Source of the DNA: Pratylenchus scribneri
Taxonomy: Eukaryota; Nematoda; Chromadorea; Rhabditida; Pratylenchidae
Direction: 5' to 3'
Assembly: GCA_030063045.1 (NCBI GenBank)
Contig: JAQSEB010000048.1
Span: 682,001-746,000, forward strand
Length of the DNA: 64,000 nt
The notes beneath the pieces were generated by a model. That model was given only the letters and a program-made list of their open reading frames with translations, made no database searches and was not told the origin of the DNA. The position numbers and the translations under genes are program-made. Shown one piece after another: positions 1 through 64,000 of the stretch. Numbering within the stretch: position 1 is the first letter of the stretch; every line of letters starts with the position of its first letter.

Positions 1-8
1 TCCAAAAA

Positions 9-786
9 ATGCTTTTTAAAAACAAAAAAGGCTGTGGCCCTTTTAATTTTACCACCAAAAATGCGATGTTGTTAATGGTGGGCATTGCCATTTGTCTGCA
101 AATTGTTGTTTCGGAAGCAAAACAAACTCAACAGGAGCATGATTTAAGCAAAGGTAATCCGAAATTACAAAAAACATCAAAATTGCTTTAAACAATAATG
201 ACAAAAAATTATAGTATCAAATTCAATTTTAAATATTTTATGGGAATATTACAAAATCAATAAAGAAATAAGATATGAGAATAAAAATACATCCGCTAAA
301 AAAATTATTTCAAATTTTTGCTAAAAAGAAATTATTTAATTGAAAAAATTTTTTTAATATTATTATTAATTTGTTAATCAATTTTTAGTCAATGATGGCT
401 CCCACATACGAGCAAAAAGGAACTGGCCATTTAGTAGTAGTCAACATAATGCAAACATCATAAACTCGTACTATCGGACCAGGCCAGGCGACAATTGGTG
501 GACACGTAACATCCAGAAGCCATTTGCCCGCTATGTTGGCCGTTCATTCGGTGACGAGTTCCCCTTGGTGCGCAATTCTATCATTGACTACCAGAATCGG
601 GGCTACAACTTCTACCATGCACACATGCCTTGGACGGGATATGCCTCTAAAAATTGGAAGTTTAACAGACACAATGGCGTTGCGGAGACCATGAATCCCT
701 ACAGTGGCCGCAATTATTATCGTGGAGCCGTCAACCACCCAATTTTCAGCCGCAATGGCAATTGGGTCATCCGCGTCGGCAAATAA
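9..786 (+). CDS. putative secreted protein, two exons
   Basis: I do not recognise this protein. Exon 1 (9-153) ends at AAG|GTAATC and exon 2 (389-786) starts after TTTTTAG. The phase matches (one base plus two) and gives about 180 residues. A second Met at base 66 begins a classic signal peptide (MLLMVGIAICLQIVV), so the mature product is probably secreted and about 161 residues if that start is used. The start at base 9 adds 19 residues in front. The mature part is rich in Asn, Arg, Tyr and Trp, has no cysteine or membrane span after the signal, and carries a dibasic RAKR site shortly after the intron, as in pro-proteins cleaved by furin or kexin enzymes. Further 5' exons could lie outside the window. 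Exon structure is well supported; function is unknown. Confidence 0.68.
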
Positions 787-874
787 TGAAAATTTTTAAG
801 GAAATGATATTTTCCATGGAAACAAACACACAATTTTTATTTGGTCTTAAATTCGAAAATTTACATTAAAGCAG

Positions 875-880
875 AATAAA
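875..880 (+). terminator. polyadenylation signal AATAAA
   Basis: A canonical AATAAA hexamer lies about 90 bases after the stop codon of the secreted-protein gene, in AT-rich sequence. It is a plausible 3' end signal for that gene. Confidence 0.5.
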
Positions 881-1722
881 GTTGATTTTCTTTTTACATT
901 TCAATATGTTGACTCTCATGTATTAATTTTTTTTTGTTATCAACGGAAATGCCGAATATAATTGAAAAAATGAATGACAAAATTCTACAAAAAATTGGAG
1001 AATGTAGATAAATAATTAAATAATTTTTATTGAATTATTAAAGTGACTTTTTAAATTTATTGAAAATGCCCAACTTTAGAAGAGTTTCCCTCTCAATAGG
1101 AATACCGCTTTTATCACTATTGGGAAAATTTGGGGTATAAATATAAATCGAAATTTTTAGAATTTTTTCATCATTTTCCCCTTCCAAAAATTGATAATAA
1201 CTCTGATCTCTGGGTGGAAACTGTTGATTGTATTTTTTCTGCCCCCAATTTGTCCAATAATAGCAATTTAAATTCGATTAAAATTGGGCAGGAAGAATGA
1301 TGCCAAAAAGTATTTTTACTTGCATTGAAATTGAAGCGCAATACAATTAGGAAGGATCCATTTAATTTGTTTAATTATTAATTATTCACATTTGAATGAA
1401 TATCGTAATATTTTATAATTCCCCATACTATAATAATTCGATGAAGATTTGGCTAACATTTTTATTTTCATTATTATTTTCCTCTCTTCAAGCAAATTCT
1501 TCCATTTTTCTTTTGCTCTCCGCCACAATTTTTTCGTCCTCCAGCTGGATTGCTTAAATTGCCCAAATTTGACTGGGAAAGTTTTCTTGCACTTCCACTT
1601 CCACCGAAGAAAATGTTTCCATTGCCTCCGGCAAAATTTCCATTATTCGTGCCCGGTAACTGACAAATGGATAAAATTCAAAATAACAAATTTAATTGCA
1701 TCCGGCTTATAAATTAAGATTA
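881..1722. other. AT-rich intergenic sequence
   Basis: No convincing gene. Short open frames exist, but none has domain-like composition or consistent splice sites. Confidence 0.5.
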
Positions 1723-1730
1723 CTAAAAAC

Positions 1731-2143
1731 CAGTGTTTTTCTGTCCCTGCGAAGCCTGTCCTATCCCACCCTGTCTCTGTCCCTGTCTCTGTCCTGTCCT
1801 GTCCTGGCTTTGAAAGACAGAGACAGAGACAGGACAGAGTAATTTACGAGAAAGACAGGACAGGCCATCTCTCCTGTCCCGGCATTGAAAGACAGGGACA
1901 GGACAGAGACAGGACATATTTCAGGACAGATCCTGTTAGGGACAGATTTTGGGACAGATTTTTGGTCTGTCTCTGTCTCTGTCCCTGTCCTGTCTCTGTC
2001 CCTGTCCCGCCACCAGGGACAGAGACAGGGACAGGAGAGATGCATTTTTGGGAGAGACAGATTTGAAATCTGTCCCTGTCCCACCACCAGGGACAGAGAC
2101 AGGGACAGGAGAGACAGATAAAACCAGGGACAGAAAAACACTG
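1731..2143. mobile_element. hAT-type MITE 1
   Basis: The element starts CAGTGTTTTTCTGTCCCTG and ends with the exact reverse complement. It is flanked by an 8-bp target-site duplication CTAAAAAC (1723-1730 and 2144-2151). A CAGTG-type end with an 8-bp duplication is the hallmark of the hAT superfamily. The 413-bp body has no transposase. It is built almost entirely from shuffled GGGACAGAGACAGG-like motifs on both strands, so it folds back on itself extensively. Non-autonomous; its mobilising transposase is not in the window. Confidence 0.88.
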
Positions 2144-2151
2144 CTAAAAAC

Positions 2152-3258
2152 CATCGAAATTTGTAGCAATTCATCTTTTAATAAAAATTCTATTTTTCAA
2201 ATCCATTATCAATCGATAATTTCACTTCAAAACATCTATAACTAGGATTTAAAAAATAGCATTAAAATTAAAAGAAATTCAAATATATTAAAATATTGCA
2301 ATTTCTTCTTGCCAAAACAAATTAAAGATTTCCAAATATTATATCCAAATAATATTTAATTTCAACAAACTTAATCAATTAAATACTTATCTGTTTATGT
2401 TTAAATAGGTCTAGGATCAAGGTATGGATTTTTGATGTCTACATATAAATATTCCATTAATTTTAAAGTTATTATTTGGCCATTTTGGTAAGTTGGAATG
2501 CCACCAAGAATTACAAATGTGTGAGTGGCTTATTCATGGTAAATGTTGGCATTTGACTTACCAAGATAGGAATAAATATTATATATGAATAAAATGGAGA
2601 CTAAATTCATAATTAGTAATTTTCTATATCCATCTACGAATGTTGTTTTTTAATTCCTTTTATTTTTTATATTTTCACAATTTTACTTATAAATATAGAA
2701 ACAAATTTTTAATACAAAATTAAGCAAATAAATTTCTACAAAAATTATTAAACTCTCTAAAAATTTTAGTTACTTTAAAAAAATTCGCCAAATTTGATAG
2801 AGTTGTTCGAGTTCTTTAATCTGATATTAAATTCATTGAAAATCTTTCAATGCTTTCGTATAATAAAGTCTTGCACCCAGTTGGCCTGCGCCCAGTAGGG
2901 ATGCTCCCTTTTTAAAGAGAAACTTACGATCAATTTTCGTTTTTATTTAAAAAAAGTTGAATTGGCCTCCGTTAAAAGATTAAAAATCTTCCACATTTTT
3001 AACAATTTTAAAATTTTTTTAGAATTATTCAGCAAAAACAAATTTAAAAATTATCAAAAATTGAAAAAATAGAATGAACAATGCAAAATTTAATTAAATT
3101 TAGGCAAAAACGATAAGAATAAAATAAATTAAATGAAATAAATAAATTCAAAATTTAAAATATTAGAATTGTGTTGAATGTTAATCAATAATCATAGTTG
3201 TATAAAGAATTAAAAAATATTATCAATCAATATTGCATCAAATTTCACAGCCAAATTA
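2152..3258. other. AT-rich intergenic sequence
   Basis: No supported gene. The region lies between MITE 1 and the last exon of membrane-protein pseudogene A. Confidence 0.5.
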
Positions 3259-4592
3259 TTATCCAAGAATTCTATTGAAAATCTTGATCAAAAGCATGAA
3301 ATTTATTAAACTGCTGATGAAGATGACAGGTAAAGCAATAGGCCACAACCTATTAAAAACAAATCCGATTAAATTTTTGACATATTAATATCAAATGAAT
3401 CTATATTTTGCTAGTATATTGAAGACACGACTAGGGTTAGGTCCAGTGTTGCACAAAACGTCCTCGTCTTCGTCCGTCCTCTCGTCTCGTCCTCGTCTCG
3501 TCCTTAGTAAAGACGGAGAGGACGGACGAGCGAAAATTTGAAAAAGCAGGACGGACGAGAGGACGGACGAGCGAAAATTGAAAAAGAGCGGACGGACGAG
3601 AGGACGGACGAGCGATAAAGAAAGGACGAGATGACAGAAAAAAGCAAAAAAGGCAGGCAATAGGCAAAAGAAAATCATTAAAAAAATAAAAACATCCATT
3701 ATTTGCATTAGTTTTATTATATTATTGCCCTATATTTAGCTATTCCAATTTCCAAATTAGTTTGAATAAATTTTATTTTCTTTTTTTAATGCATTTTTGA
3801 AATTTTTAAAAATTTATTGAAAGACGAGAAAGGACGAGAACGGGACGAGCGGACGGACGAGAGAAAAATTGAAAAATAGGGGACGGACGTCTCAAATTTT
3901 GTGCAACACTGGTTAGGTCAAAAACAACTAAAGATGAATTTTCATTTAAATTAGATTTGCATAATTTGTTTGGCTATTTCTTTATTTAGATTATTATTCA
4001 ACTAGGCTACTCTTTCTAAAAGAAATTTATTTCTCCAAAAATATTATATTTCTTCAAAAATATTTTATTTTTCATCAAAAACATTTTTTTTCTCCAAAAA
4101 ATCTTTTTTATTATTATAATAATTATAATGCCTCTTTGCTAACCTTACTGCCAACAATGATTGCAATGGCCTACACCAGACACCCAGCCAACTGTGAATG
4201 GATCGTAAAATTTCCATCCAATCATTAATACATAAACATAGCCAATTGTGGCAAATAAGAGGAATGTTGGTGCCAAAATCCAGCCAATAAAAATGATACT
4301 AATAGCCCAATAGAAAATTCCGAATCCAATTGCAAAATCGTTGGTTCGACGCAATCCAGTTGTTTCCAAAAATAAAATGGCTGAAGGCACCAGAATCCAG
4401 CAAGCCCATAATAAATTGCCCAAAGTTGTGTCAGTCATTATTAACAATTTTCCTTCCTTTTTAGCCATTTAAAAATTTCTATTCTTTCTTACAACTCACT
4501 AAGATACTGTTATTCATCCACCAAATGACAATAAATAATGCACAAATGCCAAAAATGAGGAAAAATAGTAAATTGGAAATGGAATTGGTTTG
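3259..4592 (-). pseudogene. membrane protein family copy A, degenerate
   Basis: This is a decayed paralog of genes B, C and D. Recognisable pieces are exon 2 (4500-4592, one membrane span), exon 3 (4144-4456) and exon 4 (3259-3349, another span). Exon 3 holds the family's duplicated motif: WILVPS, then WILAPTF about 45 residues later. Against the paralogs, exon 3 carries one extra base near its 3' end (313 bases where phase 0 to phase 0 is expected), and exon 4 lacks about five bases near its start, so the frame is broken twice. The cysteine-bearing exon 1 of the family is not recognisable. A BEL/Pao-like element begins 70 bp upstream of exon 2, and a hAT MITE sits in the intron between exons 3 and 4. 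Confidence 0.65.
3444..3911. mobile_element. hAT-type MITE 2
   Basis: Terminal inverted repeats CAGTGTTGCACAAAA and its complement are flanked by an exact 8-bp duplication GTTAGGTC (3436-3443 and 3912-3919). The internal sequence is a near-tandem array of GGACGGACGAGAGGACG-like motifs without coding capacity. It lies in the intron between exons 3 and 4 of pseudogene A. It has the same design as MITE 1 but an unrelated core motif. Confidence 0.9.
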
Positions 4593-4661
4593 CTGCAAAA
4601 AATAATAAAATTTTTGATGTTTTAAAAGCAAAAATTGCCTGCATTTTTGGCTGGTCAAAAT

Positions 4662-5239
4662 TGTCGCGAATTGGCCATCCTAAATTGGGAATTTTGGCGC
4701 ATAGCGACCCGGGATGAAGGAAGGAAGGGAAAAGGCCAATTCTCGAGATGAACTTTGTTCCCCTCCCCCCTCCTTCCCTCTCATTTCCCCTTCATAATCC
4801 ATATCCATCCTCCAATTGCCCTCGAACATTTTCCCATGTTTCCCATTTCCTATAATTGTTTGCTGCCGCCTCCGTTCCCCTCTAAAACCTTCTCATATTT
4901 TACACATAAATCGGGACGGAGGCGGCTTCCAATTCCCGAGCACATATTCTTATCATTTATGAATGATTGGCCGCCGATGTTAAAGGCCATCATTCTCTTC
5001 ATATTGGAATATTTTTCCGGCCAAATGGCTGGAATTTCCTCATATTCATATTTGTATATTTGGGTTGGGTTTTGGGGTTTAATTACCCAAGTTTGAGGTC
5101 GCAAAATAAAAGTATTTTTACTAATTTTGGTGTCTTCATTGGGGCAATAATTATTCCGATTTGTGCCTGCATCGGGGACTTGATACTCTGGTGTGGTAGC
5201 GTTGCGCGGACGAACAATTCAATTGGGCTGTTCGCGTCA
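4662..5239 (+). repeat. left LTR of element 1
   Basis: Direct repeat of 7289-7859. Contains a strong inverted repeat, GCCGCCTCCGT at about 4864-4878 paired with ACGGAGGCGGC at about 4915-4927. The same stem appears in the LTR of element 2, although much of the rest has diverged. Confidence 0.92.
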
Positions 5240-5241
5240 AG

Positions 5242-5258
5242 TGGGGGCTCAACCGTGG
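5242..5258 (+). promoter_or_regulatory. primer binding site
   Basis: TGGGGGCTCAACCGTGG begins with TGG two bases after the LTR end, as expected for pairing with the 3' CCA end of a tRNA. The identical sequence follows the left LTR of element 2. I did not assign the tRNA. Confidence 0.75.
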
Positions 5259-5445
5259 ATATTTGAGCGAGGAATAAGGTCCAAGTTTTGAATTTATATT
5301 CAGGCCTTTCGTCCATTCTTCTCACTCATTTTGGGGCCTCAGGCTATCAACCAATTTGAGTGGTGATTGAACTCAGTTCAATTGCCTATTTCAATTACAA
5401 ATTATTGGCAAAAGAAGATAAGGAGCAATCCAGGACTGGGGAAAA

Positions 5446-7344
5446 ATGTCTGCACCCATCGAACAAAAAGTGGATTTGGCAATTTTGGCCATAAAGCGAT
5501 TGATGGGAAGAGACGTCATTGAATTCCAAATCCAGCCGGATCCGAATATCTCTGCCGAAGAAAATGTAATTGAAATGGAGAACATATATGCCGATTTGGA
5601 AGATGTCCTAGCTGGACTCTGTTCAGCGAAGGATCGAATTCTTGAGGCGCAAAATGAATGGACAGATTTGACGCAAAAATGCAATCAAGCAGATAGAACC
5701 GAATTGGAAAATCGGATCAAAACCTTCGCAACACAAAGGGCATTCATAGCTTTAGTGGGCGAAGCCGAAATACGCTTGGAGAAATTGCGGAAAATCAAAA
5801 ATAATTTGGCCAGGACCATTCGCTTGAAGAAAAGAGAGGCAAAAAAGGCCCAACCGGCTCAGCCGGTAGCCGCAATGCCAACCATACAACCAGCCACAAT
5901 TAGCATTCAACATGAACCGCTGAAAGTGGGAATATTCACCGGAACAGATCCGGAATTTTGGCCCGAATGGTGGGAACTCTACAAGTCCATCCATGAGGAC
6001 GTATATTTGGCAGATGGAAGAAAATTCCTATATCTGCGCTCATATATTCCAAAAGGAAGTCCAGCAGCAGAATTGATCGCAGGACTCACGCCAACCGACT
6101 ATAATTTGGCCATCGATTTGCTTAAAGAGGCATTTGGCAACAATAAAAGGCGTGTGCGCAAATTGCAGCAGGAACTCCTATACCAACCAAAATGCCATTC
6201 ATTGGCGGATATTCGCAAATTGTCGAACAATATTGAGAGAATTTGCAGACAACTTGCGGCGCTCGGGCAGGACACCGATGATCAAGTGTTCACAAATATG
6301 CTCGAATGCAAATTAACCCCGGTTGTGCTACGCGCAATTCTGGGAGAAAAGAAGAAAGATGAAGACAATTGGTCAACAACAAAGTTCCGGGCAAAGCTGA
6401 AAGAAGTCATCAATAAGGAAACAGAGATTTCCGAAATATTGACTGCAAAATCCGAAATGAAATTGACGCCGAAAAGGGCCAACAAATTTCCGGAAGCAGA
6501 AGACAAATGGGCAGCTGTACCACTGGAAGAAATACATATTGGACCAACTTCATCGCCAAATAAAATGGATGAAAGCGGCGACGATTCTTCGTCGGAAATT
6601 GATCCGCAAAATCCTGAAATAGAATCGTCTCCATACGATTCATTGTGCTTCGCTTTAATAAGCGAACCAAATAATGGCCAATCAATAAATGAAAGCAGCG
6701 ACGAACTCCAAGTAAGCAAGCAGGCCGAAAAGGAAATCGGGCAAATGCGGATGGATGTGCAAAAGACACCGATTCATCTCGAAAAGAGGACTGAAATTGT
6801 CGACAAATACGGCAGAAGTCAATCGAGATGTTGGAACCAGACCGTGCACCACAAATTTTCGGCGATTGAATGCAAAAGGACAGTCGAAATTGCTCAAGTT
6901 GAGGCCAAAGTGAAGCCTGCAAAAGCCAGCGCAACTTTTGTTGTGTCAGGAAGGCCAACGGCAAAAATGAAAAAGTCAAAGGCCGAATATAAGAAAGCCA
7001 AAAGGCAAAGAAAACGCCAATCAATGCCAAAAACCAGGAATATCCGGAACAAGCTCAGCTTGCTCTCTGGAATCAATGAACCCTGGAAATGGACTCGCAT
7101 AAAAGTGTCAGCAAAGGAGGCAAATCGCCAGAAGAGGCGAACAGCCAAAAATGCCTGTAGTTTCCACAGATGGAAACAATATGGCGACGGCACAATGCAA
7201 CGGAATTGGGCAAAGAAAGCTGGAACAATGCAGAGGAGCAGAGGACAATACAAAAGGCGGAAGAAGCAACTTCTCGCTCCGAGGGCAGTGTCGCGAATTG
7301 GCCATCCTAAATTGGGAATTTTGGCGCATAGCGACCCGGGATGA
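5446..7344 (+). CDS. BEL/Pao-like Gag protein of element 1
   Basis: A 632-residue Gag. The N-terminal third (about 1-130) is helical and charged. Residues about 150-320 match the Pao/BEL gag domain (DUF1759-type): a FTGTDPEFWPEWWELY segment, KFLYLRSYIP, AAELIAGLTP and a YNLAIDLLKEAFG helix follow in the family's usual order. The C-terminal half is acidic, then basic and low in complexity, with no CCHC knuckle. The frame continues into the right LTR, where it stops. Near residue 545 a PWKW motif is followed directly by EANRQ, whereas element 2 has a membrane span between these motifs; this copy has lost it. The start is the first ATG after the primer site. Role: capsid assembly, probably supplied with enzymes in trans. 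Confidence 0.85.
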   Translation: MSAPIEQKVDLAILAIKRLMGRDVIEFQIQPDPNISAEENVIEMENIYADLEDVLAGLCSAKDRILEAQNEWTDLTQKCNQADRTELENRIKTFATQRAFIALVGEAEIRLEKLRKIKNNLARTIRLKKREAKKAQPAQPVAAMPTIQPATISIQHEPLKVGIFTGTDPEFWPEWWELYKSIHEDVYLADGRKFLYLRSYIPKGSPAAELIAGLTPTDYNLAIDLLKEAFGNNKRRVRKLQQELLYQPKCHSLADIRKLSNNIERICRQLAALGQDTDDQVFTNMLECKLTPVVLRAILGEKKKDEDNWSTTKFRAKLKEVINKETEISEILTAKSEMKLTPKRANKFPEAEDKWAAVPLEEIHIGPTSSPNKMDESGDDSSSEIDPQNPEIESSPYDSLCFALISEPNNGQSINESSDELQVSKQAEKEIGQMRMDVQKTPIHLEKRTEIVDKYGRSQSRCWNQTVHHKFSAIECKRTVEIAQVEAKVKPAKASATFVVSGRPTAKMKKSKAEYKKAKRQRKRQSMPKTRNIRNKLSLLSGINEPWKWTRIKVSAKEANRQKRRTAKNACSFHRWKQYGDGTMQRNWAKKAGTMQRSRGQYKRRKKQLLAPRAVSRIGHPKLGILAHSDPG

Positions 7345-7859
7345 AGGAAGGAAGGGAAAAGGCCAATTCTCGAGATGAACTTTGTTCCCCTCCCCCCTCC
7401 TTCCCTCTCATTTCCCCTTCATAATCCATATCCATCCTCCAATTGCCCTCGAACATTTTCCCATGTTTCCCATTTCCTATAATTGTTGCCTCCGTTCCCC
7501 TCTAAAACCTTCTCATATTTTACACATAAATCGGGACGGAGGCGGCTTCCAATTTCCGAGCACATATTCTTATCATTTATGAATGATTGGCCGCCGATGT
7601 TAAAGGCCATCATTCTCTTCATATTGGAATATTTTTCCGGCCAAATGGCTGGAATTTCCTCATATTCATATTTGTATATTTGGGTTGGGTTTTGGGGTTT
7701 AATTACCCAAGTTTGAGGTCGCAAAATAAAAGTATTTTTACTAATTTTGGTGTCTTCATTGGGGCAATAATTATTCCGATTTGTGCCTGCATCGGGGACT
7801 TGATACTCTGGTGTGGTAGCGTTGCGCGGACGAACAATTCAATTGGGCTGTTCGCGTCA
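7289..7859 (+). repeat. right LTR of element 1
   Basis: Direct repeat of 4662-5239. It lacks 7 bp beside the conserved stem, which shortens the upstream arm of the hairpin. Confidence 0.92.
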
Positions 7860-7863
7860 AAAT

Positions 7864-8414
7864 TTCGTTTTCGGCCACTGAATGTGTTTAAATGCCAGTT
7901 TCCACGATTGCATTCTCCATTGATTTGTTAGAATTTTGCGCTAATTTTTAAATTAAATTTTTATTTCTGAAGGAAAAATAATCTAAATTTAAAGTATGCA
8001 TATTAATTTAATTTAAAATATAAACATTTCCTTGTTGGAAGTGAGCCAATTCTCCGCTCTAAAAAAATATTTTTTCCGTTATTATTTTCATTATTCTATT
8101 TCATCTTCCATTATTTAAAAGAAATTAGAATAATTAATAGTTGTTATCTTAATTAAAAAATGAAATCTAATAAGAGTGATTGTAGAGTAGTATTTGATTT
8201 GAATAAAATTTAATCTTCATTTGGAGGAATAATTGGGGACTGATTTGGATAAATTTGTGAAATAAATGAAAAAATGATTGACTCTGGCAAATTCAATAAT
8301 ATCTTTTACGCTCATTTTTTCCCTAGGCATGGAAATTAGCAGAGGTCGATCGTTGGGCATTGGGCAGCGAAAATTTTAATATTTATTTTAATTTTAATTT
8401 TTTATATGACATAC
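7864..8414. other. AT-rich intergenic sequence
   Basis: No supported gene or RNA. A short stretch just right of the LTR could include material displaced from pseudogene A by the insertion, but I could not identify its exon 1. Confidence 0.4.
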
Positions 8415-10162
8415 AATTACATTTGATCCAATCCAAAAATTAAAAAAGAACATATAATAGAATAGAGAAAAATAAAATAATTATTTGTATTATTTTTTTT
8501 TCAAAAAATTACATTTGATCCAAAAATAAAAAAGAACATATAATAAAATAGAGAAAAATAAAATAATTATTTGTATTATTTTTTTTCAAAAAATTACATT
8601 TAATCCAAAAATAAAAAAGAACATATAATAGAATAGAGAAAAATAAAATAATTATTTGTATTATTTTTTTTCAAAAAATTACATTTGATCCAAAAATAAA
8701 AAAGAACATATAATAGAATAGAGAAAAATAAAATAATTATTTGTATTATTTTTTTTCAAAAAATTACATTTAATCCAAAAATAAAAAAGAACATATAATA
8801 GAATAGAGAAAAATAAAATAATTATTTGTATTATTTTTTTTTCAAAAAATTACATTTGATCCAAAATTAAAAAAGAACATATAATAGAATAGAGAAAAAT
8901 AAAATAATTATTTGTATTATTTTTTTTCAAAAAATTACATTTGATCCAAAATTAAAAAAGAACATATAATAGAATAGAGAAAAATAAAATAATTATTTGT
9001 ATTATTTTTTTTCAAAAAATTACATTTAATCCAAAAATAAAAAAGAACATATAATAGAATAGAGAAAAATAAAATAATTATTTGTATTATTTTTTTTTCA
9101 AAAAATTACATTTGATCCAAAATTAAAAAAGAACATATAATAGAATAGAGAAAAATAAAATAATTATTTGTATTATTTTTTTTCAAAAAATTACATTTGA
9201 TCCAAAATTAAAAAAGAACATATAATAGAATAGAGAAAAATAAAATAATTATTTGTATTATTTTTTTTCAAAAAATTACATTTAATCCAAAAATAAAAAA
9301 GAACATATAATAGAATAGAGAAAAATAAAATAATTATTTGTATTATTTTTTTTCAAAAAATTACATTTAATCCAAAAATAAAAAAGAACATATAATAGAA
9401 TAGAGAAAAATAAAATAATTATTTGTATTATTTTTTTTCAAAAAATTACATTTAATCCAAAAATAAAAAAGAACATATAATAGAATAGAGAAAAATAAAA
9501 TAATTATTTGTATTATTTTTTTTTCAAAAAATTACATTTGATCCAAAATTAAAAAAGAACATATAATAGAATAGAGAAAAATAAAATAATTATTTGTATT
9601 ATTTTTTTTCAAAAAATTACATTTGATCCAAAATTAAAAAAGAACATATAATAGAATAGAGAAAAATAAAATAATTATTTGTATTATTTTTTTTCAAAAA
9701 ATTACATTTAATCCAAAAATAAAAAAGAACATATAATAGAATAGAGAAAAATAAAATAATTATTTGTATTATTTTTTTTCAAAAAATTACATTTAATCCA
9801 AAAATAAAAAAGAACATATAATAGAATAGAGAAAAATAAAATAATTATTTGTATTATTTTTTTTCAAAAAATTACATTTAATCCAAAAATAAAAAAGAAC
9901 ATATAATAGAATAGAGAAAAATAAAATAATTATTTGTATTATTTTTTTTCAAAAAATTACATTTAATCCAAAAATAAAAAAGAACATATAATAGAATAGA
10001 GAAAAATAAAATAATTATTTGTATTATTTTTTTTCAAAAAATTACATTTAATCCAAAAATAAAAAAGAACATATAATAGAATAGAGAAAAATAAAATAAT
10101 TATTTGTATTATTTTTTTTCAAAAAATTACATTTGATCCAAAATTAAAAAAGAACATATAAT
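8415..10162. repeat. 85-bp minisatellite, about 20 copies
   Basis: Tandem repeat with a period of 85-86 bp, each unit containing ACATTT(G/A)ATCC, AAAAAAGAACATATAATAG and AAATAATTATTTGTATT. Units fall into two types (GATCC with AAATTAAA, and AATCC with AAATAAA) arranged in blocks rather than at random. No coding capacity. Confidence 0.95.
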
Positions 10163-11291
10163 TGAATAATTCAATTAAATTACATAATTTAAAAATTCGT
10201 CATCATCGTCTATCATTGATTTTCTGTTTATCATCAATTTTTCATTCAATTATTATTTTTTTTTATATTTTATTACTCAATTCTATTAAATTTTATGAAA
10301 AATTTATTAAAAATATTAAAATGAATTAAAGAATTTCTTCAGCAAAATATTCGGCAATTTATTAGCCATATTTCTTTTACCATTGATCATTTACAATCTG
10401 ACCAATCAACTGTAAGGCAAAATTTAATTTTTTAATTTTTTAAATACAAAATTTCAGGCAATGAATTGACCAATGTAAATGGAATCCTATAATTGAATTA
10501 ACCAGAGTTTTTTTTGTGCACAGAGATTTCTATGGTTCAATTAGCAAATTTGCATCAAACTCTTGTTAAATACAAGGGATGAACCACGAAATGAACCGAA
10601 ATCGGTATGGAAAAATTTTAGAATTCAATTATATAATGTATTTTTTACAGCCTAAATGCAATATTATTTACCAAATGTTATCCTATGGAAAGTGAATCTA
10701 TCCTTTTAATCAAATTATAATCACTTGAAATTGTTGCCAAATAAAGGAATTAAATCTATTTTTTTATTTGAAAAAATGTAAAAAATGTAAATTTTATTTT
10801 AAAAATAATTACAAAATTTTTGATATAATTTTATTTTATAAATGAAATTTTATATAATTCAATAAAAATTTCTTTTTCAGCACAAATAATTCATTCCATG
10901 GAATTGAACATTGTCGAGGATATTATTAAATTGGTTTAAAATGATCGTTTTATTTTAAATTTAATAATACTAATTCAAATAAACCATTTTCAGGGTAAAT
11001 GGCTTTCCAATAGAATAATTCTTTCTTCTAAAAATGCGCATTTAAATTGATCATTCTGAATTTTGTTTTTGTTGAAAATTGTTATTTTAAAATTTTTTGG
11101 ATTATCAATAAGGACTATTAATTTTTATTTATTTGTGTAAGTCTTGAATCTCTCTTTCGAGTCCGGTTTGATTTGTGTAATGATGAATACTGGATTGATG
11201 ATAATTTTGTTTTATTATTTAATTTTATTATCCCTACAAAAAATATAGGACAAAAAAATAATTTTTTATTGAATTATTTAAATCATATTAG
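10163..11291. other. AT-rich sequence, no clear gene
   Basis: No long open frame. Possible non-coding 5' exons of the small gene that follows cannot be excluded. Confidence 0.4.
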
Positions 11292-11909
11292 ATGGCCATC
11301 TCGTCGGTGAATGAATCTGATGCAATAACCGACGGTCAATTACAGCAATATGCTCGACTGATTGAAGTTAAAAATGGACTTGAAAATAAAATTTTACAAT
11401 CAATGGATGAATTGAAATTGGAAATTATGAAAAAGGCAGATGATGTGAGTTTCGTTATAGCACATTATTAGGAATTATAATATAAAAAATAATTCCAAAA
11501 TAAAAATAATATTTTTATTATTTTTTTTTTGATTAAAAATATTTTATTTAATAAGTATTGAATAATTGAATTTTTCTAAAAAATTATAATACAAAATTAT
11601 TACATAAATAGTTTTAAAATTATGCAAATCATTTTTTAATGAAATAGATAAATTAAAAATGCTAAAAAAAAAGTAATAATAAATTTACATTATAATATCT
11701 CATTTAATTTAAGCCTATCATCGGTGGCGATGAGAATGGATTTATTAGTATGTTTGCGAAAAAAACTAAAAATATCACTTTAAATAAATTGATTTTAGTC
11801 GAGTGGAAATATAGCGGCAACAAGCGTATGAACCGTATGTTTGGGGCGAAAAAAATAGATTAATTTTAATAATTTTTATTTTTTAGTGTTCAATTGCAGT
11901 GTGCCATGA
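11292..11909 (+). CDS. putative small coiled-coil protein, four exons
   Basis: Tentative gene. Exons 11292-11444, 11714-11747, 11799-11825 and 11887-11909 all have GT donors and AG acceptors, and their summed length (237 bases) is a multiple of three, giving 78 residues. The first exon encodes a charged helical segment (QQYARLIEVKNGLENKI) with heptad-like spacing, suggesting a coiled coil. The later exons are very short and carry no known motif. I do not recognise the family. The ATG lies right after a TATTAG that could be an acceptor, so the protein could begin further upstream. The short exons make the model uncertain. Confidence 0.35.
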
Positions 11910-12066
11910 ATTGTGATAATTCGAACATTTATAATATGTTAAAATGAATAAAATATTCTAATCGCAATTTATTGATTTAAATTAAACAATGAGTGGAGAT
12001 AAAATCCAGAGATAAATTCAAATTTAAAATATTGTATGAAATAAATAGTAAAGGAAAAAACAAATT

Positions 12067-12699
12067 GGTAATAGTACAGTTTGTTCTCCCCCCCCCCCTT
12101 TTTTCCAAAAAAAATTTTTATTTTATTTTAGGCTAAAAAAGTGTATTTAGGGGTTTTCAATGATGGGGATTCCGAATTTGGCATTTATTTTTCATTAATA
12201 AAATTTCCTGAACCAGTATAGGTTTACAAACCGGTTTCGAAAAAATTGAACTTTGGTATTTTGGGACATATTATATATCAATCGACGCGTGTCGAATATC
12301 GATGTGCAGATTGTGAATCTGGCATTTGTTTTGCACAAAATCAAAAATTAAAAAAGTTATGGTCATTTAAAATTTCATAAAGTAAATATTTGGCCCATAT
12401 GACTAAAATGGCCATAACTTTTTTAGTTTTAGGTTTTATACAAAACAGATGACAGATTCAGCCTCTGCTCGTTGAGGTGCGTCGATTGTTGTATAATTTG
12501 ACCCAAAATATCAAAGTTCAATTTTTCGAAACCGGTTTATAAACCAATACTGGTTCAAACAACGAAGATAATGAAAAATAAATGCCAAATTCGGATTCCC
12601 CATCATTGAAAACCCCTAAATAGATGTTTTTATCCAAAAATAAATTTAAAAAATTTTTTGGAAAAAAAGGGGGGGGGGGGAATAAACTGTACTATTACC
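12067..12699. mobile_element. foldback element with AAACCGGTTT motifs, 1
   Basis: A 633-bp near-palindrome. Its ends GGTAATAGTACAGTTT and complement are flanked by an 8-bp duplication AACAAATT (12059-12066 and 12700-12707). Inside each end is a homopolymer run (C on the left, G on the right) and then long inverted arms with ACCGGTTT. No coding frame. The superfamily is uncertain; the 8-bp duplication would fit hAT, but the ends do not match CAGTG. Confidence 0.75.
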
Positions 12700-12814
12700 A
12701 ACAAATTCAAGAGTCAAAATAAACAATTTATGTCCAAAATATTATATGAAATAATACAATAGTAGAGATAAAAACAAATTCAAATTATTAATATAAAATT
12801 TTATAAAAATTAAA

Positions 12815-13285
12815 TGAATTTATATCCAAAATATTATGTATAAATTTTAAAAAATTTTAATGAATTTATATCCAAAATATTATGTATAAATTTAAAAAAA
12901 TTTTAATGAATTTATATCCAAAATATTATGTATAAATTTAAAAAAATTTTAATGAATTTATATCCAAAATATTATGCATAAATTTAAAAAAATTTTAATG
13001 AATTTATATCCAAAATATTATGTATAAATTTAAAAAAATTTTAATGAATTTATATCCAAAATATTATGTATAAATTTAAAAAAAATTTTAATGAATTTAT
13101 ATCCAAAATATTATGTATAAATTTAAAAAAATTTTAATGAATTTATATCCAAAATATTATGTATAAATTTAAAAAAATTTTAATGAATTTATATCCAAAA
13201 TATTATGTATAAATTTAAAAAAATTTTAATGAATTTATATCCAAAATATTATGTATAAATTTAAAAAAATTTTAATAAATTTATA
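12815..13285. repeat. 46-bp tandem repeat, about 10 copies
   Basis: Units contain GAATTTATATCCAAAATATT followed by an A/T run, with a 46-bp period and very few differences among copies. Confidence 0.92.
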
Positions 13286-13380
13286 TTCAAATCCGAATTG
13301 AAGTCCGTCAAAAAGATTGAAAATTTAACAATGAATTTTGATAAATTCCGGGGTAAAATTATTCCGCAGAATATGTGGTA

Positions 13381-13771
13381 GGTGCTATGTCGTTATCTGA
13401 ATAGTGCAAATGCGGATGTTTTTGACTTCTAATAAATCAGAAACCGGTTTTAGATTCTACAAACCTTATACCATTTTGTAGATCTCATCGAGACGCATCG
13501 AATGGTATATAAAATGCCAGATTTTGGCCCAAAATAAGAGTTTAAAACCAAAACTGGAAAAATGGTTTAATAACATTTAATTTTGGGCCAAACCATGATA
13601 CAATATATACCATTCGATGTGTCTTGATGAGATCTACAAAATGGTATAAGGTTTGTGGGGTCTAAAACTAGTTTCTAATTTATTATAAGTCGAAAACATC
13701 CGCATTTGCACTATTCAGATAACGCCCACATTTGCACGGCCCTTTGTCTATTCAGATAACGACCCCGTACG
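13381..13771. mobile_element. foldback element with ACCGGTTT motif, 2
   Basis: Inverted arms (GTCGTTATCTGAATAG and complement, then CAAATGCGGATGTTTT and complement) span nearly the whole 391 bp. A 9-bp direct repeat TATGTGGTA flanks it (13372-13380 and 13772-13780), compatible with a Mutator-like target duplication. The outermost few bases of the arms match poorly, so the exact ends are approximate. Confidence 0.65.
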
Positions 13772-14112
13772 TATGTGGTACTTATTTAAATATTATCGAA
13801 ATTTGAAAGAATTGAGTGAACGCAATTATAAAGAAATTCAAGCAATAAAAGATAGTAATATAATAAATGAAATAATTTAAATAAATTCAATCAACAATGG
13901 GATAACTGTGTTGTATTGAATGTTTGTTAAGAAAATGGAAAAATATTTTCATAACTATGCCGAATAATTCATAGATGGAAATATTTCTTAACAAATTTAA
14001 ATTAATTCATTGTATTGAATTTTAAGTGGTTTCTTAGAATTAAAAATTATCATATTTATCAAAATCGCATCAAATTCGCTTCAATCAAATTTCCAATCAA
14101 ATCATTCCGAAT

Positions 14113-16152
14113 TTATTTTTCGTGTCCCTGTATAATTCGGTTGCACAACTTGATGACACAGATGGAATTTATCATACTGTTGACAATGATGAGGGGTATA
14201 ACAATAATGATGGTCACGATCTTAATTAATCATGGATATTCATTCTTTCATTTTTATTGATTTTTTTTTAAATTTTCTTTATTCTAATTTTTGTTCAAAA
14301 AAAATTCACATTTATTTGAATTTGATAGGCTTAATTATTAAATTAATTTACCTTAATGCCAACAATGAGAGCAATTGTGACACCAGTCACACAGACAATT
14401 GTGACAGGATTTTTCTCATCAAATTTCACTCCAATCATTGAAATTGTTCCAATTGCAGCCACAAATAAATGGAATGTTGGCATTAATTTATAATCAGGAC
14501 CAAGACAAATAAGGGTGAATAAGGAATACTATAGTGAAATGAAAATTATAAAATTATAGAGATTGATTTTTATCTTTAATCTATATTATTTTTTATCACT
14601 GAATATTGCGGACAATTTGCATAATTGGACATTTAAGCGTATTGCCTAGATCAAGTTAGGCAATTCGTATTTGCTTAGTAGACTTCGTACAAATTCGAGA
14701 AGGCTCATTCTATATAGTTTTGTCAATATAGTTTATAAAATTTCAATTTCGATGGGTAATAGGACTTATTAGAAAAGAGTTGAATTGATTCAGTTTTTTA
14801 AACAATAGTACGAATTTTTAGCCTAGCCATACCATACCGGTTTGAAATTGAGATTTATTAAAATTAAATAGACAATACTTATTAGTAGAGTCCGGACCAG
14901 GGCCGGGCCCGGACCAGGTTTTACCCGAGCCCAAGCCCGGAAGCAGGGTCATTTGGAATAATCCTGGGTTTTCTTGGGTCCCCGGATTTTCCCGGGCCCG
15001 GCCCGGAAAAATTTTGAAGAAAAACCGGGAAGCCGGCCCGGAATCGGGAATCCGTATCTCACCCGAGTTTTTCGAAGAAATTTTTATTTGTTTTTGTTCC
15101 GAAATTTTTAATTTACTTATATTTATAGTATTATCATTTTGTTTTATTTTAATTGATCATTTATACATGTATTTTAGCTTTTTTTTTATTTTTTGCCTTT
15201 TTATATCTATTTAAAGCCTTTTTCAAAATGAGAAACCCGGCCCGGAAACTAGGTCTCTGACCCGAGTTTAGCTGGTTTTTCAAAAAACAGGGTTTCTGGG
15301 CCCGGCCCGGAAAAATTTTGAATAAAAACCCGGGTACCAGGGCCGGGCAAATCTGAAAAACCGGACTCTACTTATTAGTCGAATAAGCCTATTCTCGAAT
15401 CTGTAAGAATTGATACCTATTGGTCAGATTTGAATTTTTTTTTATTATTTTGTTTTTAATTAAAACTTTGAAAAAATAATATTATATTTTATAATTAAAA
15501 TTTTATGATTAATTTTGGGAAAAATTGTGGGACTTTGGAGAATCTGGTGACATTTAATACTTATTATCATTATTTTTATTTTTATAATATCTCTAATTCT
15601 TATCTTTAATTTTATGAAGTTATAATTTTTATTTGTCTCATATCAGCAGACCGAAATGAATAAAATTGCCAAGCACAAGCACATAATTCCATATGCTGCA
15701 TCCTGGTTAAATTTTCTCCCATCAAAATTCGATCCAATTATTTGAAAAATTGAGACAAATGTTGGCACGAGAGTCCAGAAGATCAAAAATTTGTTGCCCA
15801 TAATGTTGGCAAGCAGTTTGTTCAATTTTTCTTCCTTTTTTAGTCATTTACTTTTTTTCTATCTATGAAAACCACACTCACATTATTTATCCATATTGTT
15901 ATAGCCAATTCTAAAGTGGCCACAACACTGTTTCTCATCCAAAAAGTGATACCCAACATGCAAATGTCAAAAATAAGAAGCAGAAGATTGGACAGGGAAA
16001 TAGTTAACTGTAAATAATTTAAAGTTAAAACGCAAAAAATTGTTTACATTTCGAATTCGAGTTCTGAGAATGCAAAAGAAACAATTTCGAAAATTGATTG
16101 GCGTTGGCGTTGGTGCACTTACAAGTTCAAACTGACCGAATGATGAATCCAT
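14113..16152 (-). CDS. multi-span membrane protein, family copy B
   Basis: I do not know the function. Five exons: 16048-16152, 15882-16007, 15652-15834, 14352-14528 and 14113-14220. All junctions are GT-AG and the phases fit, giving 232 residues. The N-terminus is polar and carries NCFFCILR, a CxxC-type motif. About six hydrophobic segments follow, including WTLVPTF and, after the next intron, a second copy of the motif ending LMPTF. The tail is short and basic. Genes C and D share exon plan and sequence. The fourth exon is split from the third here and in C but fused in A and D. A hAT MITE sits in the intron between them. The layout faintly recalls LAPTM-like lysosomal proteins (Cys pair, then spans), but I would not assign it. 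Confidence 0.7.
14886..15370. mobile_element. hAT-type MITE 3
   Basis: The ends TAGAGTCCGG and complement carry an 8-bp duplication CTTATTAG (14878-14885 and 15371-15378). The core is made of CCCGGGCCCGGCCCGG-like motifs, an island of G+C in AT-rich DNA. It lies in the intron between the third and fourth exons of gene B. An 8-bp duplication and TAGAG ends fit hAT. Confidence 0.85.
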
Positions 16153-17921
16153 TTTTACTTGTTTAAATTTTAAATACAAATTTTAATCTAAAAATTTATT
16201 TAAATTAAAAATATTCAAATATGTGTGGACACGGGAAAACAATATCAAAAATATTATTTTGGGTACGGTCAAAAATATTTCAGTATTTCTTGATATAATA
16301 ATATTGTTATTTAAACAAATTTAAAAAAAAAGACTCATATAAATGAAAATAAATTGGAAATGATCCAAAAATATTGCAAAGATAATGAAAGATTATAATT
16401 TTAATAATTTTTTTTTATTTGACAGAGAATTCGGACATTTGGATTGGAAAGAATAAGAATGGTAATGGGAAATGAAGTCTCAACGTCGAATTGGGTACTC
16501 ATAAAATGGTAATTTTGTACACTGACTAGAGGCAAATTTTTTATTATTCCACAATTGTCTCTATGTGAAATGTGAGCAAATTGCAATTATAAAAATTTGC
16601 ATCCATTTTTCCTTGAAGCAATTTTTTGATTGGCTCTGAGAATTTCTTATTTCATAGGGTTAATCAAATGTCATTGCCATTTATGAATGAGGTCAAATTG
16701 CTCAAAAATTCTCATCCTATTCCCTTGTAGCAACTTTATTTTTGATTGTCTGGGAAATTATAATTTTGAAGAATGGCATTTGCATTTATAATAAGTATTT
16801 ATTCAAATTTTAAGAGTGAATGTGGAAAATTGTCCAACCCTATTCATACCAATAATTTTTTGAACAAATTTTTATGCTCAGTGGCTAATTATATAATTGC
16901 CTTTGTCTTCCCATAAAAATGCAAATCAATCAAATAGTAAATTCATCTCATAAGAAAATTAATTAAAAATTTTAACGACTAATAAATTAAAATTATGACA
17001 GAATTGGAATAAATTCCTAATTGATTTGAATACTTTTAAATTTATGATTCTTTAATTCTGCATAATGATATTTTCCCAGGGTATTAGATTGAATCTGTAC
17101 TGTCGAAGTCGATGTTGATTTTGGGTAATGAGATAAATGTTTGTATAATATTTAAAATGGGAAATGAAAAAGGAAGTTACTTCAAGCAAAATATAAAAAA
17201 AATGAAAGCTTAATTAAGTTTAAACAAATTTTGCATCTATTTTTGGAAAATTACCTGATGATACCCGTATATAAGAAAAAATTAAAAAGAAAATCAGCTT
17301 CTAAAAGCAGAAAATATTTTCAATTTCACATTCTCACGAATTTATCGCACAATCATAAAATCCTTTTCTGCTGAATTATGTTCATTTATCAAAGAAATTT
17401 TTTTCTTCCCAAAAAATGCTTTACCATTCTGCTTGAATAAATTTTATGAAATATAACAATGATCGCTGAATTAAATATTTAATTAATAAAATAATTAATG
17501 AAAATGAATTAAGTTATTTATAGAGAGAAAAAAATGACAAATGAAGTACATTAAAAATTTAAGAGTGAATTTTAATTAATTTCAGGATTACATTATTCAG
17601 CAGATTATATGGTATTATAACTGAAATCGAAAATTTAAAGAATTAGATAAATAAATTCAAGCAAAACAATTAGGAATATAAAAATTGAATGCTATAAATA
17701 TTTAATGGTGTAATAATTGTGTTGTAAGTGATTGTTGAGAGAATGAAAATTATTAATTTTACCATAACATTTTCGCTTATTTCAAAGACGGAAATATTTC
17801 GGAACAAAATTAAATTAAAATCATTGTATTGAATGTTTATTTGATTTTGGAGTAAAAATTTATCAATCAAAATCTCATCAAATTTCTCTTCAATCAAATT
17901 CGAAATCAAATCATTCCGAAT
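16153..17921. other. duplicated flank of the membrane gene family
   Basis: No gene. Blocks here (for example around 16600-16950 and 17040-17230) recur at 20150-20480, 20560-20700, 30110-30250 and 32480-32760. The genes therefore multiplied as segmental units of a few kilobases including upstream DNA. Confidence 0.6.
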
Positions 17922-19680
17922 TTATTTTTTCTCGTCCCCGTTTAATTTGGTAGCAAATTTGATCGCAAGCATTGTATTTGTCAGGCTGCTGACGATGATT
18001 AGAGGTATAGCAACAATGATTGTCACCACCTTAATTAATAGATATTCTTGAATTCATATTTAACTAATATTTGATTTTTTCGCTGTTTTTTAATTTTGAG
18101 AAAATTTCTCATTTCTTTGAGTTAAATTCCTTTAAATTAGATTTACCAAATTTATTTGGCTTTGCTACATTTTGATGGGTTTTTCATTTCTTAAAAAACT
18201 TTTTTTGTAAACTTCAAAACATTTTCTCTATCCTCATAACTTTTTTAAATAATTTTTTTATATTAAATATTAATTTTTAAATAAATTTTATTGTTTGTTT
18301 ACTTTAATGCCAACAATGATAGCAATAGCGAGAATGGCCAAGCAAACAATGATGATGGGATTATTTTCATTAAATTTTCCTGAATTCATTGATATGCATC
18401 CAAATGCGGCCACAAATAAGAATGATGTTGGTATCACTTTCCAAGGGCCAGGGCCAATAAAAATCAAGGTGACAAATAATAACTATTTGGAATTTAGAGT
18501 TATATAATTATAATGATTTATTTTTATCTTGAGCCTCTATTATTAAATTATTATTATAGGTTGCGGGCCATTTGAATACCGTATTTATTCTATTAGAAGC
18601 CCAGGGTCTTATAAATTTCAGAGACCCTCCGTTTGGCAACTTTTCTGAATTTTTGTAACAAAAATTCTTATTTTGGTCTAATTTCACCTCTAAATTGGTT
18701 ACTTTTGACATGAATTTTTCGAAGGGGACTTCTAATAGAGAGGGGGCTTCTAATAGAATAAATACGGTAATTGGAAAGTACGCATATTCATGGTTGCCCA
18801 ATTCGCGTAGTATATTCCCTTCCGTACAAATTAGGGAAGGCTCATTTTATTTACATAGTATTATTGAATATTTAATGGAATTTCAATTTAAGAGTGTTAA
18901 TAGGGATTACAATAAAGAAAATACATAAGTCACCCAAACTGATTTAGTGTTAAAAACTATTCGAGATTTTATCCAAATCAAATCGGTTAGAAATTGCAAT
19001 TTCATAAATTAAATCGAAAACATTGGGTCGCATGAGCCTATTCTCGGGTCTATAAGAAGTCTGGATTCTGTTTATTCTAATGACCAATTTTTAGACCTAT
19101 GCTTTGCTTAAAGAACAATCACCCAAATTGCAGATAATATTTAAAATTTCAAAGAATTAATTTGTAATTTCCCCAGCACAAACTGAAAGTAAAGCAATGA
19201 TGTAACAGCCAAATTCGAATGCATCTCCACAGTCAATTTTCTTGCAGTCAATTTTTGATCTAATTGCTTTGAAAAATGAGGCGAATGTTGGCACTAGAAT
19301 CCAGCCAATCAAAAGTTTATTGCCCATAATGTTGTCAAGCAAAATGCTCAATTTTTCATCCTTTTATTTTTAGCCATTTACTTCTCTTTAATAATAAATA
19401 GTCCACTCACATTAATCCAAATGGTGATAACAAATTCGAAAATGGCCATTACACTGTTTCTCACCCAAAACGCAATACTCAACATATAAATGCCAAAAAT
19501 GAAATACCATAAATTGGGAAGGGAAATGCTCAGCTGCAAATAATATTAAAAATTTAAAATTGCAACAAAATTGCATACATTTCGCATTCTGGCTCCGAGG
19601 ATGCAGAAGTAACAATTTCCGGGATTGGTTGCCGCTGGTACAACATGGATCTCAAAATTGTCTCCTGCTGTTGGATTCAT
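17922..19680 (-). CDS. multi-span membrane protein, family copy C
   Basis: Five exons (19579-19680, 19411-19533, 19184-19360, 18303-18482, 17922-18029) with GT-AG junctions and matching phases give 229 residues. This copy and B are the intact-looking members. The N-terminus reads MNPTAGDN and later NCYFCILGAR. Hydrophobic segments follow in exon 2 (two spans), exon 3 (WILVPTF), exon 4 (VIPTSFLF, then a span ending IVGIK) and exon 5 (a final span and a short Lys/Asp/Glu tail). The repeat of the W-x-L-x-P-T motif suggests an internal duplication of a two-span unit. Unknown function, likely an integral membrane protein. Confidence 0.72.
18579..18767. mobile_element. small Tc1/mariner-type MITE
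   Basis: The ends CCGTATTTATTCTATTAGAA and complement are flanked by TA on each side, the signature of Tc1/mariner insertion. 189 bp, non-coding. It lies in the same intron of gene C that in gene B holds hAT MITE 3. Confidence 0.78.
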
Positions 19681-21092
19681 ATTATTTACTCAAAATTTCA
19701 TACAAATTAAAAAATTTTTTTTATCTAAAAAGAAGAATAATTTAAATTATTCAGCAGTTTGAAGTGGGTGGTAAAATTTCATATCTCTGTGGATGTAATC
19801 AAATCAACATTTTTTATGTTTATAAATGAATAAAGGAGACTCATAGAAATATAAAGGTGAATTGCAAATGATCCAAAAATATTTAAAAATAATTAATAAG
19901 TTATTTTGATTTATTTTTAATAAGTAAATTTTTATTTTTTTTTTATTTGACGGAGAATTCTGTTTTCTGCTGGATTGGAATAAAAGAAATAAGAATGAGA
20001 ATGTAAAATGGCGCAATGAAGGCATCGGCATTCGGCATTAGGTCACTTGGGCGATGATGGTGTATGTACAAAAGTAATTTGAATTTCCATTGACCAATGG
20101 GCAATTCTTTTAGTATTCCATCATTGTTCTTTATTTAGGCAAATTACCATTTTTACTTGAAGCAATTTTTGATTGTCTGTGAGAAATTATTATTTCTAAG
20201 AGTAATTAATCATATTTCATTGTCATTTATATTGTTGCATTTGAAAAATATAAAAAAATTATCCATTATTTCCTTACAGCAAATTTGCTTTTTTGATTTT
20301 CTTGGGAAAATTTTTGATTCTCATTGGTTAAAATAGTTATTCAAATTTTTGAGATTGAATGGAGAAAATTGTCCAACCCTATTCATGATAATTTTTTGAA
20401 CAAATTTTTATGCCCAGTGGCTACTGATGATTGCTTTGTCTTCCCATAAAAGTACAAATCAATCAAACAGAAAATTTATCCAATAAGTAAATATATTTAT
20501 ATATATTTCCAACTAATAAATTAGAATAGAAATTGGAATAAAATTCTGACTGAGAAGAAATAATTTTAAATTTGTGATATTCTGCATAATGGCATTTTCT
20601 TAAGGTATTATTAAATCTCTGCTGTTGATTTTAATTGTATGTAATGTGATAAATGAATATTTAAAAATGGGAAATACGAGAAAGTTACTTTAAGCAAAAT
20701 AGAAAATACAGGGAATATTCAGTTTAAACAAAATTTGCATAATTTTTAAAAAATTGTTTGATACCATAAATAATGATAAAAAATATAAAGAGAAAATTAG
20801 CATAAAATATTTTCAATTGCAAAAATTTTTCCACTCATATGAATATGATTATCAAATTGGTATATTACACAAAACGGCATCTAACATTTTCTAATTTAGT
20901 CACAGTTCGCGTACAGATTAAAATTCTTTTTACTCTATCTGTTCTTAAATATATTCTAATTTTAATTTTGTACATATAATTATAAATTAAAATAACAAAA
21001 ACTATATCTTCGATTTCCATAAATCATTTTATAATATTTTTTTTACATCCGCAAAGCGCATTTTTTTTCAAGTGAAAAGATATAGTAGAAAT
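19681..21092. other. upstream duplicated flank of gene C
   Basis: No gene seen. Shares blocks with 16153-17921 and 32108-33054. The right end near 21 kb meets the 3' end of gene E. Confidence 0.5.
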
Positions 21093-21897
21093 CAATTAAT
21101 TTCGACGGTGTTGATACGTTCCTATAATAAAAAAAAATAAATTCACATTTTAATATTTAATTAATAGATATATTTTTACCAGCTGAACCGTAGAGTTTTG
21201 ACTATTCGATAAATCCACATTTATTTTGAATTTCTGCAAAATATTCGGCATTTTTTCTACTAAAAATTATAATTCTATGAGCTTAAATATTTTAATATTT
21301 TATATTACAATTATCAATTTCTTCATCATAGGCACATCGCTCGATCAAAAGAAGTGCAAAAGTTTTTGTAGGAAAATTTTCGGGCAGAGTATCGCCACTG
21401 GCAATACGGTAATGCGGTCTCCCAATTCTTAGCATTTCATCATTCCCATTGACAATAATATTTACATGGTCTGTTTCAACATTGAAAAGTGTTGGAAATG
21501 GAATTTGCTTTTTATTTTGGAATTCCAAAAAGAGTAAATAGGAAATTGTATCATTTGCCTCTGATGCTTTAAAATGCTAAAAAAAATTAAATTTAGTAAA
21601 TTTTTTATAAAAACACCTTTATAAGTGCTGTTAGAAATTGTTCTGCATTATTGTCTCCTTGAAGAAGATTCACTGGCAAATAAACAATACGCCCTGGCAT
21701 TCTTTTTTCCTTTGAAAAAGCCATACTTGCGACATATTCAACGGAACAATCCGGTTCCCATGTTGGCAATAAGGCAGCACTTCCAATATATGATTTTCGC
21801 ATTCTTCGATTTAAAAATTGTACAACTTGGAAGTCTTTGTATTTTTTGCATTGTTCAGTTCCAAGTTTATTCTATAGAAAAGTAGTATATTATACAT

Positions 21898-22405
21898 GGT
21901 GTGGCACGAAAATGTCATATTTTAAAATTAAATAATGCTTTTATTTTTCGATCAAATTCGGCAATTCAATATCAAAATAATCAATATTTTATGAGAATTT
22001 TTTGACATTATTTTAGTAATTTTCGATGTCATTTAAGAAATTTATATTAAAATTATGTATAGCAATAAAGAAAAATGTTTAAAAACAGGAAAAATTATGA
22101 AAGCCATTTTTTATAATAAAACCAAAAATTTCATAACCCAAATTCTTAATTATTGGAAAAATTTCTGAAATTGGATTTCCAAAACCACATATCTTAATCA
22201 ATGTTAATAAAACAAATGCCAAAAAAGAAGAAAGATAACAGGGAAAAAGAAAGAAATTAATTGAAATTTCTTAAATTGCATCGAAAATTGTATAATGTCA
22301 AAAAAATTTTCATAAAATGTAGATCTTTGCAAATAAACTTGCGAATTTGATCGAAAAATAAAAAAGTTATTTAATTTTAAAATGTAAAATTTTTCGCGCC
22401 ACACC
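21898..22405. mobile_element. foldback element in gene E intron
   Basis: Arms of about 65 bp, beginning GGTGTGGC and ending with the complement, face each other across a roughly 380-bp centre. They include an ATTTTTCGATCAAATTCG block. It lies between the exons at 22447 and 21871. I could not fix a target duplication. Confidence 0.65.
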
Positions 22406-22703
22406 CTTATATTAGCATTTCAAGTAAAATTTAATTATAATCTTACCTTTACCACAGTATACCATGGAAAGGGTAAATGGGGATTAATTTCAGGATTGGT
22501 TATTTTTTTCTGAAAATCTCGTAATTGCTTTATCCATTGTATTTCTTTGGGCTCTCTGTTCAGAAAATAAAGACGCAGAATGCGAAGAAAATCCTGTTCA
22601 TTGTGACCATAAAATTGTTCCCAATTGGAAAAATCTCCCTTTAAAAATTATTAAAAAATAAATCATTTTTATTTTGATTATTTTTTTAGAAATGAATATA
22701 TAT

Positions 22704-22933
22704 GTTGGGGCGAAAGTTGAAATTCAGCGAAAGTTGAAATTTACACACTATATTCGTCAGAAAAGCAGAGAAAGTTCGAATTTCAAAAAACTAAGTATAG
22801 GGTTAGGGTCTATGGGTACAGAGCATGGGATTAGGGGTAGGGGCTAAGGGCTAGGGATCGGTTTGTACTCTGCATCTTCGGCGAAATAGTGTGTAAATTT
22901 CAACTTTCGCCGAATTTCAAATTTCTCCCCAAC
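22704..22933. mobile_element. palindromic MITE in gene E intron
   Basis: The ends GTTGGGGCGAAAGTTGAAAT and matching complement extend about 50 bp inward to a shared ACACACTAT. They are bordered by ATATAT on both sides, so a TA target is possible. The centre contains G-rich GGGTTAGGG-like runs. No coding frame. Confidence 0.7.
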
Positions 22934-22989
22934 ATATATTTATTTATTATCTAACACGCGTTCTTGAGCCGTGCAAAAAATATTATTTT

Positions 22990-23456
22990 AATTAATTTTA
23001 ATTCTGATTTTTAATTAATTCAGATTTTAAATTAATTCTGATTTTATTTTAAATTAATTTTGATTTTCATTAATTCTGATTTTCAATAATTCTGATTTTC
23101 ATTTGTTCTGATTTTCATTTGTTCTGATTTTCATTTGTTCTGATTTTCATTTGTTCTGATTTTCATTAATTCTGATTTTCATTTGTTCTGATTTTCATTA
23201 ATTCTGATTTTCATTTGTTCTGATTTTCATTTGTTCTGATTTTCATTAATTCTGATTTTCATTAATTCTGATTTTCATTTGTTCTGATTTTCATTTGTTC
23301 TGATTTTCATTTGTTCTGATTTTCATTAATTCTGATTTTCATTAATTCTGATTTTCATTTATTCTGATTTTCATTAATTCTGATTTTCATTTGTTCTGAT
23401 TTTCATTTGTTCTGATTTTCATTAATTCTAATTTTCATTTTATCTGATTTTCATTA
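22990..23456. repeat. 16-bp tandem repeat in gene E intron
   Basis: About 26 copies of a 16-bp unit in two interchangeable forms, ATTAATTCTGATTTTC and ATTTGTTCTGATTTTC. It lies in the intron between exons 6 and 7 of gene E. Confidence 0.9.
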
Positions 23457-24087
23457 ATTTTAAAGATTTATTGTAATATTGTAAAAAACCCACATCGTCT
23501 ATATTCGTAGGTATTTGACAAGGCGAATGCAAGACATTTTCCAAAAAATTTAAACCATCTATGAAACATTCATTGTGATAACAGTTTTTGAATTTTATAA
23601 CATCACGATTGGCAAATGCTTTTTGATTGAATTTTTCAATTTGTAATGACTAAATTTTTTAAAATTTATATTAAAATGAAATCTTTTGCCTACAGTATTG
23701 GCACCGAAACTGAGATGTAAAGTAATTGGTTCGATATTTAAGATTAGACGGTTCAAATTTTCATTTGTGACAGTAACATTGTTGAGCGCAAGACACACAC
23801 CTTTTTTGAAAGAAAATTATTCAAAAAAAAAATTGCAAAAAATCAAATGACCTTGGAAATAATTTGCAAGGCCGCTTATAGATATGAAGAATTGAACCAT
23901 TGCTTCGTTAATTTGGGTATCATAAATTTGTATAAAAGACAGCCCAGTCCAATGTATTAAATTATTCTCGAATAAATTGGTCTTATATGAATAATCATTC
24001 ACGATTAAATTGGTTATATATGAATTTAAAGATTCATAATTGTTATATACTAGAAAGATGCTTTCGACATTTTCACATTTCAAAATT

Positions 24088-24677
24088 CAGCGGCTTTTCT
24101 AGGAATTTTTAGATTTTGGGACTTGCACATTCTAGGGGTAACTTTTTATGGCGCATTCAGGAAAACTATCCGTTTTTTGATAGGGGTTTGGGTTTGGGCT
24201 GAAACCGGTTTAAAAACCGGTTTGTCCAGGTAAAACTTTTTTCCATGGACCTCAATCGACTTGAAACCAAAAAAAGCGTGATGACCAGAGTGTTAGCTAC
24301 ATTTTGATATATAAGTTCGGGGGTCTACCTGGAAGTCTAAGGGTCGATAAAATTGGTGAATGGAGGCCAAGTCGGGTGCGCGAGTCATAAATTCTTGAAT
24401 AACTTTTTTGCGAGATGAGATAGATGTGCGCGTTAAAGAGCAAAGTTGTAGAGCTCGACGAGGCGAATACAATGGTATATTGCGCGAGTTTTCAAACTAA
24501 ACCGGTTTCGAGATATAAGCTTAAACCGGTTTAAAAAATTGAAAAATACAAGGCGAGCGAAGCGAGCCGTCTAAAATTTGGAAAAAAAAACCTACTGGGG
24601 TACCTTAAAGCGCCCCGCGCTTTTTCCGATACGGAAGCATGCTTTAAACCAGTGGGGCTCTGCCCCACTGGTTTATT
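24088..24677. mobile_element. insertion interrupting gene E exon, ACCGGTTT family
   Basis: About 590 bp separates two halves of what reads as a single coding segment. It contains four ACCGGTTT motifs, relatively high G+C, and ends near a perfect short hairpin CCAGTGGGG/CCCCACTGG. Boundaries are approximate; neither terminal inverted repeats nor a target duplication is clear, so the class is unknown (a Helitron-like 3' hairpin is one possibility). Confidence 0.5.
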
Positions 24678-25084
24678 GAAATTAAAAATTTCATCTTTGA
24701 TTGGCAGATCAATTCTTCCGGGCCTTTTTAAATGGAGTTGCAATAAAATTTGACCTAATTTATCTGTTGTTATATGCAAACAACTATGCAATTCGTTCGC
24801 CTCCACTTTGCTGATGCCATTATATTTTTCGCCCTATAAAATAAATAAAAAAATAAAGTAGTAATTTTTTTTCACAATTTCCGAAGCGAAAATTTTACTA
24901 AATTATTGAACTAAAAAATATTTTTTTTGTCCAAAAAAATTTTTTAGTAGAAGTTTTGAACAAAAAAAAAAAAAAAATAGTTATTTTGGATGGACAGAAA
25001 AAAGCATTGTTAATGAAATGATAAAATTTAAATTTTACAAAAATTTATGGACCGGCAATTAAAATTGGCACCGCTCTGGAGAAC

Positions 25085-25600
25085 TGTCGCGAATTGGTCA
25101 AAATAGAAGTGCCAAAAAATGAAGAGAACAATTCGCGAATTGGATTTTAATTTTCCATCTTATTTTCCCCCATTTTCAATTTCCAATAATGTATTTTCCC
25201 AGGGATAGCCACCTCCGTTCACCACAAAAATCCATTAATAACTTTAAACATAAAGGCAAAACGGAGGCGGCTATGCCCATATCAGTTCCCCATCCATTTC
25301 CCATCATCATTTGAAGACAAACAGGACGATTAGCCGCCGATGATCCTAGGCAATCGCTCCATCTTTGGAATTAATTTATTTCCCATTTCCCCTTTTGTAC
25401 ATTTTATTATTGTGGGGAATTTTGGGGGGTTTAATTACCCAAGTTTGAGGTGTGAAAATAAAAGCATTTTTGCTAATTTTTGTGTCTTCAATTGGGGGAA
25501 TAATTGGACCAAGGATTTTGCCTGCATTGGGGACTCGTTACTCCGGTGTGGTAGCATTGTGCGGACCAAACAATTGGATTGATTTGGCCATTCCGCAACA
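25085..25600 (+). repeat. left LTR of element 2
   Basis: Direct repeat of 28254-28769. Contains the CCTCCGT/ACGGAGG stem (about 25210-25220 with 25260-25270) and the TTAATTACCCAAGTTTGAGG block shared with element 1. Confidence 0.93.
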
Positions 25601-25603
25601 AAG

Positions 25604-25620
25604 TGGGGGCTCAACCGTGG
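25604..25620 (+). promoter_or_regulatory. primer binding site
   Basis: TGGGGGCTCAACCGTGG starts three bases after the LTR and is identical to the site in element 1. Confidence 0.75.
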
Positions 25621-25866
25621 AGTTCATTGAACAATTGGCACTGCAACCGTCGGAAGGAAGCAGTGCCGTGCAACAATTGGAGGAGCCGACAAATCGGAAA
25701 GGAAAAGGTGGGCCTTGGAAAAAAGGCTAAAAAATTCAGAGGAAAGAAAGCGGACATTCTTCAAAATCGTATTTTTGATTGAAGAGGGAATTTTTTCCCG
25801 TTTGATTCAATCAAAAGGCAAAAGAACTTTTGTTCATTTTTGTCTCTTTCTTTTCCTCATTTCGCC

Positions 25867-28275
25867 ATGGCGGCAACAATTGAACAAAAGATCGGAAATG
25901 CCATCAGAGCGGCAAATCGGTATTTGATCATCGACCCGTACCAATTCGACATTCCAAATCTACTTCCAACGGATCCGGACGTCAACATTATTGAACTTGA
26001 AGGCAAAATCGAGGAGATTGATAATTTCCATGAAGGGCTTGTCTCTTCAATGGAAGGAATTAAGGAAGGAATTGAGAGTTGGACTAATTTGGGCATGAAA
26101 GCGACGGCTGCAGAAAGGCCAAGCATTGAACAGCAATACAGCGCATCTGCAAAAAGGATGGAATTGCCAGCAACATTGGAAAAAGCTGAGGAATTGTTGA
26201 GTCAGATAAAGAGCAAAAGGACAAAATTGAATGCGGAATTGCGCCGGCAGCAATTAAAAGTCAATAAAAGGGATGAAGGAAAAAGAAATGAGCAAATTGA
26301 GACAGCACCACCAAATATAAATGAAGAGGAAGGCCAACCGGCTTCTGTCGGTTATGGCATCCACCATGAACCACTTAAAGTGGGAAAATTCACCGGAATG
26401 GATCCGGATTATTGGCAAGAATGGTGGGAGCTGTTCAAGTCCATTCATGAGGACAAAAATATGGCGGAAGGAAGGAAATTCCTCTACCTGCGCTCTTACA
26501 TCCCAAAGGAAAGTCCTGCGGCCGAATTCATTGCTGGATTAACTCCAAATGATTACAACCTGGCTATCGATTTGCTCGAAGAAGCATATGGAAACAGCAA
26601 AAGAAAAGTGCGCAAATTGCAGCAAGAACTCATCAATCAACCGATGTGCCATTCAATGGATGATATTAAAAAATTGTCAAACAACATTGAAAGGATTTGC
26701 AGACAACTTTCGGCCCTCGGGCATAATACGGAAGATGAATTTTATACCAACATGCTGGAATGCAAATTAACCCGGAATGTGCTTCGCGCAATTCTCGCTG
26801 AAAAGAAGAAGATGGGAGATGATTGGTCAACAACAAAGTTTCGGGCGAAGCTAAAAGAAATCATCAAAAAGGAAACAGAGATTTCCGATATTTTGGCGCT
26901 CAATGGAAAACCGGAAAAGCCGCAAGGAAAGGCAAATTATCCGGGAGCAAATGATGAATGGAGAGCCGAACCCATGCAAAAAATCAGGATTGGACCAAAA
27001 TCATCACCAATGGAAATGGAAGAAAGCGGCGACGATTTTTCGTCAGAAATGGATCCGCAAATTTCTTCAATCAGCTGCGCATTGATTTGCGAGCCAGAAA
27101 TGGAATATGGCCAATTGAAAAATGGAAGAAGCAGTTACAAATTCCAAGGAAATAAGCAAACCGAAAAGGGATTAGGGCAAAAGCGGAGGGAGATGCCTAA
27201 GGATGCATCAACTGGTCTCAAATGGAAGACTAAAATTGCCGATGGGCTCGGCAATGAAAGTCAATGGAGACAATGTTATAAAACCGCGCAAATTTCCCAC
27301 GAATTTTCGGCAATTGCATGCGAAAGGAAAGTTGAAATTGCTTTGATTGAAAAGGTCGAAATTGAATTGATTAAAGCCAGTGCAACTTTTGCTGCATATG
27401 GCAAAGTAAAGGCAAATGGAAAAAAGGATAAAATGAAAATGAAGTTAGCCAGCGCAACTTTTGCTGCGTCTGGCAATCCAAAGGCAAATGGACTAATGGA
27501 CAAATTGGAAGCCAAAGCGTTAAACCAATCAAAATTGGAATGCAAAATTGGTATTGGATCCCTGAAGGGCATCCTTATTCAACAAAGAAAAATGTCCAGG
27601 CCGCTGGAAGGCCATGAAACATTAAAATCGAAGGAATTTTGGCCGCTGGAAGGCCATGAAATATTAAAGTTAGTTGAATTGGAACAAAGGCCAAGGAAAT
27701 GGAAACGCCTCGAAACTATTGGAATAACTAGGAAAGTGCGGAATAAATCCTGCTTGAACAAATTACCCTGGAAATGGATCATCATAATTGCTGGATTGGT
27801 CTTAGCCTTTTGGCTATTGACCGTGACAATGCCATCAGTGGAAGCAAATCGCCAAATTGAGCGAGCAGCCAAGAATGCCTTTAGTTTCCATGAAAGGAAA
27901 CGATTTGGCAAAATCAATGAACGATTTAAATGGAAAAATATTCAGATTGAAAAGAAAATGGAGATGAAAGAAGGGAACAAATTGAAATGCCAATTCAGTT
28001 TTTCTGAATTAGGCTTAAAAAGAAGGGAAGAAATTTTGGAGAAAATGGGAAGAATTGGAAGCATTCAATGCTATTTTAATCCAAAGAATTGTTTTCTATG
28101 GGCCATACTAAATATTGAAATTCGGCACGATCAAAGGATTTGGCAGATGCTATTGGCGGGAAAAGCCATGAGAATATTTCAACCGCAACTGGAGGCATCA
28201 TCGCCATCGATCAAAGCGCCGAGGGAATGCCATTTTGCGCCGTTCGTCGGGAGTGTCGCGAATTGGTCAAAATAG
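25867..28275 (+). CDS. BEL/Pao-like Gag with C-terminal membrane segment
   Basis: An 802-residue protein, starting at the ATG that gives MAATIEQK, which aligns with MSAPIEQK of element 1; an in-frame TTG 27 bases upstream is less likely. Residues about 170-345 form the Pao/BEL gag domain (FTGMDPDYWQEWWELF, KFLYLRSYIP, AAEFIAGLTP, YNLAIDLLEEAYG). The middle has small internal repeats (KASATFAA and LASATFAASG; PLEGHETLK and PLEGHEILK). At about residues 637-660 a strong hydrophobic segment (IIIIAGLVLAFWLLTVT) is followed by PSVEANRQ, which looks like a signal peptide or membrane anchor. The cysteine-poor tail runs into the right LTR. This could be the start of a lost envelope gene fused to Gag after internal deletion. 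Confidence 0.85.
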   Translation: MAATIEQKIGNAIRAANRYLIIDPYQFDIPNLLPTDPDVNIIELEGKIEEIDNFHEGLVSSMEGIKEGIESWTNLGMKATAAERPSIEQQYSASAKRMELPATLEKAEELLSQIKSKRTKLNAELRRQQLKVNKRDEGKRNEQIETAPPNINEEEGQPASVGYGIHHEPLKVGKFTGMDPDYWQEWWELFKSIHEDKNMAEGRKFLYLRSYIPKESPAAEFIAGLTPNDYNLAIDLLEEAYGNSKRKVRKLQQELINQPMCHSMDDIKKLSNNIERICRQLSALGHNTEDEFYTNMLECKLTRNVLRAILAEKKKMGDDWSTTKFRAKLKEIIKKETEISDILALNGKPEKPQGKANYPGANDEWRAEPMQKIRIGPKSSPMEMEESGDDFSSEMDPQISSISCALICEPEMEYGQLKNGRSSYKFQGNKQTEKGLGQKRREMPKDASTGLKWKTKIADGLGNESQWRQCYKTAQISHEFSAIACERKVEIALIEKVEIELIKASATFAAYGKVKANGKKDKMKMKLASATFAASGNPKANGLMDKLEAKALNQSKLECKIGIGSLKGILIQQRKMSRPLEGHETLKSKEFWPLEGHEILKLVELEQRPRKWKRLETIGITRKVRNKSCLNKLPWKWIIIIAGLVLAFWLLTVTMPSVEANRQIERAAKNAFSFHERKRFGKINERFKWKNIQIEKKMEMKEGNKLKCQFSFSELGLKRREEILEKMGRIGSIQCYFNPKNCFLWAILNIEIRHDQRIWQMLLAGKAMRIFQPQLEASSPSIKAPRECHFAPFVGSVANWSK

Positions 28276-28769
28276 AAGTGCCAAAAAATGAAGAGAACAA
28301 TTCGCGAATTGGATTTTAATTTTCCATCTTATTTTCCCCCATTTTCAATTTCCAATAATGTATTTTCTCAGGGATAGCCACCTCCGTTCACCACAAAAAT
28401 CCATTAATAACTTTAAACATAAAGGCAAAACGGAGGCGGCTATGCCCATATCAGTTCCCCATCCATTTCCCATCATCATTTGAAGACAAACAGGACGATT
28501 AGTCGCCGATGATCCTAGGCAATCGCTCCATCTTTGGAATTAATTTATTTCCCATTTCCCCTTTTGTACATTTTATTATTGTGGGGAATTTTGGGGGGTT
28601 TAATTACCCAAGTTTGAGGTGTGAAAATAAAAGCATTTTTGCTAATTTTTGTGTCTTCAATTGGGGGAATAATTGGACCAAGGATTTTGCCTGCATTGGG
28701 GACTCGTTACTCCGGTGTGGTAGCATTGTGCGGACCAAACAATTGGATTAATTTGGCCATTCCGCAACA
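28254..28769 (+). repeat. right LTR of element 2
   Basis: Direct repeat of 25085-25600. It contains the stop codon of the Gag frame. Confidence 0.93.
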
Positions 28770-29724
28770 GAACTTTTTAATTTACGAAAATTTTTTAATA
28801 AAATCAATTTTATTATCTTTATATTGAAATTTTCACAATAAAAAGAATTTCCACGTTTTTCTTTTTATTGCATGATTATCAATTTTTTGAAAAACTTACA
28901 TTTGCGAGACCTCGTACTTCCATCCCTACATAAATTGGATTTTCGTCGAGAAATGCATTTTTTAAGAAGATTGGTATATCAATTTTTGCTGGATCCTTAT
29001 ATATTTTATTAATTCCTTCAAATAGCAATAATTCTTCCTAAATTAAATTAAAAATTACTAAATTTCAATAAAAATATTTTTTTATAATTAATTCATTAAA
29101 TAAGAAATATTCATAAAAGTATATAAGTCAAAGTTAATTAGAAAGATAAATGCGAACGAACATTTGTTTTAAGTTGAGCATTTCTAAATAAATTAGGGAT
29201 CAAATTGGAATTTTCCTCTTTCACTGGAATTTAATAGATTATTTTTTTTTAAATTTCAAATTATAATTACTTAACGAATTATGCCCAATGTTTATGTTCT
29301 TCCCCAATTTTCTTTTTTCATATTTGCACAAAAGCAGTTGTTTTGAAGAAGAGGATGATTGCATGTTTGTGGTTTCTGATTCTGACGGATCTTGGCGTCT
29401 TTTTAACAGATCAAAGATCATCTCATGATCAAGCAAACTAACTTCAGTGTTGGGAACTGAAAGACAATTCATTAAAAATTTATGTTTTTAAATTTTCTCA
29501 ATACTGATTATTAATTTTTTGATAAATATTAAATACTAATAAAATTAATTCTTACCATCATTTTGATTCCTACGGTTAATTTGTTCAAGTAATTCTTCTA
29601 TCAAAGAATGATTGAATGCATATTCACTGCTTTGGTTATTATTCAAATATTTCCAACAGATCCGCAATATAAAGATGACAAGCAACACACATATGAACTC
29701 AGACAATTCAAAATGTAAATACAT

Positions 29725-30965
29725 ATAAAGTATGGTTTTGGTTTATTAATTCTAAAAATTTGTATTTTTATATATTTATTAAATTTCATCCCAATTAGAA
29801 ATGAGCTATTTTTTGTTCTGAAAATTGATTTTATTCAATTCTGTTGTTTATTTTTTCACATTTTTACATGGGATATGGGAATAAATTTTTATTTGAATAA
29901 AAAAAAATCTTCCTTTGGAAGAATAGTTGAGAATTTAGACCGTGGACTGATTTGGATTAATGGATGATATAATTATCTCTGTCCATCTCAAATTAAAGGG
30001 CAAATTTTTTAATAATTTTTCTTATTAAATCAAATTTAGAATAAAAATTTGAATAGAATTAAATGAGCCAATGAAAAAAGAATGAATGAGAAATAATTTT
30101 AAATTTAAGATTCGGCAATATGCATAATGGCATTTTCTCAGGGCATATAATACGGATCTGTGCTGTTGTTTGGGGGGAATGTGATAAATGTTTGATGAAT
30201 ATTTAAAATGAAAATATATGAAAGTTGCTTCAAGTGAATTAAAAAATTTAAAAAACGATATTTTTAATTTTCTCGTCAATCTAGAAAATTTGTTATTTGT
30301 TTTTATAAAATTGCCTAATGCATATGTTTTTACTATATATTTTCGAAAAAATAATTTAAATTTACATTGATTTCCTTTTTTCAAACTTCTTAGATCGATT
30401 TTCAAAAAAATTCATAAAATCATCATAAAAAGAAATTATTATAAAAAAATGCCATTAATGTTTGAACCGTTGGAATCCATTAAAATCAGCTTTAAAAAAC
30501 ACAAAATATTTTAAATTGCACATTTCCATGAAATTATGGCTCAATACAAAAATATTCTCCCATTCTGAGAACAGAGACCCACCCAAATTATTCACGAAAA
30601 ATGGTTTGAATTTATCATTCTGCTTGAATATAATTAATGAAAAATATAAAAATATTGAAATTCTGAATTAAAAACATTTTATTTGATAGCAGAATTAATG
30701 AAGAATTGAGAAAGATTTCAGTAAAGGTTAACAAAATAATTTAGGTAAAGATGCGAAATGATTTAAAAAATTAGAGTGAACAGCAGCAGGTTGAAATAAA
30801 TTCAAGCAAAAATACAAATTCAACCATTGAATAACTGTGTTGAATGTTGAGTGGTTGATGAGAGATTCAAAATTATTGTAACAATAACGCATTAAGTTTT
30901 AAACAAATGAAATCATTATCGTGTCTAATTTCGCTTCAATGAAATCCCATCCCAACACAATCAAA
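29725..30965. other. intergenic sequence with a duplicated block
   Basis: No gene. About 30110-30250 repeats a block found downstream of family copy B and upstream of C. Confidence 0.5.
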
Positions 30966-32107
30966 TCATTTCGCATTTTTGCGGCGATCCTCTTTAATTT
31001 GGTTGCAAATTTTGATCAAAAACATGGCATTTATAAGGCTGCTTACGATGATGACGGGCATAGCAATAATGATGGCCATAGTCTTAAAAAAGGAATATTC
31101 ATTTTTTAGTTTAGACTAATTTTCGATATTTTTTTTCTTTTTTATTTTCTTTATTCAACTTTTTGTTGAGAAAATATCCGATTTAAGGTACAAGATTTTT
31201 AATGCTTTAAATTAGTGCATTTTTACTGATTTAATGAATGAAAAAGCAAAATGAAATTTATAGAATTTTTATGAATCAGAAAAAATTTAAAAAGTCATTT
31301 TTACAAAAAACATTTTTTTCACTTTTCAAAAATATTTTGCTTTTCAAAAAAAACATTTTGTTTTTCAGTAAAATTTTTTATGGTTTTCTTCTTCAAAACA
31401 ATTTGTGTTACAAAACATTTAAAGTATTTTTTCACAAATATTTTATTTTATTTACTTTACTGCCAACAATGAGAGAGATGGCGGCAATGGCCAAACAAAT
31501 AATGATGAAAGGATTTTTTCATCAAATTTCCCTCCAATCATTGATATACATCCAATTGTGGCCACAAATAAAAGGAATGTTGGCATCAAATCCCAGCAGA
31601 TCAAAATGCAAACAATGGCCAAGCATGTAATTACGAAGGCACCTTCTCGACTAATTTTTTTGCCTTCCATCTTCGTTCCAATTATTTGCAAATATGAGAC
31701 CATCGTTGGAACCAGAGTCCAATTGATCAAAAACTTGTTACCCATGATGGTGTCAAGCAGTTTGCTTAATTCTCCTTCCTTTATATTTATAGAGACTTTC
31801 CTTTTACAACTTTCTTGAAGCCACTTACATTCATCAAAATATTGATAGCGAATCCGCAAATGCCCGTGCTGCTGAAATTTATTATCCGAATGGCGATTGC
31901 CAACGCAAAAATGCCAAAATTTAGAAGCACAAGATTGGACAGAGAAATGCTCAGCTGCAAATAATATTAAAAATTTAAAAATGCAACAAAATTGTTTACA
32001 TTTCGCATTTGGGCTCTAAGAGTACAGAACCAACAATTTCCGGGATTGGTTGCCGCTGGTACAACGTGGGCTTCAAAATTGTCACCTGCTGCTGGTGTTG
32101 GATTCAT
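30966..32107 (-). pseudogene. multi-span membrane protein, family copy D, frameshifted
   Basis: Exons 32000-32107, 31829-31954, 31456-31778 and 30966-31082, with GT-AG junctions. The N-terminus has NCWFCTLR; exon 2 has two spans; exon 3 fuses what are two exons in B and C and shows both motif copies (WTLVPTM and WDLMPTF about 50 residues apart). Exon 3 is 323 bases where a multiple of three is needed. Compared with B and C, one A is missing from an A run in the codons after KFDE (near 31510), so the last span is read out of frame and the conserved exon 4 (TMAIIIAMPVIIV) is cut off. The lesion lies in a homopolymer, so a sequencing or assembly error is possible and the gene may be intact. Confidence 0.6.
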
Positions 32108-33054
32108 ATTACTTGTTCAAAATTTCACACAAATTAAAAATTTTGTCTGAAATGAAGAAGTAATTTAACAAGCGATGGTATGAATAGGTAAGAAAAATTT
32201 TCCTTTTCTCTATCATAAACAAATTAATTAAAGTTCAGAGAAAATTTGAATTTGACTTGCATTTGCATTGCAAATGATCCGAAAATATGGCAAAAATAAT
32301 TTTTAATTTAGAATTCGGGCTTTTGCTGGATTGGAAAGAATAAGAATGATGAGATATCTACAGAGGTCATTTTTGATTTTTGTACAATATTAATTTGAAT
32401 TTCTACTAATAACCAAAGAGCAAATTTTTTATATTCAATCATTTTGTTTGAGTGATGAGCTATAAAATTTTTAACCATTTTTCCTTGAAGCAATTTTTGA
32501 TTGGCTCTGAGAAACAAAGAGTAATTAATCAAATTTCTTATTATTTTGTCATTGTCATTTATGTAGTCAAATTGCTTTAAAAATTAAAAAATTTCCATCA
32601 TAGTTTCCTCCTAGCAATAACAATTTTTTTAGACTCTGCGAAATTATTATTTAAAGCAATTCATTTTTAATCCCCATCGACAATTGGTATTTCAATGCTT
32701 TATTCAAATTTCTAAGAATGGATGGGAAATTGCCCAATGTGACATTCACCTATTATTTATTATTTTTATCAATGAAATTTAAAATGATGATTGTCTTTGT
32801 CTTTATCTTCATTTTTTTAATTTACTTTATTAATATTAAAATGTCAATTTTTTTAAAAACATTGTACGAAGGCCAAGTAAATTTCATTGATTAAGTCGGA
32901 ATTTATTTTATAATCAATTTTTTAATTTATTAATTCAAGGAAAAAGCATAAATAAGAAAGATAAAAATACATACTAGTGGAAAAAGCATAGATAAAGTCA
33001 AAAATACGGGAAACACAGACATTGATAGTTTTAAAATTGAATTAAAAAAGTATC
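32108..33054. other. upstream duplicated flank of gene D
   Basis: No gene. Shares blocks with the flanks of B and C. Confidence 0.5.
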
Positions 33055-34078
33055 TTATAATGATTTGATCAAAGATTTGATTACATATTTTGATGGAATA
33101 TCATCATAATAATGTTTTCTTGACACAAACATTTCACTATATGTCAAAAATGATTCAAAATAATGAACGGCTTGAAAAGCGCATTCAATGAGTTGTAAAC
33201 ATTCCGCATATCGTTGTGCACCTTTTGTTCCATTGTCAGCCTGCTTTTGGCAATATTTGAGGAGCAATTGGGAATAATGGCATTGTTCCTTGTAGATTAA
33301 TTCACTGGCATATTTAGAAAGCCCGGAAATTGCTGAATTGATGGGAAATTATAATAAAATAGTTCTAAATCATTAGGATCGTTTAGAATTTTGAGATGTG
33401 TTTATGGTTAATATTTTTATAATACAATAAAAGTGCACCTTTTTAGAATCTCGAAAATAGATAGTTAGCCCTCTATTGTGGACGAAATAATGTGATCGGG
33501 ACTAAATCCTATACTTTTCTTTCATTTATTATCGTTAGTGCTAATTCTGGGAAGGATTGGTCTAGCTAATTTTTAGGAAATTAGGCTACTAAATTTCGTA
33601 TAGATTCAAGAATAGCATATATTATTATCCTGATTGATTTAGTCTATGAAATTTCCACTTCAAACTGTTATCTGAATCTGAACTATCGTTTAACCCGAAT
33701 CAGTTTTGGTCTTCTCAATGTTAACATCGGTCTGAATTCTGAAATTGAAATTTATAGACTATATAGACCATTGCCGATTAGAAATTAGATTGAGTCATTT
33801 CGTAAGTCTCTGGGTTTCCAAGATCTCTAGATTTCCAAAATTGAATTAATTCTGGAAATGTTTTGCGAAATCATATTCACTGTACGCATTTACGATATAA
33901 TAAAAGAAATTTAGTTTTCTTTAATATTTGCCGAAAATATTTTAATGATGTTGGGAATAAGATATAAGTAATTATTCTAAGTTAGCATTCAAAAAATTTA
34001 ACCTGGATTTGAAAAATGGATTGCAATTAACAGGGCGAATTCTTCACTAGAAAGCATTGGAATTCGGCGGAATGCCTC
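33055..34078 (-). pseudogene. nuclear hormone receptor fragment F0
   Basis: Only the last two exons of the receptor are present: 33055-33332 (ending IKSLIKSL) and part of the preceding exon at 34003-34078 (RRIPMLSSEEFALLIAIH). Both belong to the ligand-binding region of copies F1 and F2 and remain open, with several amino-acid differences, so this is the oldest of the three copies. The upstream exon stops abruptly at 34078, where PIF/Harbinger transposon sequence begins on the same strand. No DNA-binding domain remains. The intron between the two exons is homologous to those of F1 and F2 but diverged. Confidence 0.75.
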
Positions 34079-34370
34079 TCGCATCCTTTGGCCAATTTGC
34101 TGCGCGATTTTTGTTGACCTTGCTGAAGTGGCACGTTTCCGCCCAACAATCTGCGCCATATGCCATTTTGGCCATCCAAGCCTTTATCGTTAGCACGATC
34201 AGCCAATAATTCTGGACGATACTTTCCTTTGCATTCATCAATCAGAAAATTGTGAAGCACGAGGATGGCACGAACAATCCAATTGGCATTCTCCACCGAT
34301 GTCTCTATTGGTTTCAGCAATAGGCGCCACTTTGCAACCTCGAATTGGCAGACTTTTCTTTTGAATCCAT
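34079..34370 (-). pseudogene. PIF/Harbinger transposase C-terminal fragment
   Basis: The minus-strand frame has WRLLLKPIETSVENANW followed by IVRAILVLHNFL, the typical end of a DDE_Tnp_4 (Harbinger) nuclease, then a Lys/Arg-rich tail. A stop lies just upstream, so the catalytic core is missing. Downstream, the frame runs directly into the nuclear receptor exon of F0 in another frame, giving a chimeric end. Confidence 0.7.
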
Positions 34371-34803
34371 TGCCTCATCAATCGAATCAATACGACTAAA
34401 TTATAATATCATATTCGCAGTTTTTAATTAAAAAATTAACCTTGAACTGCTAGCCTTTTCTTTGTCCAAAAACGACATTGCAGTTTTGTATGGCCATTTA
34501 TTTTCTTTGCCACCAGGTGTTCCAGTGGGTTTTGGTTTCTTCAGTTTGGAATAATAATCGGTTAAAGCGCGCCATTTTTGCTTCGCTTCTTTCAGGCCTG
34601 AATTTTTTTAGGTATTTTTTAATAAATTAATTTGGCCAGAACCCTTACTTACCATCGAGTCCAGTTTTCGCTGCAATTTCCTCCCACGCTTGGTTGCATT
34701 TTCCTTTGTCTTTATGATCTTGATGTTGTTTGCGCCAAAGTAGTTCATGTTCTTGAATCAATTCAATGAAATAACCGGGTTCAAATTTAATTGGTGCCGT
34801 CAT
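34314..34803 (-). CDS. MADF/Myb-like DNA-binding protein of a Harbinger element
   Basis: Three exons (34653-34803, 34441-34597, 34314-34395) with GT-AG junctions and matching phases give 129 residues. The first two exons form a MADF/SANT-like domain: FIELIQEHELLW, then AWEEIA, WRALTDYYSKLKK and WPYKTAMSFL, with the usual tryptophan spacing. PIF/Harbinger transposons encode such a Myb-like partner that brings transposase to the ends, which fits the adjacent transposase fragment. The third exon overlaps the transposase fragment in another frame, so the two genes were probably joined by a deletion. It could still be expressed as a small protein. Confidence 0.62.
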
Positions 34804-35122
34804 TTTAAAATAATAATTAGAAATAGGTTCAAAATTTAGCTAAAAAATTTTTTTTAGAAGGACCATTGGATAAAGCATAGTCGAAAACCCCCGACGAAAT
34901 TTTTCGGGAGCGAAATTCCTACATTTTCATATGTGTTCAGAACCAAAAAAATGATCGGCCGATCATTTCCAATTTTCTGCAAATGCGTCTACTTCTTTGC
35001 AGAAAACGCATTTTTATGTAGCCACCCAAATTTGCAGAAAAAACGCATGCAGCAAATGCCCTCCTCTTTTTCCATTATCTTTTTTGCTGCAAAAAATTTG
35101 CGTTTTTTATGTAGCCGAGGTA
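34804..35122. mobile_element. probable Harbinger terminal region
   Basis: Non-coding, with repeated TTTGCAGAAAA, GCATTTTTATGTAGCC and inverted counterparts, and an AATGATCGGCCGATCATT palindrome. It lies between the MADF gene and the abrupt start of the F1 segmental duplication at 35123. I could not define terminal repeats with certainty. Confidence 0.35.
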
Positions 35123-35415
35123 TAATTTCGGCAATTTCCTTATCATGTAGCATTGAATAAAATAAAAATAAAATTATAATCAAATAGAAGAAAAAGATGC
35201 CGACTGCTGAGCCATCAAAGTAAAAATTCCCTTATCAAATTCAAATCTCCAACAAAATATTTGCCTCTGGGCTATTTTCTCATCCATCTTTTTAACTTTG
35301 AATATTAATATTGTACTCTCCGGTTATTTTGATTGGAGGCTTTCTATTTATTAAAAAGTACAAAAAAGGTATGAATTATAAAGATGGATAGTTTTTAAAT
35401 CGATTTTATAAAGTA

Positions 35416-38400
35416 TCATAATGATTTGATCAAAGATTTGATTACATATTTTGATGGAATATCATCATAATAATGTTTTCTTGACACAAACATTTCACTA
35501 TAGGTCAATAACGATTCAAAATAATGAACGGCTTGAAAAGCGCATTCAATGAGTTGTAAACATTCCGCATATCGTTGTGCCCCTTTTGTTCCATTGCCAG
35601 CCTGCTGTTGGCAATATTTTAGGAGTAATTGTGAATAATGACATTGTTCTTTGTAGATTAATTCTCTGGCATATGAAGAGAGGCCGGAAATTGCTGAATT
35701 GATGGGAAATTTTAACAAATATTATTCAAAATTCTTGAATCGTTTTAAAAGTATGTTTAAGGCTCGCATGTTTTTATAATAAAATCGTGTACCCAAATGG
35801 ATTTTTCCATTTATAATAGATCTTTAGCATTCTTGTCGTGGAATGGAATATTCTGATGGGGCATAAAATAAAACTCTAATTATTATGATACTAATTTTAC
35901 ATTTTTAAACAGCTAAATCTGGGAATTGACAAAATCCCTTAAACTCGATAGGGTTAAACTAGTTAAATTTTAAAAAATTCTAAACTTCGTATAGGTTCAA
36001 GAATAGATTCATACGATTTATCATGGTCAATTCAGTCTAACAAATTTTCATTTTCAGACTGGAATGAATTTCATCCATTTGTCTAAACCTAAATTAGTTT
36101 TGTTCACAAATTTTTTACTAAAAAATAATTCTAATAAATATCGATCTGTTATAGAAATTTCCATAAAATAAATCAGCCCTTCAAAGTCGAAATGAACTTA
36201 TTTGGTTTACATAGAAGCCGAAATTACAAAAGTTTGCTGGAGCAGCCCTAGCGAATTCCATTAAATTAATTAATTCCCAATTTCATCGTGTGCATTTTAA
36301 AAATCTAAATTTCCGATATATTTTATTTGATATTTGCTGAAAATATTTAAGTGATCTTTGGAATAAAACTATGTAAGCTATTCTATCATTGAAAGAAATT
36401 TAACCTGGATTAGAAAAATGGATTGCAATGAGTAGGGCGAATTCCTCATTGGAAAGCATTGGAATTCGGCGGAATGCCTCAATTGGATGCACAAAAACTA
36501 TTTTCGACATTTCAACTACCCTTTAATATTGAATAAAAAATTATAAATTTAATTAAATTTATATACCTTGGAAAATTTTTAAAAACATTTATATTAATAT
36601 TTAGTATGGAAAATCCTTTTGGTCCTGTCACCGATAATTGGCCTATTTCCACTGAATAATATGCATTGGTTAAATTATTCATTTGATGGCCCAATTCACG
36701 GACGATAATTTCCTAAATATTTTCCATTGAAATTTCATTTTTATTTAAATTATTTTGAAAATAAATGAAAAATCTTCATTTCATTTAAATTAATCCAACA
36801 TTTTAGTATACCTTATCCTTTAACGTTAATTTTCCAAAAATGGGCATTGCTTTCAAAATGCCCACAACCAACAATTGATTAACAATGTGCATCTTTTGAA
36901 CTTTTGGATGCATTTCACCGAATCCAATTTCAACCACTTCTCTCTCTAATTGGGCAATTTCGTCAATGGATGACCGATCAATATATGACTAAAAAATATT
37001 CAATTTATTTTATTTTACCTTAGAATTTTAATTTTTTCTGCGAAATTTTTGTACAAGTATAGAATATTATTGGCCTAAAAATGTTATTTTTAAATAAATT
37101 TTGAAGAATTTAATAATCATTTTGAATGATTAGGGATTAATTTAACATATTAAAATAAAAATATATTATTTAAATAAATTAGCCAAAATATTTACGGAAT
37201 AGCAATCAGCCAATGTGAGAATATTTTCCTGACCATTGAATACTTCTTTTCAATGCCGCTGAATTTATTCAAATATGAATCCGGCAAATCGAAGCATCTA
37301 TCTGTTATTCGCCTATGGGCATTCAAAATTTTTGTCAAATATTCAAATTGATCGCATTCCTATTAAATTTAAATTCATTTTAATATTATTAATTAAATAA
37401 TTTCAAACCCTCTTCACTTCATTGAATATTTGATGACAATAACTGCTATTCCCTAATAAATTTATTGTTTTCGGTGCATCCATTTTTGAATCTTTCAACA
37501 ATAATTTTCGACGGGCTTCTAACGAATCGAACATTCGATTTATTTCACTTCTATTTTCCGAATGCACACTTGCCGGATTCATACCCTGAAGAAGACATCT
37601 GTCCAGTCGACAACCACGACATTTTTCTTATAATATAAATTTTTTAATTTTTTTTAACTAATATTAATTTAATTTAATTAATTATTCTTAACGTGAACAA
37701 TTATTAAATGGTGAGTAATTGTAACTTGTACAATGAACTTTTAATTAATTGTTTTTTTTATTTTTTTATTTCACTCCAAAAAAAATTTTTTAAAGTTTAA
37801 TTTTTGTGTTTCATTCCGGAAAGTTTTAATTTTTGTGTTTCATTCCGGAAAGTTTTTATTTTTGGATTTCATTCCGGAAAGTTTTAATTTTTGTGTTTCA
37901 TTCTGGAAAGTTTTAATTTTTGTGTTTCATTCCGGAAAGTTTTTTAATTTTTTGTGTTTCTTTCCAGAATTAATTTTGTGTTTCTTTCCGGAAAGTTTTA
38001 ATTTTTGTGTTTCATTCCGGAAAGTTTTAAATTTGTGTTTCTTTACGGAAAGTTTTAATTTTTGTTTCATTCCGGAAAGTTTTAAATTTGTGTTTCTTTA
38101 CGGAAAGTTTTATATTTGTGTTTCTTTCCGGAAAGTTTTAAATTCGTGTTTCTTCCGGAAAGTTTTAAATTTGTGTTTCTATCCGGAAAGTTTTAATTTT
38201 TGTGTTTTATTCCGGAAAGTTTTAAATCTGTGTTTCATTCCGGAAAGTTTTAAATTTGTGTTTCATTCCGGAAAGTTTTAATATTTGTGTTTCATTCCGG
38301 AAAGTTTTAATTTTTGTGTTTTATTCCGGAAAGTTTTAAATCTGTGTTTCATTCCGGAAAGTTTTAAATTTGTGTTTCTTTCCGGAAAGTTTTAATTTTT

Positions 38401-39762
38401 GTGTTTCATTCCGGAAAGTTTTAAATTTGTGTTTCTTTCCGGAAAGTTTTAATATTTGTGTTTCTATCCGGAAAGTTTTAATTTTTGTGTTTTATTCCGG
38501 AAAGTTTTAAATCTGTGTTTCATTCCGGAAAGTTTTAAATTTGTGTTTCATTCCGGAAAGTTTTAATATTTGTGTTTCATTCCGGAAAGTTTTAATTTTT
38601 GTGTTTCATTCCGGAAAGTTTTTTAATTTTTTGTGTTTCTTTCCGGAATTAATTTTGTGTTTCTTTCCGGAAAGTTTTAATTTTTGTGTTCCATTCCAGA
38701 AAGTTTTAATTTTTGTGTTCCATTCCAGAAAGTTTTAATTTTTGTGTTCCATTCCAGAAAGTTTTAATTTTTGTGTTCCATTCCAGAAAGTTTTAATTTT
38801 TGTGTTCCATTCCAGAAAGTTTTAATTTTTGTGTTCCATTCCAGAAAGTTTTAATTTTTGTGTTCCATTCCAGAAAGTTTTAATTTTTGTGTTCCATTCC
38901 AGAAAGTTTTAATTTTTGTTTTCATTCCGGAAAGTTTTAATTTTTGGATTTCATTCCGGAAGATTTTAATTTTTTGTGTTTCTTTCCGGAATTAATTTTG
39001 TGTTTCTTTCCGGAAAGTTTTAATTTTTGTGTTTCATTCCGGAAAGTTTTAAATTTGTGTTTCTTTCCGGAAAGTTTTAATTTTTGTGTTTCATTCTGGA
39101 AAGTTTTAATTTTTGTGTTTCATTCCGGAAAGTTTTAAATTTGTGTTTCTTTCCGGAAAGTTTTAATTTTTGTGTTTCATTCCGGAAAGTTTTAAATTTG
39201 TGTTTCATTCCGGAAAGTTTTAATTTTTGTGTTTCATTCCGGAAAGTTTTAAATTTGTGTTTCTTTCCGGAAAGTTTTAAATTTGTGTTTCTTTCCGGAA
39301 AGTTTTAATTTTTGTGTTCCATTCCAGAAAGTTTTAATTTTTGTGTTCCATTCCGGAAAGTTTTAATTTTTGTGTTTCATTCCGGAATGTTTTAATTTTT
39401 GTATTTGACGGAAAGTTTTTTTGTGTTTATTTCGGAAAATTTTATTTTTTTATTTTATTCAGGAAATATCCCATAAAAAGATATATGGTATTCAACCTTT
39501 TGTTAGGTCACATTTTCCATCATTTAGGCAAAAATATTGAGTTTGATTGAGTACAATTCGTCGGAAGAATTGTTTACAACCTTAATAACAATTACTTGGA
39601 AATTTTTAAAACACAATTTTTACCATTACAACTTCAAACACTGTAATATTTGAAACGAGTGAATTTGCCACAAATTAAACAATCTTGGGGTTCCTTTTCC
39701 GTTTTAATCTGCATTAATTTTGGCGTTTCTGTTGTTGGAATTTCATTTTCTGATGTGGGCAT
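35416..39762 (-). pseudogene. nuclear hormone receptor F1, inactivated
   Basis: Same eight-exon plan as F2: 39624-39762, 39497-39580, 37409-37626, 37196-37359, 36812-36988, 36567-36712, 36405-36520, 35416-35693. Two lesions are visible against F2. A TGA stop at 39634-39636 interrupts the first zinc finger between KYYSV and SCNG, and two extra bases near 37247-37250 shift the frame in exon 4, which is 164 bases here and 162 in F2. The rest of the DNA-binding and ligand-binding regions is well kept, and the final exon is identical in protein to F2, so inactivation is recent. The second intron holds a satellite array nearly twice as long as that of F2. Confidence 0.85.
37795..39455. repeat. 28/29-bp satellite array in F1 intron 2
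   Basis: Nearly 60 units such as TTTCATTCCGGAAAGTTTTA plus a TTTTTGTG or AATTTGTG spacer. Most contain the palindrome TTCCGGAA. A block at about 38683-38910 has consecutive near-identical units with TTCCAGAA instead. The open frames crossing the array arise from its composition. Confidence 0.95.
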
Positions 39763-40754
39763 ATTTTATAAAATTAATTATTTCGAATTATCTTTAAAAA
39801 TTAAAATGTAAATTAATATGAAAAATATTTAAAATTTTTACTGATTAATTTTTGCTAAATAATGATTCGTTTTTGTATATTTATTTAAAATTTTTTCTTG
39901 ATGGCGTGTGGAGTCCGATGAGAATGGCCCCTCAATATCAGTTCGAGAAATAAATTTAAATGGAAAGAGTAATTTATTAGAGGAAAACATCATTTGAGTT
40001 TAATGCATTCTATCTTAACGACCAAGGCACGGGTGGTTTTATTTTATTTCAACCACTCAAGTCAAATGAAAATGAAAATGAAAATGTTTGCTCAAAATTA
40101 AAATCGATATAATGCAAAAGGCCCATTTGAAAAAGGGAGTGTCGGCTATTGGCTGTCTGCTGCCAGCTGAAATAATTCTTTATTGTTTATTAAATAGTTG
40201 ATATTGAGATTATCAGACAAAGGAAGTAGATTCGCCTTAAATTAATTAAATTGGAATAGATAAACTTTATTATTTCGTGAATTAAAACATTTCAAAGAAT
40301 TACATTTGTAGCAGATGGAATAATTACATTTCTATTCGTGAACTCTTACGAAAATTTATTTCTTTCAATATTTATGAATGAATAATCTCATGAATAATAT
40401 AATCAATATTCGCAAAAATAATGATTTTTTCACATTTTTACCCATATTGGATTGTCAAATTAAGGAATGGATTGCCATTTTTTGTTTCCAAATAGGATTT
40501 TCGTATGGAAACAAATAAGAAATGATTATTTCCAAATCTGTTACCACAAATAAGGCAAAATAGAAGTTGAAATTTTAGTAAAAAATCAGAAATAACAGAT
40601 TTATTCTTCCAATTAAAAAAGCATAAGTTATTCCAATTAGTAACGTCAGAATGTCAAAAGTGCCCGAAGGGCTTAAAAGAAAATTTCATTGATTAAATTT
40701 AAAGCGATCAAATGGAGTCGAAAATTGTGCTTTCCCTGCATCTAATTCTCCATA
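39763..40754. other. upstream region of F1
   Basis: Homologous to the region upstream of F2 as far as 40605 and probably contains the ancestral promoter. The shared blocks GATGGCGTGTGGAGTCCGAT (about 39901) and TTAACGACCAAGGCACGGGT (about 40015) are candidates for control elements. No gene seen. Confidence 0.4.
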
Positions 40755-40988
40755 TTACATTTCTCCAAATAATTCATCGAACAATGATGAGGGACACATC
40801 TTCTTCGTGCGATTATCTAAAAATGCGTCGATTGAGTTATTATTTTGCTCTATAAAATTTTTAATCAAAAATGCCTTGCCTCCCCACCCCCCTCCCCCCT
40901 TGGAATTTTCTTGGTAAAAGTTGGCATTTCCTAACCAAGATGGTATGGTATGCAAAAAATAAAAATTATTTTCGTAATCAGTGACCAA
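40755..40988 (-). CDS. possible short exon or small protein, unknown
   Basis: A 77-codon frame with coding-like composition: GGGGWGG followed by KAFLIKNFIEQ, and an acidic end SLFDELFGEM. It is unlike the simple AT-rich translation around it. It could be a terminal exon of a gene whose other exons I cannot find, or a chance frame. It lies 400 bp downstream of gene G on the same strand but is not needed for the SPRY fold. Confidence 0.25.
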   Translation of the reverse strand: MVTDYENNFYFLHTIPSWLGNANFYQENSKGGGGWGGKAFLIKNFIEQNNNSIDAFLDNRTKKMCPSSLFDELFGEM

Positions 40989-41386
40989 AATTAACCCTAA
41001 TATTGTATTTTCTTAATTTTTGGTTAGTGTAGTTCATAACTGAAAATATCAATTTTTGACTAACTAAATAAAATAATAATTTAATTGGCCACATTTAAAA
41101 ATGATATTGCAGTATCAATTTTCTGGAAATAATTAATTACCTCAATTTAAAAAATGGTCCAACGTTTTCTTCTCCATGAAAAAATTCTAATAAATGAATA
41201 AATTTGAGAAAAATTTTTATTAATAAAATGGAAAGAATTGAATTTTAGGGTCAATATAATATTATAAATGAAAATATATCAAAATGAATAATAATTCATA
41301 AATAAATTATCAAATGATTACATAAAATTTACACTCGATCCAATGTCCAAAATTCAAAATTTTTCAAATTTGGAGAATGACAAAAA

Positions 41387-43549
41387 TCATAATAATTTGA
41401 TGCCTTCATTTCGCATTTCTTGAAGAAATTGAGAAGTATTGAAGAGGAATTTATTATTGCCAAAATTTGCTCGGATTGCTTGGAAAGCTGAGAGCAAATT
41501 GGCTGCAGGGAACAATCGAAATGTCGCATATTTTAGCGATATTTCAGCTTTCCCTGAATTAAATAATTTTTTTGTTTGTTTTGATATTTTCAATAAATTA
41601 TTTTACCAAGTAATTTGCCATTTAATGTGGCAAAACATTCCAGTTTTGAAATTGTCGGGGAATAGATAAATTCCAAGGCCAACCACATCCCAATTATCGA
41701 AATTTTTTTCAGAATTTTTGAGATGGATCCATGATCCATCAATCCATAATGAGTTTTTGCTGTATAATCCAATTGAATTATTCCAATAACCAAGCTGTTC
41801 ACATCCCAATGGAAAACGTTGTTTATCACAAAATCCTATCGCAATATCGGCGAAACTTTATAATAAACATTAAAAAAAATTAATTGTTTCAAAATTAATT
41901 AATTATTTTTATTTTTTTTAATTTTTATTCTATAAAGGTAATTTTTTGGAATAATACCTCGTCTTTGCAAGAATTTTCACTTCATAATAGAAGGAAATTA
42001 CTGGATATGTGAAAGAGGATTTGAAATTCAAAATTGGGATTGGTAAATTGGCAACAACGCTGTTGTTAACTTTTCCTAAAGCATTAAAATATACAATTTT
42101 TTATTTATTTTAAATTTACAATACCATTTTCTAATAAATATATGACGAAGAGCCCACTCGTGCCAACGATTAATTCCGCTTCAAAATTCTCATCAGCATT
42201 CCATTTGTATGAATTGGGATTGAATTTATTAATCAATTCATTTCCTTCATTTAGTTCGGTCAAATTGGCTAGCTGGAATTAAATTTATTTAATTAAAACA
42301 TTTTTCAAAATAATTTAATTCGTAGGTGCGCGTTAGATAAATAAAGTGCAAAATTCTCGCATTGGATAAAAAAGGTACAAAATTAAATCTTTGACCCTTC
42401 TATTTTGGCTTATAATAATGTATGTAGTTGGATGTTGGAGTTTTGGACCAGGAAAAAGCACATTTTATTAATTTGGACATGATTTGGGATATAACTGAGA
42501 GGAAAACAGGTTTCGTTTCGAATATAGAAAACTTATTCTAATTTTTATACATTTTTGAACACATTTTTGCAGAGATTAAGCCTAAGAAAACTAATCAAAC
42601 GGAGTATTTATTCAGGAAGTTGGTGTATGAAAATTGCAAGGCACTCTTATTAGCCTAATAAATTTTAATTAATTCTTTAAAATTTCACTATAAATAATAT
42701 AATTGATTTATTTTATTTATCATTTTCTCAATGTTTTTAATCTCATTAAATCACATTTTTAAATGCTTAAAAATTAGTTTAAATAAATTTTAAATGGAAA
42801 TAAAAATAGAAAGAAAATTTATTAAGTATTAATTCATAATAAATAAATAATTTTCGATTTTTTGCACTTTTTTATTTAGGCGACAATTTTCCACTTTTTT
42901 TTTTTTATCTAACGCGACAATTTGCCTTTTTGTCATTTTTTTTTTATCTAATTCGATTATTAAATTTAATTAAAAATAACTCAATTTTGAGGTTCAAAAA
43001 ATTTTAGATCTTTAAAAATGAATTTTCGTTCTAAAATTCTACTCTCCTATAATTCTTGCTTAAAAAAATAGTAAATCGTCAAATAAAATGAAAATTTTTT
43101 AAAAATTTATAGTGAACTTTTAATCGAATATTAAAAAATTTGAAATCTGAATCAACTTTTGGCAAATAAATTTATATAATTTGACCTTTGATCAGATTTA
43201 ATAAAATTATCCCATAAAGTATTTTTACCAATTCTTTAAATTGCCCTTCCATTTTGCTCGTTTTCTCCTCAAATTCTAGTTTTTGTTCCGCAATTTGGCC
43301 AATTAATTCATCATTTTTCCTTGCCATTTCTTCCCTCGTTTTATCATTTTCTCGTATTAAATTGGCAATTTGTTCTTTGATTTCAGCATTTTTCAGAGCA
43401 ACTTTTCCTTTCATTTCAGCCATTTCTTCCTTCACAAAATCGAATTTATTTTGCCAATAATTCATTGATATTATCCAGGCAAAAAGGCAGAATCCAAATA
43501 AAACTAATGCACATATCAGCATTTTTGTTCCCATATTGGACGGATCCAT
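41387..43549 (-). pseudogene. membrane-anchored coiled-coil SPRY protein G, one frameshift
   Basis: Exons: 43229-43549, 42125-42272, 41958-42075, 41607-41855 and 41387-41553, all GT-AG with compatible phases. Exon 1 encodes a short N-terminus, a membrane segment (MLICALVLFGFCLFAWIISM) and a charged coiled coil (about residues 35-105). Exons 2-5 encode a SPRY domain: FYYEVKILAK, IAIGFC, LGYWNNSIGLYS, WDVVGLGIYLF, FATLNGKLL and FPAANLLSAF...NFG appear in family order. Exon 4 has one base too many (near 41635-41655), between GLGIYLFPDN and FATLNGKLL, so the last strands are out of frame. The flanking phases fit only the shifted frame, which argues the lesion is real or an assembly error in one spot. 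SPRY proteins are expanded in plant-parasitic nematodes; this one has a signal anchor rather than a cleavable signal. Confidence 0.7.
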
Positions 43550-44155
43550 TTTATTAGCGAAGTTTTGAAAATAAATTGAAAATTATTTTATATCTTTAAA
43601 TTTATAATTTGGTTTAATTTTACAAAATGAGATATGGCATATTTTTGAGTAAATAAATGATTATACTTTACTTGGAATTGGGAAATGAAATGAGAATGAA
43701 TGGACGAAAAAAAATTACAAATTTCGTCTAAATTTCTATTAATGGAATGAATATGAAGTGCCCAGCAGCAAAACAACTATTTTATCGAACATCAAAGGGC
43801 CTTCAAATCTTCAAATGCGATATTGCCGATAAATGAAAAGATTCAAATTTATCTAATAGCTAATTTCGGCAATTTCCTTATCATGTAGCATTGAATAAAA
43901 TAAAAATAAAATTATAATCAAATAGAAGAAAAAGATGCCGACTGCTCTGAGCCATCAAAGTAAAAATTCCCTTATCAAATTCAAATCTCCAACAAAATAT
44001 TTGGCTCTGGGCTATTTTCTCATCCATCTTTTTAACTTTGAATATTAATATTGTACTCTCCGGTTATTTTGATTGGAGGCTTTCTATTTATTAAAAAGTA
44101 CAAAAAAGGTATGAATTATAAAGGTGGATAGTTTTTAAATCGATTTTATAAAGTA

Positions 44156-47100
44156 TCATAATGATTTGATCAAAGATTTGATTACATATTTTGATGGAAT
44201 ATCATCATAATAATGTTTTCTTGACACAAACATTTCACTATAGGTCAATAACGATTCAAAATAATGAACGGCTTGAAAAGCGCATTCAATGAGTTGTAAA
44301 CATTCCGCATAACGTTGTGCCCCTTTTGTTCCATTGCCAGCCTGTTGTTGGCAATATTTGAGGAGCAATTGGGAATAATGGCATTGTTCCTTGTAGATTA
44401 ATTCTCTGGCATATGAAGAGAGGCCGGAAATTGCTGAATTGATGGGAAATTTTAACAAATATTATTCAAAATTCTTGAAATCGTCTTAAAAGTATGTTTA
44501 AGGCTCGCATGTTTTTATAATAAAATCGTGTACCCAAATGGATTTTTCCATTTATAATAGATCTTTAGCATTCTTGTCGTGGAATGGAATATTCTGATGG
44601 GGCATAAAATAAAACTCTAATTATTATGATACTAATTTTACATTTTTAAACAGCTAAATCTGGGAATTGACAAAATCCCTTGAACTCGATAGGGTTAATC
44701 TAGTTAAATTTTAAAAAATTCGACTTCTAAACTTCGTATAGGTTCAAGAATAGATTCATACGATTTATCATGGTCAATTCAGTCTAAGAAATTTTCATTT
44801 TCAGACTGAAATGAATCATCCATTTTGTCTAAACCTAAATTAGTTTTGTTCACAAATTTTTTACTAAAAAATAATTCTAATAAATATCGATCTGTTATAG
44901 AAATTTCCATAAAATAAATCAGCCCTTCAAAGTCGAAATGAACTTATTTGGTTTACATAGAAGCCGAAATTACAAAAGTTTGCTAAAGCAGCCCTAGCGA
45001 ATTCCATTAAATTAATTAATTCCCAATTTCATCGTGTGCATTTTAAAAAATCTAAATTTCCGATATATTTTATTTGATATTTGCTGAAAATGTTTAAGTG
45101 ATCTTTGGAATAAAACTATGTAAGCTCTTCTATCATTGAAAGAAATTTAACCTGGATTAGAAAAATGGATTGCAATGAGTAGGGCGAATTCCTCATTGGA
45201 AAGCATTGGAATTCGGCGGAATGCCTCAATTGGATGCACAAAAACTATTTTCAACATTTCAATTACCCTTAAATATTCAAAATAAATTTTATTACAAAAT
45301 TAATTTAATTTATTTACCTCGGAAAATCTTTATAAATATTCACAATAATATTTAGTAATGAAAATCCTTTTGGTCCTGTCACCGATAATTGGCCTTTTTC
45401 AATGGAATAGTATGCATTGGTTAAATTATTCATTTGATGGCCCAATTCACGGACGATAATTTCCTAAATATTTTCCATTGAAATTTCATTTTTATTTAAA
45501 TTATTTTGAAAATAAATGAAAAATCTTCATTTCATTTAAATTAATCCAACATTTTAGTATACCTTATCCTTTAGTGTTAATTTTCCAAAAATGGGCATTG
45601 CTTTCAAAATGCCCACAACCAACAATTGATTAACAATGTGCATCTTTTGAACTTTTGGATGCATTTCACCGAATCCAATTTCAACCACTTCTCTCTCTAA
45701 TTGGGCAATTTCGTCAATGGATGACCGATCAATATATGACTAAAAAATATTCAATTTATTTTATTTTACCTTAGAATTTTAATTTTTTTGTAAACATTAA
45801 AAAATAAATATTACTTAAATAATTTAATAATAAGTATGATTAAGAATTAACTTATAAAATTCAAAATATATTATTTAAATTAGCCAAAATATTTACGGAA
45901 TAGCAATCAGCCAATGTGAGAATGTTTTCTTGACCATTGAACACTTCTTCAATGCCACTGAATTTATTCAAATATGAATCCGGCAAATCGAAGCATCGAT
46001 CCGTTATTCGCCTATGGGCATTCAAAATTTTTGTCAAATATTCAAATTGATCACATTCCTATTAAATTTAAATTCATTTTAATATTATTAATTAAATAAT
46101 TTCAAACCCTCTTCACTTCATTGAATATTTGATGACAATAACTGCTATTCCCTAATAAATTTATTGTTTTCGGTGCATCCATTTTTGAATCTTTCAACAA
46201 TAATTTTCGACGGGCTTCTAACGAATTGAACATTCGATTTATTTCACTTCTATTTTCCGAATGCACACTTGCCGGATTCATACCCTGAAGAAGACATCTG
46301 TCCAGTCGACAACCACGACATTTTTCTTATAATATAAATTTTTTAATTTTTTTTAACTAATATTAATTTAATTTAATTAATTATTCTTAACGTGAACAAT
46401 TATTAAATGGTGAGTAATTGTAACTTGTACAATGAACATTTAATTAATTGTTTTTTTTATTTTTTTATTTCACTGCAAAAAAAATTTTTTAAAGTTTAAT
46501 TTTTGTGTTTCATTCCGGAAAGTTTTAATTTTTGTGTTTCATTCCGGAATTAATTTTGTTTTTCTTTCCGGAAAGTTTTAATTTTTGTGTTTCATTCCGG
46601 AAAGTTTTAATTTTTGTGTTTCATTCCGGAAAGTTTTTTAATTTTTTGTGTTTCTTTCCAGAATTAATTTTGTGTTTCTTTCCGGAAAGTTTTAATTTTT
46701 GTGTTTCATTCCGGAAAGTTTTAAATTTGTGTTTCTTTACGGAAAGTTTTAATTTTTGTGTTTCATTCCGGAAAGTTTTAAATTTGTGTTTCTTTACGGA
46801 AAGTTTTAATTTTTGTGTTTTATTCCGGAAAGTTTTAATTTTTGTGTTTCATTCCGGAAAGTTTTAATTTTTGTGTTTCATTCCGGAAAGTTTTAAATTT
46901 GTGTTTCATTCCGGAAAGTTTTATATTTGTGTTTCTTTCCGGAAAGTTTTAAATTTGTGTTTCATTCCGGAAAGTTTTAAATTTGTGTTTCTTTCCGGAA
47001 AGTTTTAATTTTTGTGTTTCATTCCGGAAAGTTTTAAATTTGTGTTTCTTTCCGGAAAGTTTTAATTTTTGTGTTTCATTCCGGAAAGTTTTAAATTTGT

Positions 47101-47687
47101 GTTTCATTCCGGAAAGTTTTAAATTTGTGTTTCATTCCGGAAAGTTTTAATTTTGTTTTCTTTCCAGCAGAATTAATTTTGTATTTCTTTCTGGTAAGTT
47201 TAAATTTTGTATTTCCTTCTGGAAAGTTTTAATTTTTGTGTTTCATTCCGGAAAGTTTTAATTTTTGTATTTCATTCCGGAAAGTTTTAATTTTGTTTTC
47301 TTTCCAGAATTAATTTTGTATTTCTTTCTGTAAAGTTTTAATTTTTTCGTTCATTTCGGAATTTTATTTTTTTATTTTATTCAGAAAATACTCCATAAAT
47401 TTATATATGGAATTCAACCTTTTGTCAAATCACATTTTCCATCGTTTAGGCAAAAATATTGAGTTTGATTGAGTACAATCCGTCTGAAAAATTGCTTACA
47501 ACCTTAATAATAATTTATTACAAATTTTTTAATTCACAATTTTTTTACCATTACAACTTCGAACACTGTAATATTTGAAACGAGTGAATTTGCCACAAAT
47601 TAAACAATCTTGCGGTTCCTTTTCCGTTTTTATCTGCATCAATTTTGGCGTTTCTGTTGTTGGAATTTCATTTTGTGATGTGGGCAT
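44156..47687 (-). CDS. nuclear hormone receptor F2
   Basis: A ligand-dependent type transcription factor expected in the nucleus. Exons 47549-47687, 47419-47502, 46108-46325, 45897-46058, 45563-45739, 45318-45463, 45152-45267 and 44156-44433 join with correct GT-AG phases to 439 residues. The DNA-binding domain starts at about residue 30: CLICGKF, SCNGCKQFFRR (first finger and recognition helix), then CLNDGKC, KCRGCRLDRC and LLQGM (second finger and extension). Introns 1 and 2 both interrupt the domain. Between the second and third cysteines of finger two there are about six residues, where nine are usual. The rest is a nematode-type ligand-binding region, mostly helical, ending ...KSLIKSL. 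No breaks are seen, unlike F1. Confidence 0.85.
46494..47370. repeat. 28/29-bp satellite array in F2 intron 2
   Basis: About 30 units of the same TTCCGGAA-bearing satellite as in F1, at the same intron position. The right end is degraded into variant units. Confidence 0.95.
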
Positions 47688-48497
47688 ATTTTATAAAATT
47701 AATTCGAATTATCTTTACAAATTAAAATGTAAATTATCATGAAAAATATTTAAAATTTTTACTGATTAATTTTTGCTAAATAATGATTCGTTTTTTATAT
47801 ATTTATTTAAAATTTTTTTCTTGATGGCGTGTGGAGTCCGATGAAAATGGCTCCTCAATATCAATTCGAGAAATTTAAACGGAAAGAGCAATTTATTTGA
47901 GAAAAACATCATTTGAGTTTAATGCATTCTACCTTAACGACCAAGGCACGGGTGGTTTTATTTCAACCACTCAAACTCAAGTCAAATGAAAATGTTTGCT
48001 CTAAATTAAAATCGATATAACGTGAAAGGCCTTTTTTGAAAAGGGAGTATCGGCCGTCTGCCAGCCGAAATAATTCCTTTTAAAATAATTGATATTGAAA
48101 TTTTCAGACGATGAAGTAGAATTCGCCTTAAATTTAATTAAATTGGAATAGTAAATATAATTTAATTATTATGAGAATCAAAAGAATTCAGAGAATTATA
48201 TCTGCAGGAAAAAGAAAAATTCCATTCCCATTTGGGTACGTTCCCAGAATTTTATTCTTATCACTTGTTTATGAATGAATAATCTCAATATATGAATAAT
48301 TTTATATCAATATTCTTAAAAATAATGAATTTTTTACATATTTTACTTACATTGGATATTAGCCTATGGCGCTAACAAATCCATTTATTGGCATATCTTT
48401 CCCTCATCTTTTTACTTCAAATTCTTCTCAAATCTGATACCACAAATAGGGCAAAAGAGAAGTCGAAATTTTAGTAAAAAAATCAGAATAACAGATT
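47688..48497. other. upstream region of F2
   Basis: Homologous to 39763-40605. Contains the same GGCGTGTGGAGTCCGATG and ACCAAGGCACGGGTGG blocks. The homology stops exactly where an LTR begins. Confidence 0.5.
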
Positions 48498-48842
48498 TAT
48501 TAAGTCATTGTTGACTTAAGTATTTTAGCCAGGTTCCTTCCCAAACATGGTAGCCTTCGAGGGAGCCATGAGTGGGGAATTGCCGAATTGGAATATTAAC
48601 ATTCATTTATCCAGATAGAAATCACAATAATAATAATAGGCGAAGATTGGGAATTGGGGCGGCTGGCCCATCGCTGGGCCGCTAGGAAGTTGGGGAGCCC
48701 AATCCCCACTAATCCTAGGGCCGATCGGGGCGAATGAACACTTAGTGGGGGATTTGGATTGGTTTTATATTCCCGGAGAGCTATTTGGACCTGGGGGAAC
48801 AGTTGTTGTTTAATTCCCTCTAACATTCGTCTCCTCTAAATT
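48498..48842 (-). repeat. LTR, left copy
   Basis: The first 254 bp are identical to 50087-50340. Read on the minus strand, the LTR ends ...GACTTAATA. The left side abuts receptor-upstream sequence, which fixes this edge. The other edge (near a CGCGCCCTCGCG palindrome) is approximate. Confidence 0.65.
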
Positions 48843-50086
48843 TTGCGCGCCCTCGCGCAATTGAGGGTCCCCAAAAATGAAATGAATGAATCAAAGTTTT
48901 GATCTTTTGTTATTCAATTTTGTTCTTCTTCATTCTTTTTCCATTTAGTAGCTTCTCCGTCCGGGCGGGTCCCGATGAAGTTATTGTCCAACTGCTCGAA
49001 TTGAAGTGAATTAGGGAAGCCTCCAATCCGCATGCCAGTTGTTATCCTTTTGCTTGCAGTTGAACAGCAGCTTCCGTGTTCGGCCGTCGATCTTATTATT
49101 TCCGGTCTTCGCTATTCCTTCACCTATTTTTTCCTAGAATTTTTTTTGAACCGCCATTTGTTCTTCGCCTCCCTATCATTTGATTCTCCTATTCTTCTGG
49201 TAAACAATCCTATTTTTATTCGGATGGTAGATCCAATTACTTTGATTAATTGCCATGGCTTTTTGTTCATCTTCTCCTATAATCAAATCCAGAAAAATAT
49301 TTTGAGAGCTAATTTTGCTTCTTTTCCTATTATCCAGCCGTTTGCTGCCAAACCGAAAACAGCAAACTGATGTTACTGGTCCATTGCTTTCAGCCGCCTA
49401 CTGCCAATAGGGAAACAGCAGACTGATCTTACCAAAAGCAATGAATTTTCCTAATCGTCTTCGTCTTCTTGGTCTTTGTATTGCTCCTATAGCACTATTT
49501 GATTAGTTTCCACTGATTTGTCTTTGGAATTATTTTTGGCTCGATTAAATATTCATGGCTTTCCTCCTTAAGCCTAAATTTTGAATGATGCAGCTCCTAC
49601 TGCTTTTTAATAGCCAAATTCAGTTTAATTTAAATTCTTCCTTTTTTATTTTGTGCTGTTAACTTATTAATTCTTCAGTGGAAAAACTATGATCTTTGAT
49701 CTTGAATTGTATTTTATAGAAGCTTCATTTTGCCTAGAAATTAGTTCATTTAAATGGATTTAAGAATTTATTCATCTTGATATTTTTCTTCACTAGACCA
49801 TATTATTTGGCAATAATCAAATCTTTCCTAAGTTTAGCAGCTTCTCTCCTTAGAGAATTTTTGTTCCTGCTCTCTCAAAATTCATTAGCTTGTTTACCGC
49901 GACTGCTTGCAAGTCGGTGTTGAATCTGCATTCCAATGATGTTTCCTTGCTGCAGTCCGTTGAATATTCCTTTCGGCATGTCAAATTGTTGTTACTATAC
50001 TACCCACAGTGCCTATCTTTGGCTCGACGAGTGGTATGAAGACCAAACGTCCTGCGGGATCCTGCTGCATCCTGCTGACTGCGCCA
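48843..50086 (-). mobile_element. non-coding leader between two LTRs
   Basis: About 1.2 kb with no convincing gene, starting on the minus strand with a primer binding site. It contains small hairpins (TTTGCTG/CAGCAAA near 49340-49365). It looks like the 5' leader of a gypsy-type element whose coding part is missing. Confidence 0.5.
50071..50086 (-). promoter_or_regulatory. primer binding site
   Basis: On the minus strand TGGCGCAGTCAGCAGG follows the LTR end without a gap. TGGCGC-type sites are common in Ty3/gypsy elements. Confidence 0.65.
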
Positions 50087-50728
50087 TATTAAGTCATTGT
50101 TGACTTAAGTATTTTAGCCAGGTTCCTTCCCAAACATGGTAGCCTTCGAGGGAGCCATGAGTGGGGAATTGCCGAATTGGAATATTAACATTCATTTATC
50201 CAGATAGAAATCACAATAATAATAATAGGCGAAGATTGGGAATTGGGGCGGCTGGCCCATCGCTGGGCCGCTAGGAAGTTGGGGAGCCCAATCCCCACTA
50301 ATCCTAGGGCCGATCGGGGCGAATGAACACTTAGTGGGGGTGTTAATACCAACCAAAATGGTTGTATTAAAAGTCCCGCTAAGTTCCCTCCGGGCCGGGG
50401 GCACTTCCGAAGGGCCCCGGCCCGGGTATGGGTTACCCCTAGTTTTTATCAAATATAATACACAGTTTTCAATTAAAATATTTATTAGGGATAATAATGC
50501 TCCGGATCGGGATTATTGGGGAGATCCGGAGGGGCAATTCGAAACGGGGGAAAAGGGATGGCCAAGCAAAGCAAAAGCTGAATGAATGAATGAATTGATT
50601 GGGGAACAACGGAGAGGGAATTGGGGAAAAAGGGAGAGGGGTTTTGGGCCAGATTGTGTGGGTGGATGGGCCAATTGTTGATTATTGGTTGGCGGTGGAC
50701 TTTCTTCCAACATTGGTCACCTACAGAT
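50087..50728 (-). repeat. LTR, middle copy (3' LTR of the large element)
   Basis: Shares 254 identical bases with the left LTR, then differs by a roughly 300-bp G-rich segment, then resumes similarity at the CGCGCCCTCGCG block. It probably serves as 3' LTR for the large minus-strand element and as 5' LTR for the leader copy to its left. Confidence 0.55.
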
Positions 50729-51244
50729 TTTCGCGCCCTCGCGAAATTCCATCATCTATGGAAAAATAGAAGGAAATGATTGGGCAAAAAAGTATAGGTC
50801 GAAGGGGAAAATGCAGCTTCGGCCTAGAGGGGAGAAGGCGTCGTCGGCGGATAAAATGATGGGTCCACGGGCAAAAATGGACGGAAGGAAAGGAGAATAG
50901 CCGTCCACAGTGAACATTCCTTTGAACTTACCCATTCCATTTTCCAATCAATTTTCATCTTTCTAGTTTTAATCTTTTAATTTTCTATTAATTCATGTCT
51001 ATTTATTTCCAATTCCAGCATTAAATTTTTAATTCCTTCCTATTTTGTGCCAGTCAAATTTGGTTTTAGTCAATTTTTGGCAGGTAAGTTATTCGAAATT
51101 CCTCCTCCTATTCCCCTAAATCATTTCACATTCTTTTAGTATTAATTTTGCTCTTTGGGAAATGTGAGTTTGTCATTATTATGTGCTGATATCCTCCATT
51201 CCTATTCCAATTTTCCAGCCTAATTAATTTTTCTAATTTTTAGG
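50729..51244. other. 3' region of the large element with a plus-strand splice donor
   Basis: Non-coding on the minus strand. On the plus strand a perfect donor CAG|GTAAGT (51081-51089) and an acceptor TTTTTAG (ending 51243) suggest a 5' untranslated exon of an antisense transcript. Confidence 0.4.
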
Positions 51245-51356
51245 ATGAATTTGTTTCCTTCCATTGGATTTATTATGGTGGCCTTATGTTTTGGTGGGAT
51301 TGGCTTGGCTGAGTGTGCTCCAACGGCGGCTCCAGTGGATATGCCCGGGCCCACAG
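51245..51356 (+). CDS. signal-peptide exon, antisense to the retroelement
   Basis: This begins with ATG one base after a TTTTTAG acceptor and ends at CAG|GTTGAG. It encodes 37 residues that form a clean signal peptide (hydrophobic GFIMVALCFGGIGLA) followed by APTAAPVD. No second coding exon is recognisable in the window. It could belong to a host gene into which the element inserted, or to an antisense transcript starting in the LTR. Only the exon is supported. Confidence 0.4.
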
Positions 51357-51648
51357 GTTGAGTTGATAATAAATTGGCAAATATTGGGAATAAGTTGGGG
51401 GGGGGGGGGAAGGGGGATTATGATTAATGCCTAAGGCAATAAGGTTGAGGGAAAGGTCAGGTTGTGGGGTAATAACATTGAATATTCTTGGAGTATAACA
51501 GAGAACGAATAGTAATAAGCAGGGAAAAGTGTGATTATTGAATAATTTTGTAGAAAAATAAAGGGTAATAAAAAGGAATGAAAAGCGCAGCGAAGCAAAA
51601 ATCCTATAATTGCGTGAATATTGTTTATTTCCAATTCCGATTTCCAAT

Positions 51649-52425
51649 TCATTTTCCTCCCAAAATGTCTTGCATTTGGCCCCATTTTATTGAATCAATT
51701 GTGGTTTGTGTTCCCACTGAATGCATGGCAGTCGATTCTGGCGGTGAACCATAGGCGGCCCTGCTTGTCGATGCGATCATTTCAGGCGGTAAGCGTGGAC
51801 CGTATTCTTCTCCTAAATTTTCCAACATTTCATCCCTATCTTTTTTTGCCTTTTTTGGCCTATCGTCCTTCCTAGATTTTTTATGATGTTTCCGTTTCTT
51901 TTTTCTATCCTTGTCCGGTTCATCCTCCTCCGCTATAATTAAATTTCCAAGGTTCTCTTCGTCATCGCTAGTCAAATAGACTATATTGTTATCGTCTGTT
52001 AATTGGACGATCTCGGCCACCGTATCCTGTGGTACATTCCTAATGACTGAATCCTCCTTTTTGTCATCACTAATGGCAATTTCCTTATTGGCTAATTCAT
52101 TGGCCTTCTTTTTATTATTTTCCTCCATTATTTTCCGCACATCCTCTAGTTCGGCTCGGACCATTTTATTAAATTTTTCAGCTTCCTCTTCCTGGAATCT
52201 ACGTGCCTCCTCTAATTGAGCTTGAATTCTCATTGGTAAAATATCTTTACTACAATATGCTTCAATTCTTCGAACACTACTATATGCCCTAGTATAGGAT
52301 ATCTCATTTTGTGTTACAATTTCCGGGACTAGTGAGAAAGCTGCTGCAACCCTAGCCTTGACTGGTGGAGGCCAACTTTTGGAGTTGGTGCCTAGACAAA
52401 TAATTGGTTTTTTGACGACTTCCAC
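51649..52425 (-). CDS. retroelement accessory protein, acidic/basic coiled coil
   Basis: A 258-codon frame, the last of the element. The N-terminal 60 residues include VAAAFSLVPEI; a Glu-rich coiled coil spans about 65-115; an acidic stretch (TSDDEENLG) follows; and a strongly basic run (KKKRKHHKKSRK) could act as a nuclear signal or RNA contact. It is in the same frame as the G-patch ORF, separated from it by a TAG at 52444-52446, and has no ATG close to its beginning (GTG at 52425). It may therefore be the C-terminal part of a longer product made by readthrough or by the unbroken parent gene. I do not recognise it. Confidence 0.6.
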   Translation of the reverse strand: MEVVKKPIICLGTNSKSWPPPVKARVAAAFSLVPEIVTQNEISYTRAYSSVRRIEAYCSKDILPMRIQAQLEEARRFQEEEAEKFNKMVRAELEDVRKIMEENNKKKANELANKEIAISDDKKEDSVIRNVPQDTVAEIVQLTDDNNIVYLTSDDEENLGNLIIAEEDEPDKDRKKKRKHHKKSRKDDRPKKAKKDRDEMLENLGEEYGPRLPPEMIASTSRAAYGSPPESTAMHSVGTQTTIDSIKWGQMQDILGGK

Positions 52426-52443
52426 ACTAATTTTTGAGGAACT

Positions 52444-53157
52444 CTATTGCATTGCCGGACTCATTCTCATGTTAGAAAGCAATCCTTTTTGGATTGATGC
52501 TTTTGGGCTTTCCGATTCTTCACTATCATTTGTGCCAAAAATTTTTAGGCAAATTCCATCGGCTTCAATCCTAGCTTTCTCTAGACTCCTTTGCCGACTA
52601 ACAGCCTCTGTTGGCAATCCGCTTAATTCGCTATTTATTCTAGCCATATTGTCCTCTTGCCTATTGGTCGATTCCATTCCTATATTATTTGTTTCATTCC
52701 GATTCCCATCATCACTATTTTTGTCTACATTCCCTTCACCTTCCGGGTCGAGTAGATCTTCAATGCAGACAAAAGACGGGGACCCCGAACGAATAGGAGA
52801 GGGTGTGAATTTGCGGTGTCGTCTACGCAATCGTTGAGGTGAAGTTTTTTGACGAGAACGATGTTGAGGGCTTGATGGCCGAAAATGAGTTGGTGGGTTG
52901 ATTGGTTCCACAATGCCTTCCTGATTGGGTCCCAATCCTTGTCCCTCTTTCCATCCCATTGACTGGAGCATTTCGCGGCCTTTACCCTGAACAGGATTGT
53001 TGTCGAGGAGTCGCCGTCCATAATGAATGGGAGGCGGAAGATCCCTCAATTCATTCTCTACCCTATCTTTCTGTTTGGCCAATTCTTCTTCTTCCTCCAT
53101 TTCCCTTTCCAATCTTCTTTTCTTTATTTCGCTGGCTTTCCTTTCCCATTCCTTCAT
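52444..53157 (-). CDS. retroelement G-patch protein
   Basis: 237 residues. A charged coiled coil at 1-40 is followed by a clear G-patch motif at about 55-85 (GREMLQSMGW, then GQGLGPNQEGI), an RNA- or helicase-binding module found in splicing factors and, among retroviruses, at the end of betaretroviral protease. An Arg/Ser/Pro-rich stretch (about 90-120) and a low-complexity acidic tail follow. The ATG lies three bases after the TGA that ends the integrase ORF, in the same frame, so expression by reinitiation or readthrough is plausible. Role inferred: handling of element RNA or contact with a DEAH helicase. Confidence 0.75.
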   Translation of the reverse strand: MKEWERKASEIKKRRLEREMEEEEELAKQKDRVENELRDLPPPIHYGRRLLDNNPVQGKGREMLQSMGWKEGQGLGPNQEGIVEPINPPTHFRPSSPQHRSRQKTSPQRLRRRHRKFTPSPIRSGSPSFVCIEDLLDPEGEGNVDKNSDDGNRNETNNIGMESTNRQEDNMARINSELSGLPTEAVSRQRSLEKARIEADGICLKIFGTNDSEESESPKASIQKGLLSNMRMSPAMQ

Positions 53158-53160
53158 AGT

Positions 53161-56100
53161 TCAAGCGTTCTCTGCTTTACGCATCCGAATGTGGGGAATG
53201 AGGAATTCAACGCGTGCAATTTCTTCCAATACATCGATTAGCCGTTTTTGTTTGTCCAAAAATACTGCTGAAGGGTTTATTTCCTTTCTTTCTTTGAGGA
53301 AGTCATTAATTGCATCCCGTTCTGCCATCAACTGGCCTAATTTAACGCGTTGTTTTTTCACGTCGATTGAGTCGGTGTCGGTGTTGTCCATTTCAACCTG
53401 ATAATCTGGAAATTCTATTTCATCAATTCTCATTGTGATTAAAGGATCATCCCTAGATGGAGAGCGCGCGAAAAAGTCATCTGAGACGTTTAACGGTACA
53501 GTAGGGGACGTTGCTACCTCCTTATATCTCGGGGCATTATTTAATCTATTTTTCAGTCTAGCTACGATTCTTTCTTCCTCTAATTGAATTTTTAATTTCT
53601 CTAATTTATTTTCTTCTGTTTGTAAATTTTTCAAAAATTTTTCACTTTCGTTTAGCCTAATGTTTAACGAAAGGAGATTTTCAACTTCTCGTTTTTCTTC
53701 TTTTATTTTTTTCAGGCGTATTTCAATCTCAGCTATTGTTGGAGATTCCTGTACCTTTGGCTTTTTGTGCCACGGTAGGGCCATATTTTTATTAATTCCT
53801 CTAAAATTATATAAATTAAAGCTGGATCGATGATTGCGGACGCGCAGAGATAATGAATTATTTCGGAGGCCTCTATTGGCCAAAATACGGGAAAGATTTT
53901 GTTCTTCTGTGACCAATTTATTATGTTCCTTTATACTTTTAAAATTAGTATTGGACAAATCTGTCTTAATATTTTCTAATTGCTCAATTAATTCATTGGA
54001 GGGGATAAATTTCTCTTTGGATGCAGACATAAAACATCGCTTTGGCTTAGCATCATCAAATTTAAATGTATTTTGATTATATTTTTGCGCCGGGATGATA
54101 GATTCGACGAACTCTAAAGGATAAAATTCGCGCGAATCTTTTGAGAAGGTAAAATATTCATGATTCTCATCGTCCGTTGTGCGAAGGCCCATGTCCTCTA
54201 ACATATATAAGGCATAAAATCCTAAAATATATCCGCACATGTCACATAATCGGGCGCGCAACGGTTTGGAAACATTTCCATAAACCGGATTTATCATTCT
54301 AACTTTCACATATTCATATTTTCTTCCTTTATGATCTTTGCCTATCAAAATTTGCATTCCTATAGTGGAATCAGTTGGACAAATCATATCAAAATCTTCA
54401 TAATTCCAATCATAGTTTGCTAAGCACAGGCTACCCTTCCATAGAATATTAACTCGGCCAGTGGAATAATTTCCGTTGTGGATAAAACGATGGTCCAAAA
54501 GTCTATACATTTCACATTCGTCTTCTAATGTTGAGAAATGTGCTCGGCCTTGGAATTGTTCCTTTTCAGTCTCATTTGAGAGAGTTGAAAGACTAGATGA
54601 GGACCCATTACGCCTATCATATTCACTCGAATCTATTGAAGTCAGGGATGATTCAGATGAGTCCGCTCTTTCCAGGTTAAACTGGACGACATTTATTTTT
54701 GGACATTCATATTCTTCCAAATAATCTTCAGAAACTTCAGAATCAAAGGATTCGGATTTAACTAATGCAATTTCGTCTTCTGAATCAGATTGCTCTAAGT
54801 TTTTATCGAGTACCACTCTTTTGGCCTTAGCTGGTTCATTCTTAAGTTCCTCTTCCTTATTTTGATCAATATTTTCAACTTCTAATGAATTATATGGTTT
54901 ACACCGATCCATATGTACTTCGAATGGTTCGGCCTCGGATTTTAATTCAACAATTAACAAATTTGGCTTTCTAATTTCGACTATTCGATATGGACCCTGG
55001 TATCTATCACCTAATTTTTTGATATTTTCTACTTTTTTCAGTAAAACTAATGCGCCTATGGTCCATTGTATTGGATTGACTTTATTTTGCTGCTTTATCA
55101 TTTCTTCAGCATTATTTTTCAGAAATTCATGGACTTGGGTCCGAACATTTAATAATAATTCTACCAAATCTTGGATATAAATTGCCATATCCGAGAATTC
55201 TGCTTTTTCTGATCCTAATGCCAATTCTGATGGCATAGATGGCTCAAAACCGTGTAAAACAAAGAAAGGAGTTTGTCCAATTTGGCTATTAAATGCCGTA
55301 TTATATGCAAAAATGAGGTGTGGCAGAATTTCTGCCCAATTCTTTCCTCCTTCAGTGGTTGAGGCCAGCATGTCTCCTAATGTCCTATTAAACCTCTCCA
55401 CCTGTCCATTACTGCTTTGGTGGTAGGCCACGGTGGGAGTATGTTTAAAATGAAGAACTTTGCTTAAGTCTTGGAAAGTGGCTGATAAGAATTGCGTTCC
55501 TCTGTCGGTTCCTATCGAGCCTGGCACTCCGAAATGGCAAACTACTTCACGCAAAAATGCAGAAACGACTGATGTAGCCGACTGTTCCCTAAGGGGTGTC
55601 GCGATCACCCATTTAGAAAATGCGTCTACGGAAATCAAAATGTATTGATATCCTGTCTTTGCTTTTTGCAGTGGACCTAATAAATCAATGTGAATACGAC
55701 CAAAAGGTCTGTTTGCCGGAATTATCGGACAAATTGGTTCCCTACTCTGGTGTTTGCCTATTATTTTCCTTCTTTGGCATTTATCACAGCATTTCAGGAA
55801 GTGAGCTATGTCCGCTGCCATTTTATTCCAAAACAAAGTCCTTTTTATCTTCTCAATGGTCCTAGAAAAGCCTAAATGTCCACCTTGGAGAGGATCAGAA
55901 TGAAATTCCTCAAATATTTGCCTTCTTAGCTTTTTTGGTACTAAAATTTTCAATTCACCATTTTCATTAAAACAAATTAAGTCTTTCCAAAGGCAGAAGT
56001 CGCCGTTCTTGGAATTTTCCTTATCAACTAATTTGCTTAATAATAACTGAGCATATGGATCATTCTTCTGAGCTTCCAGCAGCTCATCCCTAGAAGTTTT

Positions 56101-56361
56101 TGGATTTATTTGAACGTGATTAATTTCATCAATATTATCATTTGTTGGTGGATATCGGGATAAATGGTCACAAAATGCATTTTCTTTGTCTTTTCTATAA
56201 ACCACTTTAATGTCGAAAGCCTGAAGGGCAATTTGATAGCGTGCTAATCTTCCTTGCAAGTCTTTCTTGCGGAATAAAGTGGTTAGGGCGGAATTGTCGG
56301 TTATAACCGTGGTTTCGCCAGCGCCTTCAATATAGACCCTAAACTGTTTTAAAGCTGCCAC
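53161..56361 (-). CDS. RNase H (part), integrase and C-terminal extension
   Basis: 1066 residues. It starts inside RNase H (ITDNSALTTLF, NAFCDHLSRYP). The integrase zinc-binding part is at about 155-200 (HLGFSRT, CCDKCQRRK) and the catalytic core has HIDLLGP at about 224, GTDRGTQF at about 283 and NGQVERFNRTLGD at about 320, giving the D,D-35-E pattern. From about 580 there is a Ser-rich linker, then a roughly 170-residue globular segment (RLCDMCGYILGFYAL) and a long coiled coil (about 880-960) that gypsy integrases normally lack. A stop at 56461 separates this ORF from RT in the same frame, so the polyprotein is interrupted within RNase H. Confidence 0.88.
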   Translation of the reverse strand: MAALKQFRVYIEGAGETTVITDNSALTTLFRKKDLQGRLARYQIALQAFDIKVVYRKDKENAFCDHLSRYPPTNDNIDEINHVQINPKTSRDELLEAQKNDPYAQLLLSKLVDKENSKNGDFCLWKDLICFNENGELKILVPKKLRRQIFEEFHSDPLQGGHLGFSRTIEKIKRTLFWNKMAADIAHFLKCCDKCQRRKIIGKHQSREPICPIIPANRPFGRIHIDLLGPLQKAKTGYQYILISVDAFSKWVIATPLREQSATSVVSAFLREVVCHFGVPGSIGTDRGTQFLSATFQDLSKVLHFKHTPTVAYHQSSNGQVERFNRTLGDMLASTTEGGKNWAEILPHLIFAYNTAFNSQIGQTPFFVLHGFEPSMPSELALGSEKAEFSDMAIYIQDLVELLLNVRTQVHEFLKNNAEEMIKQQNKVNPIQWTIGALVLLKKVENIKKLGDRYQGPYRIVEIRKPNLLIVELKSEAEPFEVHMDRCKPYNSLEVENIDQNKEEELKNEPAKAKRVVLDKNLEQSDSEDEIALVKSESFDSEVSEDYLEEYECPKINVVQFNLERADSSESSLTSIDSSEYDRRNGSSSSLSTLSNETEKEQFQGRAHFSTLEDECEMYRLLDHRFIHNGNYSTGRVNILWKGSLCLANYDWNYEDFDMICPTDSTIGMQILIGKDHKGRKYEYVKVRMINPVYGNVSKPLRARLCDMCGYILGFYALYMLEDMGLRTTDDENHEYFTFSKDSREFYPLEFVESIIPAQKYNQNTFKFDDAKPKRCFMSASKEKFIPSNELIEQLENIKTDLSNTNFKSIKEHNKLVTEEQNLSRILANRGLRNNSLSLRVRNHRSSFNLYNFRGINKNMALPWHKKPKVQESPTIAEIEIRLKKIKEEKREVENLLSLNIRLNESEKFLKNLQTEENKLEKLKIQLEEERIVARLKNRLNNAPRYKEVATSPTVPLNVSDDFFARSPSRDDPLITMRIDEIEFPDYQVEMDNTDTDSIDVKKQRVKLGQLMAERDAINDFLKERKEINPSAVFLDKQKRLIDVLEEIARVEFLIPHIRMRKAENA

Positions 56362-56460
56362 TACTGCTAAAGCTTCTAATTCTACAATTGAGTAATTCTT
56401 TTCGTGTTTATTAAGGGCCCTAGAGAAAAATGCTATGGGATGAGTCTCTCCTTTATTTTC

Positions 56461-59400
56461 CTATAGGAGACAAGCTCCTATTGCAATTGTGCTGGCATCG
56501 GTCTCAATGATAAACGGTTTGCCTAGTTTTGGTGGGGCCAAAACGGGCGCATGTGTGAGCCTATCCTTTAATTGGCTTAATACTTCATCATGAATTGAGG
56601 ACCAATCCGTTGTGGATTCTTTTTTGGTCAGCTCATACAATGGGGCTGCCAATTCCGCAAAGTCTCGAATGAACCTACGGAAGTATGAAAGCATCCCTAT
56701 TAGAGATCTCAATTCAGTAATGTTATTCGGCCGCTTCAATGCATAGATTGGCTTCAGATCCTCGGGATCAATCCTTACTCCATTCTCGGAGATTAAAAAT
56801 CCTAAATATCTGATTTCTCCACAGCCCCATCGGCATTTGTCTGCCCTCAGTTTCAGTCCTACATTTATCATTACTTTGAGGAAGGAATCCAAATCGTTGA
56901 GATGTTCCTCTTCTAGAAAACTTCCTAGAATCACATCATCGAGGTAGGCTAAGAAACTTTGGGATAATTGGTGCCTAACTTCTTCCATCATTTGTTGGAA
57001 TCGGTGGGGAGCTCCGGCTAAACCAAAAGGCATCCTTAGAAATTCGTATAAACCCATATGGGTTATAAATGCCGTTTTCTCTATATGTGGTGGATAAACT
57101 TTCAATTGGTGGAAGCCTGCTTGCATGTCAAATACGCTAAAGTACTTTTTGCCTCCGACTACATCGATTAAATCTTGGATGCGCGGGAGTAAATATGTCT
57201 GCTTCTTAGTACATTTATTGAGAGCCCTATAATCAATTGCGAATCGCCAACTAATGCCGTCTGCCTTTCTGACTAGAACAATGGGACTAGCCCACTCGGA
57301 ACTAGATGGCCTGATTATATTTTGTTCCAGCATTTCACTTAATTGTTTTTCGATTTCGGCCCTAAGGGCATGCGGAATAGGATACGCTCTTTGCTGAATT
57401 GGTTTAACATTATGTAACAGATCAATTTTGTGGACTGTATTCCCTTTATAACATCCAATTCTGCCATCAGCTAGTACGAATGCGTTTTTGTTCACATCGA
57501 CAATTTCTTTTAATCTTCGAATGCCTGTCAGACTCAAAATGGTGTCTTTTAAGTTCAATTTCTCAGAAATTTTTACTGTATCCTTAGATTTTTCGTAGTT
57601 TGGTAAGTCATTGTCCCAGCGGACTTCTTTCGAAACAACTTCTGGCTGTTTTTGAAAAGTATGTACTTCATGCACTTGTATATTTTCAATTTTAATTGGC
57701 TCCAAAATCGCTATTCTCGATTGGCTATGTAAAGTGACTGGAGCTAATGCGAAATTCAGTAACCTAAGCGGCACCAGCCTGGAAAGACCAGGTTTGACTA
57801 AAGCCTTTCCAACTCTAATAGTCCAAAACTGATGTTTGTTTGAATCTTCTACTAGAAATTCATCCTCTTCTCCTAATGGTTGTTCAATATACCCCCATGT
57901 GAAAGTATCTGATTGTGGAGGAAGTGTTTGAGTGCTCAAAATTCGCACTTCAATTGGCTTTGGCTCAATTAAATCTCCCTCAATTACTGAAATCATTGGC
58001 ATTTCTGTTTCTCCGATTTTGACCATTCTATTTTCATAGTCAAACATAACTTTCTTCTGTTCTTCTAAAATATCATTCCCTATGATCATATCATTTGGAC
58101 ACGAATCATCATCCGAGACGAATAATGAGCAGGGAATTTCGACATCATTTAAAGTTAAAATTGTGTTTAATGTTCCTATGGAATGGATTGTAGTCTTATT
58201 TGCGGCCGATGCATGTAAATTATTGCTTCTTTTAATGGGAATTCCAGAAATTTCGGCTACATTTTTTCCACAGTAAGAAATATCTGCGCCACTGTCTACC
58301 AAAGCCTTATGTGGCATATTATTTAACAACACTTGGACTACACACCGTTTTCTCTTCCTAGTATGCACTGCATTAACGCTCGGTGGAACATAATCTAGAA
58401 TATAGGCCTTTTCATGTATTAAGTCTATGGATGGAGCCGAAGGTTGAGTTTTTGGTAGATCACGCATCTCTATGGCATTAATGTCAATTCTTTTTGGTTC
58501 TTGTTCTTTTCTTTTGGTTAAACAGCATAGGAAGAAACTCATCAATGTGTTGGCTATTGTTCTACCCAATTTAAATCCTGTCCAGACTAAACTGAGTATG
58601 AATCTGAATTTCCATGTGAGTATGATTAACGCGAAAAGTATTATTCCGCATCCAATTAAAATTAAGCCTAATTTGACTTGTTCAACTATTGACCATCCTT
58701 GTTCAATCTTTTCTTCAATCTTTTCCTTTGCATTATTGACAAAATCTTTTCCTGATTCGAGTTGCTCTTGAGCAAATGTCGAAACTTTTTCATAGGCTTT
58801 TATGACTACATTTTTGCCTTGTTTGGTTGTTTCCGGACCAAAAACATCAGTGAAAATTTGGGAAACATTTGGTTTAGGGACATTAGTCGGCAATGGCCTT
58901 TCCGCTTTGGCTACTTTTTCTTTAAATTGTTCTAAGTCCCTAGCTAGCCGTGAAGTTTCATCTTCAAAATAAGCGCCGGCTTTTAATATGGTTTGTTGAC
59001 CTGATTTTTCATATTCCTTTAATTTGAATGAATTCATAAGTTCTCCAAATGCTTGCGATTCATTTGTGGAGTGTTTTATGCTGGAACAGGGAACAATTTT
59101 TGCCTCTGGGATCAAATCTCGACTTCCAGGCTTCGCAAAAAGAATTCGATTCCCTACTTGGACTGGTAAAAATTCATAGCAGAGAGCACCTATTTTTTGT
59201 TGCCATAATATCTTTTCAATTTTTGCTTCGGAACATAATCCTATAGTCCATTCCAAATTAATTCCAGCTTCTAAAAATGCGACTAAATCAGTTCGGCTGT
59301 ATAGCAAACGCGCAGCCTCGGTTGGGTTTTGTTTTGCCAGAACTTTCGCTATCCCTAACTGGTGGTTGCGGGTCTGGCAGGTGGTAAGCCATTGCTCGCG

Positions 59401-62400
59401 TGCCGATAATTCCCTTTCCTTAGCTTCCATGTGCGCTAAGTAATTCATCCGACTATTTTGGTGATTAATGTCGTTTAATCGCTGCTCTTCCATCATAATG
59501 TTAGAAACTTCTCTTTTAGTTGGCTTCGTGGTGGCCACCGGTTTATCAGCTTCCAAAAGATTCTTTAGATCAAGCAAAATTTCATTCTTAAGCTTGGCTA
59601 AATCAAATTTTTCCATAATTGAGCTTTCTGTTGATTTAATATCCATTTCATTGAATATAAGCTTGGGTATTGGACTAGTTGTGGGGGTACTAGAAACTTT
59701 TGGCTTCGCCTTTGAAGAAATTGGTTTTGGAGTACTATATGTGGTAAGAATCATCGACCTAGGTGTCGTAGGAAAAGGCTTCGGTGTACTAATTAATGTC
59801 AGAAATGTCGGCTTGGATGTACTGTGTACAATAGGGGTCATGGTTGACTGAACTACAGGTTTTCGGGTCGTGGGTACAGTTTGTGGTCTAGGTTTTCTGG
59901 TGGTAGAAATAATTGGTCTGGGAGTAGTCGGCGGTCTAGGTGTAGTGGTTTGTCTACGGGGTGCAGGTTGAGTAGGAGTTGGCCTAGGCTGGGTTAATGA
60001 AGTGGTAGTGCTAGTAGGTGTTCGAGTAGTGGATGGTTTTGGACTAGTAGTCGGTGGGGGTCGCATTGTGGTACTTGGTTTTGTGGTATGTTTTTGAGTC
60101 ATGGTGGTAGTACTAATTTTAGGGGTTGTGGGAGTTGAGCTAGGTTTTTGTGTAGTTGTGGGTGTCCCAAGAGTATTGGCCACTAAAGAAGATACGATGC
60201 TTTCTAAAGATATGTTACTATTGTCCATCCAAGTCATATTCGCTTCATCTAATGGCATTTGTAAACTGGAAGTTAACATTGGCGGTCGAGTGGTTGAAAC
60301 TTTCCGATTATCTATCTTTATTTTCCTATTATCCGTCTTAGCTGGACTTCGCTTAGTCCTTGGTGCAGGGAATACTATGAACACATCATTGTCCATCAAA
60401 ATGGCTTCATCTGGGACTTCTCGAATGTATGATTCCCTTGTTTGATCAGCTGCCGGTGAAAAGACGTATTCCATGCTATCAATTTTCACTAATCCTATTG
60501 GATCCGAACTATTTCGAAGAATTTCAGCTAAAATCGGTCCTTTTGGATAATGGCTTGCTGTATAATAATCAGAGGGTACATCCCAAATTATTATTTCTTT
60601 TGGATCATCTAAAAAATGTTCTTCTGAACCAAATCGAAATTCTAAAGCATCCCAAGTTATTGGCCACCAAGTTGTTTCCAATCTTCCATTCATAAACCAT
60701 CCTTCTCCTATTTCGATAAAGTAACTTTCATTAACCATGCATTTTTCGCCTATGAAAGCATATTCGGGCTCACTATTTGAACTGATTCCCCACACGGTTT
60801 CAGAAAATCGAGTCAATCCATCATTTCCTACCATTGATCGGCATTTGTCTTCACTAACCAATTTTTGTGAAAAAATAGGTTCGGAAATATCAGTCCAAAT
60901 TTTAAAGAGTGAGTCAGTGCAATAATCTTTTCTTTCGTGCCAGCATTTATAGACGGCAAAAGTTCTTGGAATCCGTATGGGAAAGTAGATGGTCACATTC
61001 GCAAATTCACTTTCCAACGGTGGTAAAGTACAGTTTTGAATTGATGGGAAAGGAATTCGAACTCCTAATTTTTCAGTTGGACAAATTTGGAATTGAGCTT
61101 CACTTATTGGTAGAATGAAAATGCAAATCAGAGAGAGAATTGTAAGAAAAGGAACTCCCACGCTATTAACAAATTGTGTGTTCGATGGACCTCTTCCGCC
61201 TCTGCTATTCCCACTATTCATGAATCGGCCTCTCCATGAGCCTCTATTCCAATTGCCTGAGTTATTAGGTTGACCTAATGGCATGTAATTTGGATTAGAA
61301 TTTCCTCTATAATTGTTCCTATTCTGATTAAAATTTCCAAAATTGCCACGTCCAGCATTATTTCCTCTATTAAAGTTTCCTCGATTATTCTGGTATCCTT
61401 GATTATTCTGGTATCCTTGATTGTTTTGAAATCCTTGGTTGGCTTGATAGCCTTGATTATTGTTCCTATATGAGAAATTATTTCGTCCCCTATATGGTTG
61501 ATATCGTCCCCTAGAATTGAAGTTTGATCGTCCTCGATTTTGGAAGTTTGAACGTTGTGCTTCATTACTCGGTTCATTCTTATTCATTTGTTCTCTAATC
61601 GCGTCAATTTCCATCTTAATTGCGCTGACCTCGAATACGGTTTGATCGACCTTAGCTTTCTGATTTTCTATCTCTCTATCGGTCTGTAATGCGGCTTGCG
61701 TTTCTTCTACTCGCTTTGCCAACTTAATTAATTCCTCAAAGGTATCAGGGGATTCCATAAAAGCTATTTTTTGCTTAAGATCCATCCTTAATCCATTTTT
61801 GAAATAGTCTTTGGCTACATCTTCTCGCCATTCATTTACTCGTGATGCTTTGTCTTCTGGTGTTTCACCAGGAATGTCTGCAAAATTCGCTTCGGGAAAG
61901 GCACGTCTCACTAATTTCCTTATTTCCTGAGCATATTCGTAAATTGATTCTTCAGGCTTTTGCTTGCGTGAGGACAGAATTCGGCGAGCATTTTCTTTTG
62001 AGTTTAGTCTTCTCAAATTGTCTCCCATCGCTTGGGTCAAATTTGCCCATGTGGTCTTTTCAAGTTCACTTAAACTTTCATAAATTGCCCGTGCCTCCTT
62101 TTTTAAGAAAAGGGGCAGTATTTGAGTACACCTAGCGGGGAGCCAGTTATGTGCGCTCGCCACGGCGTTAAACCTTCTTAGATATCCTTCAAAATCTTCT
62201 GAGCCGGTATAATATTCGGGCATTGGTAAACTTGACAAAGTGATATTTGATTCCAATTCTCCTAATCTTCCACCTATACGATTTCCTAATTGGTTGACTA
62301 GGTGTTGAATTTGATCCATTGCTATTTGAGCTCTAGCTCTATTGTCTTCTCTTCTATCTCGTCTTAATTGTCTTTCGTCTATCTGTTCCAATATTTGTTC

Positions 62401-62559
62401 CTCTTCTTCGTCCTCTGTAAAATATTCTTGCTGCTCAACAACGTTAATTCGATTCTTGTTTATCTCTTGAAGGATTATTCTTTTTAAATGTTCACTGGCT
62501 GCGTCAAAGATTTTTTGGCTTATAGAAGTGCTATTGACTGAATCCAGCTTATTTCTCAC
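56461..62559 (-). CDS. Gag - envelope-like - protease - reverse transcriptase polyprotein
   Basis: 2032 codons from a GTG; the first ATG is about 80 codons in. Gag capsid (retrotrans_gag type) spans about 90-290, followed by an Asn/Gly/Arg-rich nucleocapsid with RGR and NNQGYQ repeats (about 330-460) and no CCHC knuckle. A hydrophobic segment at about 466-487 (FLTILSLICIFILPI) acts like a signal peptide and opens an envelope-like module: a Cys- and Trp-rich ectodomain, a furin-type RTKR near 735, a Thr/Pro mucin-like region (about 750-985), a second Cys-containing domain, amphipathic helices and a membrane anchor at about 1298-1320. Then come aspartic protease (VDSGAD near 1421), RT (FAIDYRALN, FDMQAGFHQL, AYLDDVIL near 1870) and the start of RNase H. 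It ends at TAG 56461-56463 in RNase H. The cleavage scheme is unknown. Confidence 0.88.
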   Translation of the reverse strand: MRNKLDSVNSTSISQKIFDAASEHLKRIILQEINKNRINVVEQQEYFTEDEEEEQILEQIDERQLRRDRREDNRARAQIAMDQIQHLVNQLGNRIGGRLGELESNITLSSLPMPEYYTGSEDFEGYLRRFNAVASAHNWLPARCTQILPLFLKKEARAIYESLSELEKTTWANLTQAMGDNLRRLNSKENARRILSSRKQKPEESIYEYAQEIRKLVRRAFPEANFADIPGETPEDKASRVNEWREDVAKDYFKNGLRMDLKQKIAFMESPDTFEELIKLAKRVEETQAALQTDREIENQKAKVDQTVFEVSAIKMEIDAIREQMNKNEPSNEAQRSNFQNRGRSNFNSRGRYQPYRGRNNFSYRNNNQGYQANQGFQNNQGYQNNQGYQNNRGNFNRGNNAGRGNFGNFNQNRNNYRGNSNPNYMPLGQPNNSGNWNRGSWRGRFMNSGNSRGGRGPSNTQFVNSVGVPFLTILSLICIFILPISEAQFQICPTEKLGVRIPFPSIQNCTLPPLESEFANVTIYFPIRIPRTFAVYKCWHERKDYCTDSLFKIWTDISEPIFSQKLVSEDKCRSMVGNDGLTRFSETVWGISSNSEPEYAFIGEKCMVNESYFIEIGEGWFMNGRLETTWWPITWDALEFRFGSEEHFLDDPKEIIIWDVPSDYYTASHYPKGPILAEILRNSSDPIGLVKIDSMEYVFSPAADQTRESYIREVPDEAILMDNDVFIVFPAPRTKRSPAKTDNRKIKIDNRKVSTTRPPMLTSSLQMPLDEANMTWMDNSNISLESIVSSLVANTLGTPTTTQKPSSTPTTPKISTTTMTQKHTTKPSTTMRPPPTTSPKPSTTRTPTSTTTSLTQPRPTPTQPAPRRQTTTPRPPTTPRPIISTTRKPRPQTVPTTRKPVVQSTMTPIVHSTSKPTFLTLISTPKPFPTTPRSMILTTYSTPKPISSKAKPKVSSTPTTSPIPKLIFNEMDIKSTESSIMEKFDLAKLKNEILLDLKNLLEADKPVATTKPTKREVSNIMMEEQRLNDINHQNSRMNYLAHMEAKERELSAREQWLTTCQTRNHQLGIAKVLAKQNPTEAARLLYSRTDLVAFLEAGINLEWTIGLCSEAKIEKILWQQKIGALCYEFLPVQVGNRILFAKPGSRDLIPEAKIVPCSSIKHSTNESQAFGELMNSFKLKEYEKSGQQTILKAGAYFEDETSRLARDLEQFKEKVAKAERPLPTNVPKPNVSQIFTDVFGPETTKQGKNVVIKAYEKVSTFAQEQLESGKDFVNNAKEKIEEKIEQGWSIVEQVKLGLILIGCGIILFALIILTWKFRFILSLVWTGFKLGRTIANTLMSFFLCCLTKRKEQEPKRIDINAIEMRDLPKTQPSAPSIDLIHEKAYILDYVPPSVNAVHTRKRKRCVVQVLLNNMPHKALVDSGADISYCGKNVAEISGIPIKRSNNLHASAANKTTIHSIGTLNTILTLNDVEIPCSLFVSDDDSCPNDMIIGNDILEEQKKVMFDYENRMVKIGETEMPMISVIEGDLIEPKPIEVRILSTQTLPPQSDTFTWGYIEQPLGEEDEFLVEDSNKHQFWTIRVGKALVKPGLSRLVPLRLLNFALAPVTLHSQSRIAILEPIKIENIQVHEVHTFQKQPEVVSKEVRWDNDLPNYEKSKDTVKISEKLNLKDTILSLTGIRRLKEIVDVNKNAFVLADGRIGCYKGNTVHKIDLLHNVKPIQQRAYPIPHALRAEIEKQLSEMLEQNIIRPSSSEWASPIVLVRKADGISWRFAIDYRALNKCTKKQTYLLPRIQDLIDVVGGKKYFSVFDMQAGFHQLKVYPPHIEKTAFITHMGLYEFLRMPFGLAGAPHRFQQMMEEVRHQLSQSFLAYLDDVILGSFLEEEHLNDLDSFLKVMINVGLKLRADKCRWGCGEIRYLGFLISENGVRIDPEDLKPIYALKRPNNITELRSLIGMLSYFRRFIRDFAELAAPLYELTKKESTTDWSSIHDEVLSQLKDRLTHAPVLAPPKLGKPFIIETDASTIAIGACLL

Positions 62560-62574
62560 TTCAGTATTTATTCA

Positions 62575-63020
62575 GATAATGAATTTCTTTGAAATAAGAA
62601 TACAGGCTGGGGATTCAAAATATTCTAAGCGCTCAAGTTTCTCCCACTTCTTTCTTATTTTTCTTCCTCCTTTTCGGAAAGTGTCGTCGATTAGGTTTAT
62701 AAAAGTTATTCTTCGCTGAATAGGGATACTATTTTTGTATTTATTGAAAGTCTGATAAATGCAAATTTGTGATAGGCGATTGAGAATATAGTTTTTAGTT
62801 TCTCTTTGCTTGAAGTATTTTGGTATAATAGAAAGAAAGATTGATATAAAGATTTCGGTTTTCTTATTATCGTGGACGAATGTTTGAGTCCGAACGTTAA
62901 TGTCCAAATTAATTCGACTAGGGAATACAAGCCTTTTTGGCCGTTGAAATTCAAACTCCGGATCTAAACTATGAATATTTTGGTCTCCAATTGTTGAATT
63001 GGAAAGTTGACAATATTGTT
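62575..63020 (-). CDS. upstream ORF in the Gag frame
   Basis: An open stretch of about 145 codons in the same frame as Gag, ended by a TGA at 62572-62574, about 12 bases before the Gag ORF's first GTG. Composition is coding-like (FEFQRPKRLVFPSRIN, then INVRTQTFVHDN). It has no ATG near its beginning and overlaps the ORF upstream by about 50 bases. It may be an N-terminal, matrix-like part of Gag. I do not recognise the fold. Confidence 0.5.
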
Positions 63021-63606
63021 ATTTTCAAAGTAATTCCACTTCTTAATTAACTTCGCTAATGTCCGGTTATATGAATTTCTTAATAATTTGATTACTACTT
63101 TTCTCTTCTCTTCTCTAATTTGTGATTGTATTGGATTATATGTCTTTATTAAGTACTGTTGCTTTATTTCTTGTCCTATCCACTGTTTTTGTACGGTGTG
63201 ACAAATTCGTTCAGGTATAACCAAAATCGCTAAAGTGAGACAGATTTTTCTCTTTCCTAATAGGAAATCTTCGATCAGAACTTTTGACTTAAATCGGTAG
63301 TCACAATATGGAAAGAGTATACGTCCTCTTTCAGGAAACAGAAAATCCGGGTTATTTTCTTCTCTAGCTCTTCTTTCTTGTTCCCTAATAAATTCTTGAT
63401 TTCTTGCCCTAGCCTCTTCCTGTAGGATGCGAATAGCTTCGAGGTGTGCTAGCTGTACCTCAAAGTTATTATTGTTGGCGCCTAATTGTTCCTCCTCAAC
63501 TGGTAATTCAGTTGGAATTTTTGGACACAGTTTGACCTTATACTCTTTCTCGCTTCTCTTTTTTTTTCTTCCTTTTTCTTCTTTTAATCCGAAATTTCCT
63601 AGATGT
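62964..63606 (-). CDS. 5'-most ORF of the large element
   Basis: About 214 open codons without an ATG (first usable start is a TTG at 63224). The start is Lys/Glu-rich; the middle has an amphipathic helix rich in Glu and Arg (LAHLEAIRILQEEARAR), then RILFPYCDYRF and RICHTVQKQW. It overlaps the next ORF, which is in the -1 frame relative to it. Frameshifting, splicing or mutation could connect them. Unknown function. Confidence 0.45.
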
Positions 63607-64000
63607 TAATTTTTTATATTCGCTTTTCACTCTTTAATGACTTGTATTCAATTCAGTTACTTACTGGGCCCAGTATATGTAAACTTTTGATGATTATTCA
63701 ATTTTTAATAGACAAGTTTTGCGCGCGAAATAATTTGTTTTGTTTGCTAAAAACAATGATTAGTCCTCTTCTCTTCCCTTTTTGAGACCCGATGGGACTT
63801 GGGGAGAGGAATTTATGCTTTTTGTATTTCCAAAACTCTTTTATAGACCCAATGAGACTTGGGAATTGGAATTGAGTGATTTAAGGGCGTCCCCTTAGCG
63901 AATTAGAGGGAAAGGAAATTTCCGGGACGGTAAAAGGAAAATTGTTAAGGCAGTATCAAAGTTGACTAATTCGGAAAGGAAAGGAGAAAGAAATATATGT
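63607..64000. other. leader side of the large element, to the window edge
   Basis: No coding frame. Two imperfect repeats of GAGACCCGATGGGACTTGGG (63784 and about 63844) are visible. No LTR match to 50087-50728 is evident, so the 5' LTR is probably outside. Confidence 0.4.

What the first reader, a model, noticed from the sequence alone, without database searches (positions are those of the whole stretch)
58500..61170. Envelope-like glycoprotein sits between nucleocapsid and protease, in frame with Gag
Retroviruses and errantiviruses place env after integrase, usually on a spliced RNA. Here signal peptide, Cys/Trp-rich ectodomain, RTKR site, mucin-like Thr/Pro tract, second domain and membrane anchor lie inside one frame between the RGG-rich nucleocapsid and DSGA protease. 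A polyprotein with an internal signal peptide and anchor would place Gag and Pol on the cytoplasmic side at opposite ends. That would be a new solution to virion assembly, unless splicing excises the module.
Basis: partly seen in the sequence, partly recalled or inferred. Interest (0 to 1): 0.85.

Follow-up and report, generated by a model that had tools for sequence, protein, structure and literature searches.

The report
Retroelement with envelope between Gag and Pol
A family of virus-like jumping genes in a nematode carries a membrane-fusion envelope protein resembling herpesvirus gB in the middle of its main reading frame, between the capsid and enzyme parts, instead of at the end where retroviruses keep it.

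Summary
On the minus strand one open frame (62571-56461) runs Gag, signal peptide, cysteine-rich domain, furin-like site, Thr/Pro tract, second domain, anchor, protease, RT. It is not a chimera: of 62 EnvN loci in the genome, 60 have Gag upstream (59 in frame) and 43 share one open frame with RT. The 32 EnvN sequences compared form ten clusters at 80% identity; EnvN is under purifying selection (median dN/dS 0.09). RT is Ty3/gypsy. Three of four more distant Ty3 elements sampled share the layout; the fourth lacks membrane segments. Env resembles class III fusogens: 17 of 17 EnvC members match Pfam Monjiviricetes_fusion and 6 of 17 Glycoprotein_B (E up to 1), and profiles of both halves hit gB in the PDB, weakly. 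I read Env as one gB-like fusogen with the Thr/Pro tract filling its furin loop. Likely mechanism: a flavivirus-like polyprotein, Gag and Pol cytosolic, Env threaded through the membrane. That is inferred; no RNA, protein or usable structure model was available, and splicing stays open. Known relatives (Atlas: Env last, BEL/Pao; Tas: gB-like env, BEL/Pao) differ in Env position or retroelement family.

The parts
50341..50712 (-). 3' LTR (372 bp, TG...CA); the identical 5' LTR lies outside the window at C48:748362-748733
   Evidence: 100% identical pair, starts 16.0 kb apart; the C12 copy also has two LTRs; letters seen
61168..62571 (-). Gag: capsid (Retrotrans_gag 61900-62121) and RGG/N-rich nucleocapsid-like end
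   Evidence: Pfam PF03732 1.7e-6; 78 gag matches in the genome, 128 of 179 candidates scored
61096..61167 (-). Internal signal peptide, cleavage-like A|QFQIC end
   Evidence: hydrophobic peak at this place in 30 of 30 loci; alignment of 15
60361..61095 (-). EnvN: N-terminal ectodomain with six invariant cysteines; proposed class III domains I-II
   Evidence: alignment of 11; 5 of 5 PDB profile hits are gB, E 0.36-0.79; no significant Pfam match; dN/dS median 0.09 in 51 pairs
60349..60360 (-). RTKR furin-like site
   Evidence: RxKR at 250-275 residues in 26 of 30 loci
59637..60300 (-). Mucin-like Thr/Pro/Ser tract, up to 69% T+P+S per 100 residues
   Evidence: dN/dS 0.445, higher than its neighbours
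59512..59520 (-). TKR, a possible second processing site before the second domain
   Evidence: sequence; an RxKR site at 518-605 residues in several relatives
58672..59499 (-). EnvC: membrane-proximal fusion domain, four invariant cysteines; proposed class III domain III onward
   Evidence: PF24664 in 17 of 17 and PF00606 in 6 of 17 members at E up to 1; gB among profile hits
58615..58671 (-). Transmembrane anchor
   Evidence: 19-residue mean hydropathy 2.89
58063..58338 (-). Retropepsin (DSGA protease)
   Evidence: PF13975 1e-9, PF00077 8.9e-5
56797..57270 (-). Reverse transcriptase core (RVT_1), Ty3 type
   Evidence: PF00078 3.1e-26; best PDB match Ty3 RT 4ol8 1.9e-52
56215..56604 (-). RNase H, interrupted by an in-frame stop in this copy
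55420..55941 (-). Integrase (H2C2 zinc domain and rve core)
   Evidence: PF17921 7.9e-19, PF00665 1.1e-14
53164..54801 (-). Long C-terminal extension without a Pfam match above cutoff
   Evidence: 14 matches in the genome, itself included; in L037 a related piece lies between RNase H and integrase
52897..52986 (-). G-patch domain at the far end of the frame, after two in-frame stops in this copy
   Evidence: PF01585 5.9e-13; in an open frame of the same length as EnvC on C12

Best explanation
This is an LTR retroelement of the Ty3/gypsy kind (Metaviridae) whose envelope, a class III gB-like fusogen, is encoded inside the Gag-Pol frame between nucleocapsid and protease. Shown: the order, the single frame, its conservation over divergent families, purifying selection on the module, a signal peptide and an anchor at its ends, and sequence resemblance to viral fusion glycoproteins (clear for EnvC, weak for EnvN). 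Inferred: unspliced RNA is translated into one Gag-Env-Pol chain. Gag is made in the cytosol; the internal signal peptide then directs the ribosome to the ER; Env is threaded into the lumen; the anchor stops transfer and protease-RT-integrase are made in the cytosol. Signal peptidase would free Env from Gag, leaving the signal peptide as a C-terminal membrane tether on Gag; furin would cut beside the mucin-like loop; the element's protease would free Pol from the Env tail. Gag, Env and Pol would start out together at one membrane in fixed ratio, as in flaviviruses.
For: Domain order in one frame in the window and in L034-L037 and L040; frame counts 59/60, 54/59, 46/58 and 43/62; 32 EnvN sequences in 10 clusters at 80% identity, 8 at 60%; dN/dS median 0.09 for EnvN in 51 pairs, pooled 0.16-0.18 across the Gag-Env junction and 0.20 in EnvC over 31 pairs; same layout with another Env branch in L042-L044; PF24664 17/17 (best 2e-13) and PF00606 6/17 (best 1.7e-6) at E up to 1, PF00606 1.1e-6 in L040; the EnvN profile finds gB as 5 of 5 hits and a profile of the distant Env gB as 6 of 7 hits, aligned at its N-terminal half; Ty3 RT 1.9e-52; no Met conserved just before the signal peptide in 16 loci.
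Against: No RNA or protein data. PDB profile matches to gB are weak (E 0.046-1.5) and for EnvC not the best ones: with A2 arenavirus nucleoprotein chains came first (E 0.02-0.04), with A4 a dynein light chain (0.0093). The PDB search with L040 EnvC alone listed no gB among 48 hits. PF00606 stays below its curated cutoff. EnvN has no significant Pfam match in 15 members (best DUF659 0.0089 in one member). Both structure models were unusable (pLDDT 51 and 33). L042 and L044 had no Pfam match; L043's was just under the cutoff. TTTNCAG acceptor-like motifs are mildly enriched around the Gag-Env junction (16 against 10.1 in codon shuffles, 6 of 300 as high). A fixed 1:1:1 ratio would be unusual for a virion. 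Several copies, the window's included, have stops or frame breaks. No relative outside this genome was found.
Confidence: 0.62

Rival explanations
1. Env is expressed mainly from a cis- or SL-trans-spliced subgenomic RNA, or removed from a Gag-Pol messenger by splicing, so the full fusion is a minor product or a precursor only.
For: The host has SL1-like genes: exact SL1 leader in L038, 41 matches though none over Rfam's cutoff. Cer1 makes a spliced RNA beside its unspliced one (PMC3315495, PMC10309623, passages). TTTNCAG enriched 16 vs 10.1 over ten representatives; in L009 and L020 an in-frame Met follows a TTTCAG by about 30 nt.
Against: GTRAGT donors no more than chance, 1 vs 2.5; TTTCAG itself is not enriched, 10 vs 8.3, and the seven TTT[N]CAG sites printed for five loci all encode Phe-Gln, mostly in RGG-type repeats; an intron need not stay open and in frame, yet 59/60 and 54/59 junctions do; no Met conserved just before the signal peptide in 16 loci. 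Weaker or unusual donors were not tested.
Confidence: 0.25
2. The module is a membrane glycoprotein of the element that is not a fusogen (attachment or decoy).
For: Mucin-like tract; no fusion loop identified; no usable structure model.
Against: PF24664 'Viral fusion glycoprotein' in 17 of 17 and Glycoprotein_B in 6 of 17 EnvC members at E up to 1; furin-like site in 26 of 30 loci; gB hits with both halves.
Confidence: 0.1
3. The copy is a rearranged chimera of a retroelement and a host or viral gene.
For: No target site duplication seen by eye at the LTR edges; stops in this copy.
Against: 62 EnvN loci in many families with the same order and frame; two LTR-bounded copies.
Confidence: 0.02

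Closest known systems
Atlas virus and other nematode Belpaoviridae with phlebovirus-like Env (PMC9094657, passages seen)
   Same: Nematode LTR element; [quoted passage not shown]
   Different: BEL/Pao, not Ty3; Env (class II GN-GC) is at the C-terminus after Pol, not between Gag and protease
Tas of Ascaris (as mentioned in PMC9094657, passage)
   Same: Nematode retroelement with env weakly similar to herpesvirus gB (class III)
   Different: BEL/Pao; env downstream of the polyprotein according to PMC7642597 (passage, which attributes the env donors of Tas and Cer7 differently)
Anakin, chuvirus glycoprotein in mosquito Pao (PMC7642597, passages), and Jingchuvirales glycoprotein survey (PMC10084718, passages)
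   Same: Jingchuvirales-type glycoprotein in an LTR element
   Different: BEL/Pao; the survey states no clear evidence of capture by Gypsy or Copia elements
Cer1 of C. elegans (PMC3315495, PMC10309623, passages)
   Same: Ty3/gypsy; Gag and Pol in one long frame; an extra protein
   Different: No Env described; the extra protein CERV is nuclear and comes from a spliced RNA
Errantivirus (gypsy, ZAM)
   Same: Ty3/gypsy with Env
   Different: Env after integrase (recalled); envelope likely from baculovirus (PMC12440569, passage)
Flavivirus polyprotein (recalled)
   Same: Capsid, internal signal peptide, envelope, anchor, then enzymes in one chain threaded through the ER membrane
   Different: Unrelated positive-strand RNA viruses; analogy of working only

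Membership tests
Metaviridae (Ty3/gypsy) | RT closest to Ty3 | tested here: met
   4ol8 Ty3 RT 1.9e-52, best of 32; no BEL/Pao RT is named in that list, so the contrast is one-sided
Metaviridae (Ty3/gypsy) | Order protease, RT, RNase H, integrase between LTRs | tested here: met
   for the order; for the LTRs
Metaviridae (Ty3/gypsy) | Gag directly followed by protease | tested here: not met
   Env module in between in the window, L034-L037, L040 and L042-L044; L041 does lack it
Errantivirus | env downstream of integrase | tested here: not met
   Env lies before protease; downstream of integrase a tail and a G-patch without an Env family above cutoff (one sub-cutoff Hanta_Gc_N hit, 0.016, overlies integrase)
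Errantivirus | Baculovirus F-like (class I) Env | tested here: not met
   no such family listed in the Env scans
Belpaoviridae with in-frame Env (Atlas type) | BEL/Pao polymerase with C-terminal Env | tested here: not met
   Ty3-type RT, Env before protease
Class III viral fusion glycoproteins | Sequence similarity to a class III family | tested here: met
   PF00606 6/17 at E up to 1, best 1.7e-6, 1.1e-6, below its curated cutoff; PF24664 17/17, but that this family is class III was not confirmed from a paper
Class III viral fusion glycoproteins | Colinear match of the N-terminal Cys pair and of domain III to gB | tested here: inconclusive
   consistent alignments but E 0.046-1.5
Class III viral fusion glycoproteins | Fold with bipartite fusion loops, trimer | tested here: inconclusive
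   models pLDDT 51 and 33; no fold search was run
Flavivirus-like topogenesis (works like) | Signal and stop-transfer segments only at the module ends | tested here: met
   for the frames held of the window, L034-L036 and L040; L037 has an extra marginal stretch in integrase; hydropathy only
Flavivirus-like topogenesis (works like) | Signal peptidase cleavage and cytosolic Pol | not testable with these tools
   needs translation with membranes

The most novel reading that the evidence does not exclude
A large radiation of Ty3/gypsy retroviruses in nematodes makes its virion from one Gag-Env-Pol polyprotein threaded through the ER membrane in flavivirus fashion: signal peptidase leaves Gag tethered by the signal peptide, Pol is tethered by the Env anchor until the protease cuts, and a gB-type class III fusogen with a mucin-filled furin loop gives entry. 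Unless gained twice, the arrangement is as old as the split of RT lineages that now differ by about 65%.
Probability: 0.5. Interest if true: 0.88.

Novelty: new variant of a known kind. Interest (0 to 1): 0.77.

Why it matters
Env position and separate expression are usually taken as fixed in reverse-transcribing viruses. A conserved in-frame Env between Gag and Pol shows another workable genome plan, suggests a membrane-tethered assembly route that can be tested directly, and adds a gB-like class III fusogen to the Ty3/gypsy branch, which bears on how retrotransposons become viruses and where class III fusogens come from.

Tried and rejected
Protein-database searches with EnvN, EnvC and an EnvC alignment gave nothing; an IMG/VR scan gave 2 pattern hits, none confirmed. 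An arenavirus nucleoprotein resemblance of EnvC (Pfam 1.3e-5, below cutoff, 1 of 17 members; PDB profile 0.02, and 0.6) I take as chance, perhaps coiled coil; that was not tested. Direct repeats inside 50000-64000 missed the LTRs because one lies outside the window. No target site duplication and no clear polypurine tract were seen by eye. Splice signals: no support for GTRAGT donors, weak for acceptors. A search for 'gag-env-pol' with two retrotransposon terms found 0 papers; in the listings of searches no title or abstract start names this order. Listings were capped and the library lacks most subscription journals, so this is not proof of absence in print.
Full report
What is there. The minus-strand frame 62571-56461 is open for 2036 codons. 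Pfam finds Retrotrans_gag (1.7e-6), Monjiviricetes_fusion PF24664 (1.4e-7) in the part before the protease, retropepsin families (best 1e-9), RVT_1 (3.1e-26), and beyond an in-frame stop RNase H and integrase, then, beyond a further stop, a G-patch.

The element. A 372-bp sequence at 50341-50712 recurs with 100% identity at C48:748362-748733, starts 16.0 kb apart; a second pair with similar spacing sits on C12, and a single copy on C114. So the unit is an LTR element of about 16.4 kb. The identical LTRs suggest a recent insertion, though I saw no target site duplication by eye. RT is closest to Ty3 (1.9e-52). I take the host to be a nematode: the exact 22-nt SL1 leader, recalled, is present in L038, one of 41 SL1-like matches, none over Rfam's cutoff. 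The species is unknown to me.

It is a family trait. EnvN has 62 matches in the genome, many within frames of 2000-3590 codons; EnvC has 62, Gag 78, RT 101 scored of 207 candidates. Pairing them: 60 of 62 EnvN loci have Gag within 3 kb upstream, 59 of these in frame; 59 have EnvC within 5 kb downstream, 54 in frame; 58 have both, 46 with all three in one open frame, judged by equal frame length. RT follows in 55 of 62, in the same open frame in 43 (67 of the 101 RT rows entered, those of 248 bits or more). Loci are not independent. Four relatives read domain by domain gave Gag, EnvN, EnvC, protease, RT, RNase H, integrase in one frame in 4 of 4, with Env identities of 21-53%. L040, a fifth, is the same. 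The 32 EnvN sequences I compared, of the 62 loci, form 10 clusters at 80% identity and 8 at 60%.

Deeper relatives. Of the 34 lower-scoring RT hits I fetched the upstream part of four (RT identity 32-37%). Three (L042-L044) have a signal peptide and an anchor between Gag and a D[ST]GA protease in one frame; their Env shares cysteines and an NPT-like motif with EnvC and has a compact furin-like site without a mucin tract; L043 matches PF24664 at 3.7e-6, just below its cutoff, while L042 and L044 match no family. The fourth, L041, shows no hydrophobic segment in the 925-codon stretch held and looks like an ordinary Gag-Pol. L039, a closer relative (RT 43-45%), has a short signal-ectodomain-anchor module without EnvN or EnvC similarity in the same place.

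Selection. EnvN dN/dS has a median of 0.09 in 51 pairs. Pooled over 31 pairs: nucleocapsid-linker 0.16, signal peptide 0.18, EnvN 0.09, mucin tract 0.45, EnvC 0.20. The pairs are not independent. The region behaves as translated protein across the Gag-Env junction.

What the glycoprotein is. EnvN has six invariant cysteines in 11 aligned sequences, EnvC four in 17 (several cut short). A hydrophobic signal peak is present in 30 of 30 loci and an RxKR site in 26 of 30. PF24664 matches 17 of 17 EnvC members (best 2e-13) and Herpesvirus Glycoprotein_B PF00606 6 of 17 (best 1.7e-6, below its curated cutoff), both counted at E up to 1; PF00606 reaches 1.1e-6 for L040. EnvN has no significant Pfam match in 15 members. 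Against the PDB at E up to 10, the EnvN profile found only gB chains (5 of 5, E 0.36-0.79), the distant Env profile gB in 6 of 7 (E 0.062-0.28, counting chains named BALF4 and GP110 as gB, recalled). EnvC profiles found gB lower down (best E 0.63, behind arenavirus nucleoprotein, and 0.046, behind a dynein light chain); L040 alone found none. The N-terminal hits align the first two cysteines with those of gB at equal spacing (alignments); the EnvC hits I place in the part of gB with its long central helix. Domain III with its central helix is described in PMC7518877 (passages); the position of gB's furin loop is recalled. Together I read Env as one class III fusogen: EnvN as domains I-II, the Thr/Pro tract as an enlarged furin loop, EnvC as domain III onward. 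The structure models could not test this.

How it likely works. With a signal peptide at the Gag end and one anchor at the protease end, translation of the unspliced RNA would put Gag and Pol in the cytosol and Env in the lumen, as in flaviviruses (recalled). Cleavage by signal peptidase, furin and the element's protease would separate the parts. This is inference. Splicing is the main rival: GTRAGT donors are not above chance and the acceptor-like motifs printed encode Phe-Gln, mostly in RGG-type repeats, but TTTNCAG is mildly enriched, and Cer1 in C. elegans makes a spliced RNA beside its unspliced one.

Against the known. Atlas has Env in one polyprotein but last and in BEL/Pao; Tas has a weakly gB-like env; Anakin has a chuvirus glycoprotein in Pao, and a survey reported no clear capture by Gypsy. 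These papers were seen as passages only, others as listings. I found no paper describing Env between Gag and Pol in the searches listed under Tried and rejected.

Noticed in passing
52897-52986: G-patch domain at the far end of the frame, matched in the genome only in the C48 and C12 copies (2 matches, 16 candidates scored); betaretroviruses also carry a G-patch, next to protease (recalled).
   Followed up: partly
53164-54801; L037:6585-6881: A piece of the C-terminal tail (residues about 116-213) lies between RNase H and integrase in L037; further matches exist whose place was not checked. An accessory domain that changes place.
   Followed up: partly
L039:1747-4836: A relative with a short, different signal-ectodomain-anchor module and, by eye, two retropepsin-like motifs before RT.
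   Followed up: partly
62572-64000 and L033:1-3361: About 3.8 kb lies between the 5' LTR and the Gag frame, long for a leader; content not identified. A TGG-starting stretch next to the 5' LTR could be the primer site, not checked against a tRNA.
   Followed up: no
8366-10168 and 37750-39470: Long tandem-like repeat arrays in the window.
   Followed up: no
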